DNA of 64,000 bases, taken from NCBI RefSeq assembly GCF_001907695.1, contig NZ_KV880638.1, positions 1,178,882 to 1,242,881 on the forward strand, read 5' to 3'. Positions 1 through 64,000 of the stretch are shown here, one piece after another. The translations under genes and the position numbers were made by a program. How positions within the stretch are numbered: position 1 is the stretch's first letter; each line of letters begins with the position of its first letter. Source of the stretch: Thalassospira sp. TSL5-1. GTDB taxonomy: Bacteria; Pseudomonadota; Alphaproteobacteria; Rhodospirillales; Thalassospiraceae. A model generated the notes under the pieces. It searched no databases. It worked only from the letters and a program-made list of their open reading frames with translations, and was not told the DNA's origin.

Positions 1-1044
1 ATCAATCATTTTGTGGTCGTAATTGATGATGATCAGGTTTTCTTCACCGCCCACGGCCTTGGCAACTTCGTCAAGGGAATAGGAAAGCTCGCGTTTGACT
101 TCGAGACCCGGACGATAGGGCGTCAGGTTGCCTTCACCAACGGCTTCCTGTCCTTTTTGCGACAGGATAAAATCAAGAAACACTTTGGCTGCTGCCGGGT
201 GGTTGGCCTTGCCCGTGATGCCGATGCCACGCGGGAAAACAACAGTGCCGTCTTTGGGGAAGTTCCAGTCAATGATCGCATCAAGGCCATCGCCCATTTT
301 GCTCCAGACGACAGGGGCCGAAACAAAGTAGGAGGCGGAAAGTTCACCGCTGAGTGTGCGTTCGATCATGGCACCAGCACCGCCGCCCGGTTTGATCGAC
401 GGGCCTGCCGCGTCAAACCATTTCCACGCCTGGTCGCCGTGTTTTTGAATAAAGGCATAGTTCAGTGCACCGCCAAAGGCATAGCGCCCGTCATAGGTGC
501 CAACTTTTCCGGCAAAAACATCGGCGTGTGTGGTGATGTTGGTTAACAGGCCTTCCATTGTGTCGGCCCGCAGGTCTTCTGGAACGGTCATTTTGTTATA
601 AATTGTGACCATCGGGTCGGTTGAAAATGTGTACAGACCGGGGAAGGGATGGCTCCAATCAGGCAAATTTGCTTTTTCCGGCGACTGATAATCCATGACC
701 AGTCCCTGCTTGAGCGCGCTTGTCCAGTCAACAATCGTGTTGGCAATCAGAATATCGGCAGACGAAACATTGGTGCCTTCTTCGGCGCGATATCGGGTGA
801 AGGCTTCGGACGGGCCCATTTCAAGGCTTTCAACCTTGATATCGGGGTAGGTTTCGTTGAAAGCCTTTACCACCGGACGAATGTTGTCTTCGCTGAGATT
901 GGTGTAAATCAGCAGGCTGCCTTCGGCATTTGCCTTGTCAATCAGGGATGAATAGTCAGCGGGGTAGCCTGCGGGCAGGTCCTGCGCGCTTGCCGCACCT
1001 GCCGAGATGATCAGGCCGACAGTCAGAAGAGTTTGAAATTTCAT
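1..1044 (-). CDS. ABC transporter periplasmic solute-binding protein (Fe3+/family 1 type), 3' end outside window
   Basis: The reading frame runs from ATG at 1044 to the left window edge without a stop (348 codons seen), so the C-terminus is missing. It opens with a signal peptide (MKFQTLLTVGLIISAGAASA, cleavage near residue 20). The mature part resembles family 1 extracellular solute-binding proteins of the AfuA/FbpA/PotD group: an early LLIYTN-type strand, then a hinge region with YNK and an FPRGIGI strand. These proteins deliver Fe3+, polyamines, thiamine or phosphonates to an ABC permease. It starts 4 bases after the hydrolase gene, so the two are co-transcribed; permease and ATPase genes would be expected to the left of the window. 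The ligand cannot be told from sequence alone. Confidence 0.82.
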   Translation of the reverse strand, partial: MKFQTLLTVGLIISAGAASAQDLPAGYPADYSSLIDKANAEGSLLIYTNLSEDNIRPVVKAFNETYPDIKVESLEMGPSEAFTRYRAEEGTNVSSADILIANTIVDWTSALKQGLVMDYQSPEKANLPDWSHPFPGLYTFSTDPMVTIYNKMTVPEDLRADTMEGLLTNITTHADVFAGKVGTYDGRYAFGGALNYAFIQKHGDQAWKWFDAAGPSIKPGGGAGAMIERTLSGELSASYFVSAPVVWSKMGDGLDAIIDWNFPKDGTVVFPRGIGITGKANHPAAAKVFLDFILSQKGQEAVGEGNLTPYRPGLEVKRELSYSLDEVAKAVGGEENLIIINYDHKMID

Positions 1045-1048
1045 AGTG

Positions 1049-1873
1049 TCATTCCCCGTTTGTTGATGATGTTATGGATGTGTCTGGTGCATCGATCCAT
1101 TGCGCGATCTGGTTGGCAGCATTCAGCGTCATGGGACGAAGATCATGTGCGACATCGGCAATTTCCCGAAGCGAGCTTGAAATTCCGGCATTTTGAAAAC
1201 TGCGATGCAGGGTGTGTGCCCGTGCCAGTCGGCTGTCGCCTGCGACGGCCTCATAGGCAGAGCCATGCGGTGTTCCCGCCGGGCGGGCCACCAGCCCCTT
1301 GTTGCAATCCTGTGCACCAACCATGATGGCAACCGGAATTTGCCGGAGTGACTGAAGGTCGGGTGTCCGGTGGGTTTGGGCTTTGGCCCCGTCAAGGCCG
1401 GGCCACCATTCCAGGGTGTCGTCGATCAGGGTGACATTGCCCGGTGCGGCAATGACCAGGCCCGAAAGGTTGGCGGCACAAAACAGACCATACCGTTCGG
1501 CAAATTGGGCCCCGCCGGAAAAACCATAAAGATAGGCCGTGTCAAAATCGCCCTGAAGGTTTTGGCATTCCGCAATCATGCTTTCGAGGATGGCGGCATA
1601 GTCGAACCCGGCAGAAACCAGAAATTTATACCCGTCCGAATGGTCGGCATTGTCGATCTGGTAGGGAAAGAACGGTGCCAGAATGGCAATATCCCGGTCG
1701 CCAAATCCTTCGCGCAAAGCTGCGATCATGCCGTCTACGTCGCGGTCAGACCCGTGAATTGCAATGACCAGCGTCTTGCAGGTGGTTGCGCCAGGGGCTT
1801 GTGAAAAGACAAAGCCAAAGCGCGGGTCCGCCTGTAGCGATTGGTAGTTTGACGGAGGAAAGGTGGATGACAC
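1049..1873 (-). CDS. alpha/beta hydrolase (serine esterase/peptidase fold), 274 aa
   Basis: The protein has an alpha/beta-hydrolase layout: an early strand followed by AIHGSDR (oxyanion region, HG), the nucleophile elbow GFSGGA in the middle, a late acid loop at VGAQDCNKG, and a C-terminal His in DVAHDLRP. No signal peptide is evident, so it is probably cytosolic. I chose GTG at 1873 because AGGAG lies 10 bases upstream; an in-frame TTG at 1903 has no such site. It is followed 4 bases later by the binding protein, which suggests it processes the imported compound or a precursor. It could be a depolymerase/esterase relative (PhaC-depolymerase-like GFSGGA elbow), but the substrate is unknown. 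Confidence 0.75.
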   Translation of the reverse strand: MSSTFPPSNYQSLQADPRFGFVFSQAPGATTCKTLVIAIHGSDRDVDGMIAALREGFGDRDIAILAPFFPYQIDNADHSDGYKFLVSAGFDYAAILESMIAECQNLQGDFDTAYLYGFSGGAQFAERYGLFCAANLSGLVIAAPGNVTLIDDTLEWWPGLDGAKAQTHRTPDLQSLRQIPVAIMVGAQDCNKGLVARPAGTPHGSAYEAVAGDSRLARAHTLHRSFQNAGISSSLREIADVAHDLRPMTLNAANQIAQWIDAPDTSITSSTNGE

Positions 1874-1925
1874 GGTCGATATGCTCCTGCAATTTTCGGG
1901 CAACTGAGTTTGGTAAAAATGCTGA

Positions 1926-1951
1926 TGACAAAATTGGCGCCAATTTTGTCA
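1926..1951. promoter_or_regulatory. 26-bp perfect palindrome, probable operator
   Basis: The two 13-base arms TGACAAAATTGGC and GCCAATTTTGTCA are exact reverse complements with no spacer. The site lies 53-78 bases before the GTG of the hydrolase gene, where an operator or promoter element would sit. The family of the binding protein is not evident from the sequence. Confidence 0.6.
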
Positions 1952-1954
1952 GTT

Positions 1955-1978
1955 AAAAAAGACAGCTGATGGCTGTTT
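1955..1978 (-). terminator. weak Rho-independent terminator after the RraA-like gene
   Basis: On the minus strand a short ACAGC/GCTGT stem with a 5-base loop is followed by C and six T. It lies about 45 bases past the stop of the RraA-like gene and just before the palindrome that begins the next unit. The stem is only 5 bp, so the call is tentative. Confidence 0.4.
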
Positions 1979-2021
1979 CGTCTCGAATGATGGAAAGACC
2001 GGATATGGCGTAAGGGGAATT

Positions 2022-2690
2022 TTACCGCCCCTCGACCATTGCACGGGCACCTGAAATATCGGCCAATTGTTCACCTGCCCGAAGCCGTGCGAGAACGGAG
2101 GCTTCGTTTTCCTGCATGGAGATGGCCTGTTGGCACAGGGGGTCAATGATATCGGGTTTAAGAACGACAACCCCGTTTTCATCGGCAATGATGCCGTCGC
2201 CGGGATGAACCGCAACGCCGCCGATGCTGACTGGCACGTTAATGGCGCCGCCCAGACCCACAAATTTTGTTGTTTTTGATGATGTTCCCCGGCACCAGAC
2301 CGGCATTTCGTGTTTGCGAATTTCGGCAAAATCGGTGGCACGACCGTCTATAATGGCACCACGGACACCCGCCAGTTTTGCCGCAACGGTGACCACCCCA
2401 CCCCAGCAGGCGTGGCTGTCATCGCCGGCGCGATCAATCACCAAAATATCACCGGGCCGCACCATGCCAAGTGCATAGTGAAGGGTGGCGGAATCCGCCC
2501 CAGGGATACGGATGGTAAAGGCCGTGCCGGCAATGTGGCAGCCCGGCACAACCGGGGCAATGGCCGGATCACAAAATCCGTCATGCAGGATATGACCAAT
2601 GGTGGCGGTTTCCGTTTTGCTCATCATGTCGATTAAGGCGGGTGCCAGTTGCGGGCGCGGCGGATGAATATCGTAAAGCGATTGGGTCAT
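2022..2690 (-). CDS. RraA-like / HMG (4-hydroxy-4-methyl-2-oxoglutarate) aldolase family protein, 222 aa
   Basis: Full-length member of the RraA/HMG-aldolase family (usual length 200-230 aa). It shows the TATIGHILHD start of the fold, the GPADxxxLHYAL-like segment (GADSATLHYAL), GDILVIDRAGDD, the conserved GxxAxxxGxxGxxIDGxxRD-like stretch (AAKLAGVRGAIIDGRATD), and DENGVVVL. Family members are either retro-aldolases/oxaloacetate decarboxylases using a divalent metal or RNase E regulators. In a catabolic operon the enzyme role is likelier. ATG at 2690 was chosen because it lies directly behind the nitrilase stop (2692), so the two are translationally coupled; a longer in-frame extension would overlap that gene. 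Confidence 0.78.
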   Translation of the reverse strand: MTQSLYDIHPPRPQLAPALIDMMSKTETATIGHILHDGFCDPAIAPVVPGCHIAGTAFTIRIPGADSATLHYALGMVRPGDILVIDRAGDDSHACWGGVVTVAAKLAGVRGAIIDGRATDFAEIRKHEMPVWCRGTSSKTTKFVGLGGAINVPVSIGGVAVHPGDGIIADENGVVVLKPDIIDPLCQQAISMQENEASVLARLRAGEQLADISGARAMVEGR

Positions 2691-2691
2691 G

Positions 2692-3552
2692 TCAGCTGTT
2701 CCCCGCGCCGGGTTTGAGGGTGGTGACAGGGCCAATTTCCCGGTCCTGCATCAGGCAGGGCAGGCGGCCACGGGTTGTTTCGACAACGGCCGGGTCAATA
2801 TCGGCCAAAACAAAGCCCGGCTCGTCACCCAGGGCAGTGATGACTTCGCCAAAGGGAGATACGATCATGGTGTGGCCAAAGGTCTTAACGCCATCGCGCG
2901 TGCCACATTGGGCCGCTGCAACAACATAGCTGCCGGTTTCAATGGCGCGTGCCTTAAGCAAAGTTTCCCAATGCAGGGGGCCGGTGACGGGCGAAAAGGA
3001 TGCCGGGATCATGAGGACATTGGCATTGGCCTGTGCCAGGGCACGAAACAGATAGGCAAAGCGCAAGTCATAACAAATGCTGAAACCGAGATTGAGGCCA
3101 TTCTCGCCCAGTTGGGCCACAACAGGCCCGGTTTCACCGGGGCGCACTGCAAGTGATTCCTGAAAATCGCCTGCGCCGCCAAGTTTGACATCAAAGGTGT
3201 GCAACTTGTCATAGCGGGCAACAACCTCGCCCAAAGGCGAAATCAGATGGGTGCGGTTCCAGACCCGTTTGCCATCGTCACACAGAACCAGCAATGATCC
3301 GTCATGTAGCCAGATGCCTCGTTCGCGTGCCAGTTTCTGGCACAGGGCCAGTGTTGTATCCCGTGCTTCGGGAACACATGTTGCCGGATATTGCATGTTG
3401 TCGCGCAGCAAAATGTTTGCTGCTTCCGGCAGGCTTATGACAGACGCGCCCTGATCGGCGGCCTGGCGCACCAGATCTTCGATCTGGGCATTGTTGTCAG
3501 CAACGCTGGCGGTACTGCAAAGCTGAATGGCGGCAAAACGGGTCGTTGTCAT
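2692..3552 (-). CDS. carbon-nitrogen hydrolase (nitrilase superfamily, Nit1/omega-amidase-like), 286 aa
   Basis: The nitrilase catalytic triad is readable: Glu in SLPEAAN (near residue 42), Lys in RYDKLHTFD (near 110), and Cys in SICYDLRF (near 145). The stretch GLNLGFSICYDLRF and the LKARAIETGSYVVAAAQCG block are typical of the Nit1/Nit2 branch, which hydrolyses omega-amides and deaminated glutathione; related members cleave other amides. It is cytosolic. ATG at 3552 begins MTTTRFAAIQL, matching the usual N-terminus. It sits between the aminopeptidase-like gene (10 bases upstream) and the RraA-like gene, so all three probably form one unit. Confidence 0.82.
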   Translation of the reverse strand: MTTTRFAAIQLCSTASVADNNAQIEDLVRQAADQGASVISLPEAANILLRDNMQYPATCVPEARDTTLALCQKLARERGIWLHDGSLLVLCDDGKRVWNRTHLISPLGEVVARYDKLHTFDVKLGGAGDFQESLAVRPGETGPVVAQLGENGLNLGFSICYDLRFAYLFRALAQANANVLMIPASFSPVTGPLHWETLLKARAIETGSYVVAAAQCGTRDGVKTFGHTMIVSPFGEVITALGDEPGFVLADIDPAVVETTRGRLPCLMQDREIGPVTTLKPGAGNS

Positions 3553-3562
3553 TGGTTTGTCC

Positions 3563-4465
3563 TTAATCCTGATCCGCAAGGAACGTCTCTACGGCAGCCA
3601 TTGTTTGTTCCCGTTCCTCGACATGGCACATATGTGCCGAATTCTCCATAACGACCTGCCTTGAATTGGGGATCAGCCGGACAAACGGTTCAACACAGGC
3701 TTCTGTTGCTTCGTCATATCGGCCTGAAATCACAAGGGTTGGAACCGCAATCAGATGCAGGCGTTCCACGACACTCCAGTCTTTAAGTGACCCGATGACA
3801 TGAAATTCGGTGGGGCCGTTCATGGCATGATAGACGGTCGGGTCGGCGTCAAGGGCGTCAAAGGTGCGGTTTACTTCGTCGGGCCACACCGGCAACCGGC
3901 AGACATGATGACGATAAAACACATCGCTGGCGGCTTTATAATCGGGATGATCATAGTCGCCATTGGCTTCGTGGTGGGCGAGGGTATCTTGCACGTCTTG
4001 CGGCAGGGCAGATCGCAGCCGAAGGGCCTCTGCAACCCAAACCGGCATGGATGAGGGCGAAGATGCCAGCACCAGGGCATTGAGGCCGGAGGGCTGCCTG
4101 ACGGCATGTTCAGAACCCATCATGCCGCCCCAGGATTGCCCCAGAAGGTTGTAACGCTGATCAATGCCCAGGTGGCGTGTTAAGTTGTTCAATTCGTCAA
4201 GGAAAAGATCGATGGTCCAGAAATCCGTGGGCGCATCGGGCAAATGCGTTGATTTGCCATTGCCGATCTGGTCGTAATGGATAACCGCACGACCGTTTAA
4301 CGCCAGGTCCCTGAATGAATCCACATAGTCATGGGTGCATCCGGGGCCACCGTGGGCAATGACGAGGGGAACTTTGCCGGAAGACAGCTCGCCTGTGATG
4401 CGAAACCATGTTTGATGGTCGCCAAACGGCGCATAGCCTTCCCTGATAACAGGCTGATCAGACAT
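3563..4465 (-). CDS. proline iminopeptidase-family alpha/beta hydrolase (peptidase S33), 300 aa
   Basis: Length and motifs match the proline iminopeptidase/L-amino acid amidase family: HGGPG oxyanion motif (about residue 38), nucleophile elbow GQSWGG (about 108), acid in SGRYDEAT, and catalytic His in ENSAHMCH. The enzymes release N-terminal proline from small peptides or hydrolyse amino-acid amides. It is first in a minus-strand unit with the nitrilase and RraA-like genes, so an amide- or peptide-like substrate is plausible (inference). No signal peptide is seen. The 153-base gap to the aldolase holds the promoters of both divergent genes. Confidence 0.83.
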
Positions 4466-4576
4466 CCCATTCTTTCAACGTTTTTGTTAATTGTTCTAAA
4501 ATTATGGGCGATCGTTCCGGCTTCGCATACCTGTAAGAAATGACAGGTTGTTTCGCTGTGCTGCCGATGCTGCTTC

Positions 4577-4600
4577 TTAAAGCGATTTGTCTTTAATCAG
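4577..4600 (+). promoter_or_regulatory. LacI-like site upstream of the aldolase gene; same motif recurs at 60491 and 60758
   Basis: TTAAAGCGATTTGTCTTTAA followed by TCAG contains a TTAAAG/CTTTAA dyad and an AAAGCG half-site typical of LacI-family operators. It lies 19 bases before the aldolase ATG. It matches 22 of 24 bases of the sequence at 60491-60514, which is also close upstream of a gene (the SDR). It may be an operator for one regulator or a dispersed repeat. Confidence 0.45.
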
Positions 4601-4618
4601 ACCACTTCGGGAGACATC

Positions 4619-5392
4619 ATGACCAGCGCGATCCCCTTATCAAGAAGCCTGCGGGAACGTTTGCTCTCGCACGAACAGGTGCAGGGTGCCTTTCTGTTTC
4701 TGGCATCCCCCGATGTGGACGAGATCATGGCCCTTGCGGGTTTTGGTGCCCTGATTGTGGATCGTGAACATGCCGCATCCGACCTTGCCGGGGCATTGGC
4801 AGAGCTTCGTGCCATTCGCGCGGTCAGTGATGTTCCGGTTCTTGTAAGGGTGGGGGATGCCGCACCAACCGCGATCAAACCCCTGCTGGATGCCGGTTTT
4901 GACGGCATTGTGGTTGCCGATGTGCGCAGTGCCCGGCAGGCGCAGCAAATTGTTGAGGCTGCGCATTATCCCCCGCTGGGCAGGCGCGGGGCGCAGTTTA
5001 CGGTATCGCGGGCGGCAGGTTACGGGCAGCAGCGTGATGATTACGTGGAAAAAGCCCGGCGCGAGACGCTGGTGGTGGCGATGATAGAATCCCGCGAAGG
5101 CGTGGATGCCATTGCCGAGATCGCCGCTGTCGCCGGGATCGATATGCTGTTTATCGGTCCGCTGGATTTGACATCGGGTTATGGGCCCTATGGTGATCTA
5201 GCCTCGCCGGAGATAAAAGACGCCATTGCACAGGCAGAACAGCGCATTATAGCATCAGGGTGTCTGTTGGGCGGGGCTGCGATTGCGGCCGATGATGTGC
5301 CTGCCATGTTCGCGCGGGGGTATGGATTTGTTACGGCCGCCAGTGATACCGGCCTTTTGGTTCAGGCCGCGAAAGCCGCCGTGCGATCCTAG
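4619..5392 (+). CDS. HpcH/HpaI-family class II 2-keto-3-deoxy acid aldolase, 257 aa
   Basis: The protein shows the family landmarks: LIVDREHAA near residue 40, VRVGD in the core, GFDGIVVADVRSA, the GRRGA segment, the metal ligand Glu in MIESREGVDAI, and the metal ligand Asp in FIGPLDLTSGYG. These metal-dependent aldolases cleave 2-keto-3-deoxy sugar acids to pyruvate plus an aldehyde. Length fits the family (about 255). Near the sugar-acid operon at 6310-12282 it is a reasonable candidate for the last step, cleaving the keto-deoxy acid made by the enolase-superfamily dehydratase (inference). Its stop overlaps the stop of the convergent luxR gene. Confidence 0.82.
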   Translation: MTSAIPLSRSLRERLLSHEQVQGAFLFLASPDVDEIMALAGFGALIVDREHAASDLAGALAELRAIRAVSDVPVLVRVGDAAPTAIKPLLDAGFDGIVVADVRSARQAQQIVEAAHYPPLGRRGAQFTVSRAAGYGQQRDDYVEKARRETLVVAMIESREGVDAIAEIAAVAGIDMLFIGPLDLTSGYGPYGDLASPEIKDAIAQAEQRIIASGCLLGGAAIAADDVPAMFARGYGFVTAASDTGLLVQAAKAAVRS

Positions 5393-6186
5393 AGATAACC
5401 GTAATGCGCGGCCCGGGCAATGGCCTGGGCTCGGTTGCGTGCCCCCAGTTTGCGGGTGGCGGATGCCAGGTGCATGACCACGGTTGATTCCGAGCGTTTC
5501 AGCCGCCAGGCAATTTGTTTGCTGGCCAGGCCCTCGGCGGCCAGGACAATACATTCCTCCTCGCGCGGGGTCAGTTTTGCCCCATGTGGCAGCATGTCCT
5601 TGCGCTCAAAGCGTGGGAAGAGGTGATGATGCAGCACCTGGGCCAGCAAGGTGAGCCCGCTGGTATTAACGCTGCGGTCAGGTCCGGTCGCCTTGAAGCC
5701 GTAATCGTCCCAAAAGCCGGTTAATGTGGCAAAACGGTTGCCAGGCAAGTGCATGGGCACAGTAATACCGCGCGTTAAATGCCAGTCATTAAGCGCACCG
5801 GTCACACGTTTGGCTTCGCCATCAAGCATATCAATGATGAAAGACGGTTCTTCACGGCGGTAGGACCAGAAAAACGGGCGCGAAACCTTCAGGGCCAGAT
5901 TTTGCACCGGATCATCGCGGTAATAGCCCTGATTGCACCAAAGGTCGGGCATTTCATCGGGGATGTTGCGCATCTGAACCACATTGGGGATCAGCATTTC
6001 GCCTTCTGGCGTGGCCGGAACGGGCGAGAAATCATAGGCGATGGCGTCAAATCCCAGATCCCGGGCAAAGTCAAAGCAGCAATCAATGCTATCGGAAATT
6101 CCGGTCGCATTGTGAAAAGCGTGCTCCCATGCCTCAATCTGAAACTGCATTCCCGCCCTGTTCCCTTGTGCATCATCATAGGCCAT
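5389..6186 (-). CDS. LuxR-family regulator with autoinducer-binding domain (LuxR solo), 265 aa
   Basis: N-terminal autoinducer-binding-type domain (about residues 15-165) keeps several ligand-pocket positions: W and Y in LWCNQGYYRDDPV, the D-P pair, W in FFWSY, and G in RGITVPMH. A LuxR helix-turn-helix ends the protein (LTPREEECIVLAAEGLASKQIAWRL region, then S-E-S-T-V). No luxI synthase is in the window, so it is a solo that may sense exogenous homoserine lactones or another ligand. The start is uncertain: ATG 6186 has no clear ribosome site, whereas ATG 6150 follows a purine-rich stretch and begins MQFQIEAWE. The end overlaps the aldolase gene by 4 bases at a CTAG that provides both stops. 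Confidence 0.82.
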   Translation of the reverse strand: MAYDDAQGNRAGMQFQIEAWEHAFHNATGISDSIDCCFDFARDLGFDAIAYDFSPVPATPEGEMLIPNVVQMRNIPDEMPDLWCNQGYYRDDPVQNLALKVSRPFFWSYRREEPSFIIDMLDGEAKRVTGALNDWHLTRGITVPMHLPGNRFATLTGFWDDYGFKATGPDRSVNTSGLTLLAQVLHHHLFPRFERKDMLPHGAKLTPREEECIVLAAEGLASKQIAWRLKRSESTVVMHLASATRKLGARNRAQAIARAAHYGYL

Positions 6187-6245
6187 ATGTTTCAACACAA
6201 ATGATAAGGCTGCTTGTGGCGATATGGCAAGATATCTGCAAAATT

Positions 6246-6282
6246 GCCGAAGATACCAAGCCTTGTTTTCGGTATCTTCGGC
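6246..6282 (-). terminator. terminator hairpin downstream of the idonate dehydrogenase gene
   Basis: GCCGAAGATACC and GGTATCTTCGGC form a perfect 12-bp stem around a 13-base loop. On the minus strand the stem is followed by AATTTTG. It lies 28 bases past the stop of the last gene of the TRAP/sugar-acid operon and separates it from luxR. Confidence 0.65.
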
Positions 6283-6309
6283 ATGAAGGGCAGGCGTTTT
6301 GCCTGATCG

Positions 6310-7350
6310 TTACGAGGCGAAATCCAGTTGCACTTTCATGGATTTGCTGCGGTCAGAGGCAAGGTCAAAGGCGGCCCTGGCATCGCCAAATGGCAGGACG
6401 GAACTGATCAGGGGGGAAACATCAATCACCCCGCGGTCAATCAGTTCGGCGGCCTGGGCAAATTCGGCATCAAAGCGGAAACTGCCGATCATTCGGACTT
6501 CCTTGGTCACAGCAAGGCTAAGCGGCAGTTCGCCATTTCCCCCCAGACCAACGGTAATGACGGTGCCGCCGGGTTTGACAATTTCCAGTGCCCCGGCAAG
6601 AGCCTGCGGACTGCCGGAACATTCAAAAACAACATCCTGGGTGCCTTTGTTGGTTCCCAACTGTTTAAATGAATCGCTGTCACTGGCAACATTGATGCAG
6701 CTATTGGCCCCGGCACGCGCGGCAATATCGAGTGCGGCATTCGACAGATCCGTCGCCGTAATCCAGTGTGCGCCGGAATGTGCGGCGGCCATCACTGTTA
6801 AACAGCCAATCGGCCCACAGCCCGAGACCAGCACCCGTTTGCCCGAAAGGGACCCTGCCTGGCGCACGGCATGCAGGCAAACAGCCAAAGGTTCCGCGCA
6901 GGCGGCATGTTCCAGGCTGGTTTCTGGCGCGAGTTTGACAAGCTGTTCGCAAGGGAGGTTGATTTTTTGGCGAAACAGGCCCTGTTGATGCGGAAAGCGC
7001 ATGGCACTGCCAAAAAACCGCATATCCAGGCACTGGTTGCGCATATTCGCCCGGCAATAGACGCATTCGTTACACGGCATGGACGGGTTAACGGCAACCT
7101 TGTCGCCAACGGCAAAATCACTGACGGTTTTGCCCGTGGCAATAATAGTGCCCGCCACTTCGTGGCCCAAAATCATGGGTTCGCGTATTTTGACCGTGCC
7201 AAACCCGCCATTGTGATAATAATGCAAATCGGAGCCGCAAATGCCGCCCTTGTCGATTTGCACGGTGACGGCATTGTCGTCGGGGCTGGCCGGGTCGTCG
7301 AGTTGACCCAGCCTGAGATCATGCGGGGCATGTATGATAACGGAATGCAA
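6310..7350 (-). CDS. idnD: L-idonate 5-dehydrogenase (zinc-containing alcohol dehydrogenase family), 346 aa
   Basis: Medium-chain zinc dehydrogenase of normal length. The catalytic zinc Cys sits in GGICGSDLHYYHNGG and the His in ILGHEVAG; this N-terminal block is strongly characteristic of L-idonate 5-dehydrogenase. Structural zinc cysteines are in CNECVYCRANMRNQC. The Rossmann motif is VSGCGPIGCL (about residue 170). The reaction is L-idonate to 5-keto-D-gluconate with NAD(P)+. The start is TTG at 7350, preceded by AAGGGGA. It is the last gene of the TRAP operon, 10 bases after the gluconate 5-dehydrogenase gene, which would take its product. Confidence 0.85.
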   Translation of the reverse strand: MHSVIIHAPHDLRLGQLDDPASPDDNAVTVQIDKGGICGSDLHYYHNGGFGTVKIREPMILGHEVAGTIIATGKTVSDFAVGDKVAVNPSMPCNECVYCRANMRNQCLDMRFFGSAMRFPHQQGLFRQKINLPCEQLVKLAPETSLEHAACAEPLAVCLHAVRQAGSLSGKRVLVSGCGPIGCLTVMAAAHSGAHWITATDLSNAALDIAARAGANSCINVASDSDSFKQLGTNKGTQDVVFECSGSPQALAGALEIVKPGGTVITVGLGGNGELPLSLAVTKEVRMIGSFRFDAEFAQAAELIDRGVIDVSPLISSVLPFGDARAAFDLASDRSKSMKVQLDFAS

Positions 7351-7360
7351 TTTTTTCCCC

Positions 7361-8128
7361 TTACAAAACCGAGATCATGCCGCCATCGGCATAGATGATC
7401 TGGCCGTTGACATAATTTGACGCATCGGAACACAGATAGATGGCGGTGCCGATCAGTTCTTCCGGTTTGCCCCAGCGGCGTGCCGGTGTGCGTCCCTTGA
7501 CCCAGGCGTCAAATTTCGGGTCCGATGTCAGGGCTTCGTTCATATCGGTCAGCATGTAACCCGGGCCGATGGCATTGGCCTGAAGGCCCTGTTCGGCCCA
7601 TTCGGCGGCCATTGCCTTGGTCAGCATTTTAATGCCGCCCTTGGCAACGGTGTAAGGCGCAACGGTGGCGCGGGCCAGTTCGCTGGTCAGTGATCCGATA
7701 TTGACGATTTTGCCATGACCGCGTTTGACCATGCGCTTGGCGGCTTCACGGCCGATCATGAAGGCCGATGTCAGGTTTGTGTCGATCACCCGTTGCCAGT
7801 CGGCGGTTTCAAGTTCCAGCATCGGTTTGCGAAACTGGATGCCGGCATTGTTGATCAGGATGTCAATTTCGGTCCCGGTCTGGTCAAATGTGTCAAAGGC
7901 GGCCTTGATGGCGGCTTCATCGGTGACATCAAACAGAGATGTTTTTACCTTCATCCCGGCAGCCGACATTTCATCCTGTGCGGTTTTAAGGCGCTCGGCA
8001 TTGGTGCCGTTCAGAATGACGGATGCACCAGCAGCGGCCAGCCCTTCGGCAAAGGCGCGCCCAAGACCACGGGATGACCCGGTGATCAGGGCCGTTTTTC
8101 CGGCGAGCGAGAACAGTTCAAGAGACAT
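7361..8128 (-). CDS. idnO: gluconate 5-dehydrogenase-like short-chain dehydrogenase, 255 aa
   Basis: Classical SDR: cofactor motif TGSSRGLGRA (residues about 16-25), NNAG at about 90, catalytic Ser in IGSLTSE, and Y-x3-K in PYTVAKGG. The N-terminus MSLELFSLAGKTALITG and the end YADGGMISVL are close to the Ga5DH/IdnO group, which interconverts 5-keto-D-gluconate and D-gluconate. AGGAGGAACC precedes the ATG. Placed between idnD and the dehydratase, it supplies gluconate from idonate. Other 2-keto acid or sugar SDR substrates cannot be excluded. Confidence 0.82.
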   Translation of the reverse strand: MSLELFSLAGKTALITGSSRGLGRAFAEGLAAAGASVILNGTNAERLKTAQDEMSAAGMKVKTSLFDVTDEAAIKAAFDTFDQTGTEIDILINNAGIQFRKPMLELETADWQRVIDTNLTSAFMIGREAAKRMVKRGHGKIVNIGSLTSELARATVAPYTVAKGGIKMLTKAMAAEWAEQGLQANAIGPGYMLTDMNEALTSDPKFDAWVKGRTPARRWGKPEELIGTAIYLCSDASNYVNGQIIYADGGMISVL

Positions 8129-8153
8129 GGTTCCTCCTGCGATAATCGGTTTT

Positions 8154-9353
8154 TCAGGCTTTGCTTTCGCGCACGCTCAGGTCGCGGCGTTCAAAGAAGG
8201 ATTTTTGCAGTTCAAGGCCAAGGCCTGGTCCTTCCATCGGATAAACATAGCCATTTTCGATTTTGGGGACTTCGGTGACAAGTTCGGTGTACCAGCCTTT
8301 ATAAAAGGCCCGGACACTTTCCTGGATCAGGGTGTTGGGCTGGCTGAAAGACATATGAATGGCGGCCGCAAAGCCGACAGGGCCGATGCAGTCATGCGGG
8401 GCAAAGGGCCGATGCCAGGTTTCGGCAAGGGCGGCAATTTTCTTGCCTTCGGTCAAACCGCCGGTCCAGCACAAATCGACCATGACCACATGGGTGGCAT
8501 CACGGTCAAGCATGTCCTTGTAAGGCCAGCGTGACCCCAGCGTTTCGCTGGCACAGGTCCAAACGTCGGTGGAAGCTGCAAATTCCGCCAGCGCCTGGGG
8601 CGAATTCATGCGGATCGGGTCTTCGTACCAGGTGGGATTGAACTGTTCGAGGGTACGGGCGATTTTCTTGGCGGTCGGCAGGTTCCATTGTGAATGGAAT
8701 TCCACCATGATTTCCATTTTATCGCCAACAGCCTTGCGGATTTCCTCGAACGGGCGGACCGCCTTTTTCATTTGTTCGGCGGTGATGTATTGGCCGCGTG
8801 TTTCGGCTGCCATCGGGTCAAACGGCCAGATTTTCATGGCCGTAATACCGGATTCCAGCAGGTTTTCGGCCAGTTCCGCCGGGCGGTTCATAAAGCCATC
8901 CAGGTCCTCGTAGGGGCCTTCGGCATCACCCAAATTCCAGTTTGATACCGGCTTGATATTGTTGGTGCGCACATAACGATACCCGGCACAGGTATTGTAA
9001 ATCCGGATTTTATCCCAGCACTGGCCGCCCAGCATTTGATGAACCGGCAGGCCGCACACCTTGCCAAAGATGTCCCACAGGGCAATGTCGATGGCCGATG
9101 CCGCGCGATATTCCGCCCCGGTGGAGGACTGCGCCATTGGCAGATTGACCATTTCCTTGTGCAGGGCTTCGATATGCAGCGGATTTTGCCCGATCAGGCG
9201 CCCGGCCAGGGTTTCGTGGATGTGGGCTTCAACCGCACCGGCCCCATAAAATGTTTCCCCAAGTCCTGTAATTCCGGCATCGGTTTCGACATGGACCCAA
9301 AGAACGTTGGCAAATTCGGCCACGCGGTAGGTTTTGATGGATGTAATTTTCAT
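8154..9353 (-). CDS. mandelate racemase/muconate lactonizing (enolase superfamily) sugar-acid dehydratase, 399 aa
   Basis: Enolase-superfamily fold with capping domain at residues 1-120 and TIM barrel after it. Candidate metal ligands are Glu in MVEFHSQWN, Glu in WYEDPI and Glu in CASETLGSRW. A general acid/base Lys is in TAMKIWPFDP and a His in PFAPHDCIGPVG. The Glu-Glu-Glu ligands and the late APHD His fit the acid-sugar dehydratase branch (galactonate, gluconate or mannonate dehydratases). It would convert a hexonate to 2-keto-3-deoxy acid. It lies between the TRAP permease and idnO in one operon. The exact hexonate is not determinable by eye. Confidence 0.8.
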   Translation of the reverse strand: MKITSIKTYRVAEFANVLWVHVETDAGITGLGETFYGAGAVEAHIHETLAGRLIGQNPLHIEALHKEMVNLPMAQSSTGAEYRAASAIDIALWDIFGKVCGLPVHQMLGGQCWDKIRIYNTCAGYRYVRTNNIKPVSNWNLGDAEGPYEDLDGFMNRPAELAENLLESGITAMKIWPFDPMAAETRGQYITAEQMKKAVRPFEEIRKAVGDKMEIMVEFHSQWNLPTAKKIARTLEQFNPTWYEDPIRMNSPQALAEFAASTDVWTCASETLGSRWPYKDMLDRDATHVVMVDLCWTGGLTEGKKIAALAETWHRPFAPHDCIGPVGFAAAIHMSFSQPNTLIQESVRAFYKGWYTELVTEVPKIENGYVYPMEGPGLGLELQKSFFERRDLSVRESKA

Positions 9354-9372
9354 TATTTGATCCGAATTCAGG

Positions 9373-10677
9373 TTATTTGAGAATTTCAGGCAGCCAGAGC
9401 GCGACGTTCGGGAAGGCCAGCATCACCACCAGGAAGGCGATCTGAATCAGCATGAACGGCCAGAGCGAGGCAAATATCGTTTGCAGGGTGATTTCGGGCG
9501 GGGCGACGCTTTTTAAATAAAAGGCGGCAGGCCCAAAAGGCGGCGACAGGAAGGCAACCTGCATGGTCAGCGAGAACAGGACCCCGAACCAGATCGGGTC
9601 ATAGCCAAGCTGTACGACAATCGGGACAAAGATGGGAATGGTCAGCAGCAAAATGCCGATCCAGTCCATGAAAAGTCCCAGGATGATAAAGATCGCCATC
9701 ATCAGCATGATGGTTACAACCGGGGCCACATCCAGCCCGGTGATCATGCCGGTGACATAACGCTGGCCGCCCGACAGGTTATAAACCGCAATCAGGGTGG
9801 CGGCACCAAATGTCACCCACAGAATGATCCCGCAGGATTGCAGTGTGCGCGTCAGCGATTGCCACAGCATTTTGATATCCAGCTCACCGCGCAGCGTAAT
9901 GATGACCAACGTCATGCCCACGGCAATCCCGGCCGCCTCGGTGATCGAGGTAATGCCCCCGTAAATACAGCCAAACACAATCATGATCAGCGCAAACAAA
10001 GGCAGAATGCCACGCAGGAAATCCCGGCGGGAGAACGGGGCGGTTTTTTCAGCTGGTTTGGGGGTCAGATTGGGATTGAGCGTGCAACGGATAAAGATAT
10101 AGGCAAAATAGGCACTTGCCAGCGCAAAGCCGGGAATGAAAGAGGCCAGAAACAGTTTCTGCACCGAGACATCGGCCGTTAGGCCATAGATGATCAGCAC
10201 GATTGAGGGCGGGACCATCGTACCAAGCGAGCCGCCGGCACAAATGATGCCAATCGAGAGTTTGCGGTCATATTGCAGGCGCATCATTTGCGGCAATGCA
10301 ATCAGACCGAGCAGGACAATTTCCCCGCCGATAATGCCGCTGATGGCGGCCATAAAGACCGAAATGATCAGGGTGACGGTGGCAACACCGCCTTTGAGAT
10401 GACCAAATATCTTGAACAGCGCGTCATAAAGGTCCTGGGCCAGGCTGGAACGTTCCAGCAGGGTCGCCATCAGAATGAATAATGGCACCGACAGCAGGGA
10501 ATATTCCGTTGCCAGCCCGTAAATGGTTTTATGGGCGAGCGCGATGACATTGGGGCCGAATTTGAAATAACTGACAAGGACGGCCAGTGACCCTGCGGCG
10601 AATGACAGCGGAACGCCAATTGCCATCAGCAGGAACACGCCCCCGACAAGAATGATGGAGACAAGTTCAATCGACAC
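9373..10677 (-). CDS. dctM: TRAP transporter large permease (DctM family), 434 aa
   Basis: Very hydrophobic protein with about 12 membrane segments, and the DctM signatures VPLFILMATLLERSS, ISGIIGGEIVLLGLIALPQM, GGSLGTMVPPSIVLIIYG, and the late VQLGYDPIWFGVLFSLTMQ block. It is the Na+-coupled translocation subunit of a tripartite ATP-independent transporter. The start is GTG at 10677, which has GGAGG 5 bases upstream and overlaps the end of dctQ by 11 bases; in-frame codons further upstream lie inside dctQ. With the neighbouring enzymes it most likely imports a sugar acid such as idonate or another hexonate (inference). Confidence 0.9.
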   Translation of the reverse strand: MSIELVSIILVGGVFLLMAIGVPLSFAAGSLAVLVSYFKFGPNVIALAHKTIYGLATEYSLLSVPLFILMATLLERSSLAQDLYDALFKIFGHLKGGVATVTLIISVFMAAISGIIGGEIVLLGLIALPQMMRLQYDRKLSIGIICAGGSLGTMVPPSIVLIIYGLTADVSVQKLFLASFIPGFALASAYFAYIFIRCTLNPNLTPKPAEKTAPFSRRDFLRGILPLFALIMIVFGCIYGGITSITEAAGIAVGMTLVIITLRGELDIKMLWQSLTRTLQSCGIILWVTFGAATLIAVYNLSGGQRYVTGMITGLDVAPVVTIMLMMAIFIILGLFMDWIGILLLTIPIFVPIVVQLGYDPIWFGVLFSLTMQVAFLSPPFGPAAFYLKSVAPPEITLQTIFASLWPFMLIQIAFLVVMLAFPNVALWLPEILK

Positions 10678-11194
10678 GGTTGTCCTCCGCGACGGTCTCG
10701 GCATTTGCCGGTTGGGAGCCAAGGAATTTTTTAACGCAGTGAATGACGGCGTAAATGGCCATCAGGGCGGCTGTTATGACAATGGCCGGTTTGACTGTTG
10801 CCGGAATGGGCGGATTCCAGGCTGACCCATAGGGTTCCCAGTTGATCAGGGCATTCCAGGAACTGGGTGCGCCAAACCACGCAACGCCCAGACAAAAGGT
10901 CAGGGTGCAGATCAGCGTGATGAGATCGAATATTCTTTGTAACCAGGAAGGCGAGGCATCGTAGAGCACGGTGATGCGCAAATGCTGTTGGCGCTGCATG
11001 GCATAAAGACCGGCTGCCAAAAACACGATGGCCGAAAGCCACAAGGCGAGTTCGTTTGCCCAGATGGTGGGCGATTTGAAGATATACCGGGCGACGACCT
11101 CGTAGAAAGTCACGCCGACAATGACCAATAGAAGAATTGAAAACAGTGCGACAATGAATTGGAAGCTGTACACACTTTTGGGGGTTGCTTGCAT
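10667..11194 (-). CDS. dctQ: TRAP transporter small permease (DctQ family), 175 aa
   Basis: Small membrane protein with four predicted helices: residues about 12-32, 47-65, 87-107, and 130-150. The DctQ-type motif FYEVVARYIFKSPTIWANELALWL (quoted in part: EVVARYIF, then WANELA) is clear. It bridges the binding protein and the large permease. GGAGGTCAAA precedes the ATG. The gene overlaps dctM and follows dctP by 62 bases, completing a P-Q-M set. Confidence 0.9.
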   Translation of the reverse strand: MQATPKSVYSFQFIVALFSILLLVIVGVTFYEVVARYIFKSPTIWANELALWLSAIVFLAAGLYAMQRQQHLRITVLYDASPSWLQRIFDLITLICTLTFCLGVAWFGAPSSWNALINWEPYGSAWNPPIPATVKPAIVITAALMAIYAVIHCVKKFLGSQPANAETVAEDNRVD

Positions 11195-11256
11195 TTTGAC
11201 CTCCAGTTTGTCTCCCCGGGAGGACGATCCTCCCGGGGTGTTTTTCCAACTAAAGG

Positions 11257-12282
11257 TCAGTCGAGGATGCCGATTTTCTTCATGTAAGCGACATGGGAAT
11301 CATAGGCTTCTTTGGCTTCGGGGCTTCTGGTTGCCCATTCAGCCCAGACTTTGCGTGCGGCCTCGCGGAATTTTTTCCGGTCTTCCGTGCTCCAGTCTTC
11401 AAGAACGATGCCCTGTTTGGTCAGTTCAGCAGCGGCTTTCTGGTCGGCCTCGGTTGACTCCTTGATGACTTCGGGGTCAATGGTGGCAATGGCTTTTTCC
11501 AATGCAGCGTGCTGTGCGTCGCTCATGGCTTTCCATTTATCGAGATTGACCGTGATATGTTCGATCGGCATCGAATGGAAACCGGGATAGGTCGCGTATT
11601 TGGCAATGTCATACAGGCCCAGTCCCTTGTTTACCGCAAGGGTCGAGGCATCTGCCCCCGAAACCGTACCCGCCGACATGGCGGTGAACACTTCGCCAAA
11701 TGGCATCACAACCGGGCCCGCACCCAGTTTTTCAAAAATTTCAGATTCCATGCCGGGCGGTGAACGGAATTTCCAGCCCTTCAGGTCCGCGATGCCCTTA
11801 AGCGGCGTGGTCGAGCTTAAGGCCTCTGGCGTGGCTACAAAAACACCGATCAGGTGCATGTTGTATTTTTCGTAAAGTGTATTTGCCAGCTTGAGGCCGC
11901 CATCGGCATACCAGCCCAAAAGCTGTTCGGGCTTGCTGTATCCGCCCATGATGTCGCCGTAAAACTGAAAGGCGGGGTTCTTGCCCGTGATGTAACCCGC
12001 TCCGGTCGCATCCCCGTCAATGATGCCCATGCTTGCGGCTTCAAATGCTTCGCTGGCATTCACAACCGACGAGCTGGTGTGCATTTCGATCTGGATGGTA
12101 TTGTTGGAATATTCCTTTGCCAGTTCTGCAAAGCGCAACAGGGCCTTGCCCTGCAAGGATGTGGCGGCATGATGGGTCTGGAATTGCAACTGCATGGTTT
12201 CATCTGCGAAAGCATGGGTTGCCGATAAGGCCATGAAACTTGTTGCTGTCAGTGTGGCCAGAATTTTTGTTAGTTTTTTCAT
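11257..12282 (-). CDS. dctP: TRAP transporter substrate-binding protein (DctP family), 341 aa
   Basis: Periplasmic binding protein with signal peptide (MKKLTKILATLTATSFMALS, Ala-rich cleavage site near residue 27). DctP landmarks include FAELAKEYSNNTIQIEMH, the LKGWKFRSPPG segment in which the Arg normally salt-bridges a carboxylate ligand, and VVMPFGEVFTAMSAGTVSG. This points to an organic acid ligand. GGAGGAACC lies before ATG 12282; an upstream in-frame extension has no such site. First gene of the minus-strand operon that ends with idnD, and preceded by the decamer-repeat operator at 12302-12324. Confidence 0.9.
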   Translation of the reverse strand: MKKLTKILATLTATSFMALSATHAFADETMQLQFQTHHAATSLQGKALLRFAELAKEYSNNTIQIEMHTSSSVVNASEAFEAASMGIIDGDATGAGYITGKNPAFQFYGDIMGGYSKPEQLLGWYADGGLKLANTLYEKYNMHLIGVFVATPEALSSTTPLKGIADLKGWKFRSPPGMESEIFEKLGAGPVVMPFGEVFTAMSAGTVSGADASTLAVNKGLGLYDIAKYATYPGFHSMPIEHITVNLDKWKAMSDAQHAALEKAIATIDPEVIKESTEADQKAAAELTKQGIVLEDWSTEDRKKFREAARKVWAEWATRSPEAKEAYDSHVAYMKKIGILD

Positions 12283-12301
12283 ATCTTTGGTTCCTCCCTT
12301 A

Positions 12302-12324
12302 TTTGATATTTTGTGATATTTCAC
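12302..12324 (-). promoter_or_regulatory. probable GntR operator (tandem TGATATTT decamers) before the TRAP/sugar-acid operon
   Basis: Read on the plus strand, TGATATTTTG is followed directly by TGATATTTCA, a direct repeat with a 10-base period. The 23-base segment is identical in 22 positions to the reverse complement of 13275-13297 before the hydroxyacid dehydrogenase. It begins 20 bases before the dctP start, inside the expected promoter. The GntR gene lying between the two sites is the natural candidate for binding. Confidence 0.7.
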
Positions 12325-12453
12325 GGAACATCAGTACCATGACTTGCCAAAAGGCTTCAACAGGTTTTGCTTTCCCAGTTGGGGTAAAATGTATATACCT
12401 TATTGAATAACAACAAAAATATTGTGAATTTTTTGAAATTGCAGAGAGAAATA

Positions 12454-13215
12454 ATGGCGCTGAAACAGGAAGATAAGGTGTTTTCAGGCGGTGGTTCCGA
12501 CCTTGGCAAGGCCGGTGCGGCAGGGGGCAAAAACCTGAACGAGGTTGCCTATAATACGCTTGAAGAACTCATCGTGACCTGTGAATTACAGCCGGGCAGT
12601 TTTTTGCGGATTCAGGATTTGCAAACTGCAACCGGCATTAGCCGAACGCCTGTGCACCAGGCCGTTACGCGCCTGGCCGCGGATACGCTGATGATCATTC
12701 AGCCGCGTCAGGGCATCCAGATTGCGCCGATTGATTTAACCCGCACCCATTTGTTGCTTCGTCTTCGACGCGATATGGAGCGATTCGTGGTTTCCCTGGC
12801 CAGCGAGCGTGCCAGTACGTCTCATAGAAGCCAGATGCGCCATTTGATCGGGCTTTTGTCACGGCACCGCGACGATATGACAATTGTGGAATTTAACGAA
12901 TTTGACCGGCGTATTGACCAGATCATGCTCGGGGCCTGCGGCGAGCCTTTCCTGGAATATACCCTGCGTCCGTTACATACGATTTTCCGCCGTCTTGGCT
13001 GGATCTATCATACCCAGACTGATCAAGGGGCGTCTTTGGATCTGACGATAGACAGTCACCTTGACGTGCTAAATGCGGTTGTTGGCGGGCAAAAGGATGC
13101 GGCGTTAATCGCGTCTGACAGGTTGATTGATTTTGTCGATGCCATGTTCCCCATTCTTGAAGCCGGCATTGCGCCCAGCATCTTTGATGTTACACAGGAC
13201 TTCGACCCGTTCTGA
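12454..13215 (+). CDS. GntR-family transcriptional regulator (FadR subfamily), 253 aa
   Basis: N-terminal winged helix (about residues 30-95) with EVAYNTLEELIVTCELQPGS, the recognition part TGISRTPVHQAVTRL, and the wing PRQGIQIAPID. The C-terminal alpha-helical FCD-like ligand domain (about 100-245) has R-x2-ME near its start and DSHLDVLNAV later. The first metal-binding His of the usual D-x3-H motif appears as Asp (EFDRRIDQIM), so metal use may differ. ATG 12454 follows GAGAGA; an in-frame TTG at 12403 lacks support. Divergent from dctP, and probably controls it and the gene downstream through the shared sites at 12302 and 13275. Confidence 0.85.
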   Translation: MALKQEDKVFSGGGSDLGKAGAAGGKNLNEVAYNTLEELIVTCELQPGSFLRIQDLQTATGISRTPVHQAVTRLAADTLMIIQPRQGIQIAPIDLTRTHLLLRLRRDMERFVVSLASERASTSHRSQMRHLIGLLSRHRDDMTIVEFNEFDRRIDQIMLGACGEPFLEYTLRPLHTIFRRLGWIYHTQTDQGASLDLTIDSHLDVLNAVVGGQKDAALIASDRLIDFVDAMFPILEAGIAPSIFDVTQDFDPF

Positions 13216-13274
13216 TCGGAGAGGGCAGGCCTGAGCTAACCCGAAATGGGTTTTGCAATTTGGTTTGATGTTTT

Positions 13275-13297
13275 GTGAAATATCAGAAAATATCAAA
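13275..13297 (+). promoter_or_regulatory. second copy of the probable GntR operator, before the hydroxyacid dehydrogenase
   Basis: GTGAAATATCA, G, AAAATATCAAA on the plus strand equals the reverse complement of 12302-12324 except for one base. Tandem ATATCA units are again 10 bases apart. It lies 35-57 bases before the GTG of the dehydrogenase, in an AT-rich promoter stretch. The paired sites define a small GntR regulon. Confidence 0.7.
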
Positions 13298-13331
13298 ATG
13301 AAATTAATGATAACCAAATATGGGAGGAATC

Positions 13332-14303
13332 GTGAAAGTTGTTTTTCATGGCGCGAATGCGTCCACTTTCTACCCCGGCTTTGCTGAGCTGCTGGATGAT
13401 CAACATGATCTGATCCTGTTGGATGATGCTCTGACAGACCCGGCAGATCAGCAGGCCTATGAGAATGCCGATGTTATTATTGGCATCAAATTCAACGGCG
13501 ACATGCCCAAACCGGCCAAGCTGAAGCTTTATCAGGTACCCGGTGCCGGATATGACGGGATCGCGACGGCGGAGCTATCGGAAGATACCCATCTTTGTAA
13601 CTGTTTTGGTCATGAAATCGCGATTGCGGAATATGCAATGGCCGCCTTGTTGTCGCGCCATGTGCCGCTTGCCGATGCCGACCAGCGTTTGCGCAAGGGG
13701 GACTGGAAATATTGGGCCGGTGGACCGTCTGGCGTTAGAACGGAGCTTGGTGACACCACGATTGGCATTCTTGGTTACGGGCATATCGGCAAAGAAATTG
13801 CCCGGCGCGCCAAGGGCTTTGGCATGACGGTGCATGCGGCCAACCGTTCAGAAATTAATGACCCGGCGGTGGTTGATCAGTGTTATGCACTGCGCGACTT
13901 TGGCAAAATGCTGCCGCATGTGGATGTTGTGGTAAATACCTTGCCATTGGCAACAGGTACGGTTGGGCTGATTGACGCCGGTGCCTTTGCACATATGCAG
14001 GCACATGCTGTTTTCATGAATGTTGGCCGGGGCGGCGTTGTTGACGAAGATGCCCTGTATACGGCCCTGAAAAATAACCAGATCGCACATGCTTTTATCG
14101 ATACCTGGTATATCTACCCCAATGCGCCAACGGCTGTTACCCAGCCGTCGAAACATCCTTTTTCGGATCTCGCGAATATTACCATGACGCCGCATATGTC
14201 GGGCTGGACGCACGGCACGATTGAACGCCGTAAAAAGGCGATGGCAAACAATATCAACCTGATTGCCCAAGGGCAGGTGCCGATTAATCTGATTGCCAAA
14301 TAA
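13332..14303 (+). CDS. D-2-hydroxyacid dehydrogenase family NAD(P)-binding protein with altered active site, 323 aa
   Basis: NAD-binding domain of the D-isomer specific 2-hydroxyacid dehydrogenases: GILGYGHIGKEIA (about residues 145-157), GRGGVVDEDAL with the catalytic Arg, and TPHMSGWTHGT with the catalytic His. The usual catalytic Glu in the DVF-x2-EP stretch is replaced: the sequence reads IDTWYIYPNAP, placing Tyr at that position. It may therefore reduce or bind an unusual 2-keto acid. The start is GTG 13332, since GGGAGGA lies 5 bases before it; ATG 13320 would put the ribosome site inside the gene. Followed by a strong terminator. Confidence 0.83.
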   Translation: MKVVFHGANASTFYPGFAELLDDQHDLILLDDALTDPADQQAYENADVIIGIKFNGDMPKPAKLKLYQVPGAGYDGIATAELSEDTHLCNCFGHEIAIAEYAMAALLSRHVPLADADQRLRKGDWKYWAGGPSGVRTELGDTTIGILGYGHIGKEIARRAKGFGMTVHAANRSEINDPAVVDQCYALRDFGKMLPHVDVVVNTLPLATGTVGLIDAGAFAHMQAHAVFMNVGRGGVVDEDALYTALKNNQIAHAFIDTWYIYPNAPTAVTQPSKHPFSDLANITMTPHMSGWTHGTIERRKKAMANNINLIAQGQVPINLIAK

Positions 14304-14378
14304 TAGTCCGTGCCTGATCATGGTTCGAGGGCTTGATTTCGGCGTGTCTCGATCTGTGCGTCAGACAGCATGTTCTAA

Positions 14379-14417
14379 ATCCCTCCGGTCTGTTTGATGC
14401 AGCCGGAGGGATTTTTT
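14379..14417 (+). terminator. strong Rho-independent terminator after the hydroxyacid dehydrogenase
   Basis: A perfect 10-bp stem (ATCCCTCCGG and CCGGAGGGAT) with a 14-base loop is followed by TTTTT. It separates the GntR/dehydrogenase unit from the nickel operon. The remaining gap of about 340 bases between the two genes otherwise holds only the nik promoter and operator. Confidence 0.9.
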
Positions 14418-14565
14418 GTATCGGCAAGACGATTTTGATAGCTGCCTACCCGTACTTATGGCTGGTCAAAATGACGGAAAATGGCTTTATCACACCGCTG
14501 GTTTTAACCTGACTTTATGGCGCGGCCTTGCCGGTTTTCCTGAAAAAAGATTTCGGTTCAGTTGC

Positions 14566-14595
14566 TTGACTTTGTCCCAGTTGCGATTGTATGAA
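14566..14595 (+). promoter_or_regulatory. probable sigma-70 promoter of nikABCDE
   Basis: TTGACT at 14566-14571 and TATGAA at 14590-14595 are separated by 18 bases and match -35 and -10 elements. The -10 overlaps the left half of the NikR-type site, so a bound repressor would block RNA polymerase. Confidence 0.55.
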
Positions 14596-14615
14596 CTTTG
14601 CGTAAAGTTTCATAC
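14589..14615 (+). promoter_or_regulatory. NikR-type operator before nikA
   Basis: GTATGA and TCATAC half-sites are present in inverted orientation, as in the Escherichia coli NikR operator. The dyad extends outwards (ATTGTATGAA at 14586 and TTCATACAAT ending at 14618), and an inner CTTT/AAAG pair continues it. The spacer is 15 bases here; the E. coli site has 16. It lies 29 bases before nikA. No nikR gene is in the window. Confidence 0.75.
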
Positions 14616-14643
14616 AATTTTATACGATTGGGGCGCGTGATTA

Positions 14644-16230
14644 ATGTGGGATCGTATCGCAAGACGGGTCTGTCTGTTCTGTTCGGTGCTTGCCGTTTCG
14701 ATGGTGGGGGTACAGCCGGGTTTTGCCGGGCCAGTCCTGAATTTTTCCTGGCCGCAAAATGTGGGGCCGCTGAACCCGCATCTTTATTCGCCCAATCAGA
14801 TGTTCGCCCAAAACATGGTCTACGAACCATTGGTAAAATATCGTGCCGATGGAACGGTGGGCCCGTGGCTGGCGCAAAGCTGGCAGGTATCGGATGATGG
14901 CCGTTCCTATCATTTCAGGCTGCGCCAGGATGTCACCTTCTCGAATGGGGAGGCGTTTGATGCGGTAGCCGTGGTTGCTAATTTTGACGCTGTGCTGGCC
15001 AATCGCGCGCGCCATGCGTGGCTGGAGCTGGCCAACCAGATTGTCGATGTCACCGCTAGTGACGCATATGACGTTACCCTGACTTTAAAGGACCCGTATT
15101 ATCCGGTCTTGCAGGAACTGGCCTTGCCGCGTCCGTTTCGCTTCATTGCCCCGTCGCAATTCATTGATGGTGGCACGAAGAACGGTATCAAACAGCCGAT
15201 AGGTACCGGGCCGTGGATATTGCACGAAACCCGTTTGGGGGAGGACGATGTTTTTGTCCGTAATGACCATTATTGGGGCCCAAAGCCATCGTATCAACAA
15301 ATCACGGTCAAGGTTATTCCTGATCCAAATAGCCGGGCGGTTGCCTTTGAAACCGGTCAGATCGACCTGATTTACGGTACGGATGGCCCGATTTCGCCCG
15401 ATACCTTTGAACGGTTTCGCACATCAGGGCGCTACTTTGCCGAATTATCCGCCCCGTTTGAAAGCCAGATGCTGGCACTAAACACCAACCGTGGACCAAC
15501 CCGCGACCGGGCGGTGCGCCTTGCCATTAATCATGCGGTGAACAAGGATTTGATCATCGACAAGGTTCTGTATGGCACGCAGAAACGGGCCGATACCCTG
15601 TTTGCCCCCAATGTGCCTTATGCCGATATTGGCTTGAAACCTTATGAATTCGATCCCAAGCAGGCTTCGGCGTTGCTGGACCAGGGCGGCTGGGTCCTGC
15701 CTGAAGGTGGGAAAATCCGGATCAAGGATGGCAAGCCGCTTCAGATTGATCTGTCCTTTGTCGGTACCGATGCGGTTGCCAAATCCATTGCCGAAATTGT
15801 GCAGGCGGATTTGCGCAAGGTCGGCATTGATGTTGCCTTGATTGGCGAGGAAGAAAGCAGCATCTATGCCCGCCAGCGTGATGGCCGGTTTGGCATGATC
15901 TTTAACCGCACATGGGGCGCACCCTATGATCCACATGCCTTTGTCAGTTCCATGCGTGTGCCTTCCCATGCCGATTATCAGGCCCAGCTTGGCCTGCCGG
16001 ACAAGGCAAAGATTGATGCCGAAATTTCGCAGGTTTTGATCGAGACGGACGCGCAAAAACGCCGTGCGCTGTATCGCGATATTTTAACGCGCCTGCATGA
16101 CGAAGCGGTTTATTTGCCACTGACCTATGTGACGGCGGTGGCTGTTGCCAAACCGGAACTGGGCCACATCCCTTTCGGGGCGATGGCCAGCGAAATTCCC
16201 TTTGAAAAACTGGTTCCCGCCGCGCCATGA
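14644..16230 (+). CDS. nikA: nickel ABC transporter periplasmic binding protein NikA, 528 aa
   Basis: Family 5 binding protein with a signal peptide (first 28 residues, ending in GFAGP). Long stretches agree with E. coli Nik[83 protein letters not shown], and [11 protein letters not shown]. It captures nickel, probably as a chelate, in the periplasm for NikBC. Length matches (E. coli NikA 524). First gene of nikABCDE, under the NikR-type operator. Its stop overlaps the nikB start. Confidence 0.95.
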
Positions 16231-17177
16231 CAATGATTCGTTTTACCCTCAAGCGCCTTTTGTTTTTGATTCCGATGCTGTTTGTGGCTTCGGTGGCGAT
16301 CTTTTTGATGTTGCGTTTGGGACCAAGCGACCCGGCGATGGATTATCTGCGCTTATCCCGCGTGCCGCCAACGCCCCAGGCGCTGGAAAATGCGCGGCAG
16401 ATGCTGGGCCTCGATTTGCCAATTACGGTTCAGTATTTTACCTGGCTGGGTAATGCCCTGCATCTTGATTTCGGCGTATCCTATGCACTTCAGCGCCCGG
16501 TTTTGGCTGATATTCTGCATTACCTGCCCGCAACCCTGGAGCTTGCCGGTGTCGCGCTGCTGTTAACGCTGGCGGTGTCGATCCCGCTTGGCATGTGGGC
16601 GGCGCGCCATCGCGATGGTCTGCCCGATCAGTTTGTGCGGCTGGTGGCGTTTTTGGGGGTATCGATGCCAAATTTCTGGCTTGGCTTCCTGCTGGTATGG
16701 TTACTGTCCATCGAACTGGGCTGGTTGCCGCCAATGGGGCGCGGTAGCGCCAGCCAATTGATCATGCCTGCCCTTGCGATTGCCTTTATGTCCCTGTCCA
16801 TCAATGCCCGGCTGTTGCGGGCCAGCATGCTCGAAGTGGCGGGGCAGCGGCATGTTTATTATGCGCGCCTGCGCGGGCTGGGCGCGGGACGTGTTGAACG
16901 GTCGCACATATTGCGCAACGCCCTTTTGCCGATTGTGACGGCAACCGGCATGCATGTAGGCGAATTGATTGGTGGCACCCTGATTATTGAAAGCATTTTT
17001 GGCTGGCCGGGTGTGGGCCGTTATGCTGTTTCGGCGATTTTCAATCGCGATTATCCGGTGATTCAGTGCTTTACCCTGATGATGCTGCTGGTGTTCGTTC
17101 TATGCAACCTGATGGTTGATATTGTGTATGCGTGGCTTGATCCCCGGATCCGTCTGGGTGTGGAGGAAAAGGCATGA
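16227..17177 (+). CDS. nikB: nickel ABC transporter permease NikB, 316 aa
   Basis: DppB/NikB-type permease with about six membrane helices, starting [19 protein letters not shown]. The inner-membrane-component loop (EAA-like) is at [23 protein letters not shown], shown here in part: [18 protein letters not shown]. The [16 protein letters not shown] signature follows. It forms the membrane channel with NikC. ATG overlaps the nikA stop (ATGA), indicating translational coupling. Confidence 0.93.
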
Positions 17178-18052
17178 TCAGCATCGCACAACAACGTAAC
17201 CGCACGCTGGCGGCAACATTCACCTTTTTGGGCAATGCAAGCGGGCTGGTCAAGGTTTCGGCTTTTCTGGTGCTGGCCCTGGCGGTGCTGGCGGTATTTG
17301 GTCCCTGGATCATGCCGTTTGATCCCAACGAGGTTGATTTAACCAATCGCTTGCTGGCACCGGATGCGGCGCATTGGCTGGGTACGGATCATCTTGGCCG
17401 CGATATTTTATCACGCCTGATGGCTGGAACGCGGGTATCGCTGGGCTCGGTCGCAATCTCTCTTGTCGTGATCATGACGCTGGGCATTCTGGTGGGTGGG
17501 GCCGCGGGTTTTCTGGGTGGGCGTGCGGATCAGTTGATCATGCGTGTGACCGACATTTTTATGACTTTTCCCACCCTGGTGCTGTCCCTGTTCATGATTG
17601 GCATGTTGGGAACCGGGCTTGTCAATGTGATTGTCGCAATCGCCCTGTCGCACTGGGCCTGGTATGCGCGCATCGTGCGCAGCATCGTCATGTCGCTGCG
17701 GCATCGGGAATATATTCTGGCCTCCCGGCTGGCCGGCGCGGGGCGGGTTCGGATTTTCATCGAACATCTTTTGCCCGCCACCCTGTCGCAGTTGCTGGTG
17801 CTGGCAACGCTGGATATCGGGCATATTATGTTGCATGTGGCGGGGCTGTCGTTTTTGGGGCTGGGCGTGATGCCCCCCACGCCGGAATGGGGGGTGATGA
17901 TCAACGATGCCCGGCAATTCATCTGGACCCAGCCGCTTTTGATGCTCTGGCCCGGCCTGGCCCTGTTTGCAAGCGTCATGGCGTTTAACGTTATTGGTGA
18001 TGCGGTGCGGGACCGGCTTGATCCCCACCTGCGCGAGGAGCATATCCATTGA
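17174..18052 (+). CDS. nikC: nickel ABC transporter permease NikC, 292 aa
   Basis: DppC/NikC-type permease with an N-terminal helix (residues about 25-45), the conserved motif [18 protein letters not shown] after it, and five more helices. The EAA-like loop [19 protein letters not shown] and the [17 protein letters not shown] block are characteristic. Partner of NikB. Its start overlaps nikB by 4 bases. Confidence 0.93.
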
Positions 18053-18837
18053 TGGCGCCGACAATTCTTTCGATTTCGGATTTAACGGTCACAACACAAA
18101 AGCATGGCACAACCTGCAAACTGGTTGATGACCTGTCACTGGATATTACATCGGGCCGGGTTTTGGCGCTGGTGGGGGCCAGCGGGTCGGGAAAATCGCT
18201 AAGCTGTGCAGCATGTCTGGATGTGTTGCCAGCAGGGGTGACGCGGCAATCAGGCCAGGTGAGGCTGGATGGCCAGGGCATTGATTTCGCCGCCCTGCGT
18301 GGAAGGATCGTCAGTTCGATCATGCAAAATCCGCGCAGCGCCTTTAACCCGGTCATGACCATGAAGGCCCATGCGCGCGAAACCCTAAAGGCACTTGGCC
18401 TGCCTCGGGAAGCCGGGAATGCACGTATTATTGAGGCCTTCCGCGATGTGGGGCTGGAAGAGCCCGAACGTATCCTTAACCTGCATCCCTTCGAGATGAG
18501 CGGCGGCATGTTGCAACGGGTGATGATCGCAATGGCGCTTTTGGGGGACCCGCCGTTTCTGTTCGCCGATGAACCGACAACCGACCTCGACCTTGTGGTG
18601 CAAAAACATATCCTTGATTTGCTGGAACGGGTGGTGACGCGTCGCGGGACGGGCATTTTGCTTGTGACCCACGATATGGGCGTGGTTGCGCGGCTGGCCG
18701 ATGACGTGGCCGTGATTGATGCCGGAAAAATCGTTGAACAGGCACCGGTCCATCAGGTGTTTGAACGGCCATCCCATCGGGTCACGCGCAATCTGGTTGC
18801 GGCCCATTTGTCACTCTACGGGCTGGAGGTTTCCTGA
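18052..18837 (+). CDS. nikD: nickel ABC transporter ATPase NikD, 261 aa
   Basis: ABC ATPase with Walker A GASGSGKS (about residue 40), Q-loop QNPRSAFNP, signature MSGGMLQRV, Walker [12 protein letters not shown], and switch His in VTHDMG. The C-terminus is of the oligopeptide/nickel type. ATG 18052 overlaps the nikC TGA. With NikE it powers nickel import. The preceding in-frame TTG has no independent support. Confidence 0.92.
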
Positions 18838-19679
18838 TGTCCCTGTTATCTGCCCACACTGTTTCGCATGGTTATCGCCGTTTTTCATTGCTGGGGCCGT
18901 CGCATTATCAACCGGTGTTGAATGATGTGTCGATGAACATTGAAAGGGGTGAAACCCTTGCCCTTTTGGGGCGCAGCGGATGCGGCAAAAGCACGCTCGC
19001 CCGGTTGTTGATTGGCCTGGAAAACCCAACCCGTGGCGAGGTCCGGTTTGAGGGGAAACCGTTAAACAGCCTGTCGCAGGCCGACCAACGGGCACTGCGT
19101 TGTGCCGTGCAAATGGTGTTTCAGGATTCCATTTCGGCCGTAAACCCGCGAAAAACAGTGGGCGAAATTATTGCCGAACCGCTGCGCCATTTAACCGATA
19201 TGACGGCGGAACAGCAAAACAGGCGGGTTGCGGCGTTACTGGAATCGGTTGAGTTATCGGCCGGGGATGCACAAAAACACCCCGCCGCGATGAGCGGCGG
19301 GCAGCTCCAGCGTGTTTGTATTGCCCGTGCGCTGGCCCCGAAACCGTCGCTTGTTATTTTGGACGAGGCCGTGTCCAACCTTGATCTTTTGTTGCAGATA
19401 CAAACCCTGGATCTGTTGCGCGGGCTACAGGAAAAATCCGGCGTGTCATTTCTGTTTATTACCCATGATTTGCGCCTTGTGGAACGGTTCTGTTCGCGTG
19501 TCATGGTGATGGACGGTGGCAGGATTGTTGAGGAAACGGCTGTTTATGGGCGGGTACGTTTAGAACATCCTGCAAGCAAACAGTTGCAGGACGCCATTCT
19601 TCCGGCCTGGCCTAAAGGCTATGTAAATCCGGCTCGTGTTGGCAAAACCGACAGGCAGCCGATGGTTGCAAATTTGTGA
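18837..19679 (+). CDS. nikE: nickel ABC transporter ATPase NikE, 280 aa
   Basis: Second ATPase of the importer: Walker A GRSGCGKST (about residue 46), Q-loop QDSISAVNPRKTVGEI, signature MSGGQLQRVCIARAL, Walker B VILDEAVSNLD, and His in ITHDLRLV. The VSNLDLLLQIQTLDLL stretch is NikE-like. The extended C-terminus (PAWPKGYVNPARVGK) is slightly longer than in E. coli. ATG overlaps the nikD stop. No nikR follows, unlike in E. coli. Confidence 0.92.
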   Translation: MSLLSAHTVSHGYRRFSLLGPSHYQPVLNDVSMNIERGETLALLGRSGCGKSTLARLLIGLENPTRGEVRFEGKPLNSLSQADQRALRCAVQMVFQDSISAVNPRKTVGEIIAEPLRHLTDMTAEQQNRRVAALLESVELSAGDAQKHPAAMSGGQLQRVCIARALAPKPSLVILDEAVSNLDLLLQIQTLDLLRGLQEKSGVSFLFITHDLRLVERFCSRVMVMDGGRIVEETAVYGRVRLEHPASKQLQDAILPAWPKGYVNPARVGKTDRQPMVANL

Positions 19680-19707
19680 TTGCAACGAAGAATGCTGGTT
19701 TTCTGAT

Positions 19708-19740
19708 GGGGCTTGTTTCCGCGAATTGGAAACAGGTCCC
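19708..19740. terminator. hairpin between convergent nikE and xre genes
   Basis: GGGGCTTGTTTCC and GGAAACAGGTCCC pair over 13 positions with two G-U pairs and a 7-base loop. Neither strand has a good T-run after the stem, so it may be a weak bidirectional terminator or just an RNA-stabilising hairpin. Confidence 0.35.
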
Positions 19741-19755
19741 TAAAACCTTATGCCT

Positions 19756-20661
19756 TTAAAGGTCGCAGCCCAGAATTTCGCGTTCGATGTAATCGGCCCC
19801 TTCTTCGCCCTTTAGGCTGCGCCGCCACAGGCGGTTGGTCATTTCGGTATAAAGCTCGATGGCTTCGGGCGCGGCACTGACGGTGGCGACACCCAGGCGG
19901 ATATTGGCGAAGGTGCCCAAACGGAATGGGCTGACCACCACGCGGGTTTCCGTGCCCTGTTTAAAAAGCTGGAAGGTGGCACCGGGCATGGAATCGACAA
20001 TGACGCCAACCTGGGTGCCAATCGGCTGATCGCGCAACAGGCGGGCGATGTTTTTGATTTCATTGCGCGCAATGTCGCGGCGAAATTCCAGATCGGCGCG
20101 GCTGGGCTCAAAGGTGCCGACAAAGCCGGTGCGCAGGAATTGCGACAGTTCGGCCGCGCACACCAGGCTGACGGTATTGGGCGTGCGTTCGCGAAACGAT
20201 TTTTTGCGCTGTTTCAGGATCTTCATCAGTGCATCGACATCGCGCAGTGCCGTCGCCCGGTCCGATGCGTCCTCGGGGATGCTTTCGGTCAGAACGGTGG
20301 GTAATATTTCGTCAAACCGGTCCGTGGTCAAAAGATAGGATACCGGGTCAAACAACATGCTGATCTGGTCGGCCTGTTCTTCAAGCTGACGCATTCGTTC
20401 AAAAAAACTGACGGCAGACCCAATATATTCCACCCCGACACCCAACAGGTTGGGCAGGGTGACATTCAGGCCGTCTGCAATTTTGCCCAGGGTATCAAGC
20501 TTGGGAGGATGGCCGCCTTCATAGCGGTAAATGGCAGCACGCGAAACGCCGATCCGTTCTGCCAGTTCCTCGGGCGACATGCCTTTGCCCATGCGAAACG
20601 CCTTGATCCGCTGGCCGATATCTTCTCCCGCGATTTCTGCACTCATGTCTTTGTGTCGCAT
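19756..20661 (-). CDS. Xre-family transcriptional regulator, 301 aa
   Basis: N-terminal Cro/C1-type helix-turn-helix at about residues 15-70 (GQRIKAFRMGKGMSPEELAE region, then RIGVSRAAIYRYEGG). The remaining 230 residues are mostly helical with a Lys/Arg-rich KQRKKSFRER patch and a C-terminal part that I do not recognise, presumably the ligand-sensing domain. It diverges from the TRAP/pyrimidine operon across a 175-base AT-rich region with TCTCAA/TTGAGA repeats, so it is the likely regulator of that operon. Start at 20661 or at the Met 5 codons later. Confidence 0.8.
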   Translation of the reverse strand: MRHKDMSAEIAGEDIGQRIKAFRMGKGMSPEELAERIGVSRAAIYRYEGGHPPKLDTLGKIADGLNVTLPNLLGVGVEYIGSAVSFFERMRQLEEQADQISMLFDPVSYLLTTDRFDEILPTVLTESIPEDASDRATALRDVDALMKILKQRKKSFRERTPNTVSLVCAAELSQFLRTGFVGTFEPSRADLEFRRDIARNEIKNIARLLRDQPIGTQVGVIVDSMPGATFQLFKQGTETRVVVSPFRLGTFANIRLGVATVSAAPEAIELYTEMTNRLWRRSLKGEEGADYIEREILGCDL

Positions 20662-20701
20662 GTTGTTTTGGTAAATCAGAATATCCGACTATAGCGCAAA
20701 A

Positions 20702-20753
20702 TCTCAAAAAGTCTCAATTATTAAGATTTTTTTCATAAATCTCTTTTTTGAGA
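20702..20753. promoter_or_regulatory. AT-rich divergent control region with TCTCAAAAAG inverted repeat
   Basis: TCTCAAAAAG (20702-20711) is answered by CTTTTTTGAGA (20743-20753), an inverted repeat with one extra base, and a further TCTCAA follows the left copy. TTGACT at 20760 could be a -35 element for the operon to the right. The position between xre and dctP suggests binding sites of the Xre protein. Confidence 0.5.
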
Positions 20754-20836
20754 AAATTATTGACTTGTTTGATGAAGCTGGGAAGATGGTCATTCCTTTT
20801 CGATCTGTCGATAACCTAATCAGGGGGCATCTAAGA

Positions 20837-21859
20837 ATGACGTTTTCAACACCGGCAAAAGTTTTTGCTGCCGCGTTGTGCATTTCGGGGCTGACCGCGT
20901 TTTCCGCGCAGGCCGCAGAGTTTGTTGCAAAGATCGGCCATCTGGAATCGGCGCAGCAAAGCCGTAACATCTATTTGGAAAAAGTTGCCAAGCTGGTGAA
21001 TGAACGCACCGACGGCAATGTTGAGTTTGAAATCTACCCGCAGGGTCAGCTTGGCAATCAGCGCCAGATGACCGAAGGCACCCAGCTTGGCGTGCTTGAG
21101 GCGACGGTTTCCCCGGCGGCTTTCCTGGGCGGGTTTAACCCGGCGGTTTCGGTTCTCGATATTCCCTATCTGATGCCGCAGGATTTCAAGCAGGCACAGG
21201 CGATTCGTGACAGCGCGTTTGGCAAGGAACTGCTGGCCTCTTTCTCGTCAAAGGGTGTGGTTGCCATTGGCCTGTGGCCGAACGGCTTTAAGCAGTTCAC
21301 CTCGAACAAGCCGATTGAAAACTGGAAAGAATTTGCCGGTCAGAAATTCCGCGTGATGGATTCCAACATCCTGATCGAACAGTTCAAGGCAATGGATGCT
21401 TCGGCAATTGCCCTGCCGTTTGGTGAACTTTACACCTCGCTTCAGATGGGTGTTGTCGATGGGGAAGAAAACCCGCTCGATACCATCGAACGCATGAAAT
21501 ATTACGAAGTTCAGAAGAACCTTGTTGTTTCCGACCACGGTGCAATGGAAGACGTGATCCTGTTTAACGACGCTTTCTGGAATTCGCTGCCGGAAAACTA
21601 TCGCAAGGTCATTGTTGAGACCTTCCACGAAGTGATCCCTGACCTGGTCAAGGACAAGGCTGACAAGGTCGCAGCCGCCTTGGAAGTGGTTAAACAGAAC
21701 GGCATGAATGTGCGTGTTGCGACCCCGGAAGAGCGTAAAGCCCTGCGTGAGGAAGTTTATCCCGCGACCAAGGCTGCTTATGTCGAGCGTGCCGGTGATG
21801 AAGGCAAAAAGCTGATCGACCTTTACGAGAAGGCTTACGCCGACGTCGTTGGTAAGTAA
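20837..21859 (+). CDS. dctP: TRAP transporter substrate-binding protein of the pyrimidine operon (DctP family), 340 aa
   Basis: Signal peptide MTFSTPAKVFAAALCISGLT ending AQA before AEFVAKIGH. DctP hallmarks follow: VNERTDGNVEFEIYPQGQLGNQRQMTEGTQLG (in part), the FAGQKFRVMDS segment with the carboxylate-binding Arg, and ALPFGELYTSLQMGVVDGEENP. An acidic ligand is therefore expected. AGGGGG lies 9 bases before ATG 20837. Linkage to pyrK-pyrD-carbamoylase-pyrC-pyrE suggests orotate, dihydroorotate or N-carbamoyl-aspartate as ligand (inference). Confidence 0.9.
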   Translation: MTFSTPAKVFAAALCISGLTAFSAQAAEFVAKIGHLESAQQSRNIYLEKVAKLVNERTDGNVEFEIYPQGQLGNQRQMTEGTQLGVLEATVSPAAFLGGFNPAVSVLDIPYLMPQDFKQAQAIRDSAFGKELLASFSSKGVVAIGLWPNGFKQFTSNKPIENWKEFAGQKFRVMDSNILIEQFKAMDASAIALPFGELYTSLQMGVVDGEENPLDTIERMKYYEVQKNLVVSDHGAMEDVILFNDAFWNSLPENYRKVIVETFHEVIPDLVKDKADKVAAALEVVKQNGMNVRVATPEERKALREEVYPATKAAYVERAGDEGKKLIDLYEKAYADVVGK

Positions 21860-21971
21860 TCATCCCGTGGCGGCATGGTGCGGTTTTTCGCATTGTGCCG
21901 CCATTTTTGTTTTTAAATTTTCCAATCATCGGCACTAGCAATAATCATAAACGATGCCGGGGAGACAGCAC

Positions 21972-22499
21972 ATGACGACGCTTTTAAAGGTTCTTAGAAC
22001 GACCGAGCGTATTTTTCTTGTTACCATCTTTTTGTTGATGGTCGGGCTTTTTACCCTTGGCGTTGTGGTGCGCGAGGTTGCCCCGCAATATTCCAGCGAT
22101 TTTTCCTGGATCGACGAAGCTGTACAGATGCTTAATCTGTTTCTGGTTTTCTGTGCGCTGGGTTTGGCGCTTGAACGCAAACGGCATGTGGGTGTCACCA
22201 CGTTTCGCGATTCCCTTTCCCCTGGCAAACGCAAAGTCGTTTTTGCCCTGATCGATCTGACCGGTGTTTTATTTTCGATTTATACCACCCGTCTTGGCAT
22301 CGAAATGGTGCAGTTTGTGTTTGCATCCGGCCAGCACAGCCCGACATTGAATATTCCAATGGGCTGGATTTATCTGGCACCAACCATCGGGTTTGCCCTT
22401 TTGGGCCTGCGTTATGCCCTGAGCCTGTTTGGCGTGATCGACCGTTTCACCCCGGATAATGCCAGTAGCTCCGCCACGCCCGAAAAAGGAGCCGCATGA
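21972..22499 (+). CDS. dctQ: TRAP transporter small permease (DctQ family), 175 aa
   Basis: Four hydrophobic helices (about residues 15-35, 50-68, 88-108, 130-150). A DctQ-like pattern occurs at VVREVAPQYSSDFSWIDEAVQ, with W and acidic residues at the start of helix 2, and LERKRHVGVTTF in the loop. GGGGAGAC precedes ATG 21972. The stop overlaps the large permease start (ATGA). It joins the binding protein to the translocation subunit. Confidence 0.88.
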   Translation: MTTLLKVLRTTERIFLVTIFLLMVGLFTLGVVVREVAPQYSSDFSWIDEAVQMLNLFLVFCALGLALERKRHVGVTTFRDSLSPGKRKVVFALIDLTGVLFSIYTTRLGIEMVQFVFASGQHSPTLNIPMGWIYLAPTIGFALLGLRYALSLFGVIDRFTPDNASSSATPEKGAA

Positions 22500-23779
22500 T
22501 GCTGATTGCGATTATTGCCGCGACTGTCGTTCTGATGGCGCTTGGCTTTGAAATGCTGCTGGTGCTTGGCCTGCCCACGCTGGCCATCAAGGAAGTTTTT
22601 TACGGGCGCCTTCCCGATGTGGTGTTTGTTCAAAAACTGCTGGGCGGTATTAACCATTCAACCCTGCTTGCCATTCCATTTTTCCTGTTTGCCGCCCAGT
22701 TGATGGCATCGGGCCAGATCACCCGTCGTTTGATGGGGTTGGTCAGCGCGATGCTGGGGCATACACGCGGTGGTATCGGCCACACTGTTATTGGCGGGTC
22801 GATGGCATTTGGGTCGGTGTCCGGTTCGGCTCCGGCAACGGTGGCGGCCCTTGGTGGTATGGTTTACCCGGAATTGCGCAAAAGCGGCTATTCGGAAAAA
22901 TTCAGCCTGGGCCTGATTGTTTCAAGTGCCGAAACCGCGCTTTTGATTCCGCCCTCGATCACCTTCATTGTGTATGGCTGGATGACGGGCACGTCGGTCG
23001 CACAGCTATTTGCCGGTGGCCTTGCCATTGGGGTTGTGCTGGCGCTGATTTTTGCCGCCCTGGTAATGTTTCATGCCTCCCGCCAAAATGTAACTGCCCG
23101 CCCGCGTGTGCCCTGGAAACAGCGCATTGATGCTCTGGTCGCGGCTGGCTGGGCGCTGGGCATGCCGTTGATTATTCTGGGTGGTATTTATTCGGGGACA
23201 TTCACCCCGACCGAAGCCGCCGCCGTCAGCGTGGTTTACGCCATTTTTGTTGAGGCGGCGGTGTATCGCGAACTTGGCTTTCGCAAGCTGGTTGATACTT
23301 GCGAAGCCAGTGCCATCTCGACAGCTGTGATTTTTATCCTGCTGGCTTTTGGTGGTGTGCTGTCGTTCTTTGTGACCCTGGCGCATGTTCCGACCGCCAT
23401 TTCGTCTTTTCTGGCCGCAATTGATGCCGGACCGATCCTGTTTTTGCTGATCCTGAATGTCTGCTTCTTGATTGCCGGCATGTTCATTGATCCCAATTCA
23501 GCCCTGCTGATTTTGGTGCCGCCACTGTTTCCGGTTGCGACCAGCCTAGGCATTGATCCGGTACATCTGGGCATGATTGTCACGCTCAATATCAGCCTGG
23601 GCATGATCACACCGCCCTTTGGTCTCGATCTGTTTGTGGCGTCATCGACGCTGGATAAGCCCGTGACCAAGATCATTGCCGGGGTTTGGCCCTTTGTGGT
23701 GGCGAACCTGATTGCGTTGCTGATCGTCACCTACATTCCGCAGATTTCGCTGTTTATTCCCAACCTGTTATTTAGGTAA
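22496..23779 (+). CDS. dctM: TRAP transporter large permease (DctM family), 427 aa
   Basis: About 12 membrane helices and DctM motifs: LLAIPFFLFAAQLMASGQITRRL (in part), GSVSGSAPATVAALGGMVYPEL, SSAETALLIPPSITFIVYGWMTG (in part), and FTPTEAAAVSVVYA. It is the ion-coupled importer subunit. Eleven bases separate it from the pyrK-like gene, so transporter and enzymes are one transcription unit. Confidence 0.9.
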   Translation: MMLIAIIAATVVLMALGFEMLLVLGLPTLAIKEVFYGRLPDVVFVQKLLGGINHSTLLAIPFFLFAAQLMASGQITRRLMGLVSAMLGHTRGGIGHTVIGGSMAFGSVSGSAPATVAALGGMVYPELRKSGYSEKFSLGLIVSSAETALLIPPSITFIVYGWMTGTSVAQLFAGGLAIGVVLALIFAALVMFHASRQNVTARPRVPWKQRIDALVAAGWALGMPLIILGGIYSGTFTPTEAAAVSVVYAIFVEAAVYRELGFRKLVDTCEASAISTAVIFILLAFGGVLSFFVTLAHVPTAISSFLAAIDAGPILFLLILNVCFLIAGMFIDPNSALLILVPPLFPVATSLGIDPVHLGMIVTLNISLGMITPPFGLDLFVASSTLDKPVTKIIAGVWPFVVANLIALLIVTYIPQISLFIPNLLFR

Positions 23780-23790
23780 GGAAACGTCCA

Positions 23791-24636
23791 ATGACTGCCG
23801 CTGTCCTACATGTAACGCCGGATTCCATTCCGGCGAACGAACGGGTATTTGAAAGTGAATGCCTGGTCAAAAGCAATACGCCGGTAAATAACGACTATCG
23901 GCTGCTGATCCTCGATGCCCCGGCCGAGATCCTGAACTGCACGCCGGGCCAGTTTTTCCACATCCAGTGCCCGGTGCGCGGGGGCCATCATCCCTATCTG
24001 CGCCGCCCCATGAGCATCTATGGCTATTTCCCGGAAAAGGGCGAATTGCAGTTTCTCTATAAAATCGCAGGCGAGGGGACCGCTGCGTTAGCGGAGCTTA
24101 AAACCGGCGAAAGCCTGAATGTTGTGGGGCCGTTAGGCCAGGGCTTTCATATTGCTGATAACTGGCAAAACCTGTTGTTGTTAGCCCGTGGTGTGGGGCT
24201 GGCAACGCTGGCACCGCTGGCGTTGGAAGCACAGCGCCTGGGCAAAAAACTAACCGCGATTTGTAGTGCCCGTTCGCCTGAATTGCTGATGTCGATTGAT
24301 TATTTCCGTGATTTGGGCGCGGAGATTATTACCGTCACCGATAGCGAAGGGACGTCTGATCTGGCCCATTTGCAGGGCGTGATTGAAGGCCTGATTGCCG
24401 ATCAGGGGATTGACGCCTTTTATACCTGTGGGTCCAACCGATTGTTGAAGCTGCTTCAGGAAATCGGCGCCAAACATGGCATTCCTGGCGAAATTGCCCT
24501 GGAACAGCAAATGGCCTGCGGGCTGGGCATGTGCCAGTGCTGTGTGCGCTCTTTCCGGGCGGAAAGCGGCATTGTGCATAAACGGGTGTGCAAGGAAGGC
24601 CCTGTATTTGACCTTCAGGAGGCAATGGGATGGTAG
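23791..24636 (+). CDS. pyrK: dihydroorotate dehydrogenase electron-transfer subunit (PyrK-like), 281 aa
   Basis: Ferredoxin-reductase-type flavoprotein. The FAD domain has the RRPMSIYGY motif (about residue 72) and GEGTAALAELKTGESLNVVGPLGQGF. The NAD domain is at about 125-235 with a central ARGVGLA. The C-terminal 2Fe-2S cluster has ligands in MACGLGMCQCC and a fourth Cys in RVCKEGPVF. This is the layout of PyrK, which passes electrons between NAD(H) and class 1B PyrD. Slightly longer than Gram-positive PyrK because of an N-terminal extension. It overlaps pyrD by 7 bases, as expected for a complex-forming pair. Confidence 0.87.
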   Translation: MTAAVLHVTPDSIPANERVFESECLVKSNTPVNNDYRLLILDAPAEILNCTPGQFFHIQCPVRGGHHPYLRRPMSIYGYFPEKGELQFLYKIAGEGTAALAELKTGESLNVVGPLGQGFHIADNWQNLLLLARGVGLATLAPLALEAQRLGKKLTAICSARSPELLMSIDYFRDLGAEIITVTDSEGTSDLAHLQGVIEGLIADQGIDAFYTCGSNRLLKLLQEIGAKHGIPGEIALEQQMACGLGMCQCCVRSFRAESGIVHKRVCKEGPVFDLQEAMGW

Positions 24637-25574
24637 ATCTTTCCGTTCAAATCGGCGATTTGTGCCTGAAAAATCCGATTATGCCCGCCTCGGGGACATT
24701 CTCCGAGGATCTGGTGACGGTGTTTGACCTGAATTTGCTGGGCGCGCTGGTAACAAAAACCATCACGCGCGGCATTCGTCAGGGCAACCCAACGCCGCGT
24801 GTGTGCGAAGTGTCGGGATCGATGCTGAATTCCATTGGCATTCCCAGCAAGGGTGTTGGGCAGTTTATTGCCAATATGGTGCCGTTTTATCAGGCCTATA
24901 ACAGCCCGCTGGTGGTTAGCATTTCTGGCAACACCGCCGATGAATTTGCTCGCCTGTGCGAAGAAATCAGTGTGCCGGGTGTGGCGGCGATCGAGGTCAA
25001 TATTTCCTGCCCCAATATCGAGGAAGACGGCAAGGCCTTTGCCATGCGCCCGGCATCGACGCTGGATGTGATGCGCAAATTGCGTGCTGCGACCGACTTG
25101 CCGTTATGGGCGAAATTAACCCCCAATACCGGCGAAACATCGGACGTCGCCCGTGCCGCCGAGGAAGGCGGGGCCGATGCCCTGGTGGTTTCAAACACCA
25201 TGCTGTCCATGTCGATTGACGTGCACTCGCGCAAACCGCGTTTGGGGAATTTGATGGGCGGGCTTTCTGGCCCGTCGCTAAAACCGATCAGCCTGCGCAT
25301 GGCCTATCAGTGCGCCAAGGCGGTGGATATTCCCGTTATTGGCTGTGGCGGCATTTCCACCATTGATGATGTGCTGGAATATTTGATTGCCGGGGCATCT
25401 GCCGTGCAGGTGGGGACGGCGACCTTCATTCATCCGACTGTGATGGTGCAAATGATTGGCGAATTGGAAGCCTATCTGCGCACGCACAATATCGCTTCGG
25501 TCCGGGATCTGATTGGCAGCGTCCGTGACGAGGAAGCCGCCGACACCGTTGTCTTTATGGAGGCCGCACCATGA
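24630..25574 (+). CDS. pyrD: NAD-linked dihydroorotate dehydrogenase catalytic subunit (class 1B PyrD), 314 aa
   Basis: Class 1B signatures: ASGTFSEDL near the N-terminus, SGSMLNSIGIPSKG, catalytic Cys in EVNISCPNIEEDG (about residue 130), WAKLTPNTG with the FMN-binding Lys, LVVSNTM, GGLSGPSLKPISLRM, and IGCGGIST. It interconverts orotate and dihydroorotate using FMN, with NAD through PyrK. Proteobacteria usually make pyrimidines with a membrane, quinone-linked class 2 enzyme, so this soluble NAD type next to a transporter is unusual. AGGAGG lies 6 bases before ATG. Confidence 0.88.
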   Translation: MVDLSVQIGDLCLKNPIMPASGTFSEDLVTVFDLNLLGALVTKTITRGIRQGNPTPRVCEVSGSMLNSIGIPSKGVGQFIANMVPFYQAYNSPLVVSISGNTADEFARLCEEISVPGVAAIEVNISCPNIEEDGKAFAMRPASTLDVMRKLRAATDLPLWAKLTPNTGETSDVARAAEEGGADALVVSNTMLSMSIDVHSRKPRLGNLMGGLSGPSLKPISLRMAYQCAKAVDIPVIGCGGISTIDDVLEYLIAGASAVQVGTATFIHPTVMVQMIGELEAYLRTHNIASVRDLIGSVRDEEAADTVVFMEAAP

Positions 25575-26857
25575 ACACTATCGTTCCGCGATCAACCTTT
25601 TCGCAGCAGGACCGTGACCTTGTTGCCAGCCTGTTTGCCGATATTGGTGCACAAACCGCCGATACCGAAGGGGTTAGCCGCCCGGCTTATTCGGCCATTG
25701 AAACGGCCACGATTGATTATCTGGTGGAATTCGCCCGCAAACACGGGCTTGAAGTTGAATTTGATGCCGCCTGCAATGCGCTGTTTTCCCTGCCCGAAGA
25801 CAAGGCGGCGGAGAAATTTGTGCTGGTTGGGTCACACGCCGATAGCGTGCCCAATGGCGGCAATTTTGATGGGTTGGCCGGTATTCTCGCCGGGTTGATG
25901 TGCCTGGTGCGTGCCAAAAACGAAGGCCGCCGCTTTTCCCGCCCGGTCAAGGTGATTGCCCTGCGCGGCGAGGAAAGTGCTTGGTACGGCCCGTGTTATA
26001 TTGGCTCCAAGGCGCTGTTTGGCCTTTTGGGTTCAACGGAGCTTTCGGCTCGCCACAAGGGTGATAATCGCCCGCTGGCCGATCATATGGCCGAGATTGG
26101 CATTGATATGGCCCCGGTGAAGGCAGGGGAAAAGCTGTTTGATCCGTCGCGCCTGCTGGCCTATGTCGAACTGCATATCGAACAGGGTCCGCTGCTGGTG
26201 AACAAGGATTTGCCAGTCGCCAATGTGTCGGGCATTCGCGGTAATTTCCGCCACAAGGCGATTACGTGCATTGGCGAAGCGGGCCATTCCGGTGCGGTGC
26301 CGCGTGCCTATCGCCGGGACCCGGTGCTGGCCGCAGCGGACCTGTTCACCCGCCTGGATGACGACTGGGACACCATTTTGCAAAAGGGCGATGACCTGGT
26401 TTTAACCAGTGGTGTTGTCGGTACCGATCCGCAAAAGCACGCCATTGCCCGTATTCCCGATAGCATATCCTTTAGTCTGGATGTGCGCAGCCAGGATGCT
26501 TCAACGCTGGACGCGATGCGCGATTTGCTGCGTGCCCATATGCGCATTGTTGAACGCAACCGCAAAGTCCGGTTTGAACTGGACGACGAACTGGGCGTGG
26601 CCCCGGCCCTGTGCGATGGCGATGTGGTGGCGGGTATTTCGGCTGCCATGCGCCGCCTTGGGTTTGAGGATTATGTCATGCCCAGCGGGGCGGGGCATGA
26701 TGCCGCCGTTTTTGCCAATAACGGGGTTCCGACCGGCATGATCTTTATTCGTAACCGGAACGGATCACACAACCCGCGCGAAGCAATGGAGATTGATGAC
26801 TTCATGGCGGCAAGCTCGGTTTTGTATGAATATCTGATCCATTCGGAGGCCGCATGA
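25571..26857 (+). CDS. M20-family hydantoinase/carbamoylase-type amidohydrolase (candidate ureidosuccinase), 428 aa
   Basis: Zn-dependent N-carbamoyl amidohydrolase/allantoate amidohydrolase family. Metal ligands are readable: His in VGSHADSVP, Asp in GGNFDGLAG, the Glu pair in [11 protein letters not shown], His in [10 protein letters not shown], and late His in [10 protein letters not shown]. The GxxGHSG dimerisation segment is at [10 protein letters not shown]. These enzymes remove the carbamoyl group from N-carbamoyl-amino acids. Between pyrD and pyrC, N-carbamoyl-L-aspartate is the attractive substrate, giving aspartate, CO2 and NH3 (inference; other carbamoyl or ureido compounds are possible). 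It overlaps both neighbours by 4 bases. Confidence 0.85.
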
Positions 26858-27945
26858 CCGCAACAGAATTGACGTTGCGCCGCCCGGATGACTGGCATTT
26901 GCACTTGCGCGATGGGACGACGATGCGGGCGGTGCTGCCCTATAGCAGTGCAAACTTTGCCCGTGCGATTATTATGCCCAATCTGGTGCCGCCCGTGGTG
27001 AGCGGGGATGATGCCCGGGCCTATCGCGACCGCATTTTGGCCGCCGTGCCCGCCGGGCATGATTTTACCCCGCTGATGACGCTGTATCTGACCGAAACCA
27101 CCAATGCCGATGAGGTGGCAGCATCCTATGAGGCGGGGTTGATTTCGGCCCTTAAACTTTATCCGGCAGGGGCGACCACCAATTCCGATTCCGGTGTGCG
27201 CGATATTGACCACGTCATGCCGGTTTTGGAACGCATGGCCCTGCTGGGAATTCCGTTATGTGTACATGGTGAAGTCACCGACCCGGCGATTGATATTTTT
27301 GACCGCGAGGCGGTTTTTATCGACAAGGTGCTGCGCCGCATTGTTGACCGGGTGCCTGAACTGCGCATCATCATGGAGCACATCACTACCGAAGAAGGTG
27401 TGCAATATGTGTGGGAAAGTGGGGCCAATATTGCGGCAACCATCACCACGCACCATTTGATCATTAACCGCAATGCCATGCTGGTGGGCGGTATTCGCCC
27501 GCATTATTACTGTTTGCCGGTGGCAAAACGCGAAAAGCACCGCTTGGCCCTGCGCCGTGCTGCAACATCGGGCAATGGAAAGTTTTTCCTGGGCACGGAT
27601 TCCGCCCCGCATCTCGATGCGCGCAAGGAAAGTGCCTGTGGCTGTGCGGGGATGTTTACCGCGCCAAACACCCTTTCCTGCCTGGCACATGTGTTTGAAG
27701 AAGAAGGCGCGCTTGACCATCTGGAGGCTTTTGCGTCATTGAATGGCCCAGCCTTTTATCGTCTGGTGCCCAACGAGGCGCGCATCAGGCTGGTTAAAAG
27801 GCAAACGCCCTTTGAGGTATCGGCTAAAATCGATACGGACGAAGGTTCGCTAACGGTATTTGATCCGGGATTTCCGCTTTATTGGCATCCCGAAGCGGCA
27901 CTATCGGCGGATCAGGGCGATGCTGTAAACAAAACGAGGACCTGA
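26854..27945 (+). CDS. pyrC: dihydroorotase, E. coli PyrC type, 363 aa
   Basis: Type II dihydroorotase with full metal site: DWHLHLRDG (two His), carboxylated Lys in [13 protein letters not shown], His in LCVHGEV, His in IMEHITT, and catalytic Asp in GTDSAPH. It opens the dihydroorotate ring to N-carbamoyl-L-aspartate, or closes it in biosynthesis. Length is close to E. coli PyrC (348) with a short C-terminal tail. Coupled by 4-base overlap with the carbamoylase, which could use its product, and 1 base from pyrE. Confidence 0.93.
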
Positions 27946-27946
27946 G

Positions 27947-28642
27947 ATGTTTTCCAATGCCTTTCCCGAACGTGCCCTGATGGCCGAAATGACGGCAAAA
28001 ATGCTGCTTGAGATCGAGGCGGTACATTTTCGGGCCGACAAGCCGTTTACCTTTACCTCGGGTCTTGCCAGTCCGGTTTATATTGATTGCCGCAAACTGA
28101 TTTCCTATCCGCGCATTCGCATGACCCTGATGGATTTTGCCGCCTCGCAAATTTTGCGCAATGCGGGCTTTCAGAAATTCCAGGCCGTTGCGGGTGGGGA
28201 AACAGCAGGTATTCCATTTGCCGCCTGGCTGGCCGACAAGTTGGCCCTGCCCATGCAATATGTGCGCAAAAAACCCAAGGGCTTTGGCCGCGATGCGCAG
28301 ATCGAGGGGGATATCGTCGAAGGTGCGAATGTGTTGCTGGTCGAAGATTTGACCACCGATGGCGGCAGTAAAATCAATTTCTGCGAGGCATTGCGTCGGG
28401 CTGGTGCCAATGTCACCGATACGCTGGTGATTTTCTATTACGACATTTTCCCGCAAACCCGCGAAAAGCTGAAAGAACACGGGCTGGAACTGCACTGGCT
28501 GGCAACCTGGTGGGATGTGCTGGCTGTGTGCAAGGCCCAGAACTATTTTGACCCCAAAACCCTCGATGAAGTTGAAGCCTTTCTGACCAATCCGACCCAA
28601 TGGTCGGGGCAGCATGGCGGGGCGACGGAAATTAATCTTTGA
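27947..28642 (+). CDS. pyrE: orotate phosphoribosyltransferase, 231 aa
   Basis: Type I phosphoribosyltransferase fold: [18 protein letters not shown] near the N-terminus, [29 protein letters not shown] loop, and PRPP-binding motif [14 protein letters not shown] (about residue 130). It converts orotate plus PRPP to OMP. It gives the operon a salvage branch for imported orotate. No pyrF is nearby, so OMP decarboxylase must be elsewhere. Confidence 0.93.
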
Positions 28643-28656
28643 GAAGGGATACCAGA

Positions 28657-28977
28657 ATGTACGAAAAATTGATCACCGTAATGCAGGGCGATGCCCTTGG
28701 CGTTCAGGCCTATGAAGAATGCAGTCGCATTGCCGCAACCGCCATTACCGAAAAATCGGGCGATGCCGCCCCGTTCTTGCTGCTGGGCATGATCGCCAAC
28801 CGCTTTATCGATGCCTATCGGGACCAGCCTTTGTCGCGTAAAACCGCCGAAGACCAGGCCAAACGCTATGTCGAACTGTGCAGCGCCTTTCGCGAAGCCT
28901 TTGAAAAGGGCAGCGATGCCGACAAGCTGAATATTCTCAATGAAACCGCGCGGGCCTATAACGCCGAAACGCTGTAA
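28657..28977 (+). CDS. conserved-looking small protein of unknown function, 106 aa
   Basis: I do not recognise this protein. It is predicted mostly alpha-helical, soluble and acidic, with Cys at about residues 19 and 72 and no signal peptide or membrane segment. AGAAGGGA lies about 8 bases before ATG 28657, and it follows pyrE by 14 bases ahead of a strong terminator, so it is a true last gene of the TRAP-pyr operon. A role tied to the pathway, such as an accessory subunit, is only a guess. Confidence 0.72.
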   Translation: MYEKLITVMQGDALGVQAYEECSRIAATAITEKSGDAAPFLLLGMIANRFIDAYRDQPLSRKTAEDQAKRYVELCSAFREAFEKGSDADKLNILNETARAYNAETL

Positions 28978-29020
28978 GGGCGCAAATCGCATCCCGGATC
29001 AGTAGGTAATCTTCTGCATA

Positions 29021-29050
29021 CTGCCGCCTGTTTTACGGGCGGCAGTTTTT
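29021..29050 (+). terminator. strong terminator ending the TRAP-pyr operon
   Basis: CTGCCGCC and GGCGGCAG form an 8-bp stem with a 9-base loop, followed by TTTTT. It is 43 bases after the last gene. Confidence 0.92.
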
Positions 29051-29202
29051 GTATGTGGCCGCGAATAGATTGCTGTTTTTGAACAAACTTTCCTTCGGGC
29101 ATTGCATGATGTGGCGGCTTGCGGGCATTGTGGTGGATATTCGTTATTCTTTGGTGGTCTTGCCGGTCTGGCAGCAGGATCGCCCTTCCGGGAGATTGAA
29201 TC

Positions 29203-30150
29203 ATGTCTGAAAACCATGACGTTCTTGTCGTTTCGCCTGCATTGCCGCATCAAATGGAAAAGCTGGCGCAGGAATATACCCTGCATCGCTATGACAAAAG
29301 TGATGACCGTGAAGCCCTGCTTGAAAGTGTTGCCGATAAGGTGCGCCTGGTGATGACAACCGCCGGGGTGGGGGTTTCGGTGGAATTGATGGATAAATTG
29401 CCGAAACTCGAAGTGATTACCAGTTTCGGTGTGGGATATGATTCCATCGATATTGCCGCCTGCACCGAACGCGGTATTCGTGTCACCAATACGCCTGATG
29501 TGCTTAATGATGATGTGGCTGACACCGCGATCATGCTGATGCTGGCAACCCTGCGCCGCCTTGTGGTTGGTGACCAATGGGCGCGCAGCGGCAATTGGTC
29601 AAAAAATGGCGCGATGCCGTTAACAACGACCTTAAATCGCAAAAAGGTTGGCATTGTCGGCTTGGGCCGCATTGGCAAGGCGATTGCCAGCCGGGCCGAA
29701 CCGTTTGGGGTGGAACTGGGTTATTTTGGCCGTTCACAGCAGGATGATGTTCCCTATCCCTATTTTGAGGATTTGCTGAAACTGGCCGACTGGGCCGATG
29801 TGCTGGTACTGGCCTGCCCGGGCGGGGAGGCGACCCGCAACCTGATTGATATGAATGTGCTGCGTGCCCTGGGGCCGACGGGTTATGTTGTGAATATCGC
29901 GCGTGGTACGGTGGTGGATGAGCCTGCCCTGATTACGGCACTACGCGATGGTATTATTGCCGGGGCGGGGCTGGATGTTTTTCATAACGAACCGCATATG
30001 AACCCGTCTTTTGCCGATTTTGAAAATGTCGTGATTTATCCGCATCACGCCAGCGGCACAGTGGAAACACGCAATGCGATGGGGCAGCTTGTTGTGGATA
30101 ATCTGGTGGCGTTTTTTGCCGGTAAGCCCCTGATAACGCCAGTGAACTAA
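29203..30150 (+). CDS. D-2-hydroxyacid dehydrogenase (glyoxylate/hydroxypyruvate or 2-ketogluconate reductase type), 315 aa
   Basis: Complete D-isomer specific 2-hydroxyacid dehydrogenase. Substrate domain has TSFGVGYDSIDI. Cofactor motif is GIVGLGRIGKAIA (about residue 150), catalytic Arg in NIARGTVVDE, catalytic Glu in LDVFHNEPHMN, and catalytic His in YPHHASGT. The Arg after the second beta strand (FGRSQQ) suggests NADPH preference. It likely reduces glyoxylate, hydroxypyruvate or a 2-keto sugar acid. It stands alone: a terminator precedes it and a GC hairpin follows. Confidence 0.87.
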   Translation: MSENHDVLVVSPALPHQMEKLAQEYTLHRYDKSDDREALLESVADKVRLVMTTAGVGVSVELMDKLPKLEVITSFGVGYDSIDIAACTERGIRVTNTPDVLNDDVADTAIMLMLATLRRLVVGDQWARSGNWSKNGAMPLTTTLNRKKVGIVGLGRIGKAIASRAEPFGVELGYFGRSQQDDVPYPYFEDLLKLADWADVLVLACPGGEATRNLIDMNVLRALGPTGYVVNIARGTVVDEPALITALRDGIIAGAGLDVFHNEPHMNPSFADFENVVIYPHHASGTVETRNAMGQLVVDNLVAFFAGKPLITPVN

Positions 30151-30169
30151 AGGTATGAAGGATAGCTGG

Positions 30170-30189
30170 CGGGCCGTATATTCGGCCCG
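30170..30189 (+). terminator. GC-rich hairpin after the dehydrogenase gene
   Basis: CGGGCCG and CGGCCCG pair around a 6-base loop 20 bases past the stop and are followed by TTTG. The T-run is short, so termination may be partial. Confidence 0.5.
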
Positions 30190-30231
30190 TTTGCCATTGG
30201 CAGGATCCCGGCGTTTGGATAATCTGGCCTG

Positions 30232-30615
30232 ATGACACAGGGCAAAGACCTTAAAATCCGTTTGAAAATTGACCTGCCGGGCGGGGTGCGCCTTGGCTAT
30301 GGCAAGGTTGATTTGTTGCGCGCGGTTGCCCGGGAGGCATCGATCTCCGCGGCGGCGCGCACGATGGGCATGTCCTATCGTCGGGCCTGGTTGCTGATCG
30401 ACGAGTTAAATAAAAGTTTTGCCAGCCCGGTGATTGAAACCCGCATTGGCGGCAAGGCCCATGGTGGTGCAACGTTAACCGACATGGGTGAACGCATTAT
30501 CGCCCTTTATCTGGCGGCGGAAGAACAGGCCAGGGTGGCAATGGCGCAAAACCTTGATGATCTTGCCCGTTGTCTGGTCCCGGCATCCGCGTCTGACGAA
30601 ACGGACGATCTTTAG
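30232..30615 (+). CDS. one-domain ModE-like molybdate regulator (winged helix only), 127 aa
   Basis: Matches the N-terminal winged-helix part of ModE: GKVDLLRAVAREASISAAARTMGMSYRRAWLLIDELN (in parts: SISAAARTMGMSYRRAW). It ends soon after the dimerisation helices and lacks the two C-terminal Mop/TOBE molybdate-binding modules of E. coli ModE (262 aa). It converges on modC with overlapping stops (TTTAG at 30611-30615). A ModE-type operator lies before modA, so this protein is the likely repressor, but how it would sense molybdate is unclear. Confidence 0.83.
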   Translation: MTQGKDLKIRLKIDLPGGVRLGYGKVDLLRAVAREASISAAARTMGMSYRRAWLLIDELNKSFASPVIETRIGGKAHGGATLTDMGERIIALYLAAEEQARVAMAQNLDDLARCLVPASASDETDDL

Positions 30616-31763
30616 GACCCAATTTCGCGCAATTTGCCATCCACTGTGACCGATTTGATCACGGCATAAACCTGCTGACCAACTTCCAGTGACAGGCGCT
30701 GTGCCGACCAGTTGGTGATGCGGGCCTGGATGATCGGTGTTGTTAATGTTCTGCCCTTGGCGGCATGTCCCAGGCGAAGGGCGGCCTCGATATTGCTGGT
30801 GCCAACCGGGGTCAGGGCAGCAATGGTGGCGGGCAAAATGTTATTGGCGCTAATACCGTCGGGAATGGATGTTGCGATCATGACATCGCGTGCGCGAATA
30901 TGCAGGCGGGTTTGTTGCGGGATGGTGCTGGCGTGGGTGGTCGTAGTGTTCGCCGAAGGTAAAAGCGGTACAATCAATTGATGCCCGGCACAGCCCAAAT
31001 AGGTAATGCCGCCTTTGGGATCATGCCCTGTTATTGTCGCGGGGATCACCGCCCCGGCATCAAACTGCCCGGTTAACGGGGCCAGGTCGGTTTGGGCCAG
31101 AATATCAAATACCGACCCGCTGGCGCGCACGCGGCCCTTTTCCATGACCACGATATGGTCGGCCAGCCGGGCGACTTCATCAATTGAATGGCTGACATAT
31201 AAAATTGGCAGGCGGCGCTGATCGCGCAGCGCCTCCAGATACGGCAGGATTTCTTCCTTGCGCGCCTGATCAAGGGCCGACAAGGGCTCGTCGAGCAATA
31301 AAATATCCGGGTTGCCCAACAGCGCACGGCCCAGAGAGACACGCTGCCTTTCCCCACCCGAAAGTTTTGCCGGGCGGCGCGACAGCAAATCGCCAATACC
31401 CAGCATGGCAATGATGGCCTCGATCTCATTTTCGGGCAGGGGATTTGCAGACCGGCGATGGGCAAAAAACAGGTTTTTGCGCACGGTTAAATGCGGAAAT
31501 AAGCGCGCATCCTGAAACACATAGCCCACCCGCCGTTTGCGGGGCGGTAAATGGATTTTCGTCCCTTCATCAAAAACCGTGCAGTCATTGAGGGTAATGG
31601 TCCCGGCATCGGGTCTGATTAACCCGGCAATGGCGTTGATCAGGGTGGTTTTACCGCTGCCCGAGGGGCCAAACAGGGCCGTAATGCCCGGCTGGTCCAC
31701 GGTGAAGCGCGCCTGTAAATCAAGGCTTCCGACCTGATGGCGAATGTCGATTTGAAGGCTCAT
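30612..31763 (-). CDS. modC: molybdate ABC transporter ATPase ModC, 383 aa
   Basis: ABC ATPase with Walker A FGPSGSGKTTL (about residue 36), Q-loop YVFQDARLFPHLTV, signature LSGGERQRV, Walker B ILLLDEPLSALD, and switch His YVSHSIDE. The C-terminal extension (about 290-383) carries a Mop/TOBE domain that can bind oxyanion (NNILPATIAALTPVGTSNIE in parts). This ModC arrangement is normal. ATG 31763 overlaps the modB stop; upstream in-frame codons lie in modB. Confidence 0.92.
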   Translation of the reverse strand: MSLQIDIRHQVGSLDLQARFTVDQPGITALFGPSGSGKTTLINAIAGLIRPDAGTITLNDCTVFDEGTKIHLPPRKRRVGYVFQDARLFPHLTVRKNLFFAHRRSANPLPENEIEAIIAMLGIGDLLSRRPAKLSGGERQRVSLGRALLGNPDILLLDEPLSALDQARKEEILPYLEALRDQRRLPILYVSHSIDEVARLADHIVVMEKGRVRASGSVFDILAQTDLAPLTGQFDAGAVIPATITGHDPKGGITYLGCAGHQLIVPLLPSANTTTTHASTIPQQTRLHIRARDVMIATSIPDGISANNILPATIAALTPVGTSNIEAALRLGHAAKGRTLTTPIIQARITNWSAQRLSLEVGQQVYAVIKSVTVDGKLREIGS

Positions 31764-32461
31764 GAGCGGACCTGCCCGGTCAGTTTCTGGCGGATGCCGC
31801 GCATCGCCATTTCCGAAATGATCAATCCGCACAGGGCCAAACCAATCGAAAGTGCGGCAAGCCGGGCGGCCGCCAGTTCGCCCCCCGGTGTTTGAATGGC
31901 GGTATAAATCGCCAGTGGCAGGGTGCGGGTTTCGCCGGGAATGTTGGAAACAAAGGTAATAATCGCGCCAAATTCGCCCAGGCTGGCACTAAAGGCGGTA
32001 ATTGCCCCGGCAATGATGCCGGGCAGGGCCAGGGGCAGGGTGATGTTTATAAACCGGTCAAACGGCCCGGCACCCAGTGTTTCGGCGGCCTGATGCAGGC
32101 CGGGATCCATATTTTCCAGCGCAATGCGTATGGCACGCACCTGAAAGGGAAAGCTGACAATACCTGCCGCCAGCGCCGCCCCGCTCCAGCTAAAGACCAG
32201 GCGAATATCAAATGTATGAAGCAGCCACGCCCCGATGGGCGCACGGGTGCCAAAGCTGATCAGCAGCAAATACCCCATTACCACCGGCGGCAAAATCAGC
32301 GGTAAATGCACAATGGCATCAAGCAGAAACCGGCCGGGAAACCGCCCGAATGTCAGCGCGCTGGCCGCCAATATGGCAAAGGGCAGGGCCCCTGCCACGG
32401 CGACAGCGGCAATTTTCAGGCTTAACAGCAGGGCATCAATTTCGGCAGGCGACAGCGTCAT
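31760..32461 (-). CDS. modB: molybdate ABC transporter permease ModB, 233 aa
   Basis: About five membrane helices and the ModB pattern: LPLILPPVVMGYLLL, AALAAGIVSFPFQVRAIRIALE in parts, then the EAA loop AAETLGAGPFDRFINITLPLALPG in parts, followed by FSASLGEFGAIITFVSNIPGETRTLP in parts. It is the channel for molybdate. Sixteen bases follow modA and it overlaps modC. Confidence 0.93.
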   Translation of the reverse strand: MTLSPAEIDALLLSLKIAAVAVAGALPFAILAASALTFGRFPGRFLLDAIVHLPLILPPVVMGYLLLISFGTRAPIGAWLLHTFDIRLVFSWSGAALAAGIVSFPFQVRAIRIALENMDPGLHQAAETLGAGPFDRFINITLPLALPGIIAGAITAFSASLGEFGAIITFVSNIPGETRTLPLAIYTAIQTPGGELAAARLAALSIGLALCGLIISEMAMRGIRQKLTGQVRS

Positions 32462-32476
32462 GGGGGATGGGGCCTG

Positions 32477-33265
32477 TTATTCTTGCGGCATGCGAAAGCC
32501 ATATTGGCGGAAAACAGCGCGTGCATCAGGTGATTTCAAAAAATCCAGCAGGCCGGTGGATGCCGGGTTTTTCATACCTTTCATCACCGCAACCGGATAG
32601 GTGATGGCAGGATGGCTGTTTGCCGGGAAAGTCGCAATAATTTTAACGCCCTTGCTGATCGCGGCATCGGTACCATACACAATGCCCAGCGGGCTTTCGC
32701 CGCGTTCCACCAGGGCCAGGGCGGCGCGCACATTATCGGCCCGTGCCAGGCGGGGTTCGGTTTTTTCCCACATGCCAAGGTTGCCCAGTGCCTGTTTGCC
32801 ATAGATACCGGCTGGCACATGGTCCGGGTCGCCCATTGCAATGCGGTCATCCTTGCCAATCAGGCGGGTCAAATCGCTTTTGCCGCTCAGCGTTATATCG
32901 CCCAGTTTGCTGTCTTTCGGTGCAATTAATACCAGCGAATTACCCAAAAGGTCGCGGCGGGTGCCTGTCTCCAGCAGGTCCTGGTCCGATAGCCAGTCCA
33001 TCCATTTTTCATTGGCGGAAATAAAAATTTCTGCCGGGCCACCCGCCGCAATCTGGCGTGCCAGGGTGGATGAACTGGCAAATGACAGGCGCACATGGTC
33101 GTCCGGGTTTTGTGCCTCATAGGCCTTGGCAACATCGCCCATTGCGTCGGTCAGGCTGGCGGCGGCAAAAACGGTTATGTCCCTGGCATGGGCAAAGGCG
33201 GGCATAACGAAAAGACCAATTCCTGCTGCCAGGCACAGCAGCGGGCGGGGCAAAGGGCTGAACAT
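32477..33265 (-). CDS. modA: molybdate ABC transporter periplasmic binding protein ModA, 262 aa
   Basis: Signal peptide of about 27 residues ending AFAHA. Mature part opens DITVFAAASLTDAMGDVAKAYEAQ in parts, the ModA start that includes the oxyanion-contacting Ser, followed by FASSSTLARQIAAGGPAEIFISA in parts. IGDPDHVPAGIYGKQAL-like text (MGDPDHVPAGIYG) and GIVYGTDA complete the site. It binds molybdate or tungstate. GGAG precedes ATG 33265 and the operator at 33295-33322 controls it. Confidence 0.93.
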   Translation of the reverse strand: MFSPLPRPLLCLAAGIGLFVMPAFAHARDITVFAAASLTDAMGDVAKAYEAQNPDDHVRLSFASSSTLARQIAAGGPAEIFISANEKWMDWLSDQDLLETGTRRDLLGNSLVLIAPKDSKLGDITLSGKSDLTRLIGKDDRIAMGDPDHVPAGIYGKQALGNLGMWEKTEPRLARADNVRAALALVERGESPLGIVYGTDAAISKGVKIIATFPANSHPAITYPVAVMKGMKNPASTGLLDFLKSPDARAVFRQYGFRMPQE

Positions 33266-33294
33266 AGGGGGCTCCGGTTATCAATAAATCAATT

Positions 33295-33322
33295 ATCGCT
33301 ATATTTCATTGGATATAACGAT
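33295..33322 (-). promoter_or_regulatory. ModE-type operator before modABC
   Basis: The arms ATCGCTATAT and ATATAACGAT are inverted repeats with one mismatch, separated by 8 bases. This matches the known ModE pattern CGnTATAT ... ATATAACG. The site begins 30 bases before the modA start, so binding would repress modABC when molybdate is plentiful. Confidence 0.82.
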
Positions 33323-33391
33323 AGGTCAAGCAACCTTTGGCCCGTCAGGATTGCGAACCGGAGAGGCAGGGGTGAAAATGGGGAGGGCTGC

Positions 33392-33913
33392 TTAATTCTG
33401 GCAGGCGGCCTTCAGGGCCGGGTCGTTGGCCGCCAGCGGTTCCATCTTGATGTCGTCTGTCGGAAAGCCGTTATGATCAAGGTTTGTGGCGGGGGTAATG
33501 AAGCCTGCCTGCTTGCTATCACAATCAATCAGCCGGGTCGTTGCCATCGCCGGATGGCCCTTTTGCAAATACACCGTTGTGATTTGTTTTTGTAACGGGT
33601 TTTGCGGGTTGGCAACATTTTTGCCCGCATCTATTGCGGTAAAGCGATCGATGGGCGGGTTGATCAGCGTCCAGGGTTTATAGGGCGTGTTGGCGGTAAA
33701 TGTTTCGGTGACAATGACATTATCGGGCAGACGGGCCGAAATGCGGTCAAACCAGCTATAATCATCCCAGATCATATAACCAAACATGCCAAGGGCGGCG
33801 GTGAGCGGTATCAGATATTTGGGGGCCTTGCGCCCGGTCAGGCGAAACCCCAGCATGATAATGCCCGCGCAGGCAAAGCCGACCACGATGGTGGTGAAAA
33901 TAAAGACAAACAT
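33392..33913 (-). CDS. small membrane-anchored protein of unknown function, 173 aa
   Basis: Two N-terminal hydrophobic helices (about residues 4-24 and 34-50) are followed by a soluble domain of about 120 residues, probably periplasmic, with DDYSWFDRISARLPD, a TPYKPWTLINPP segment and two late Cys (positions about 133 and 171) that could pair. I do not recognise the family. It is 54 bases downstream of the exonuclease gene on the same strand and may share its transcript. A GGA-containing site precedes the ATG. Confidence 0.7.
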   Translation of the reverse strand: MFVFIFTTIVVGFACAGIIMLGFRLTGRKAPKYLIPLTAALGMFGYMIWDDYSWFDRISARLPDNVIVTETFTANTPYKPWTLINPPIDRFTAIDAGKNVANPQNPLQKQITTVYLQKGHPAMATTRLIDCDSKQAGFITPATNLDHNGFPTDDIKMEPLAANDPALKAACQN

Positions 33914-33967
33914 GGTGCCAGATTCCTGCTTTTGCGGCGAAGTGCGCGGTAAAACCCTGCCAATGAC

Positions 33968-34657
33968 TTATCGCAGGACACGGTCCAGCTCAAGTTCGCC
34001 TTTAGGATCACGCTTGTCGATCTGGGCCAGAAAAAGTTCGGCCGTGGCAATGGCATCGGTTAGGGCGTTGTGGGCGCGATAGGGGGGTAAATTATGGGTC
34101 TTGCGCAGGTTTTGCAGTTTCAGTGCCCCACTTTTGAGCGGGGTGCCCTGGCGATGAATATCGCGCAGGCCCAAAACCAGTGTATCCACAGTTGGCATTT
34201 GCAGCGAGGCCCCATAAAGCCGTTTGCAGGCCCTTCCTAAAAATCCCAGTTCAATCGGCGCGTGATGTGCCAGCAGGACGCGCCCGGCCAGTATCGGCAA
34301 AAGCTGACGCAGGATGTCATCGATATCGGGCGCATTTTCCAGGTGGCTGTCCAAAATGCCGTGAATAACGGCAGAGCTTTCGCGTACATCACGGTTGGGC
34401 CGCACCAGCGTATGATGCGCACTGGACAAATCCACCCCGCGATTACGCACAACCACCCAGCCAATGCTGATAATGGCATCCTTTTTCGGGTGCAGGCCGG
34501 TGGTTTCCAGGTCAACTGCAACAAATTCCACATCGGAAACCCGGCGTTCCGGGGCAACCGGGGGAATGTCGTAAAATTGCGCCAGCGGGCCTTTGGCGCG
34601 GTTGCGGTTCCAGCGCCGGTAAAACTGGCTGTCTTTTAGCTTTTCCTGAAGACCCAT
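33968..34657 (-). CDS. DEDDh 3'-5' exonuclease (DnaQ/epsilon-like), 229 aa
   Basis: Exonuclease domain with all DEDDh residues: Asp and Glu in AVDLETTGL (about residue 48), Asp-equivalent region around HHAPIELGFL, His in APYRAHNALTDA-like text (YRAHNALTDAIAT), and the following Asp. Substrates are usually single-stranded DNA or RNA ends. It is a stand-alone nuclease, not fused to polymerase. It sits 58 bases after the cNMP/CBS/DUF294 gene, an association seen in bacteria with acetate-type symporters; the linking role is unclear. Confidence 0.83.
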   Translation of the reverse strand: MGLQEKLKDSQFYRRWNRNRAKGPLAQFYDIPPVAPERRVSDVEFVAVDLETTGLHPKKDAIISIGWVVVRNRGVDLSSAHHTLVRPNRDVRESSAVIHGILDSHLENAPDIDDILRQLLPILAGRVLLAHHAPIELGFLGRACKRLYGASLQMPTVDTLVLGLRDIHRQGTPLKSGALKLQNLRKTHNLPPYRAHNALTDAIATAELFLAQIDKRDPKGELELDRVLR

Positions 34658-34715
34658 ATTCTATCCTGCATTGCTTTTATATCAAAGGCGCTGTGCTCGC
34701 CGGGTTTTGTTATCA

Positions 34716-36590
34716 TCAGGTGCCGCTTTTGCCAAAGCTGCTTTCAAGCGCGGATTGCAGTGTTTTTATCACGTTAAAGGCATCCTTGAGGTGACTTCGC
34801 TCGAAGGCGGAAAGGCTTTCGGGATGTAAAAAGTTGTCGGGCCGTTGACCATCGCGAATTTGCGCGACCTGGTGTTTCAGGCGGGTAATGCTGATAAATT
34901 CATAGGCATCCATCAAATCGCGCGCGCCTTGCGCGCTGATCGAACTGGTATGCAGGGCGGCTTGCAGGCGGGCAGTGGTATTTACCGCCGCAATGCCATT
35001 GCCCAGCGCATGAATGCGGGCAATATCAACAATCGGCACCACGCCACTATGTTTCATATCCAGGGTGCGGTCATGCTCGCCCCCCCGGATCATGACAAAG
35101 TTGCGGAAAAACCCCAACGGCACCTGATGGCTTTGGGCATTGCCGACCATAAAGGCCAGGAAAATGCGGTTGCCCGATGCCATTGTTAAAATTTGGCGGT
35201 GCAATTGCTCATACAGGCTTGTTTTGCCATAAATCGGGCGCAGGTCAAACCAGACCGAACACAGCATTAAAGCCTTGGGTTCCGGGCTTTGGATCCAGGT
35301 GGTGAAATAACGCTGCCAGGTTGCCACTGACTGGCGCCATTTTTCGGTTTTCGCCATCATTTCGCCCGGGCAATATACATAGCCCGCGGTGTTTAGGCCA
35401 TCACAGACAAATTCCGCCAGATTGCGGAAATAGTCGCCATGTTGGGCGCTGTCATAGGCATCATCCAGCATCAGGCAGTTATCCTGGTCGGAAATGGCGG
35501 TTTGTTCCTGCCGTCCCTGTGAGCCACCAGCAAGCCACACATAGGGGACGGGTGGGGGGCCAAATTTCTGTTCGGCCAGTTCCAGCAATCGCGATGTTAC
35601 GGTATCGGCGAGCGTGGTCACGATATGCCCGGCATTTTGCGATGTCGCACCGGCATCAATCAACTGGCGTAACAGTTCGGGGATTTGCGCAATCACACCG
35701 GCCATATCGGCAGGATTGTCCATTTTGCTGATTTGCCCGGCCATATAAACCGCCGACAAAGACTGGCGCATTAACAGGTTGGTGGTGGTAATGACACCAA
35801 CGGGTGTGTCTGCGCCCGGGGCCACGACCGGCAAATGGCGGATATTATGCCGTGTCATGGTCAGCAGGGCATCAAAGGCATAGGCATCGGGGGCGATGGA
35901 AATGGGGTTGGGCGTCATGACGCGGGAAACCGGGGTGGCATAATCCAGCCCCTGGGCCACTACGCGGTTGCGCAGGTCGCGGTCGGTGACAATTCCGGCG
36001 ATTTTGCCAGCCTCGTCTGTCAGAAGCAGGCAGGAAACACGTTCTTTGTTCATATGCTGCCCGGTTTCGAGCAGGGTTGCGGTTTGCGGCAGGCTGACCA
36101 CATCACGGCCAATCAGGTCTTTGACCTGCAGGCTCATCAGTTTTAGCTGGTCTTCGTCGCGGGCCTCGGCCATTTGCATGCCGCCGCGCAACCGTGCTCC
36201 GCCCATTAATTCAAAGAAATAGGCAAATTGCGGGTGCTTGCCAGCCAGATCGTGAAAATCGCTTTCGGGCAGTTGGTAGACCAGGGTGTCTTCAATGGCC
36301 GTGATGCGGTTGGCGGCCTTGCCCCCGCGAAACATGGCGCGCACGCCAAAACATTCCCCTTCCGACAGGCGGGCGAGCAAATGGCCATCGGGCGATTGGG
36401 TTTCAACCGCACCGGTGCGCACAATATGCAAATGCAGACAGGTAATATCGGGTTGTAAAATGACCGACCCCTTGCGGAAATACCGTGCCGTCAGGCGCGC
36501 CGGGATCTGGTCCAGCGCACTGCCCGGCAGCAGGTCAAACGGGTGATGGGCTGCTAAAAAATCGCGAATGTCTTTTAACTCAAGGCTCAT
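34716..36590 (-). CDS. cyclic-nucleotide-binding, CBS-pair and DUF294 nucleotidyltransferase-like signalling protein, 624 aa
   Basis: Domain order: cNMP-binding-like beta barrel (about 12-125, GSVILQPD, then LSEGECFGVRAMF); CBS pair (about 150-280, CLLLTDEAGKIAGIVTDRDL in parts, then LPVVAPGADTPVGVITTTNL in parts); DUF294 nucleotidyltransferase domain with GGSQGRQEQTAISDQDN (about 350-367, G-G-S plus D-x-D as in GlnD); and DUF294 C-terminal helices. It resembles a GlnD-like regulator that could modify a partner in response to nucleotides. GGGGGAATGAC precedes ATG 36590. It lies next to the symporter, suggesting control of uptake or central carbon flux. Confidence 0.85.
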   Translation of the reverse strand: MSLELKDIRDFLAAHHPFDLLPGSALDQIPARLTARYFRKGSVILQPDITCLHLHIVRTGAVETQSPDGHLLARLSEGECFGVRAMFRGGKAANRITAIEDTLVYQLPESDFHDLAGKHPQFAYFFELMGGARLRGGMQMAEARDEDQLKLMSLQVKDLIGRDVVSLPQTATLLETGQHMNKERVSCLLLTDEAGKIAGIVTDRDLRNRVVAQGLDYATPVSRVMTPNPISIAPDAYAFDALLTMTRHNIRHLPVVAPGADTPVGVITTTNLLMRQSLSAVYMAGQISKMDNPADMAGVIAQIPELLRQLIDAGATSQNAGHIVTTLADTVTSRLLELAEQKFGPPPVPYVWLAGGSQGRQEQTAISDQDNCLMLDDAYDSAQHGDYFRNLAEFVCDGLNTAGYVYCPGEMMAKTEKWRQSVATWQRYFTTWIQSPEPKALMLCSVWFDLRPIYGKTSLYEQLHRQILTMASGNRIFLAFMVGNAQSHQVPLGFFRNFVMIRGGEHDRTLDMKHSGVVPIVDIARIHALGNGIAAVNTTARLQAALHTSSISAQGARDLMDAYEFISITRLKHQVAQIRDGQRPDNFLHPESLSAFERSHLKDAFNVIKTLQSALESSFGKSGT

Positions 36591-36668
36591 GTCATTCCCC
36601 CGCGTGCAAATGGGTCGGGTCGCGCGACCGACAATATCACGTTTCAATTGCACCAACCCTAACGCAAA

Positions 36669-36700
36669 GACCCCCGCATGTCTTTGACATCGCGAGGGTC
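36669..36700 (-). terminator. terminator after the symporter gene
   Basis: On the minus strand GACCCTCGCGATGTC pairs with GACATGCGGGGGTC across a 3-base loop and is followed by TTTGCGTT. It divides the symporter unit from the DUF294 gene. Confidence 0.7.
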
Positions 36701-36750
36701 CCTGTTCATTTTGGCCGAAATTTTTTCAACCAGAATGTGTGTCGCCGGTT

Positions 36751-38517
36751 TTAGTGGTCAACAGCTGCCCCGGCTCCTTTGGGGATACGGATTTGCTCGA
36801 CCATGTCCTGAATATGCAGTGGCGGTTCTTCCGTCATTTTGGAAACGGCAAAGGCCACAATGAAATTCAGCAACATGCCAACCGCACCAATGCCTTCCGG
36901 TGAAATGCCAAACAGCCAGTTTTCGGCGGTATTGGCAAGGAGCGGTGTGATGAACACACCCTTATAGGCCACGATATAGCCCATCGTGAAGACAAGCCCG
37001 GTCAGCATCCCGGCAATGGCGCCCTCGCGGTTCACCTTCTTGGAGAAAATCCCCATGATGATGACCGGGAACAGCGATGCTGCCGCCAGACCAAAGGCAA
37101 AGGCAACCACCTGTGCGACAAAGCCCGGCGGGTTATAGCCCAGATAGCCGGCAATGCCGATGGCAACGGCTGCGGCAATGCGGCCCGTCATCAGTTCCTG
37201 CTTTTCGGTCATATCGGGCGTAAAGGTGCCTTTCAAAAGGTCATGCGAGATGCTTGATGAAATCACCAAAAGCAGGCCCGCGGCGGTTGAAAGGGCCGCG
37301 GCAATACCCCCGGCAGCCACCAGTGCGATCACCCAGTTTGGAAGCTGGGCAATTTCCGGGTTGGCCAGCACCATGATATCGCGGTCGACCTTCAGTTCAT
37401 TGCCTTTCCAGCCATATTCGGCGGCCTTGGCGGCAAAGTCGGCATTGGCATCGTTGTAATACTGAATGCGGCCATCACCGTTTTTGTCTTCAAATCCCAA
37501 AAGGCCGGTGCTTTCCCAGCGTTTCATCCAGTCCGGGCGCTCTTCAAATACCAGGTTGCCATCGGGCGACCCTACCGGGCCGGTCTGCACCGTTTCGGTC
37601 AGGTTCAGGCGGGCCATTGCGCCCACAGCCGGGGCGGTGGTGTAAAGAATGGCAATGAAAACCAGCGCCCAACCGGCAGATGAGCGGGCATCACGCACCT
37701 TAGGTACGGTAAAGAAACGGACAATAACGTGCGGCAGGCCCGCCGTGCCGACCATCAGCGCCAGGGTAATGGCGAAAATGTCGATCGTGGATTTGTTGGT
37801 GGTGGTGTATTCTAGGAAACCCAGTTCGGTCACGACCTGGTTAAGGCGTTGCAGCATAAACTCGCCGGTCCCATTCACCGTGGAACCAAAGGCCAGCTGC
37901 GGGATCGGATTGCCGGTCAACTGAAAGGCAATGAAAATTGCCGGAACAGTATAGGCCACGATCAGCACGCAATATTGGGCCACCTGGGTATAGGTCACCC
38001 CCTTCATGCCACCCAGCACGGCATAGATGAACACAATGCCCATGCCAATGACCAGGCCGGTCAGAAGGTCTACTTCAAGAAAACGCGAAAACACAATGCC
38101 AACGCCGCGCATCTGGCCTGCGACATAGGTAAAGGAAATGAAGATCAGGCAGATAACCGCAACAATACGCGCCGTTTTTGAATAGAAACGGTCGCCAATA
38201 AATTCTGGTACGGTGAATTTGCCGTATTTACGCAAATAAGGTGCGAGCAACATCGCCAGCAGGCAGTAACCGCCCGTCCAGCCCATCAGATAAACCGAGC
38301 CACCATAGCCCAAGAAGGCAATCAGACCGGCCATTGAAATGAACGACGCCGCCGACATCCAGTCCGCCGCTGTTGCCATGCCGTTGACAACCGGGTTCAC
38401 CCCGGAGCCAGCCACATAAAATTCGCCAGTCGTGCTGGCCTTTGCCCAAATGGCAATACCGATATAAAGCGCGAAGCTTAAGCCCACAGCAATATATGTA
38501 AGGGTCGTAAGATCCAT
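36751..38517 (-). CDS. cation/acetate symporter-type sodium:solute symporter (SSS family), 588 aa
   Basis: ActP-like protein with about 13 membrane helices. Landmarks: FYVAGSGVNPVVNGMATAADWMSAASF in parts (Na+ site helix), YVAGQMRGVGIVFSRFLEVD in parts, GGMKGVTYTQVAQYCVLI, LPHVIVRFFTVPKVRDARSS in parts, AALSTAAGLLLVISSSISHD in parts. A hydrophilic insert between helices 8 and 9 contains EDKNGDGRIQYYND, an EF-hand-like loop. Substrate is likely acetate or another short monocarboxylate. GGGGAGC precedes ATG. It follows the DUF4212 gene by 36 bases and needs that partner. Confidence 0.88.
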   Translation of the reverse strand: MDLTTLTYIAVGLSFALYIGIAIWAKASTTGEFYVAGSGVNPVVNGMATAADWMSAASFISMAGLIAFLGYGGSVYLMGWTGGYCLLAMLLAPYLRKYGKFTVPEFIGDRFYSKTARIVAVICLIFISFTYVAGQMRGVGIVFSRFLEVDLLTGLVIGMGIVFIYAVLGGMKGVTYTQVAQYCVLIVAYTVPAIFIAFQLTGNPIPQLAFGSTVNGTGEFMLQRLNQVVTELGFLEYTTTNKSTIDIFAITLALMVGTAGLPHVIVRFFTVPKVRDARSSAGWALVFIAILYTTAPAVGAMARLNLTETVQTGPVGSPDGNLVFEERPDWMKRWESTGLLGFEDKNGDGRIQYYNDANADFAAKAAEYGWKGNELKVDRDIMVLANPEIAQLPNWVIALVAAGGIAAALSTAAGLLLVISSSISHDLLKGTFTPDMTEKQELMTGRIAAAVAIGIAGYLGYNPPGFVAQVVAFAFGLAAASLFPVIIMGIFSKKVNREGAIAGMLTGLVFTMGYIVAYKGVFITPLLANTAENWLFGISPEGIGAVGMLLNFIVAFAVSKMTEEPPLHIQDMVEQIRIPKGAGAAVDH

Positions 38518-38553
38518 TTAAATGCTCCCCAATACAAATTGGCCTGCGCGGGC

Positions 38554-38814
38554 CTATTCGTCTTCCCGGACGTTAAACTCACGATCCAGCTTGTTCATCT
38601 GCCAGACATAAACGAAGATCAGTGCCACAAAGACATAGATCGACCCTTGTTGGGCAAACCAGAAACCAAGCTGGAAACCGGCAATTGAAATCGTATTGAG
38701 GGCATCGACAAACAGAATGCCGCAGCCATAAGAGACAACAAACCAGATGACCAGTAGGGTCAGCACCAGTTTGACATTGCGTCTCCAGTATTCTGCGCCG
38801 GATTTGTCTTCCAT
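38554..38814 (-). CDS. DUF4212 small symporter subunit, 86 aa
   Basis: Two membrane helices (about 15-35 and 48-70) with the family pattern YWRRNVKLVLTLLVIWFVVSYG in parts, FVDALN, GFQLGFWFAQQGSIYVFV in parts, and a charged C-terminus ending VREDE. The family is nearly always upstream of an SSS symporter of the ActP/VC type, as here, and resembles YjcH. GGAAGGAG precedes the ATG. Confidence 0.9.
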   Translation of the reverse strand: MEDKSGAEYWRRNVKLVLTLLVIWFVVSYGCGILFVDALNTISIAGFQLGFWFAQQGSIYVFVALIFVYVWQMNKLDREFNVREDE

Positions 38815-39364
38815 TGCGCGTCTCCTTCCTCGGATATGAACCTTCCCGTGCCGGGTTGGGTAATATTGTTATTGATCACCCGGACTTTAGAAAAATGCAG
38901 TGCGTGATCGCGCTGGTTGCACGCTGCACCATCCAATTTTCCTAACAGCTTTGTGCCTTGACCATGAACTAACCCTTAGTCGAATAAATCTGCGGGTTAA
39001 TATGCTGCGTTAGAAAAAACATTTTTAAAACAGGGCGTTGATTGATTTTGGTGCGGGTCCTGACAGATCGGGATTCGACTAAAGTCTTGCCAGGTCAGGC
39101 GGGATAGAAGCCCCTTAAAGGCTTTTTCAGGCTGTGTGGTTGCACATTGCACGCTAAATGCCAGATCAGATAAACCTGTATTGCCGTTTGATCATCGACT
39201 GGATCATTAAAATGCTGCCATTGATTGGAACATGGCAGGTATCGGGTGTGAAATTGCCGGTTTTGGTTCTTTGCCGTTGTTTGTAAGGGGCAGCTCGGTT
39301 ACAAACGGCGCACAATATTTGCCCCGCAATTATGGGGCGCGGTTCATTTTGGATGGGGAATTTA
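38815..39364. promoter_or_regulatory. 550-base intergenic region with paired repeats between symporter and ettA
   Basis: No gene is evident. It must hold the promoters of DUF4212-symporter (left) and ettA (right). Two near-identical 16-mers, TGGTTGCACGCTGCAC (38914-38929) and TGGTTGCACATTGCAC (39137-39152), are direct repeats with an inner TGCAC-N2-TGCAC. TTAGTCGAAT (38976-38985) is answered by ATTCGACTAA (39073-39082), a perfect inverted pair. TAACCC/GGGTTA lies around 38970-38999. These look like regulator sites for the symporter. Confidence 0.5.
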
Positions 39365-41047
39365 ATGGCATCCTACCAGTATATTTACGTCATGAAGGAC
39401 CTGACCAAGATCCTTCCGGGTGGTCGCGAACTTTTCAAGGGCATTACGCTGTCCTTCCTGCCGGGCGTTAAAATCGGTGTTCTCGGGAATAACGGTGCCG
39501 GTAAATCGACGCTGCTTAAAATCATGGCAGGCATCGAAAAGGATTACGCCGGTGAAGCATGGCCGGCAGAGGGTGTGAATGTCGGCTACCTTGAACAGGA
39601 ACCGCAGTTGGACCCGGCAAAAGACGTTTTGGGCAACGTGATGGAAGGGTGCGGGCAGGTTGTTGACGATCTGGCGCGTTTCAACGACATCAGTGCAAAA
39701 TTCGCCGAACCGATGACCGACGATGAAATGAACGATCTGCTGGCCGAGCAGGGCGAGCTTCAGGAACGTATTGATGCCGCCAATGGCTGGGATCTGGAGC
39801 GGACGCTGGAAATCGCGATGGACGCCCTGCGTTGCCCGCCCAAAGATGCCGACGTGACCAAGCTTTCAGGTGGTGAACGCCGCCGTGTCGCACTTTGCCG
39901 TCTGCTTCTGGCCAAGCCGGACATTCTGCTGCTTGACGAACCGACCAACCACCTTGACGCTGAATCCGTTGCCTGGCTTGAACGTCACCTCGAGGACTAT
40001 CAAGGGACTGTTATTCTGGTTACCCACGATCGTTATTTCCTCGATAACGTGACCGGCTGGATCCTTGAGCTCGACCGTGGTCAGGGCATCCCGTATGAAG
40101 GCAACTATTCATCCTGGCTTGAACAGAAACAGAAGCGTCTGGCGCAGGAAGCCCGTCAGGAAGGCAGCCGTCAGAAGCAGCTGGCTTCGGAACTGGACTG
40201 GATTCGTCAGAACCCGAAAGGCCGTCAGGCGAAATCCAAGGCCCGTGTTCGCGCCTATGATGATCTTGTCGCCGAAGCCGCAAAGGCCGTACCGGATTCA
40301 ACCAAGATCGTTATTCCGGTGTCCGAGCGTCTGGGCAATGAAGTGATCACTGCCGAAGGCCTGACCAAGGCATTTGATGATAAACTTCTGTTTGAAAACC
40401 TTGATTTCCGCCTGCCGCCGGGGGGTATTGTTGGGGTGATCGGTCCGAACGGGGCGGGTAAAACTACGCTGTTTAAAATGCTGACCGGTGCTGACACCCC
40501 GGATGCCGGAACGCTGAAGATCGGTGAAACTGTCAAGATGGGCTATGTTGATCAGTCGCGTGATGCACTTGATCCGAACAAAACCGTCTGGCAGGAAGTG
40601 TCGGACGGGCTGGACGAGATCCTTTTGGGTAAACGTCCGATGAGCTCGCGGGCCTATGTGTCGCAGTTCGCCTTCAAAGGTGCCGACCAGCAGAAAAAAG
40701 TCGGTCAGCTTTCCGGTGGCGAGCGGAACCGCGTCCACCTTGCCAAGATGTTGAAATCGGGCGCAAACGTTCTGCTGCTTGACGAACCGACCAACGACCT
40801 TGACGTTGATACGTTGCGTGCCCTTGAAGAAGGTCTGCTGGAATTTGCCGGTTGTGCCGTGGTTATCTCGCACGATCGTTTCTTCCTTGACCGTATCGCC
40901 ACCCACATCCTGGCCTATGAAGGCAATTCGCATGTCGAATGGTTTGAAGGCAACTATCAGGAATATGAAGCCGATTACAAACGCCGTTACGGTGAAGAGG
41001 CCACCCGCCCGCACCGCATCAAATACAAACCGCTAACCCGCGGTTAA
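39365..41047 (+). CDS. ettA: energy-dependent translational throttle protein EttA (ABC-F), 560 aa
   Basis: Soluble tandem ABC-F ATPase. First nucleotide domain: [17 protein letters not shown] in parts, [16 protein letters not shown] in parts, [15 protein letters not shown]. The linker arm has the toe [15 protein letters not shown] in parts. Second domain: [17 protein letters not shown] in parts, [26 protein letters not shown]. Length equals E. coli EttA (555). It binds the ribosomal E site and gates the first peptide bonds by ATP/ADP ratio. ATG 39365 follows GGGGA; codon use here looks more optimised (many GTC/CTG/AAG) than in neighbours. A terminator follows. Confidence 0.95.
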
Positions 41048-41079
41048 TCCGGGCGTTTATCGCGATTGCGACTTGATCA

Positions 41080-41113
41080 GGGCCATCCGGGAATTTCCGG
41101 GTGGCCCTTTTTT
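41080..41113 (+). terminator. terminator after ettA
   Basis: GGGCCATCCGG pairs with CCGGGTGGCCC (one G-U) across a 6-base loop and is followed by six T. Confidence 0.92.
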
Positions 41114-41198
41114 ATGGTCTGTAATGTATCGCGCCAAAAGAAAACGGCGGTCCGTCTGAACCGCCGTTTGATCAGGGGATTTCAGAACAGTGCCCGTC

Positions 41199-43667
41199 TT
41201 AGAAATTCCAGCTCGCCTTCAGCGTTGCTGTCTGGCTTTGATAACCAGCGCGTAATTCGCCATCATATTCCAGCCGAATATCGGTGCTGTCCGTTGCCGC
41301 CAGCGACAGGGCCGCGCCGATATGCACGCCGTCGGATGGCAGTCCTTCGGTTTCAACCGAATAGGCCGCCCCGCCGATTTGTCCGGTCGATGTCTGGGCG
41401 CTATCGGTATAGTCATGCACCCATGCTGCCGAAATTTCCGGGGTGAGTGTGCCATAGGCGGTATCAAACTGCCATTGTGCACGTGTGCCAAGTTCCTGGG
41501 TCACAACATCGCTGTTTTGCGCATCAACCGACAGGTTGGCCGATCCGGCCCCGGTTTCGTCATAGGACTCGTTGCGCGCATGAATCCAGCGCAGGCTGGC
41601 AAAGGGCGTAAGGGTGGTATTGGCGCCTACGGAAAAATCATACCCGGCCCGGGCGCGCGCCATATATTGCTGGCCGTCATAATCGGCACCGGCGGTTTGG
41701 CCGAGGAACGAGACATTGCGCTTTTGATCAAAATGGTTCCAGCCAAATCCGGCCTGTCCATCAAGGCTCAAACGGCCCAGTCGATAGGTGCTGTAGGCGG
41801 TGAGCTGATAGCTATCAAGGCGCTGGGTTGATCCGCTGGAATCGTTACTGCCATCGGTCCAGGATCGCAGCCAGCTAAGCGCGACACCGCCCAGCAGGTT
41901 CGGTGTGATCATATGGTCAAAGCCAGAGGTCAGGCCGAAACTTTTGCTGGTAAAGCCGTCATTATCCGAACTTCCGGCCAAATGGGATGATCCACCCAGG
42001 AACTGCCCCCACAGCGCGCTATGTGCGATGTCATTCCCGGCAGCCTTGCCCGCCCCGGCATGGGCCCCGCCATCACCGCCCATCACCAGTTGCTGGTGGG
42101 CATCTACCGCGCCCAGCACAATCGATGTTGCCTGGGCCGACATTTGCATGGTGTTGGCGGCATTGGCCGGGGCAAGCTGTTTGATGGCGGCCCCCTTTTG
42201 CTGTTCGGTGGGCAGGCTGTCAATCACGGCCAGAACGTTGCTTTGGAAGGCCTGCGCCTGGGCGGAGTTTCCGCCGTTAAGTCTGTCAAGCACACTGCCA
42301 AACGGGGAAGCAACCCCGCCTGTTGCCTGCCCGACCGGGCTGTATTTGTCCGGACCCTTTATCAGTGTCGCGACCAGATTGCCGCCATTTTCTTCGGTCG
42401 TGGCCGCAAGGCCGCGGGTGCCAGTGATGGAAACCGATGTAATGCTGGTACCGCCTCCTAAATCGCCCACACTGACAATGGTGTAGCTGTCACCCGCTTT
42501 GAGGTTGCTGCCCTGAAGGACCAGTGTGGTATTGCTGATATTGGCCTGCCCCGTCACATTCAGCACCCCATGCTGGCTATCGCTGGTGATGACGGAGACC
42601 AGCCCGCCGCCGGTTTGGGTATAATTGCCGGTGATGTTGATGGCATTGGAGAGCTTGATTGTCGCAGTATTGACCTGAACCTTGTTGCCGCCAATATTAA
42701 CGTTATCATTGAGCCAGATGTAGCCGTGGTCGAAGGTCAGATTGGCAGCAGTGTGAGTAATATTGCCAATGTCTGCGCTGCCCGTATTCCCGGATGCGCC
42801 GGTGAACAATCCGTATGAAGAATTTCCGCCGGAAATTGTTAATCCGGACCCGGACAGATTAGCGATTGCGCCCGCAATTTTACCGCTATTGGTAAGGGAA
42901 ACGATTTGCGTGCCGTTGGTAATCAAGAGGGTAGCAATTCCACCGGAGATGATTGTGCCGCCGTTATTCAGGCTATTGATTTTAGCACCAGCGTCTAACC
43001 GCATACCAATGAAATTGCCCGTGATTGTGCCGTTATTTGTAAGTGTTTCAACGGTGTTCGCGTTTAAGCGCAGTCCTATTTGAGCTTCAATCAAACCCGT
43101 GCTTTCGTTGGTAATGGTTTTTGTCGGACCAGAAGAATATATTCCAGTAGAGGTGTTTTTTATTGTTCCGCGATTGACAATACTGCCGACCGTCGCGGCA
43201 AAGGAAAGGCCACTCTGACCAGTTATTTGGCCGTTTGTATCGTTAATAAAAGAGGTTATGGACCCGTTGCCGATCATAACTGCCGCCGAACCTGATTTGA
43301 TTGTACCGGAGTTTGCGATCGTTCCGACGTCAACCGAATTCAAATTGATTGCAGCTTGGGTGGTCGAGGAGATCTCGCCAAGATTTGTAAGATTGCCTAA
43401 GGCATTTGCATGAGCATTAGTGGAGATAGCATTGCTGGTGACTGTGGTTGCAATAGTGCCGTTCGATCCAACCTCAATATTGCCGCCTGTCCAGGAAACA
43501 CAGTCTGACGTTCCGGAAATTACGGTATCAGAAGATACTGTGACGGGGGTACAGCTTTCTCCAGCCTGTGCTGATGGCATGAGCACAGGACACATTCCAA
43601 GAGCCGCCAGTGACGCCGATACCAGCAGGTTCACACGCATTTTTCCATTATACGCGAATCGTGCCAC
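41199..43667 (-). CDS. autotransporter (type V secretion) with beta-helix passenger and C-terminal beta-barrel, 822 aa
   Basis: Signal peptide MARFAYNGKMRVNLLVSASL ending PSAQA (about residue 35). Passenger (about 36-500) consists of repeated strands with a loose 22-28 residue pattern ending L-x-N-x-G-x-I (for example NLGEIS, NSGTIKSG, NRGTIKN, NNGTITG, NSGKIAG), a right-handed beta-helix. The autotransporter barrel is at about 550-822, with W-x2-F and alternating aromatic strands, ending KASWNF with terminal Phe as needed for BAM. A two-Cys loop (SCTPV ... DCVSW) caps the N-terminus. GTG 43667 is preceded by GGGGGAA; ATG 43640 is the alternative. Function is probably adhesion or surface display. 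Confidence 0.85.
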   Translation of the reverse strand: MARFAYNGKMRVNLLVSASLAALGMCPVLMPSAQAGESCTPVTVSSDTVISGTSDCVSWTGGNIEVGSNGTIATTVTSNAISTNAHANALGNLTNLGEISSTTQAAINLNSVDVGTIANSGTIKSGSAAVMIGNGSITSFINDTNGQITGQSGLSFAATVGSIVNRGTIKNTSTGIYSSGPTKTITNESTGLIEAQIGLRLNANTVETLTNNGTITGNFIGMRLDAGAKINSLNNGGTIISGGIATLLITNGTQIVSLTNSGKIAGAIANLSGSGLTISGGNSSYGLFTGASGNTGSADIGNITHTAANLTFDHGYIWLNDNVNIGGNKVQVNTATIKLSNAINITGNYTQTGGGLVSVITSDSQHGVLNVTGQANISNTTLVLQGSNLKAGDSYTIVSVGDLGGGTSITSVSITGTRGLAATTEENGGNLVATLIKGPDKYSPVGQATGGVASPFGSVLDRLNGGNSAQAQAFQSNVLAVIDSLPTEQQKGAAIKQLAPANAANTMQMSAQATSIVLGAVDAHQQLVMGGDGGAHAGAGKAAGNDIAHSALWGQFLGGSSHLAGSSDNDGFTSKSFGLTSGFDHMITPNLLGGVALSWLRSWTDGSNDSSGSTQRLDSYQLTAYSTYRLGRLSLDGQAGFGWNHFDQKRNVSFLGQTAGADYDGQQYMARARAGYDFSVGANTTLTPFASLRWIHARNESYDETGAGSANLSVDAQNSDVVTQELGTRAQWQFDTAYGTLTPEISAAWVHDYTDSAQTSTGQIGGAAYSVETEGLPSDGVHIGAALSLAATDSTDIRLEYDGELRAGYQSQTATLKASWNF

Positions 43668-43927
43668 GAAAATTTCCCCCGAAAATTGGACAGATTGCCG
43701 TTTTGCAGAGCGACCAGAATGCTGGCCGAATTCCCTCAAAAGAATAGCTTCCTAAACTTATGTGGACTGATTTGGAAATGCTCCAGAAAAATAATCTGAC
43801 AGATTCTGACAAATCAGGATCTGTTCGGTTTTGATCTGGAAGGTTTTCAGTTTTTACGGGTATTTGTCATTTTTACGCGAAATGACGTAATCTGTGATGC
43901 TGCTAATTGTTATATTTTGGGGAAAGA
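43668..43927. promoter_or_regulatory. intergenic region between the divergent autotransporter and HD-hydrolase genes
   Basis: AT-rich, no gene seen. CTGACAGATTCTGACA around 43797-43812 is a direct repeat of CTGACA with a 10-base period. GTCATTT (43866-43872) and AAATGAC (43880-43886) form a perfect 7-bp inverted repeat with a 7-base loop, 42 bases before the HD gene start. Either could be a regulator site. Confidence 0.4.
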
Positions 43928-44398
43928 ATGGTTTCGGTTATTCAGCAAATTAAGCAAGCCCGTGACTGGGCACGGCGTTTCCATGCAGGTCAGGTGGACA
44001 AGCTGGGCCGGGATTATATTGATCATGTTGCCGATGTAGCGAAGCGCGCCAGCGTGCATGGGCGTGAGGCGGAGATTGTCGCCTGGCTGCATGATATTGT
44101 CGAGGACACACCGGTTACGCTGGCCCAGATCGAAGAAACCTTCGGGGCGGCGATTCGTGAAGGTGTGGAAGGCATGACGCGGCGCGCAGGTGAGGATTAT
44201 TTTGACGATTACCTGCCCCGTTTGCAGCAAAACGCTTTGGCCCGTATTGTGAAACTGGCCGATATGCAGCACAACATGGCCAAGCTGGATGATTTGCGCG
44301 CCGTAAACCCGACGGATGCCAAGCGCCTTTCGGAAAAATATGCGCGGGCGATGGCGTTTTTAACCGGGCTTCCAATACAGAAAGGCCCGCAGGGATAA
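43928..44398 (+). CDS. HD-domain phosphohydrolase resembling the (p)ppGpp hydrolase domain of RelA/SpoT, 156 aa
   Basis: The metal-site pattern of SpoT-type hydrolases is present: H in ARRFHAGQVDKLGRDYIDHV in parts, HD in IVAWLHDIVEDTPVTL (HDxVEDT), and D in RIVKLADMQHNM. There is no synthetase domain or TGS/ACT, so this is a stand-alone small hydrolase. Likely substrates are (p)ppGpp or another nucleotide pyrophosphate. GGGGAAAGA precedes ATG 43928. Its 3' end overlaps a bidirectional terminator shared with mlaC. Confidence 0.82.
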   Translation: MVSVIQQIKQARDWARRFHAGQVDKLGRDYIDHVADVAKRASVHGREAEIVAWLHDIVEDTPVTLAQIEETFGAAIREGVEGMTRRAGEDYFDDYLPRLQQNALARIVKLADMQHNMAKLDDLRAVNPTDAKRLSEKYARAMAFLTGLPIQKGPQG

Positions 44399-44412
44399 AC
44401 CAGCGGGCCTTT
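44381..44412. terminator. bidirectional terminator between HD-hydrolase and mlaC genes
   Basis: AAAGGCCCGC and GCGGGCCTTT form a perfect 10-bp stem with a 12-base loop; A/T ends serve both strands. The left arm lies inside the last codons of the HD gene. Confidence 0.75.
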
Positions 44413-44462
44413 GAAACGGTGTGGCAAAATCAAACTGTTTAAGCCGGAGGCATCAACACTGT

Positions 44463-45122
44463 TTAGTTGGTGTCGGTTTTCTGCTTCAGGATGTCGATCA
44501 AAGCCTGAACCTTGCCACCGTTATTTTGGATCACCGAAGCAAATTCATCGCGCTGGGTGATGCCCATGCTGATGCCTTCGATTGACACATCGATGATGCG
44601 CAAATTTCCGTCAAATTCCCGCAGGCGCCAAACGATTTTGACGGGCGGGCCATCCGGGCGGACAACCTGGGAATTGACGAACGTATCTTTGTTGTTCTGC
44701 GTGGAATCGCCGACAACGAATTTTTCGCCATCGAAATCCTTGAACTTGTTAGCGTAGTTCAGGGCAAGATATTTCCGAAGCAGATCGGCAAATTCCGTCA
44801 GTTCCTGGTCTGAAAGACTGCGCCAGTAACGACCCAGAACAAACCGGGCCACTTGGTCCATTTCGAAATATTTGTCCATCAGTTTGACAAAGCGTTCCTC
44901 GCGGTTGCTATCGTCAATCTGTTTGCCAGCCAGTTCAGTAATGGCTTCATCTCCCAGCGCACGAATAAAATCGGCCGGATCCTGGGTTGATGCTACTTCC
45001 ATAACGGTCTGATTGGTCGCATTCTGCGTTGCCGCCAGAGCCGTTTGCCCGAAAGGAACGGCAAAAGCTGCCGAAGCCGCGATCAGGCTGGCGACTAGAA
45101 ATCGTCCATGTGCGTGTTTCAT
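44463..45122 (-). CDS. mlaC: MlaC/Ttg2D-family phospholipid-binding periplasmic protein, 219 aa
   Basis: Signal peptide of about 31 residues ending TALAA. The mature part has the MlaC pattern: FVKLMDKYFEMDQVARFVLGRYWRSLSDQEL in parts, EFADLLRKYLALNYANKF in parts, and WRLREFDGNLRIIDVSIEGISM in parts. It shuttles phospholipids between outer-membrane MlaA and an inner-membrane Mla complex. ACAGGAGACAA precedes ATG. It overlaps mlaA by 4 bases. The mlaFEDB genes are not in the window. Confidence 0.9.
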   Translation of the reverse strand: MKHAHGRFLVASLIAASAAFAVPFGQTALAATQNATNQTVMEVASTQDPADFIRALGDEAITELAGKQIDDSNREERFVKLMDKYFEMDQVARFVLGRYWRSLSDQELTEFADLLRKYLALNYANKFKDFDGEKFVVGDSTQNNKDTFVNSQVVRPDGPPVKIVWRLREFDGNLRIIDVSIEGISMGITQRDEFASVIQNNGGKVQALIDILKQKTDTN

Positions 45123-45910
45123 TTGTCTCCTGTCGAGGCCTTTTGGTCGTCGAAATCAAACGAAGCATTCATGGCATTATTTTGGCCGTCATTCATGACA
45201 GGGCCGCCATTGCGGATCACACTGTTGCGATGCTGCCGGTAAAGGCTGCGCAACGCGGCATAATAATCCAGCGAGGTTTGTTTGAGCTGTTCGATGTTAT
45301 CATTGTTGCGATAACGGAAATCGACCGCACCGGCAACTGTCCCACCGTAATAGGCCGCAGCGATCTTGTCGCTGTTATCCGCGCCATATGTGAACGGGTT
45401 CATCATATAGTCGGTAACAAGGCCCGTGGTGTCGCGCAGGTTGGACGGACCAAACAGCGGCAGCACGATATAGGGACCGGCACCAACGCCGTAATGGCCG
45501 AGGGTCTGACCGAAATCTTCGTTGCGGTAGGGAATGCCAAATTCGGTCGCGACATCGTTAAAGCCAAGCAGACCAATGGTCGAGTTGACAATAAAACGCT
45601 GGAACGATGCCGCCGCCTGATCAGGATCGCCCTGCAGCAGGGCATTGATCGCATTGATCGGTTCGCCAAGGTTATTGGCAAAACTTCTGACAGAGTTTTT
45701 CACCGGTTGCGGTGCAATATCGCCGTACCACATGGCCGCCGGGTACAGGATGAGAAAATCGACGGCACCATTAACATTGTGCACCACCCGATTCACAGGT
45801 TCGATCGGATCGAAATCAGTTTGGTCCTGTGCCGGCTGAGTCGACGCACATGCTGCCAAAACGGACAGTGACGCCCCAACACAAAGTGCCCGTATGTTTT
45901 TCAGATTCAT
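45119..45910 (-). CDS. mlaA: MlaA/VacJ-family outer-membrane lipoprotein, 263 aa
   Basis: Lipobox LAAC at about residues 18-21 after a short signal sequence. Core text is typical: DPIEPVNRVVHNVNGAVDF, PVKNSVRSFANNLGEPINAIN in parts, LLQGDPDQAAASFQRFIVNSTIGLLG in parts, LGHYGVGAGPYIVLPLFGPSNLRDTTG in parts. It removes mislocalised phospholipids from the outer leaflet and passes them to MlaC, encoded next. ATG 45910 chosen; an in-frame TTG 4 codons earlier has no better ribosome site. The C-terminal tail after residue 235 is variable and Asn/Asp-rich. Confidence 0.92.
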   Translation of the reverse strand: MNLKNIRALCVGASLSVLAACASTQPAQDQTDFDPIEPVNRVVHNVNGAVDFLILYPAAMWYGDIAPQPVKNSVRSFANNLGEPINAINALLQGDPDQAAASFQRFIVNSTIGLLGFNDVATEFGIPYRNEDFGQTLGHYGVGAGPYIVLPLFGPSNLRDTTGLVTDYMMNPFTYGADNSDKIAAAYYGGTVAGAVDFRYRNNDNIEQLKQTSLDYYAALRSLYRQHRNSVIRNGGPVMNDGQNNAMNASFDFDDQKASTGDK

Positions 45911-46165
45911 TTTTTTCGCCAACGGTTTACAAATCTATTTGAAGGCCCCCGACTGTATCCCCGGATGAAGATTTAAACGGAGCCATTGCTCGTGCAACCC
46001 CGCCATCTTTTAAACCTGCATCCTGCAATACTGCATATGCCCCGTATATCATGTGGTTAGCATATGGAGATTTTAAATGCCAGTCAGCAAAGGGCCGTCA
46101 AATGGACTATCCTCATGGCTGTGGTAATTAAGTCACATCTCCTGTGGGGGGCTGTGCTTTTTTCT
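45911..46165. other. intergenic region upstream of the ArsR-methyltransferase gene
   Basis: No long gene is seen between mlaA and the regulator. It contains a 16-codon frame at 46077-46127 with GGAG 7 bases before its ATG, ending SSWLW, and repeated GCATAT words near 46032 and 46060. It ends in a G-run and T-run (46147-46164). The mlaA promoter must lie in its left part. Confidence 0.4.
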
Positions 46166-46194
46166 TGAACAAACATAAATATATCTTTATATGT
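46166..46194 (+). promoter_or_regulatory. promoter and dyad operator of the ArsR-methyltransferase gene
   Basis: TTGAAC (46166-46171) and TATATG (46189-46194) are spaced by 17 bases, a good sigma-70 promoter. The spacer and -10 contain ATAAA-N6-TTTAT (46176-46191), a perfect dyad with a GATATAT core on the minus strand. Related GATATAT words precede metH-N at 48209. Autoregulation by the ArsR domain is likely. Confidence 0.6.
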
Positions 46195-46218
46195 GCATGA
46201 GAAACCGGGAGGGTGATC

Positions 46219-47187
46219 ATGGAGCAGGTTCTGGCAGGATTGCGTGCCGCAGCAGAAGCCACGCGATTGCGGCTATTGGCAATTTGTGCGGAGTGTGAGC
46301 TGACGGTCAGCGAAATTACGCAGATTATCGGGCAAAGCCAGCCCCGTGTGTCGCGGCATTTAAAGCTGCTGTGCGAGGCGGGGCTTCTGGTGCGTTTTCG
46401 CGAAGGAACCTGGGTTTTTTATCGCACCCCGCATAGCGGCCAGGGGGCAGACCTGGTCGCGCCGGTTTTAAACCTGCTGCCACAGGATGACGAAACCCTG
46501 GCGCTGGATCGCACCCGACTGGATCAGGTCAAAAAACAGCGCGAGCAGGTGGCAACCGAGTATTTCCGCGCCAATGCCGGGGAATGGGACACCATCCGGT
46601 CGCTTCATGTTGATGAGGCCGAGGTGGAAGCCGCCCTTTTGACCACGTTGGGAAACCTTGATGGCAAGCGCATTCTTGATATTGGAACCGGTACCGGCCG
46701 GGTGCTGGAGATTTTGGGTAAATCGGCCGCCGAAGGTGTTGGTGTGGATATGTCGCGCGAAATGTTGGCCGTGGCGCGCGCCCGCCTGCAACGGGCGGAA
46801 CTGGCAAACTGCCTGGTGCGGCAGGCCGATATGTATCAATTGCCTTATCCCGACGGGGCATTTGATGTGATTACCCTGCATCAGGTTTTGCATTATGCCG
46901 AAAAACCCGAAACCGCCATTGCCGAAGCCGCGCGCCTGCTGGCGCCGGGCGGAACATTGCTGGTGGTGGATTTTGCCGCGCATGACCAGGAAGAACTGCG
47001 CGAACAGCATGCCCACCGCCGCCTTGGTTTTGACGATACCGCCATGAAGGACTGGTTTGCATCCTCCCGGCTTGAGATGGATGAAGTGGTTAATCTGCCG
47101 GGCAAACCCCTGACAGTATGCCTGTGGCGCGGCCATGCCGGGGCAAGTGTATCAAGGGCAGTACAGGCAGGGAAAGCTGCCGAATAG
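46219..47187 (+). CDS. ArsR-family regulator fused to a SAM-dependent methyltransferase domain, 322 aa
   Basis: Residues 1-90 form an ArsR winged helix (AAAEATRLRLLAICAECELTVSEI in parts, then GQSQPRVSRHLKLLCEAGLL in parts). Residues about 120-300 form a class I methyltransferase: motif I ILDIGTGTGRVLE, acidic VGVDMSREML, and FDVITLHQVLHYAEKPE in parts. Such fusions are placed upstream of metF/metH in alphaproteobacteria and are thought to sense SAM or S-adenosylhomocysteine to control the methionine cycle (SahR-like role; inference). ATG 46219 follows GGGAGG; GTG 46213 is too close to that site. It also has its own dyad promoter. Confidence 0.88.
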   Translation: MEQVLAGLRAAAEATRLRLLAICAECELTVSEITQIIGQSQPRVSRHLKLLCEAGLLVRFREGTWVFYRTPHSGQGADLVAPVLNLLPQDDETLALDRTRLDQVKKQREQVATEYFRANAGEWDTIRSLHVDEAEVEAALLTTLGNLDGKRILDIGTGTGRVLEILGKSAAEGVGVDMSREMLAVARARLQRAELANCLVRQADMYQLPYPDGAFDVITLHQVLHYAEKPETAIAEAARLLAPGGTLLVVDFAAHDQEELREQHAHRRLGFDDTAMKDWFASSRLEMDEVVNLPGKPLTVCLWRGHAGASVSRAVQAGKAAE

Positions 47188-47288
47188 CCGTTTGGAATTT
47201 TAACACTACAAAATTTTGCCCCTCATCGCGTTGATGTGTGGGCGGAAAGAATGAACATCGCCCACAGGGGCATTTGAACACAAGGTAG

Positions 47289-48203
<915 letters not shown>

Positions 48204-48208
48204 GAAAC

Positions 48209-48228
48209 CGATATATTCCGATATATAA
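48209..48228 (+). promoter_or_regulatory. tandem CGATATAT repeat before metH
   Basis: CGATATATTC is followed directly by CGATATATAA, a direct repeat with a 10-base period, in the 68-base gap between metF and the homocysteine-domain gene. It shares the GATATAT core with the promoter dyad at 46176-46191 and may bind the ArsR-methyltransferase regulator. Confidence 0.45.
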
Positions 48229-48271
48229 GCTGCCCTTGCGCCGCTATGACACACAGACAGGATATCCCGTC

Positions 48272-49336
48272 ATGACCGATCGCCAAAAACGTATCGCCCT
48301 GCTTAAAGAGCGCGCCGAAAAGAAAATCCTGATCCTGGATGGCGCAATGGGCACCATGATCCAGAAGCACAAGCTCGGCGAGGAAGATTATCGCGGCGAA
48401 CGCTTTGCCGACTGGAAGCAGGATTTGAAGGGCAATAATGACCTTCTGTCCCTGACCCGGCCGGACATTATTAAGGATATCCACCTGCAATATATTGCAG
48501 CCGGGGCTGATTTGAATGGCACCAATACCTTTAGTGCTACCACCATCGCCCAGGCCGATTACGGCATGGAAAGCCTGGCCTACGAGATCAATTACGAAAG
48601 TGCCAAACTCGCCCGTCAGGCCTGTGATGAATGGGAAGCCGCCCATCCTGGCGATGTGCGCTTTGTCAATGGCGCTATCGGGCCGACCAACCGCACGGCT
48701 TCCATCTCGCCGGATGTGAATAATCCGGGCTATCGGGGTGTCACCTTCGATCAGCTTTGCACGGCTTATAAGGAGGCGGCGAATGGTTTGCTGGATGGCG
48801 GGGCCGATACCCTGCTGGTCGAAACGATTTTTGATACCCTGAATGCCAAGGCCGCGTTGTTTGCCATTTCCGAAGTGTTCGAGGAACGGGGCGAGGAAGT
48901 GCCGGTCATGATTTCGGGCACGATTACCGATGCGTCGGGCCGGACCCTTTCGGGGCAAACGACCGAGGCATTTTATAATTCGGTGCGTCACGCCAAACCG
49001 TTTTCCATCGGCCTTAACTGCGCATTGGGCGCAGCCCAGCTTCGCCCCTATGTGGTTGAGCTTTCGCGTGTTGCCGAATGCCGCGTTTCGGTTTATCCCA
49101 ATGCAGGCCTGCCCAACGAATTTGGCGAATATGACCAGACCGACAGCGAAATGGCCGAACTGGTTAAAGAATGGGCCGAAAGTGGCCTGATCAACCTTCT
49201 GGGCGGGTGCTGCGGTACAACACCGCCCCACATCAAGGCAATTGCCGAAGCCGTTCGGGATGCTGCCCCGCGCAAAACGCCGAAATTGACGCCACGTATG
49301 CGCCTGTCGGGCCTTGAACCGTTTGATGCCGCCTAA
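48272..49336 (+). CDS. metH: methionine synthase, homocysteine-binding subunit (N-terminal third of MetH), 354 aa
   Basis: Homocysteine-binding TIM barrel: [36 protein letters not shown] in parts, [31 protein letters not shown], and zinc Cys ligands in LNCALGA and GGCCGTTP. It ends after that domain, where the 1,230-residue E. coli enzyme would continue into the folate domain. A stop, 29 bases and a new ribosome site separate it from the second gene. It binds homocysteine as zinc thiolate and must pair with the partner protein. ATG 48272 follows AGGA. Confidence 0.92.
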
Positions 49337-49365
49337 GATCAAAGCCGAGAGAGATTGAGAGAACG

Positions 49366-52005
49366 ATGTCCGAAATATCCAGATTCATCAATATCGGCGA
49401 ACGCACCAATGTTGCAGGCTCGTTGAAATTCAAGAAGCTGATCGTCGAGGAAAACTACGAAGCAGCCCTTGACGTTGCCCGCGAGCAGGTCGAAAACGGT
49501 GCCCAGATCATCGACATCAATATGGATGATGCGATGCTCGATGCGGAATCGGCGATGGTGAAATTCATCAATCTGGTGGCGGCAGAACCCGATATTGCCC
49601 GCGTGCCGATCATGGTTGACAGTTCCAAATGGAACGTGATCGAGGCGGGCCTGAAATGCCTGCAGGGTAAGGGCATTGTCAATTCGATCAGCTTAAAGGA
49701 AGGGCCAGAACCCTTTATTCGCCAGGCAAAGCTGTTGCGCCGTTATGGTGCCGCCGTTGTCGTGATGGCCTTTGATGAAAAAGGCCAGGCCGATACGGTC
49801 AAGCGCAAATTTGAAATTTGCCAGCGCAGCTATCGGGTGCTGGTTGATGAAGTTGGCTTCCCGCCCGAAGACATTATTTTTGATCCGAACATTTTTGCCG
49901 TCGCTACCGGGATCGAGGAACACGATAATTACGCCGTTGATTTCATTGAGGCCTGCAAACTGATCAAGGAACACCTGCCTTACGCCAAAATTTCAGGCGG
50001 GGTTTCCAACGTTTCGTTCTCGTTTCGGGGCAATAATCCGGTGCGTGAAGCCATGCACTCGGTGTTTTTGTACCATGCCATCAAGGCCGGCATGGATATG
50101 GGCATCGTCAATGCCGGCCAGTTGGTGGTGTATGAGGAAATACCGGCCGAACTGCGCGAGCGGGTCGAGGATGTGATCCTTAACCGTCGTTCCGATGCCA
50201 CCGACCGCTTGCTTGAAGTTGCCGATAAATACAAAGGTACGGGCGGCCCGGAAAAGAAAGCCGACCAGGAATGGCGCAAAAAGCCGGTCAATGAACGGCT
50301 GGCCCACGCGCTGATCAATGGTATTGCCGAATTTGTCGAGGAAGATACCGAAGAAGCCCGCCAGCAGGCCGACAAGCCCCTTCATGTGATTGAAGGCCCG
50401 CTGATGGACGGCATGAACATTGTTGGCGACCTGTTTGGGGCCGGTAAAATGTTTTTGCCCCAGGTGGTGAAATCCGCCCGTGTGATGAAAAAGGCCGTGG
50501 CCTATTTGATCCCCTATATCGAGGCGGAAAAAGACGGCAAACGCGAAAGCAACGGCAAAATCCTGCTCGCCACCGTGAAGGGCGATGTGCACGACATTGG
50601 CAAAAACATTGTGGGCGTTGTTTTGCAATGTAACAATTTCGAGGTTCTTGACCTTGGCGTGATGGTGCCGACCCAAAAGATCATTGAAACCGCCAAGGCC
50701 GAAAATGTCGATATGATCGGCCTTTCCGGGCTGATCACCCCGTCACTGGAAGAAATGACCTTTGTTGCATCTGAAATGAAGCGTGAAGGGTTGAATATTC
50801 CGCTGCTGATTGGCGGGGCGACCACATCAAAGGTGCATACCGCGGTTAAAATTGCGCCGAACTATGACAAGGCGGTGGTTTACGTAATCGATGCGTCGCG
50901 GGCGGTAGGGGTTGCCAGCAAGCTGGTTTCCGAAACGCATCGCGACGTCTTTGTCAGTGAATTGCGTAATGAATATCTGGCAATGGCCGAACGCCATGCC
51001 GCCCAGCAATTGCAGAAAAAACGCTTTGCCCTGGTCGATGCACGCGCCAACAAGGCCCAATTGGATTGGGATAATTTTACCCCGGTTGCCCCGGCAAAAC
51101 CGGGCCTGACGGTGTTTGAAGATTTTGATCTGGCCGAGCTGATGAAACGGTTTGATTGGAAACCATTTTTTGAAACCTGGGAATTGCATGGCCGTTTCCC
51201 GGCCATTCTGGATGACGAGGTGGTCGGCGAAACCGCGCGTAACCTCTATGCCGATGCCCAGGCGATGCTGAAACGCATTATCGATGAAAAATGGTTCACA
51301 CCGCGCGCGGTTGTTGGCCTGTGGCCTGCCAATGCAGTGGGGGATGATATTGAAATCACCCCGGCCCCCGATGCCAATGAACCCATTACCATTCATACCC
51401 TGCGCCAGCAGATGTATCGTGAAAATAACAAGCGCCCCAACCGCGCCCTGGCCGATTACATTGCCCCCAAAGACAGCGGTAAAACCGACTATATCGGTGG
51501 GTTTGTTGTAACCGCCGGGCCGGAAGTGGAAACCATTTCCAAAAAAATGGAAGCCGAGCATGACGATTATAACGCCATCCTTGTTAAGGCGTTGGGCGAT
51601 CGCTTTGCCGAGGCCTTTGCCGAAACCATGCACGAAAAGGTCCGTCGTGAATTGTGGGGCTATGCCAGCGATGAAAACCTGTCCAACGATGATCTGATTG
51701 CCGAAAAATATCAGGGTATCCGCCCGGCACCAGGATATCCGGCCTGCCCGGACCATACCGAAAAGGGCACATTGTGGCGCCTGCTCGATGCTGAAAACAA
51801 TACCGGCGTTTCGTTGACCGAAAGCTTTGCCATGACGCCAACGTCGTCGGTAAGCGGCCTTTATTTTGCCAACCCGGATGCCAAATATTTCGGCCTTGGC
51901 AAAATCGAACGCGACCAGGTCGAGGACTACGCCAAACGCAAGGGAATGGATCTGTCGGTAGCCGAACGCTGGCTGGCCCCGAACCTGAATTATGATCCGC
52001 GTTAA
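49366..52005 (+). CDS. metH: methionine synthase, folate-, cobalamin- and SAM-binding subunit (C-terminal two thirds of MetH), 879 aa
   Basis: Domain order: pterin-binding barrel (about 1-280; [18 protein letters not shown] in parts, [10 protein letters not shown]), cobalamin cap and B12 domain (about 320-560; [20 protein letters not shown] in parts with the DxHxxG cobalt-ligand His), and SAM-reactivation domain (about 570-879; [15 protein letters not shown], then [15 protein letters not shown]). Together with the 354-aa partner it totals 1,233 residues, as in E. coli MetH. It methylates homocysteine via methylcobalamin. A strong terminator follows. Confidence 0.94.
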
Positions 52006-52027
52006 ACAGGCACAACGCAAAAACGCC

Positions 52028-52065
52028 AAAGCCGGAGACCTTATCGTCAGGTCTCCGGCTTTTTT
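52028..52065 (+). terminator. terminator ending the metF-metH unit
   Basis: AAAGCCGGAGACC and GGTCTCCGGCTTT form a perfect 13-bp stem with a 9-base loop, followed by more T. It may also serve the convergent efflux gene. Confidence 0.93.
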
Positions 52066-52100
52066 GTGCCCGCTTGATCGGAACGGATTATTTTATGTGA

Positions 52101-53345
52101 TCAATGGGTCGGTCGGAATAATTTGCCCTTTTCCGTGATCAGCACAATGATCAGGCACAGTACCCCGAATGTTAGGTAGCCTGTGACAATGGGTATTACC
52201 GTGCCGTTGAAGTTTTGACCGACAATGGCACCGCACATCACCCCGATCAGGGTGGTGTAAAAGCCGATCAGCGATGATGCTGTACCTGCAATCGCGCCCA
52301 GTGGTTCCATTGCCAGTGAATTGAAATTTGGCATCGTCAGCATGAAGGCGAAATGCGCAATCGTCAGGCCTACGCCAAACATCCAAAGCGGCGGTACGCC
52401 ATCAAAGGCCAGGGCAACCGCCAGATTGACCGCACCCATTGCGATAAAAACGCACAGGCCGAAATGCGATAGTTTGTGCATGCCGATTCTGCGCACCAGC
52501 CGGGCATTGACGAAGGATGCCACACTCATGGCTGCGGCAATCAGACCAAATACGACCGGAAACCAGTCGCCCAGTTTGTAAATCGAGGAATCAAAAATTT
52601 GCTCGGCGGACCCGATATAGGACATGAGGCAGCCAAAACACAGGCCCATTGCCGTGCCATAGCCCAGTGTCTGGCGGGTGGTTGCCGTAACACGGAAATC
52701 CCGCATAATCCGGCGGATCGAAAGTTTGTGGCGGTATTCCGGGTGCAGGGTTTCGGGCATGCGCAATTTGTACCAGGCCACCAAAACAACAACCAGCAGC
52801 AGCATAAAACCGAAAATCAGATGCCAACTGCCAAATGACAGGATCAGGCCGCCACTGGCTGGGGCAAAGACCGGCACAATAATGAAAACCATCATCACCA
52901 GCGACATCACGCGTGCCATATCGCGCCCTTCAAAACAGTCGCGAATGATGGTTAGCGTTAAAATACGCGGGGCTGCCGCACCCAGCCCCTGAACGAAGCG
53001 GGCGATCAACAGATGGTCAAAGCTGTCGGCAAAAAACGACATCACCGTGCCAATGGTGTAGATGAACAGCCCCAGCATCAGGATTATTTTGCGGCCATAC
53101 ACATCGGCCAGCGGGCCATAGACAATTTGCATCATCGCAAATCCGATCATGAAAACGAAAACCAGAAGCTGGATTTCATTGGGATCGGACAGGGCATAAT
53201 CCTGCGAGATGGGGCCAAAAGCGGGAAGCAGATTGTCAATGGAAAGTGCGACCATGCCCATTGTCAAAGCCATCAATGTGACGAATTCGGCAAAAGGCGG
53301 GATGGGGCGGGACAAGGGTGTGCCCGTCGATTGACTGCTGGTCAT
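52101..53345 (-). CDS. MFS multidrug efflux transporter (Bcr/CflA-like), 414 aa
   Basis: Twelve membrane helices. MFS loop 2-3 motif GPLADVYGRKIILMLG in parts, motif ARFVQGLGAAAPRILTLTIIRD in parts (Bcr/CflA-type motif C region), and FAPASGGLILSFGSWHLIF in parts. The drug:H+ antiporter-1 group exports bicyclomycin, chloramphenicol and other compounds. ATG 53345 chosen; an in-frame TTG 7 codons earlier is less likely. Stands alone between metH and the ClC gene. Confidence 0.85.
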   Translation of the reverse strand: MTSSQSTGTPLSRPIPPFAEFVTLMALTMGMVALSIDNLLPAFGPISQDYALSDPNEIQLLVFVFMIGFAMMQIVYGPLADVYGRKIILMLGLFIYTIGTVMSFFADSFDHLLIARFVQGLGAAAPRILTLTIIRDCFEGRDMARVMSLVMMVFIIVPVFAPASGGLILSFGSWHLIFGFMLLLVVVLVAWYKLRMPETLHPEYRHKLSIRRIMRDFRVTATTRQTLGYGTAMGLCFGCLMSYIGSAEQIFDSSIYKLGDWFPVVFGLIAAAMSVASFVNARLVRRIGMHKLSHFGLCVFIAMGAVNLAVALAFDGVPPLWMFGVGLTIAHFAFMLTMPNFNSLAMEPLGAIAGTASSLIGFYTTLIGVMCGAIVGQNFNGTVIPIVTGYLTFGVLCLIIVLITEKGKLFRPTH

Positions 53346-53622
53346 TAAATGAAAGTCCTGAAACAAAAGTTATCGTGCATCTAATATGCAATTGATTTGA
53401 TTGTAAGAATGGGACATTGAACAGCTAAAGATCAATGACGTTTTTTAGGGTTTCGTCCCTGTTTCGCACAGATAGGCTCTCTTGTGGTGGAAAACGTATT
53501 CATTTGGCCCTGCGCGACAAACTCTCCTGACAGATAAATTGACGGTAGTGGATGGGCAATGCGATATACTCGTAACGGGTGCAAGGCATCCAGACAGCCG
53601 CATTTTGGGGGGCAGGGGTATT

Positions 53623-55416
53623 TTGGCCGGAAATTCGCTGCGAAACTTGCGCATTTTTACAAGCTTCCGTCGCCTGATGAAGGGCGAGCAGCTTGTTTTG
53701 TCCATTTTGGCGCTGGTGGTGGGCACCCTGGTGGGGGCAATGGCGATTGTCTTTCGCGAGGGGCTTTTGCTGATCCAGAAGCTGGGCTATGGCTCCTCTG
53801 ACGAGGCGGTGCATTATTTCCTGCAAACCCTGCCGGCCTGGCATTTGATCCTGGTTCCGACATTGGGCGGGCTTTTGATTGGCCTGTTTGTGTATCGTTT
53901 TATGCCCGATCGCCGTTCCCTTGGCGTGGCAGATGTGATTGATGCTGCGGCTTTTCATGATGGGCGCATGTCGGCACGCAGCGGGTTTAAGGCAGCCCTT
54001 GTCAATGTTGCCTCGTTGGGGTGCGGGGCGTCGCTGGGCCGTGAAGGGCCGGTTGTCCATATGGGGGCCACCATCGGTTCGTGGCTGACGCGTGTTTTGC
54101 ATTTGCGCCGAAGTGCGGCACGCACCCTTTTGGGCTGTGGCGTGGCCTCGGCGGTGGCGGCATCCTTTAATGCGCCGTTGGCTGGTGCCCTTTTTGCCCA
54201 CGAGGTTGCCCTGGGTCATTATGCCTTAACCGCCTTTGCGCCCATTGTGCTGGCCTCGGTTAGCGGGACCATTTTAACCCGGCTGTATTTTGGCCATGAC
54301 GTTGCCTTTCTGATCCCCGCCCATGAAATTGCGTCTTTTCTGGAATTTCCCGCCTTTGCCCTGTTGGGGGTGTGCGCTGGTGTGCTCAGTGTTCTGGTGG
54401 TGCGCTCCGTCGGTTTTACCCAGCAGTTTGTCCGTGCGGCACGCATTCCGGTTTGGGGGCGACCGGCGTTGGCAGGGCTTGCCGTGGGTGTCATGTCGGT
54501 CGGGTACCCGGAAGTGGTTGGTGTGGGCTATGGCGCGATGAATGATGCCCTCTACGAGGTTTATTCCTGGTCGCTGCTAAGCCAGCTTTTGGCGGTTAAG
54601 GCGGTATTGGTTGTGATCTGCCTTGCCTTTGGCTTTGGTGGTGGGGTGTTTAGTCCGGCCCTGTTTTTGGGCGCGATGCTGGGCGGAGCCTTTGGCCTCA
54701 CGGCAACGGCTATCCTGCCGGATTTATCCTCCGGTCACGGGGCCTATACGCTGGTGGGCATGGGCGCGGTGGCGGCGGCCATGCTGGGCGCGCCCATTTC
54801 CACCACCCTGATCATTTTTGAACTGACCGGTGATTATGAACTGACGATTGCGGTGATGGTGGCATCGGTGATTGCCTCCATGATTGCCGATCATGCCCAG
54901 GGCGGGTCGTTTTTTGGTTGGCAGTTGCGCCAGCGCGGGCTTAGCCATCGCTGGGGCCGGGAGGTTAATTTGCTGCGCAGCCTGAAGGTGGGGGATGTGA
55001 TGTCGCGGCAATTTGCCACCGTTATGCCCGACGAGCCGATCAGCCGCCTGCGGGAAAAGCTGGTGAATGCACCTTACAGCGAGTTGTTTGTGCTAGATGA
55101 TGCGGGCAAACTTGTGGGTACCATTACCCTGGCCGATTTGCGCCATGCGGCCTTTGATCCCAATATTGGCGATGATGTTACCGCCATCAAGCTCGCCCGG
55201 GCCAAACCGCCCGCCCTTTGCCGTGAAGACAGTATTGAGTATGCCATTCGCCTGATGGAACAAACCGGCGAGGAACATTTGCCGGTGGTCGCCAATACGG
55301 AAGACCGATTGATGATTGGCTTTGTCCATGAAAAGGACGCCATGATGGCCTATAATCGCGCGCTTCTGGAACTGCACGGTGAAGAACGCGGCGATGCCCC
55401 GCCAAAATTGTTTTAG
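53623..55416 (+). CDS. ClC-family chloride channel/antiporter with C-terminal CBS pair, 597 aa
   Basis: ClC fold with many helices (about 20-430). The gating-Glu motif GREGPVVHMGATIGS is present, followed by CGVASAVAASFNAPLAGALFAHE in parts, and the GGGVFSPALFLGAMLGGAFG segment (anion-site GxFxP). Two CBS domains follow (about 455-580; VGDVMSRQFATVMPDEPI in parts, then EEHLPVVANTEDRLMIGFVHEKD in parts), which bind nucleotides in related channels. The start is uncertain: TTG 53623 has AGGGG 4 bases before it and GGGGGG further up; an in-frame TTG at 53482 would add a 47-residue non-conserved tail, and ATG 53677 would remove some. Confidence 0.85.
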   Translation: MAGNSLRNLRIFTSFRRLMKGEQLVLSILALVVGTLVGAMAIVFREGLLLIQKLGYGSSDEAVHYFLQTLPAWHLILVPTLGGLLIGLFVYRFMPDRRSLGVADVIDAAAFHDGRMSARSGFKAALVNVASLGCGASLGREGPVVHMGATIGSWLTRVLHLRRSAARTLLGCGVASAVAASFNAPLAGALFAHEVALGHYALTAFAPIVLASVSGTILTRLYFGHDVAFLIPAHEIASFLEFPAFALLGVCAGVLSVLVVRSVGFTQQFVRAARIPVWGRPALAGLAVGVMSVGYPEVVGVGYGAMNDALYEVYSWSLLSQLLAVKAVLVVICLAFGFGGGVFSPALFLGAMLGGAFGLTATAILPDLSSGHGAYTLVGMGAVAAAMLGAPISTTLIIFELTGDYELTIAVMVASVIASMIADHAQGGSFFGWQLRQRGLSHRWGREVNLLRSLKVGDVMSRQFATVMPDEPISRLREKLVNAPYSELFVLDDAGKLVGTITLADLRHAAFDPNIGDDVTAIKLARAKPPALCREDSIEYAIRLMEQTGEEHLPVVANTEDRLMIGFVHEKDAMMAYNRALLELHGEERGDAPPKLF

Positions 55417-55548
55417 CTCTGCCTGTGCGGAAAATGACGGGCTAATCGGGCATTTGGGCTATGAAACAGGTGTCGGAAGTTCCTGTTTTGTTGCACATTG
55501 GCAAAAGCCATACTGGCCCTGTCTGTTTCGCGTGTTATATATGCTGCC

Positions 55549-57918
55549 ATGACTGATGATCCCTTTGAAATCGACGAATACAGCTCTGCCCCGGATATGC
55601 GCCTGGAAAAGGCACCAACACCGGGATATCTGACCACGCTGAATGCGGAACAGCGCGATGCCGTTGCCACGCTGGACGGGCCTTTATTGGTGCTGGCCGG
55701 GGCGGGAACGGGCAAAACGCGCGTTTTGACCACACGCCTGGCCCACCTTTTGGAAACCAAAGGTGGGGCGCCGGAATATCTGCACCCGCAGCAGATTTTA
55801 ACCGTGACCTTTACCAACCGTGCCGCGCGCGAAATGCAGGAACGTGTGGCCGCCACCCTGGGTCGCCCGGTTGAGGGCTGGTGGCTGGGGACCTTCCATT
55901 CGCTGGCCGCCCGTTTGTTGCGCCGCCATGCCGAACTGGTGGGGTTAAAATCGAATTTCACGATTCTCGATACCGATGATCAGATCCGCCTTCTCAAGCA
56001 GATCATGGAAGCCGAGCAGATCGATGTGAAGAAATGGCCGGCAAAGCAATTGATGGGGATCATTCAACGCTGGAAAGACAAGGGCTTAACGCCGGATCGT
56101 GCGACCGAGGGCATGGAATTTGCCAATGGCTTTGCCCAGCAGCTTTATCGCATTTATCAGGAACGTTTGACGGTTCTGAATGCCGCCGATTTTGGTGATT
56201 TATTGCTGCATTGCCTGACGATTTTCCAAAAACATCCCGAAGTGCTGCGCCAGTATCAACAGACATTCCGCTATATTCTGGTCGATGAATATCAGGATAC
56301 CAACGTCGCCCAATATTTGTGGCTGCGTGCAATGGCGATGGTTCATCGCAATATTTGCTGCGTTGGCGATGATGACCAGGCGATCTATAGCTGGCGCGGG
56401 GCAGAGGTTGGCAACATCCTGCGTTTTGAAAGTGATTTTCCCGGGGCCCATGTGGTGCGGCTGGAGCAGAACTATCGCTCTACCCCGCATATTCTGGCTG
56501 CGGCATCACAATTGATTGCCCATAATTCCGGCCGTTTGGGCAAGGAACTCTGGACGGAGATTGATGCGGGCGACAAGGTGCAGGTCAAAGGCGTCTGGGA
56601 TGGGGAATCCGAAGCGCGCCTTGTGGGCGAGGATATTGAAGCCCTGCAAGGCAAGGGTGTTGGTGCCTCGCAAATGGCCATTCTGGTGCGCGCCGGTTTC
56701 CAGACCCGTGAATTTGAAGAACGATTGATCACGCTGGGCGTGCCCTATCGCGTGGTGGGTGGGGCGCGATTTTATGAACGCCAGGAAATTCGCGATGCGC
56801 TGGCCTATATCCGCCTGATCGCCCAACCCGATGATAGCCTGGCCTTTGAACGTATTGTCAATGTGCCCAAGCGCGGTGTGGGTAAGGTTGCCTTGCAAAC
56901 CCTGCATCAATATTCGCGGGATCAATCGGTTTCATTGCCGCGTGCGACCCGTGAGTTGATTGATACAGAGGAACTAAAACCGAAATTGCGCAAGGATTTG
57001 TCGGTTTTTCTGAGCGATTTTGACCGCTGGCGCGCGCTTTTGGCGGAAAAAAGCCATGTCGAGGTTCTGGAAATCGTCCTTGATGAAAGCGGCTATACCG
57101 ATATGTGGCGGGCATCAAAGGAAATCGATGCACCGGGCCGTCTGGAAAACCTCAAGGAACTTGTTTCCGCGATTGGCGAATTTGAAAACCTGACGACGTT
57201 CCTTGAGCATGTGCAATTGGTGATGGAAAATGACCAGTCCGACGAGCGGGAAAAGGTCACGATCATGACCCTGCACGCCGCCAAGGGGCTGGAATTTGAC
57301 TATGTCTTTTTGCCGGGCTGGGAAGAAGGTGTATTTCCCCATCAGCGCGCCATGGATGAAAGCGGTGTGAAGGGCCTGGAGGAAGAACGTCGCCTGGCCT
57401 ATGTCGGCATTACAAGGGCGCGGAAACGGGCCACGGTTTCCTATGCTGCCAATCGCCGCATTTATAACCAGTGGCAAAGTGCGCTACCGTCGCGCTTTGT
57501 TGATGAATTGCCATCCGATCATATTGAACGCATCAGCGATACCGGCCTTTCGCAGGGCAAAGGTAATGTATCGCCCGGCGCCTGGGGTGCGGATGACTGG
57601 ATGAAGCCGCCAAGCTGGGCCAATGAGGGCGATCATAATGGCGGCTATAAATCGCAGAAAAGCACATTTTCGGACCGTAAATTTGCCAGTTCCGGCTGGC
57701 AGGACCGGGTGCGTAAAAATGTGATTGATGTTGCGCCCGATGGCGAGGCGGTTTTCACCTCACGCGCCGGATCATCCAAATACAAGGTTGGCGATAAGGT
57801 GCGGCATCGCAAATTTGGCCCCGGTATTGTGCGCTCGGTCGATGGCAACAAGCTGGAAATCCATTTTGACGATGTTGGCACCAAAAAGGTTGTCGACAGT
57901 TTTATTCTGCCGGGTTAA
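55549..57918 (+). CDS. uvrD: UvrD/PcrA-type superfamily 1 DNA helicase, 789 aa
   Basis: All SF1A motifs: Q-motif LNAEQRDAV, I VLAGAGTGKTRVL, Ia TFTNRAAREMQER, II ILVDEYQDTN, III CVGDDDQAIYSWRGAE, IV RLEQNYRSTPHIL, V MTLHAAKGLEFDYVFLPGWEEG in parts, VI EERRLAYVGITRARKRA. The C-terminal KVGDKVRHRKFGPGIVRSVDG in parts is the small PcrA/UvrD module that binds RNA polymerase. It is a 3'-5' helicase in nucleotide excision repair, mismatch repair and transcription-coupled repair. ATG 55549 selected because the conserved text starts soon after. Confidence 0.93.
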   Translation: MTDDPFEIDEYSSAPDMRLEKAPTPGYLTTLNAEQRDAVATLDGPLLVLAGAGTGKTRVLTTRLAHLLETKGGAPEYLHPQQILTVTFTNRAAREMQERVAATLGRPVEGWWLGTFHSLAARLLRRHAELVGLKSNFTILDTDDQIRLLKQIMEAEQIDVKKWPAKQLMGIIQRWKDKGLTPDRATEGMEFANGFAQQLYRIYQERLTVLNAADFGDLLLHCLTIFQKHPEVLRQYQQTFRYILVDEYQDTNVAQYLWLRAMAMVHRNICCVGDDDQAIYSWRGAEVGNILRFESDFPGAHVVRLEQNYRSTPHILAAASQLIAHNSGRLGKELWTEIDAGDKVQVKGVWDGESEARLVGEDIEALQGKGVGASQMAILVRAGFQTREFEERLITLGVPYRVVGGARFYERQEIRDALAYIRLIAQPDDSLAFERIVNVPKRGVGKVALQTLHQYSRDQSVSLPRATRELIDTEELKPKLRKDLSVFLSDFDRWRALLAEKSHVEVLEIVLDESGYTDMWRASKEIDAPGRLENLKELVSAIGEFENLTTFLEHVQLVMENDQSDEREKVTIMTLHAAKGLEFDYVFLPGWEEGVFPHQRAMDESGVKGLEEERRLAYVGITRARKRATVSYAANRRIYNQWQSALPSRFVDELPSDHIERISDTGLSQGKGNVSPGAWGADDWMKPPSWANEGDHNGGYKSQKSTFSDRKFASSGWQDRVRKNVIDVAPDGEAVFTSRAGSSKYKVGDKVRHRKFGPGIVRSVDGNKLEIHFDDVGTKKVVDSFILPG

Positions 57919-58004
57919 GCCGGGGGAAATTTTAATCGGCGCGCAGCGGCGCGACTTTACAAACCGGTTGCAAACCAGGGCAGCCGTGATCAACGAGATG
58001 CAAA

Positions 58005-58886
58005 ATGACCGAAACTGTGCGTTGCTATAATTTCTCCTTTACCGTTAAAGGGGCCCATGTCGAAGCCTTTGCCGAGGCACTGTCAGACTATTGCGATGCG
58101 CTGTCGCATTCCGAACTGACCAGCGAGCCCGATACCGACTGGCGGGTGGAGGGATTTTCCGGTACTGAAATTAACAAACCGGGTGTTGAAACTGCGGTGT
58201 CGCTGATGGCAACAGCACTGGGGGCGGAAACCCCGGTGGTAGAATTTGGCAGTTACGAGCCCAAGGATTGGGTTTCCGATAACTTGCGGAGCTTCAAGCC
58301 GATTTCGGTGGGCCGGTTTTATGTGCACGGGTCGCATTGGGACGGCGATGTGCCACTGGCAAAAATCGCCCTTCAGGTTGATGCGGGTCTGGCCTTTGGT
58401 TCGGGCGAACATCAAACCACCAAGGGCTGCTTGGCCGCGATTGACTGGCTGGCAAAATATGGCCCGCGCCGCAATGCGCTGGATATGGGCTGTGGTTCGG
58501 GCATTTTGGGCATGGCCTGCGCCAAAACCTGGAATTGCCCGGTTATGATGGCCGACATTGATGCGCCCTCGGTTCGGGTGGCGCGTGAAAATGCCAAAAT
58601 TAACAAGGTGGCCGGGCTGGTCACGGCCCTGCATTCCAACGGTTTCGCCGATGTCCGCATTCGTGATGCTGGCTATTACGACATTGTGTGCGCCAATATC
58701 CTGGCCCGTCCGCTGCGCAAAATGGCGTATGAGCTGGCAAACACCCTGTCGGATGATGGCGTTGTGGTGCTTTCGGGCCTGTTGGCCCATCAGGAACAGT
58801 TTGTCCTGTCCGCCTATCGCGAAGTCGGCCTGACCCTGCTTAACCGTTTCAAGGTTGAAAACTGGACCACGCTGGTGGTGGGTTGA
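58005..58886 (+). CDS. prmA: ribosomal protein L11 methyltransferase, 293 aa
   Basis: PrmA layout: N-terminal ferredoxin-like domain (1-95) and class I methyltransferase domain. Typical text: IALQVDAGLAFGSGEHQTTKGCL in parts, SAM motif I LDMGCGSGILGMACAK in parts, ADIDAPSVRVARENA, and CANILARPL with the NxxxPL-like catalytic turn. It trimethylates L11 lysines and the N-terminus. Slightly more divergent N-terminus than in E. coli, as usual in alphaproteobacteria. Confidence 0.93.
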   Translation: MTETVRCYNFSFTVKGAHVEAFAEALSDYCDALSHSELTSEPDTDWRVEGFSGTEINKPGVETAVSLMATALGAETPVVEFGSYEPKDWVSDNLRSFKPISVGRFYVHGSHWDGDVPLAKIALQVDAGLAFGSGEHQTTKGCLAAIDWLAKYGPRRNALDMGCGSGILGMACAKTWNCPVMMADIDAPSVRVARENAKINKVAGLVTALHSNGFADVRIRDAGYYDIVCANILARPLRKMAYELANTLSDDGVVVLSGLLAHQEQFVLSAYREVGLTLLNRFKVENWTTLVVG

Positions 58887-58904
58887 TTCATTTAGGAATA
58901 ATCG

Positions 58905-59684
58905 GTGTCAGATGTTCTTAGTATTGGCGTTGTCGGGGAATGTTACTGGCCAAAAGAGCCGAGAATTTTTACGTACGGTGATGTAGAGATACTTGCCTAT
59001 CCAGAGCAAAGAAAATTCCATGCGTCGCTGCATTTGGATATTGGAAAGTATGGCTTGAGCTTTGAGCAGGGATTGAGCTTTTTGAGCGAACTCGCTAGCG
59101 TTGTCTGTTGGGTTGATAATGCGCAAACGCGTCTATTATTTGATAATGCTATAACGACAGGCTTTCCTATTAAGATGGGAAAATTTGGTGAGTTTTCCGC
59201 CACGTTGGATTCATTAGAAAGGTGGAAAAAGTCTTGGATTACAGTACCTGATGCTAAATCTAAAATGGCTTTAGCTCTTTATCGCGAAGGAATGGTAGCC
59301 AGTCGTTCGCATTGTTCTCAATATAGTCTGTTAAGCTATTACAAAGTGTTGGAGTGGCTCTTTCCTGTTAGCTCAGTCAGAACTTTGCAAATGAAAAAGT
59401 TGGTGGCTGAAATGTTGAATAGAGATGATCACGATGGTGAAGAATTTCTTTGGAATATCTCCAAATTAGGTTGGGATAAGTTGAGTGCCGAAGAAATTGC
59501 TCAAAAGATGTATCGAGAGTGTCGAGGGTTTGTCACGCATGCAAAACATGCAGCAACAATTTTCAATCCAGATTGTGGAACTCAATTGACCTCTATCTTT
59601 AGGATGATTAGCCCGATGCAGGTGGTGGCGAGAGCAGCAATAATTCAAGAATGTCCAAAATTGGAATGGCTCTGGTTTGAATGA
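58905..59684 (+). CDS. AT-rich orphan protein with HEPN-like R-x4-H motif, 259 aa
   Basis: I do not recognise this protein with confidence. The nucleotide sequence is visibly AT-richer than its neighbours and uses codons such as ATA, TTA and AGA that are rare nearby, suggesting recent transfer. Residues 1-100 are beta-rich; 120-259 are helical. ALALYREGM (123-130), YYKVLEWLF (145-153) and R207-G-F-V-T-H212 follow the layout of HEPN domains, whose R-x4-6-H is the RNase site. Start GTG 58905 has AGGA upstream. It follows prmA by 18 bases. A defence or toxin role is possible, but no partner gene is adjacent. Confidence 0.6.
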   Translation: MSDVLSIGVVGECYWPKEPRIFTYGDVEILAYPEQRKFHASLHLDIGKYGLSFEQGLSFLSELASVVCWVDNAQTRLLFDNAITTGFPIKMGKFGEFSATLDSLERWKKSWITVPDAKSKMALALYREGMVASRSHCSQYSLLSYYKVLEWLFPVSSVRTLQMKKLVAEMLNRDDHDGEEFLWNISKLGWDKLSAEEIAQKMYRECRGFVTHAKHAATIFNPDCGTQLTSIFRMISPMQVVARAAIIQECPKLEWLWFE

Positions 59685-59726
59685 TTGCTGCTGTTATTTA
59701 GATCACTGTTATTTGATTGTCTTAAG

Positions 59727-60473
59727 TTAGCGCCCGCCCGAAACATCAATCAGGGTGCCGGTAACGAAGGAGGACGAATCCTCCATCAGCCACACAATGC
59801 TTTCGGCCACTTCCTCGGCGGTGCCGGTGCGGCCCAGCGGGCAGTTCGGCCCCAGTTCTGCTGCCCGGTTGGGGCGGCCGCCGCTGGCGTGAATGTCGGT
59901 TTCGATGATGCCGGGGCGCACACCATTGACGCGAATGCCCTCTGGCCCCAATTCCTTGGCCAGGCCAATCGTCAAGCTGTCAATCGCGCCCTTGGACCCG
60001 GCATAATCGACATATTCATTCGCCCCGCCCAGCTTGGCCGCCATTGACGAAACATTGACAATAACCCCGCCCTTGCCATCGCGGGTTCGCGCCATATGGC
60101 GGGCGGCTTCGCGTGCGACGATATAGGCACCCAGGATGTTGGTATCAAAAATACGTTCCATCCGTTCAACATCCATATCCATCAATTTCAGTGCCGGGGC
60201 GACGATCCCGGCATTATTGACTACGGCGTCAATGCTGCCAAAGGCATCCAGCGCAACGGTGAACAGGGAAATGATGTCTTCTTCGCGGGCAACGTCGCAG
60301 CGTTTGATAATACATTCACCGCCGGCCTCGCGGCAGTCATTGCGGGTTTGCTCGGCAGCGGCCTTGTTACCGACATAGCTGATGGCAACATTCCAGCCGC
60401 GTTCGGCACATAAAAGGGCCGTGGCCCGGCCAATGCCGCGTGATCCACCCGTAATCAAAACTGTTTTAGGCAT
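59727..60473 (-). CDS. short-chain dehydrogenase/reductase, 248 aa
   Basis: Classical SDR: cofactor motif TGGSRGIGRATA (residues 8-19), NNAG at about 87, catalytic Ser in NVSSMAAKLGG, Y-x3-K in YVDYAGSKGAIDS, and C-terminal GTLIDVSGGR. Residues after strand 2 (SYVGNKAAAEQ) suggest NADP(H). It resembles glucose 1-dehydrogenase/3-oxoacyl-ACP reductase-like enzymes of unassigned substrate. GGGGAAGAGAC precedes the ATG. The left copy of the 29-bp inverted repeat lies 20 bases upstream, including a LacI-like AAAGCGCTTT. Confidence 0.83.
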   Translation of the reverse strand: MPKTVLITGGSRGIGRATALLCAERGWNVAISYVGNKAAAEQTRNDCREAGGECIIKRCDVAREEDIISLFTVALDAFGSIDAVVNNAGIVAPALKLMDMDVERMERIFDTNILGAYIVAREAARHMARTRDGKGGVIVNVSSMAAKLGGANEYVDYAGSKGAIDSLTIGLAKELGPEGIRVNGVRPGIIETDIHASGGRPNRAAELGPNCPLGRTGTAEEVAESIVWLMEDSSSFVTGTLIDVSGGR

Positions 60474-60492
60474 GTCTCTTCCCCGTTTGTTT

Positions 60493-60758
60493 AAAGCGCT
60501 TTGCCTTTAATCAGCATCATTCTGCCGGAAATAATCTTCTGTCCGGCGAGGAAAGGTCCGCCGGACATAGCGGGGCTACGTTCAAGGGGCTTGACGCTGC
60601 GGGGCGGAAGATTATCCCGGCCCGAAGGGGTTGTTTTTGGCGAGGTTCCGCGGCGTTACACCGTTTGACCGATGCGCCGTATCGCTCTGCACGCTGTGCC
60701 TTGCCAAACGGTACGCCAAACACAAACATAATGATGCTGATTAAAGGCAAAGCGCTTT
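60493..60758. repeat. 266-bp gene-free element bounded by perfect 29-bp inverted repeats (MITE-like)
   Basis: The 29-mer at 60493-60521 (starting AAAGCGCTTTGCC) is exactly repeated in reverse complement at 60730-60758. Identity stops at both repeat ends. The interior holds nested inverted pairs: ATAATCTTC (60531-60539) with GAAGATTAT (60607-60615), GTCCGGCG (60541-60548) with CGCCGGAC (60559-60566), and ACCGTTTG (60660-60667) with CAAACGGT (60705-60712). No convincing gene lies inside and no target-site duplication is visible. It could be a miniature transposable element, a structured RNA, or a two-operator control region for the SDR gene. Confidence 0.6.
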
Positions 60759-60823
60759 CGGGGCAAACTATTGCAGATTCAAATGCTTGGAACAAGCCAT
60801 AGAAAGAATAAGGAATGGGGCTG

Positions 60824-60864
60824 AAAAACGAAACGGCCCCGCCGGGGAAGGGGCGGAGCCGTTT
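60824..60864 (-). terminator. terminator of the small basic protein gene
   Basis: AAACGGCCCCGCC and GGCGGAGCCGTTT pair over 13 positions with one mismatch and an 8-base loop; on the minus strand the stem is followed by CG and five T. It lies about 95 bases past the small gene at 60959. Confidence 0.8.
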
Positions 60865-60958
60865 CTGAGGGAAACAAAAAAAGACCACAAGGAAAGTGAA
60901 CCTCTATCCTGCGTGCCGTTTGCAAGGGGACAATATGCGAACGGGCGGGAAGGTCCAG

Positions 60959-61156
60959 TCAGTCCCGGTCTGCGGTCAAGTTGCTGGCGGGGAGGCCAGC
61001 ATACCCGGATTGCATCACATCGCCCGACTGGGCACTGCCTGTATCAAAACCGAGCGCGACACGTTCCTGAGGGGAAAGGCGCTCTAGGCCATCATAGGCT
61101 GTCTGGCGACGGCGTGACTGGGCAACACTTTGCGCAGTAAATGGAAAACGGACCAC
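60959..61156 (-). CDS. small basic protein, possibly DUF1127-like, 65 aa
   Basis: Start GTG 61156 has GGAGA 10 bases upstream and the gene is followed by its own terminator, so it looks real despite its size. The N-terminal half is basic (QSRRRQTAYDGLERLSPQER in parts), and its Arg-rich helix, then L-x2-LS-x4-R, then a short LGF resembles YjiS/DUF1127 proteins, which often affect RNA or stress metabolism. The C-terminal half is Ser/Gly-rich. It diverges from the aminopeptidase gene. Function unknown. Confidence 0.55.
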   Translation of the reverse strand: MVRFPFTAQSVAQSRRRQTAYDGLERLSPQERVALGFDTGSAQSGDVMQSGYAGLPASNLTADRD

Positions 61157-61410
61157 CGTTTATTGTCTCCTGCAAATTGATGGCCCGGCGGGTCATCTTT
61201 TTGTCATGCAGATGTCATAGTAAAAAAACGTTAACTTTTGTATTGCGAACTGCGCAGGTCTTTCATACCTGAACCGCATGTGGGCGTATATATCGGGCCA
61301 AATGGCTGAAAATGCAGGCTTGTATATCATCGGCAAAAACCCGTAATCTCGCCGCACTTTATGACCCTGTCACCCTGTTCCCCTGTCGGACCATCAAAAA
61401 AGGATTTCCC

Positions 61411-63429
61411 ATGACCTATTCGGGCGATGCGCATTTGGCTGCTTTGTTAAAAAAGGATGGTATCGAAAAAGATCTAACCGCAATTGTTGATCTGATAGAC
61501 GGGGTACTGGCGGCAGCCAATGGCGATAGCCGGGCGGACTGGTTTGATCTGATAGGGACCAATCTGTCGCCCGATACCAAAGAAGCCCTTTTGAACCTGC
61601 GTGATGAGCGCAAGGGCAGCTTTTGCAATGCCGCCGATGGCTTTGACGCCGCTGAACGCATTGCGCAATTGCGGACCTATTTGGCCGCCAAGGGCATTGA
61701 CGGCTTTATCGTGCCGCGCGCGGATGAACATCAGGGCGAATATGTGCCTGCCCGTGCGGAACGTTTGGCCTGGTTAACCGGCTTTACCGGCTCGGCCGGG
61801 GCGGCGGTTGTGTTGCAGGACCATGCCGCCATTTTTGTCGATGGCCGTTATACCATTCAGGTGCGCCAGCAGGTGAATGGCACGCTTTATCAATATCGCC
61901 ATCTGGTCAATGAACCGGCGGTCGGCTGGATTTATGACCATCTGGAAGCCGGGCAGAAGCTGGCTTATGATCCGTGGTTGCATACCGTTGCCCATGCTGA
62001 TCAGTTGCGCGAAGCCTGCGAAAGTGCCGGGGCTGAACTCGTCGCGATTGACCCCAACCCGATTGATGCCCTGTGGCATCAGCAACCCGCCCAGCCGCTG
62101 GCACCCGCCCGCCCGCATTTGCTGGAATATGCCGGGCAGTCCAGTGCCGAAAAGCGGGCGGCCATTGCCAAGGCCCTTGAAACCCTGGAATGTGAAGCGG
62201 CGGTTATTTCCGCCCCTGACAGCATTGCCTGGCTGTTAAATATTCGCGGTGGCGATGTGCCGCAAACGCCGCTGATGCTGGGTTATGCGATTATTGATAA
62301 AAACGGTGCAGTGGACCTGTTTGCCGATGAACGCAAATTTGCCCCCGAAACCCGCGACTGGATTGCGGGTGATGCAACATTGCGCCAGCCCGGCGAACTG
62401 GCCGACGCCCTGCGTGGTTTGGGTAATGGGTCGGTCCGGCTGGATGAAGCAACCGCGTCGGACTGGTTGCGCATGCAATTAAGCAAGGCCGGTGCCACGG
62501 TGCGCCTGGGTCGGGACCCGATTGCCATTCCCAAGGCGATTAAAAATGCGGTGGAACTGGAAGGCTCGCGCAAGGCGCATAAGCGCGATGGCGAAAAAAT
62601 CATTCGTTATTTTGCCTGGCTGGAAAAGGCGGCCGCAGACGGGACGCTTGATGAAATGCGGGCCGCAGACAAATTGCTGTCCCTGCGCGAGGAAGACCCG
62701 CTGTTTCGCGACAGCAGCTTTACCACCATTCCCGGCAGCGGACCGAACGGGGCGATTTGCCATTATCGTTGCATCCCGGAAACCAATCGCAAATTGCAGC
62801 CTGGCGAGATTTTCCTGATTGATTCCGGCGGGCAATATATTGATGGCACCACCGATATTACCCGCACCACGATTATCGGCACGCCCAGCGATGAAATGCG
62901 TGACCGTTTTACCCGTGTGCTGAAAGGGCACATCGCCCTTGCCACGGCCAAATTCCCGGCCGGTACCACCGGCCCGCAGCTTGATACCCTGGCACGCAAA
63001 CCGTTATGGGATGTGGGCCTGGATTTTGACCACGGCACCGGCCACGGTGTTGGCAGCTATTTGGGGGTCCATGAAGGGCCGCAACGCATTTCCAAGGCGG
63101 CCAATAAAATTGCCCTGAAGCCGGGCATGGTTCTGTCGAACGAGCCGGGTTATTACAAGGAAGGCGAATATGGCATTCGCATCGAAAACCTGATCGCCGT
63201 GATCGAACTTCCGGCACCGGTCGGGGCCGAATTACCGGTTCTGGGGTTTGAAACCCTGACCTTTTCGCCCATCGAACGGCGTTTGATCGATGCCAGCCTG
63301 CTTGATGATGCGGAACTGAACTGGCTGAACGATTATCATGCCCGGGTTTATGCCATGTACGAAAACGACCTTGATGATGAACATCGTGACTGGTTGAAAC
63401 AGGCAACCGCACCGCTTTCCAGGGATTAA
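61411..63429 (+). CDS. pepP: Xaa-Pro aminopeptidase P (M24B), 672 aa
   Basis: Large three-domain aminopeptidase P of the APP1 type: two creatinase-like domains (about 60-340) and the pita-bread metallopeptidase domain (about 350-600). Metal ligands are Asp in FLIDSGGQY, Asp in DGTTDITRTT, His in GTGHGVGSYLG, Glu in LSNEPGYY, and Glu in GIRIENL; a catalytic His is in ICHYRCIPE. It removes N-terminal residues before proline. The first 55 residues (MTYSGDAHLAALLKK in parts) are extra. AGGA lies 6 bases before ATG 61411. The symbol is used in the general sense. Confidence 0.9.
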   Translation: MTYSGDAHLAALLKKDGIEKDLTAIVDLIDGVLAAANGDSRADWFDLIGTNLSPDTKEALLNLRDERKGSFCNAADGFDAAERIAQLRTYLAAKGIDGFIVPRADEHQGEYVPARAERLAWLTGFTGSAGAAVVLQDHAAIFVDGRYTIQVRQQVNGTLYQYRHLVNEPAVGWIYDHLEAGQKLAYDPWLHTVAHADQLREACESAGAELVAIDPNPIDALWHQQPAQPLAPARPHLLEYAGQSSAEKRAAIAKALETLECEAAVISAPDSIAWLLNIRGGDVPQTPLMLGYAIIDKNGAVDLFADERKFAPETRDWIAGDATLRQPGELADALRGLGNGSVRLDEATASDWLRMQLSKAGATVRLGRDPIAIPKAIKNAVELEGSRKAHKRDGEKIIRYFAWLEKAAADGTLDEMRAADKLLSLREEDPLFRDSSFTTIPGSGPNGAICHYRCIPETNRKLQPGEIFLIDSGGQYIDGTTDITRTTIIGTPSDEMRDRFTRVLKGHIALATAKFPAGTTGPQLDTLARKPLWDVGLDFDHGTGHGVGSYLGVHEGPQRISKAANKIALKPGMVLSNEPGYYKEGEYGIRIENLIAVIELPAPVGAELPVLGFETLTFSPIERRLIDASLLDDAELNWLNDYHARVYAMYENDLDDEHRDWLKQATAPLSRD

Positions 63430-63474
63430 GCAGGGGCAAAGGGTGCCGCTCCTTTCGGCCCCAATGGCATAAAG

Positions 63475-63512
63475 ACGCGCCAGTATCGACATGATGCTGG
63501 CGCGTTTTGTTT
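63475..63512 (+). terminator. terminator after the aminopeptidase gene
   Basis: ACGCGCCAGTATC pairs with GATGCTGGCGCGT (one G-U) across a 5-base loop and is followed by TTT, G, TTT. Confidence 0.85.
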
Positions 63513-63915
63513 GGCATGATTTATGGGGGAGCCGGGCAAAACGTTGGCGGAATCCGCATTGGCTGCAAAACAGTTGCCGCCAGAGTTTCATCGTATCAGG
63601 CTAATTCAATGTGAAAAACAAGTGATGGATGCGCCTTATGGTGGATGTATTCCTCCATAAGCTTCTGAAAATAAAATATTTTATTGATATTGCTCAGGGT
63701 ATCGAAAAACTTTGTAGGGGTCGCAGGAAAACCGATTTGAAAAAGCCTCGAAATCTGGCGGATACTTTGGCTAACAAATTAATCTGAGACACCTGCCCGA
63801 TGGTACCGGCAAGACAGCACCTTTTAAGGGCGTCTGTGACAAAGACGGTCATGGATGGCAGGAAGTTAAACAGTGATCCGGCATGGGCCGGAAAACAGGA
63901 ACGTCCGAGTGTAAT
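63513..63915. promoter_or_regulatory. 400-base intergenic region before the amidohydrolase with AT palindrome
   Basis: No gene seen. CTTATGGTGGA (63635-63645) and TCCTCCATAAG (63651-63661) form an 11-bp inverted repeat with one mismatch and a 5-base loop. AATAAAATATTTTATT (63670-63685) is a perfect 16-base palindrome. Both could be operators or promoter parts for the gene at 63916, though they are 230-280 bases upstream. Confidence 0.4.
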
Positions 63916-64000
63916 ATGACCCAGACCTATCAGGCGATGGCATTTACCGTGCCCGATAATGCGTGTGACTGCCATGTTCACATCTTTGATGCAGGGCGTT
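63916..64000 (+). CDS. amidohydrolase-family protein, 5' fragment cut by window end
   Basis: Only 28 codons are present: MTQTYQAMAFTVPDNACDCH, then VHIFDAGR. The D-C-H-V-H-I-F-D text is the first metal-binding motif (HxH) of amidohydrolase-2 TIM barrels such as 2-pyrone-4,6-dicarboxylate lactonase and related catabolic lactonases. ATG 63916 is chosen; a second ATG at 63937 is possible. The rest lies outside the window. Confidence 0.7.
   Translation, partial: MTQTYQAMAFTVPDNACDCHVHIFDAGR

Follow-up and report, generated by a model that had tools for sequence, protein, structure and literature searches.

A TRAP-linked operon in Thalassospira that probably serves the reductive degradation of orotate

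A Thalassospira operon that combines a TRAP transporter with enzymes of pyrimidine metabolism raises the question whether its genes make pyrimidines, salvage them or break them down. The operon lies in a window of 64,000 nucleotides from the marine bacterium Thalassospira sp. TSL5-1 (the whole stretch of DNA that was analysed). The original prediction described one coupled operon at 20837-28977 with a divergent Xre regulator, and an ORF check bore this out, with all named genes open and in the predicted order. We consider it quite likely that this operon is an accessory one for the catabolism of orotate, an intermediate of nucleotide synthesis. Its genes are listed below.

19756..20661, minus strand: Xre-family regulator, 301 aa (HTH_3 49.9 bits, cut-off 23)
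20837..21859, plus strand: dctP, TRAP solute-binding protein, putative orotate binder (best PDB match 4nn3)
21954..22499, plus strand: dctQ, small TRAP permease (PF04290)
22496..23779, plus strand: dctM, large TRAP permease (TIGR00786, 397 bits)
23791..24636, plus strand: pyrK-type electron-transfer subunit with FAD and [2Fe-2S] (PF10418 and PF00970 over cut-off; Cys motif ACGLGMCQCC)
24630..25574, plus strand: pyrD class 1B, NAD-linked dihydroorotate dehydrogenase (PRK07259, TIGR01037; NISCPN motif)
25571..26857, plus strand: M20 N-carbamoyl amidohydrolase, candidate ureidosuccinase (TIGR01879 over cut-off)
26854..27945, plus strand: pyrC, dimeric dihydroorotase (TIGR00856, 424 bits, cut-off 293)
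27947..28642, plus strand: pyrE, orotate phosphoribosyltransferase (NF001729, 397 bits, cut-off 245)
28657..28977, plus strand: orf106, predicted helical protein (in 63 of 64 operons)

The genes are tightly coupled, with overlaps of 4-7 nt between dctQ and dctM, pyrK and pyrD, pyrD and the M20 gene, and the M20 gene and pyrC, and a spacing of 1 nt between pyrC and pyrE. The start of dctP is likely the ATG at 20837 and not the TTG at 20765, because conserved intergenic sequence reaches up to 20837, and orf106 encodes 106 aa from the ATG at 28657 or 112 aa from the TTG at 28639.

The conservation of the gene set was followed in 72 loci with a similar DctP and at least 8 kb of downstream sequence, drawn from the best 80 of 130. 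Gene presence was scored by tblastn with the window proteins; greedy ORF calling, which gave shadow ORFs in GC-rich DNA, was dropped. As the loci were picked by DctP similarity, they are uninformative on how frequent the enzymes are beside other transporters. The genes for PyrK, class 1B PyrD and M20 occurred together in 64 of the 72 loci, and the other 8 had none of the three; ten downstream ORFs from seven of these TRAP-only loci included no ureide enzyme. With pyrK-pyrD-M20 recurring beside this type of DctP in 64/72 loci, the grouping exceeds chance. Within the 64 operons pyrC was present in 32 and pyrE, at least in part, in 51, and both were missing in five. As read from these sequences, the core is the importer, the NAD-linked dihydroorotate dehydrogenase, the M20 enzyme and orf106, with pyrC and pyrE optional.

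Since pyrKD and M20 co-occur in these loci and operons can do without pyrE or pyrC, the pattern speaks for degradation of orotate more than for its salvage. In an orotate salvage operon, TRAP import would mainly supply PyrE for the formation of OMP and the other enzymes would adjust the intermediate pool, in keeping with the 51 operons that have pyrE and with 7 of 43 other operon genomes in which the operon PyrE is the only match to NF001729. However, salvage from orotate requires none of pyrK, pyrD and M20, which are found in 64/64 operons including the 13 in which pyrE was not found, and M20 would destroy an intermediate, so that we regard this explanation as unlikely. In the seven genomes mentioned the operon PyrE probably serves biosynthesis too, since no other NF001729 match is present, and the operon is probably partly biosynthetic wherever its PyrE (7/43) or its dimeric PyrC (13/43, with long-type PyrC outside this count) stands alone of its type. 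At least seven changes of the operon label have to be placed on the PyrC tree, three of them forced by starred branches, which hints at repeated recruitment of PyrC to the operon; of the housekeeping copies, a subset entered the trees (20 PyrC rows and 14 PyrE rows).

Degradation of orotate presupposes its uptake, on which the binding protein bears. The best PDB match of DctP is 4nn3 (E 5.8e-128, nearly full length). 4NN3 is reported as a TRAP binding protein of Maridesulfovibrio salexigens with orotic acid bound, in which Lys replaces the usual Arg at position 152 in 4P47 numbering (PMC11668362). K152 is present in the window protein and in 81/81 loci compared, as is each of R172, F195 and N212. 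Moreover, N74 of the window DctP corresponds to 4P47 position 76, where the usual residue is acidic; 4NN3 also has Asn there, so that both Lys152 and this Asn are common to the two proteins. Position 74 is variable among 69 pyrKD-linked loci (40 N, 17 Q, others). The model that AlphaFold built from the DctP sequence alone was of poor quality (mean pLDDT 36.8) and was set aside, and the link to the ligand draws on sequence and on what is reported of 4NN3. DctP is a probable orotate binder. The M. salexigens system itself is characterised for the binding protein only.

Alternatively, the substrate might be a relative of orotate, such as dihydroorotate, N-carbamoyl-aspartate or another cyclic ureide acid, with PyrKD working oxidatively or used in part. 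The variable position 74 in a ligand assignment made by sequence likeness leaves room for such a substrate, and orf106 also adjoins a dihydropyrimidinase gene in one genome (G325). On the other hand, the closest solved binding protein, 4NN3, is described as holding orotic acid, and import of carbamoyl-aspartate would idle PyrKD, yet PyrKD accompanies M20 whenever the latter is present in the 72 loci. We find a relative of orotate an improbable substrate.

PyrD passes the class 1B cut-off of PRK07259 (345 bits versus 269) and also that of TIGR01037 (310 bits). PyrK carries the DHODB Fe-S domain PF10418 over its cut-off but stays under every NCBIfam equivalog cut-off (best 130 bits versus 314), and its name therefore rests on this domain and on its position beside PyrD. 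PyrK is present in 4 of 29 genomes of the genus and absent from 25, and the operon is accessory. The original prediction had called for a search for second copies. A class 2 PyrD (TIGR01036, 408 bits), two further dihydroorotases (one dimeric PyrC and one long-type PyrC) and a further PyrE were indeed found elsewhere in the genome, so that biosynthesis does not depend on the operon genes alone and the possibility that they are the only copies fails. The operon PyrC contains the active-site motifs of dihydroorotases. An ordinary de novo pyrimidine operon beside a TRAP transporter by accident is hardly credible. PyrD, PyrC and PyrE are enzymes of that pathway, and in some relatives no PyrC or PyrE of the same type was found besides that of the operon, but de novo synthesis is rejected because the second pyrD, pyrC and pyrE copies exist. 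Moreover, PyrK is missing from most of the genus, a precursor would be lost to hydrolysis by M20, and across loci the enzymes recur together with transporter and regulator. As the original prediction noted, pyrB, carAB and pyrF are absent from the operon.

The M20 enzyme scored 281.9 bits with the hydantoinase/carbamoylase family TIGR01879 (cut-off 204), and the metal-site residues H89, D100, E135, H202 and H400 are kept in 68/68 aligned operon M20s. A further feature sets these operon enzymes apart from other carbamoylases: all 68 have replaced the Asn that 3n5f and 1z2l carry in their NVIP/NVVP motif, a typical substrate-binding residue. Position 293 is S, T or A and position 294 is basic (66 R, 2 K) in every one of them, the window enzyme having A293-R294. 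Arg/Lys294 could bind a second carboxylate, and the enzyme is a candidate ureidosuccinase, with a suggested specificity for N-carbamoyl-L-aspartate. The same genome has a separate uracil set, in which the genes for a PreT-like protein, PreA and another M20 enzyme are consecutive and that for a dihydropyrimidinase lies 12-15 kb off, and the operon M20 is thus not needed for uracil.

The original prediction had listed a 106-aa unknown at the end of the operon. The protein is still without a family, but can now be placed in the core set, as it occurs in 63/64 of the pyrK-pyrD-M20 operons. In Martelella limonii, orf106 and M20 form a single fusion protein. The predicted structure of orf106 consists of five helices (mean pLDDT 92.1), with no Foldseek match at E ≤ 0.001 (best E 1.1). 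A profile search against PDB sequences gave a likeness to the repeat protein CagY (E 3.8e-6) that covers 27 residues with no stretch passing alone, and Pfam matches were scattered and weak (best Antiterm, E 1.1e-4, in 5/64 members); neither is meaningful. Weak orf106-like matches in three genomes of one genus (G388, G763 and G803; E about 1e-5) were not counted as members, and six scanned neighbours of the match in G388 included no ureide gene. Small and helical, the orf106 protein probably acts as a partner of ureide hydrolases. More boldly, the M20 gene might be the missing gene for ureidosuccinase and orf106 the founder of a new family of small helical, obligatory ureide-hydrolase partners, whether separate, fused to M20 or beside dihydropyrimidinase, a proposal that we put forward tentatively and with less than even confidence.

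How, then, might the operon work? The predicted import followed by degradation or salvage is supported, and the proposal can be narrowed to orotate, because DctP resembles 4NN3, which is reported with orotic acid, and to a degradation core by the co-occurrence of pyrKD and M20. This reading draws on gene identities, redundancy with housekeeping genes and conserved linkage, and from it we infer the following scheme. TRAP systems are powered by an ion gradient, and DctPQM would use it to import orotate. PyrK-PyrD would run in the reducing direction and use NADH to convert orotate to dihydroorotate, which would be opened to N-carbamoyl-L-aspartate by PyrC or, for operons that lack pyrC, by a housekeeping dihydroorotase. 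M20 would then remove the carbamoyl group to yield aspartate, CO2 and NH3. Some orotate could be diverted to OMP by the operon PyrE, with pyrimidine salvage as a side route.

The biochemistry of orotate breakdown was worked out in an anaerobe decades ago, and in Clostridium oroticum reductive degradation proceeds by a dihydroorotate dehydrogenase, a dihydroorotase and ureidosuccinase. By gene content the operon would provide the same three reactions (NAD-linked dihydroorotate dehydrogenase, dihydroorotase, carbamoyl hydrolase). C. oroticum is an anaerobic Firmicute, whereas the present genes are alphaproteobacterial and form one operon that also encodes a TRAP importer, Xre, PyrE and orf106, with a ureidosuccinase activity suggested by gene content. 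We judge the cluster to be an alphaproteobacterial version of the C. oroticum reductive orotate pathway to which a dedicated TRAP importer belongs. Reductive uracil degradation by PreT-PreA, dihydropyrimidinase and an M20 carbamoyl-beta-alanine hydrolase follows a parallel logic (the ring is reduced and opened and the carbamoyl group removed) with an M20 enzyme of the same superfamily, but here PyrK and class 1B PyrD stand for PreT and PreA, PyrC for dihydropyrimidinase, and the M20 enzyme is only about 28% identical and has a different motif. The lactococcal OroP, used for salvage or counter-selection, is likewise dedicated to bacterial orotate uptake, but is a single permease and not a tripartite TRAP system. 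Among the matches listed, the term orotate transporter occurs in literature that deals, among other organisms, with lactic acid bacteria and Bacillus. One paper assigns the C. oroticum dehydrogenase to class 1B (PMC10395836). Since it also places the class 1B enzyme of Gram-positive bacteria in the de novo pathway, enzyme class does not set the direction of the reaction here (PMC10395836).

Among the matches listed in the open-access literature there is no apparent description of an orotate-degrading operon. To our knowledge, ureidosuccinase is an activity with no assigned sequence. If confirmed, the operon would tie it to a gene and offer a genetic signature by which orotate degradation could be recognised in marine Rhodobacterales and Rhizobiales. 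It would also assign a metabolic role to the TRAP family that binds orotate and, with orf106, contribute a conserved protein family with a strong functional hint. For annotation, a cluster of PyrK, PyrD, PyrC and PyrE need not be biosynthetic.

In 63/64 operon loci a homologue of the Xre regulator is encoded no more than 3.5 kb from dctP; the gene is divergent here and on the same strand as dctP in some other loci. Xre is a probable substrate-responsive regulator and would probably keep the operon repressed as long as neither orotate nor a product is present. Further predicted elements are listed below.

20702..20753, no strand assigned: candidate operator of putative function, with the inverted repeat TCTCAAAAA/TTTTTGAGA (20702-20710, 20745-20753) and TCTC-N6-GAGA (20740-20753), near a -35-like TTGACT at 20760
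21867..21904, plus strand: terminator-like hairpin between dctP and dctQ (17-pair stem, then a T run)
29020..29046, plus strand: terminator-like hairpin after orf106 at the operon end (12-pair stem, T tail)

TCTC-N6-GAGA is kept in 4/4 aligned Thalassospira sequences; the arm at 20702-20710 is not. A promoter scan found no full plus-strand promoter near the candidate operator, and its total of 7 is no excess over the 6.7 in shuffles. The hairpin between dctP and dctQ is a possible attenuator or mRNA-stability element; the hairpin scan overall gave 21 sites versus 15.0 (sd 4.8) in shuffles. A search for an empty insertion site defined no exact one. In G010, G019 and G011 the dehydrogenase-modE-modC block stands without an adjoining operon, and the location of the operon therefore differs within the genus.

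The operon is best read as a system for orotate import and reductive degradation with salvage as an option, and we consider this reading quite probable. Orotate would enter the cell via the TRAP importer and then be broken down reductively, with PyrE offering a possible salvage branch. The reductive orotate route itself is a known pathway, seen here in a variant form, and not an unprecedented type of system; the novelty seems to lie in the operon with its importer and regulator, in the candidate gene for the ureidosuccinase, and in the family of the 106-residue protein orf106.

The window corresponds to positions 1178882-1242881 of contig C2 in a genome of 4.97 Mb (25 contigs), with the following features:

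17174-19679, upstream flank: genes that look like a peptide-type ABC transporter (a guess from translations)
19756-20661, minus strand: divergent Xre regulator gene
20837-28977, plus strand: operon in the order dctP-dctQ-dctM-pyrK-pyrD-M20-pyrC-pyrE-orf106
21867-21904, gap between dctP and dctQ: hairpin of 17 pairs and a run of T
29203-33265, downstream flank: genes that look like a hydroxyacid dehydrogenase, a ModE-like regulator and a molybdate ABC transporter (a guess from translations)

The gene set and divergent Xre gene of the original prediction were recovered in this order, and family models back every gene except orf106. PyrD scored above the cut-off for class 1B models, and the name PyrK rests on PF10418 and position, no equivalog cut-off being passed. 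A terminator-like hairpin closes the operon, and the one between dctP and dctQ could possibly keep the binding protein in large excess over the permease. Inverted repeats were observed in the gap between the Xre gene and dctP, one of them kept across four Thalassospira sequences and located near a -35-like box; a promoter scan gave no excess of sites over shuffles.

The best PDB match of DctP was 4nn3 (E 5.8e-128, query residues 10-338). PMC11668362 describes 4NN3 as a Maridesulfovibrio salexigens protein with orotic acid bound and with two unusual residues (4P47 numbering): Lys at position 152, where Arg is typical, and Asn at position 76, where an acidic residue is typical. PMC5812351 lists orotic acid as one of the new TRAP ligands. 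When aligned to its PDB matches, the window DctP likewise has a Lys, K152, and an Asn, N74, at the corresponding positions. K152, R172, F195 and N212 are conserved in 81 of 81 loci compared, and position 74 is variable (Asn in 40 of 69 loci with pyrKD). The sequence comparison supports orotate as the putative ligand of DctP.

The DctP alignment was scanned against named genomes, the best 80 of 130 relatives were taken, and gene content was scored in the 72 of these loci that extended at least 8 kb past dctP, using tblastn with the window proteins and set bit thresholds. All of pyrK, pyrD and M20 were present in 64 of the 72 loci, and none of the three in 8. Among the 64 operon loci, pyrC was found in 32, pyrE (at least partial) in 51, and neither in five, and an Xre homologue, sometimes on the same strand as dctP, in 63. 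The eight shorter loci had pyrD in four and not in the other four (L036, L054, L070, L072), where the sequence ends within 3.6 kb of dctP. The full set, with 40-67% identity, was also found in G043 (locus L023), a distant relative of another family, where some 6 kb separate orf106 from the Xre gene on the other strand. PyrKD and M20 next to the importer are the invariable part in this sample while pyrE and pyrC come and go, as predicted by a degradation operon and not by a salvage operon. A TRAP transporter of the orotate type without pyrK, pyrD, M20 and orf106 was seen at L037, L065, L081, L083, L090, L096, L099 and L100.

In an M20 alignment of 68 sequences (window, L023 and 66 loci; two too-short loci were dropped), H89, D100, E135, H202 and H400, which we take to be metal and catalytic positions, are invariant, and likewise R132, R223, R227, R306 and R394. 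At position 294, 66 of the 68 sequences carry Arg and the other two Lys, with S, T or A just before it; 3n5f and 1z2l have Asn-Val there, and this Asn helps to bind the substrate carboxylate. A basic residue at 294 could serve to bind the additional carboxylate group that N-carbamoyl-aspartate has.

With profile searches, the orf106 family was detected in 63 of 64 operons and in no compared locus without pyrD. In Martelella limonii (L048:14920-16578) M20 carries the orf106 domain as a C-terminal fusion, in a protein of 553 aa. Pfam gave only weak scattered matches to orf106 members, and the window orf106 had no NCBIfam match. A model from 64 sequences predicted a five-helix bundle (mean pLDDT 92.1, pTM 0.86), for which Foldseek returned no match at E ≤ 0.001. 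Within the class, orf106 occurs in 4 of 385 genomes: the two that carry a DctP of the operon type, G325, and G388 with a weak match. In G325 (L113:7136-13536) the homologue is flanked by an ABC permease and a dihydropyrimidinase, in a gene run that also holds an NMT1-type binding protein and a putative hydro-lyase. The contexts of orf106 point to hydrolysis of a ureide ring or carbamoyl group. Weak orf106-like proteins (E about 1e-5) were noted in L112, L115 and L116, all from a single genus whose genomes are large; at one of these loci the six neighbouring genes that were scanned included no ureide gene.

A class 2 pyrD, a pyrC and a pyrE elsewhere in the genome, which it had been proposed to look for, were all found, and the operon copies are not the sole ones. 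Of three DHO_dh proteins above the cut-off, one is the operon copy, one PreA and one a class 2 PyrD (TIGR01036, 408 bits). Outside the operon there are also another dimeric PyrC with 72% identity, a PyrC of the long type and another PyrE with 57% identity. Among 29 genomes of the genus, four have PyrK, and among 385 of the class, two have a DctP of this type (E ≤ 1e-80), the window's own genome being one of them in each case. Because of these other copies, and the rarity of PyrK and DctP, the operon is regarded as accessory. Contig C7 holds a row of PreT-like, PreA and M20 genes, with a dihydropyrimidinase at a distance of 12-15 kb, as would be expected for uracil breakdown.

Among 48 genomes examined, 43 had an operon pyrD, and all 43 a further DHO_dh match (>250 bits in 42, split over two frames in genome G418), its class 2 identity being assigned by model in the own genome only. 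Dimeric PyrC was confined to the operon in 13 of the 43 (the search covered the dimeric type only) and PyrE in 7 of the 43, so the operon copies may be biosynthetic as well in those genomes. A quick PyrC tree, with long branches, was built from 32 operon rows and 20 housekeeping rows, the latter a subset of the known ones. In it, the operon copies of Thalassospira cluster with the housekeeping PyrC of the genus (SH-aLRT 93, branch not starred), and the T. mesophila operon has no pyrC, suggesting that pyrC of the Thalassospira operon was recruited locally. The operon label requires at least seven changes on this tree, three of them forced by starred branches, and at least four, three of them forced, on a PyrE tree of 54 operon and 14 housekeeping rows, also with long branches. 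In T. mesophila (L016, L026) the operon occupies another genomic place than in other Thalassospira genomes.
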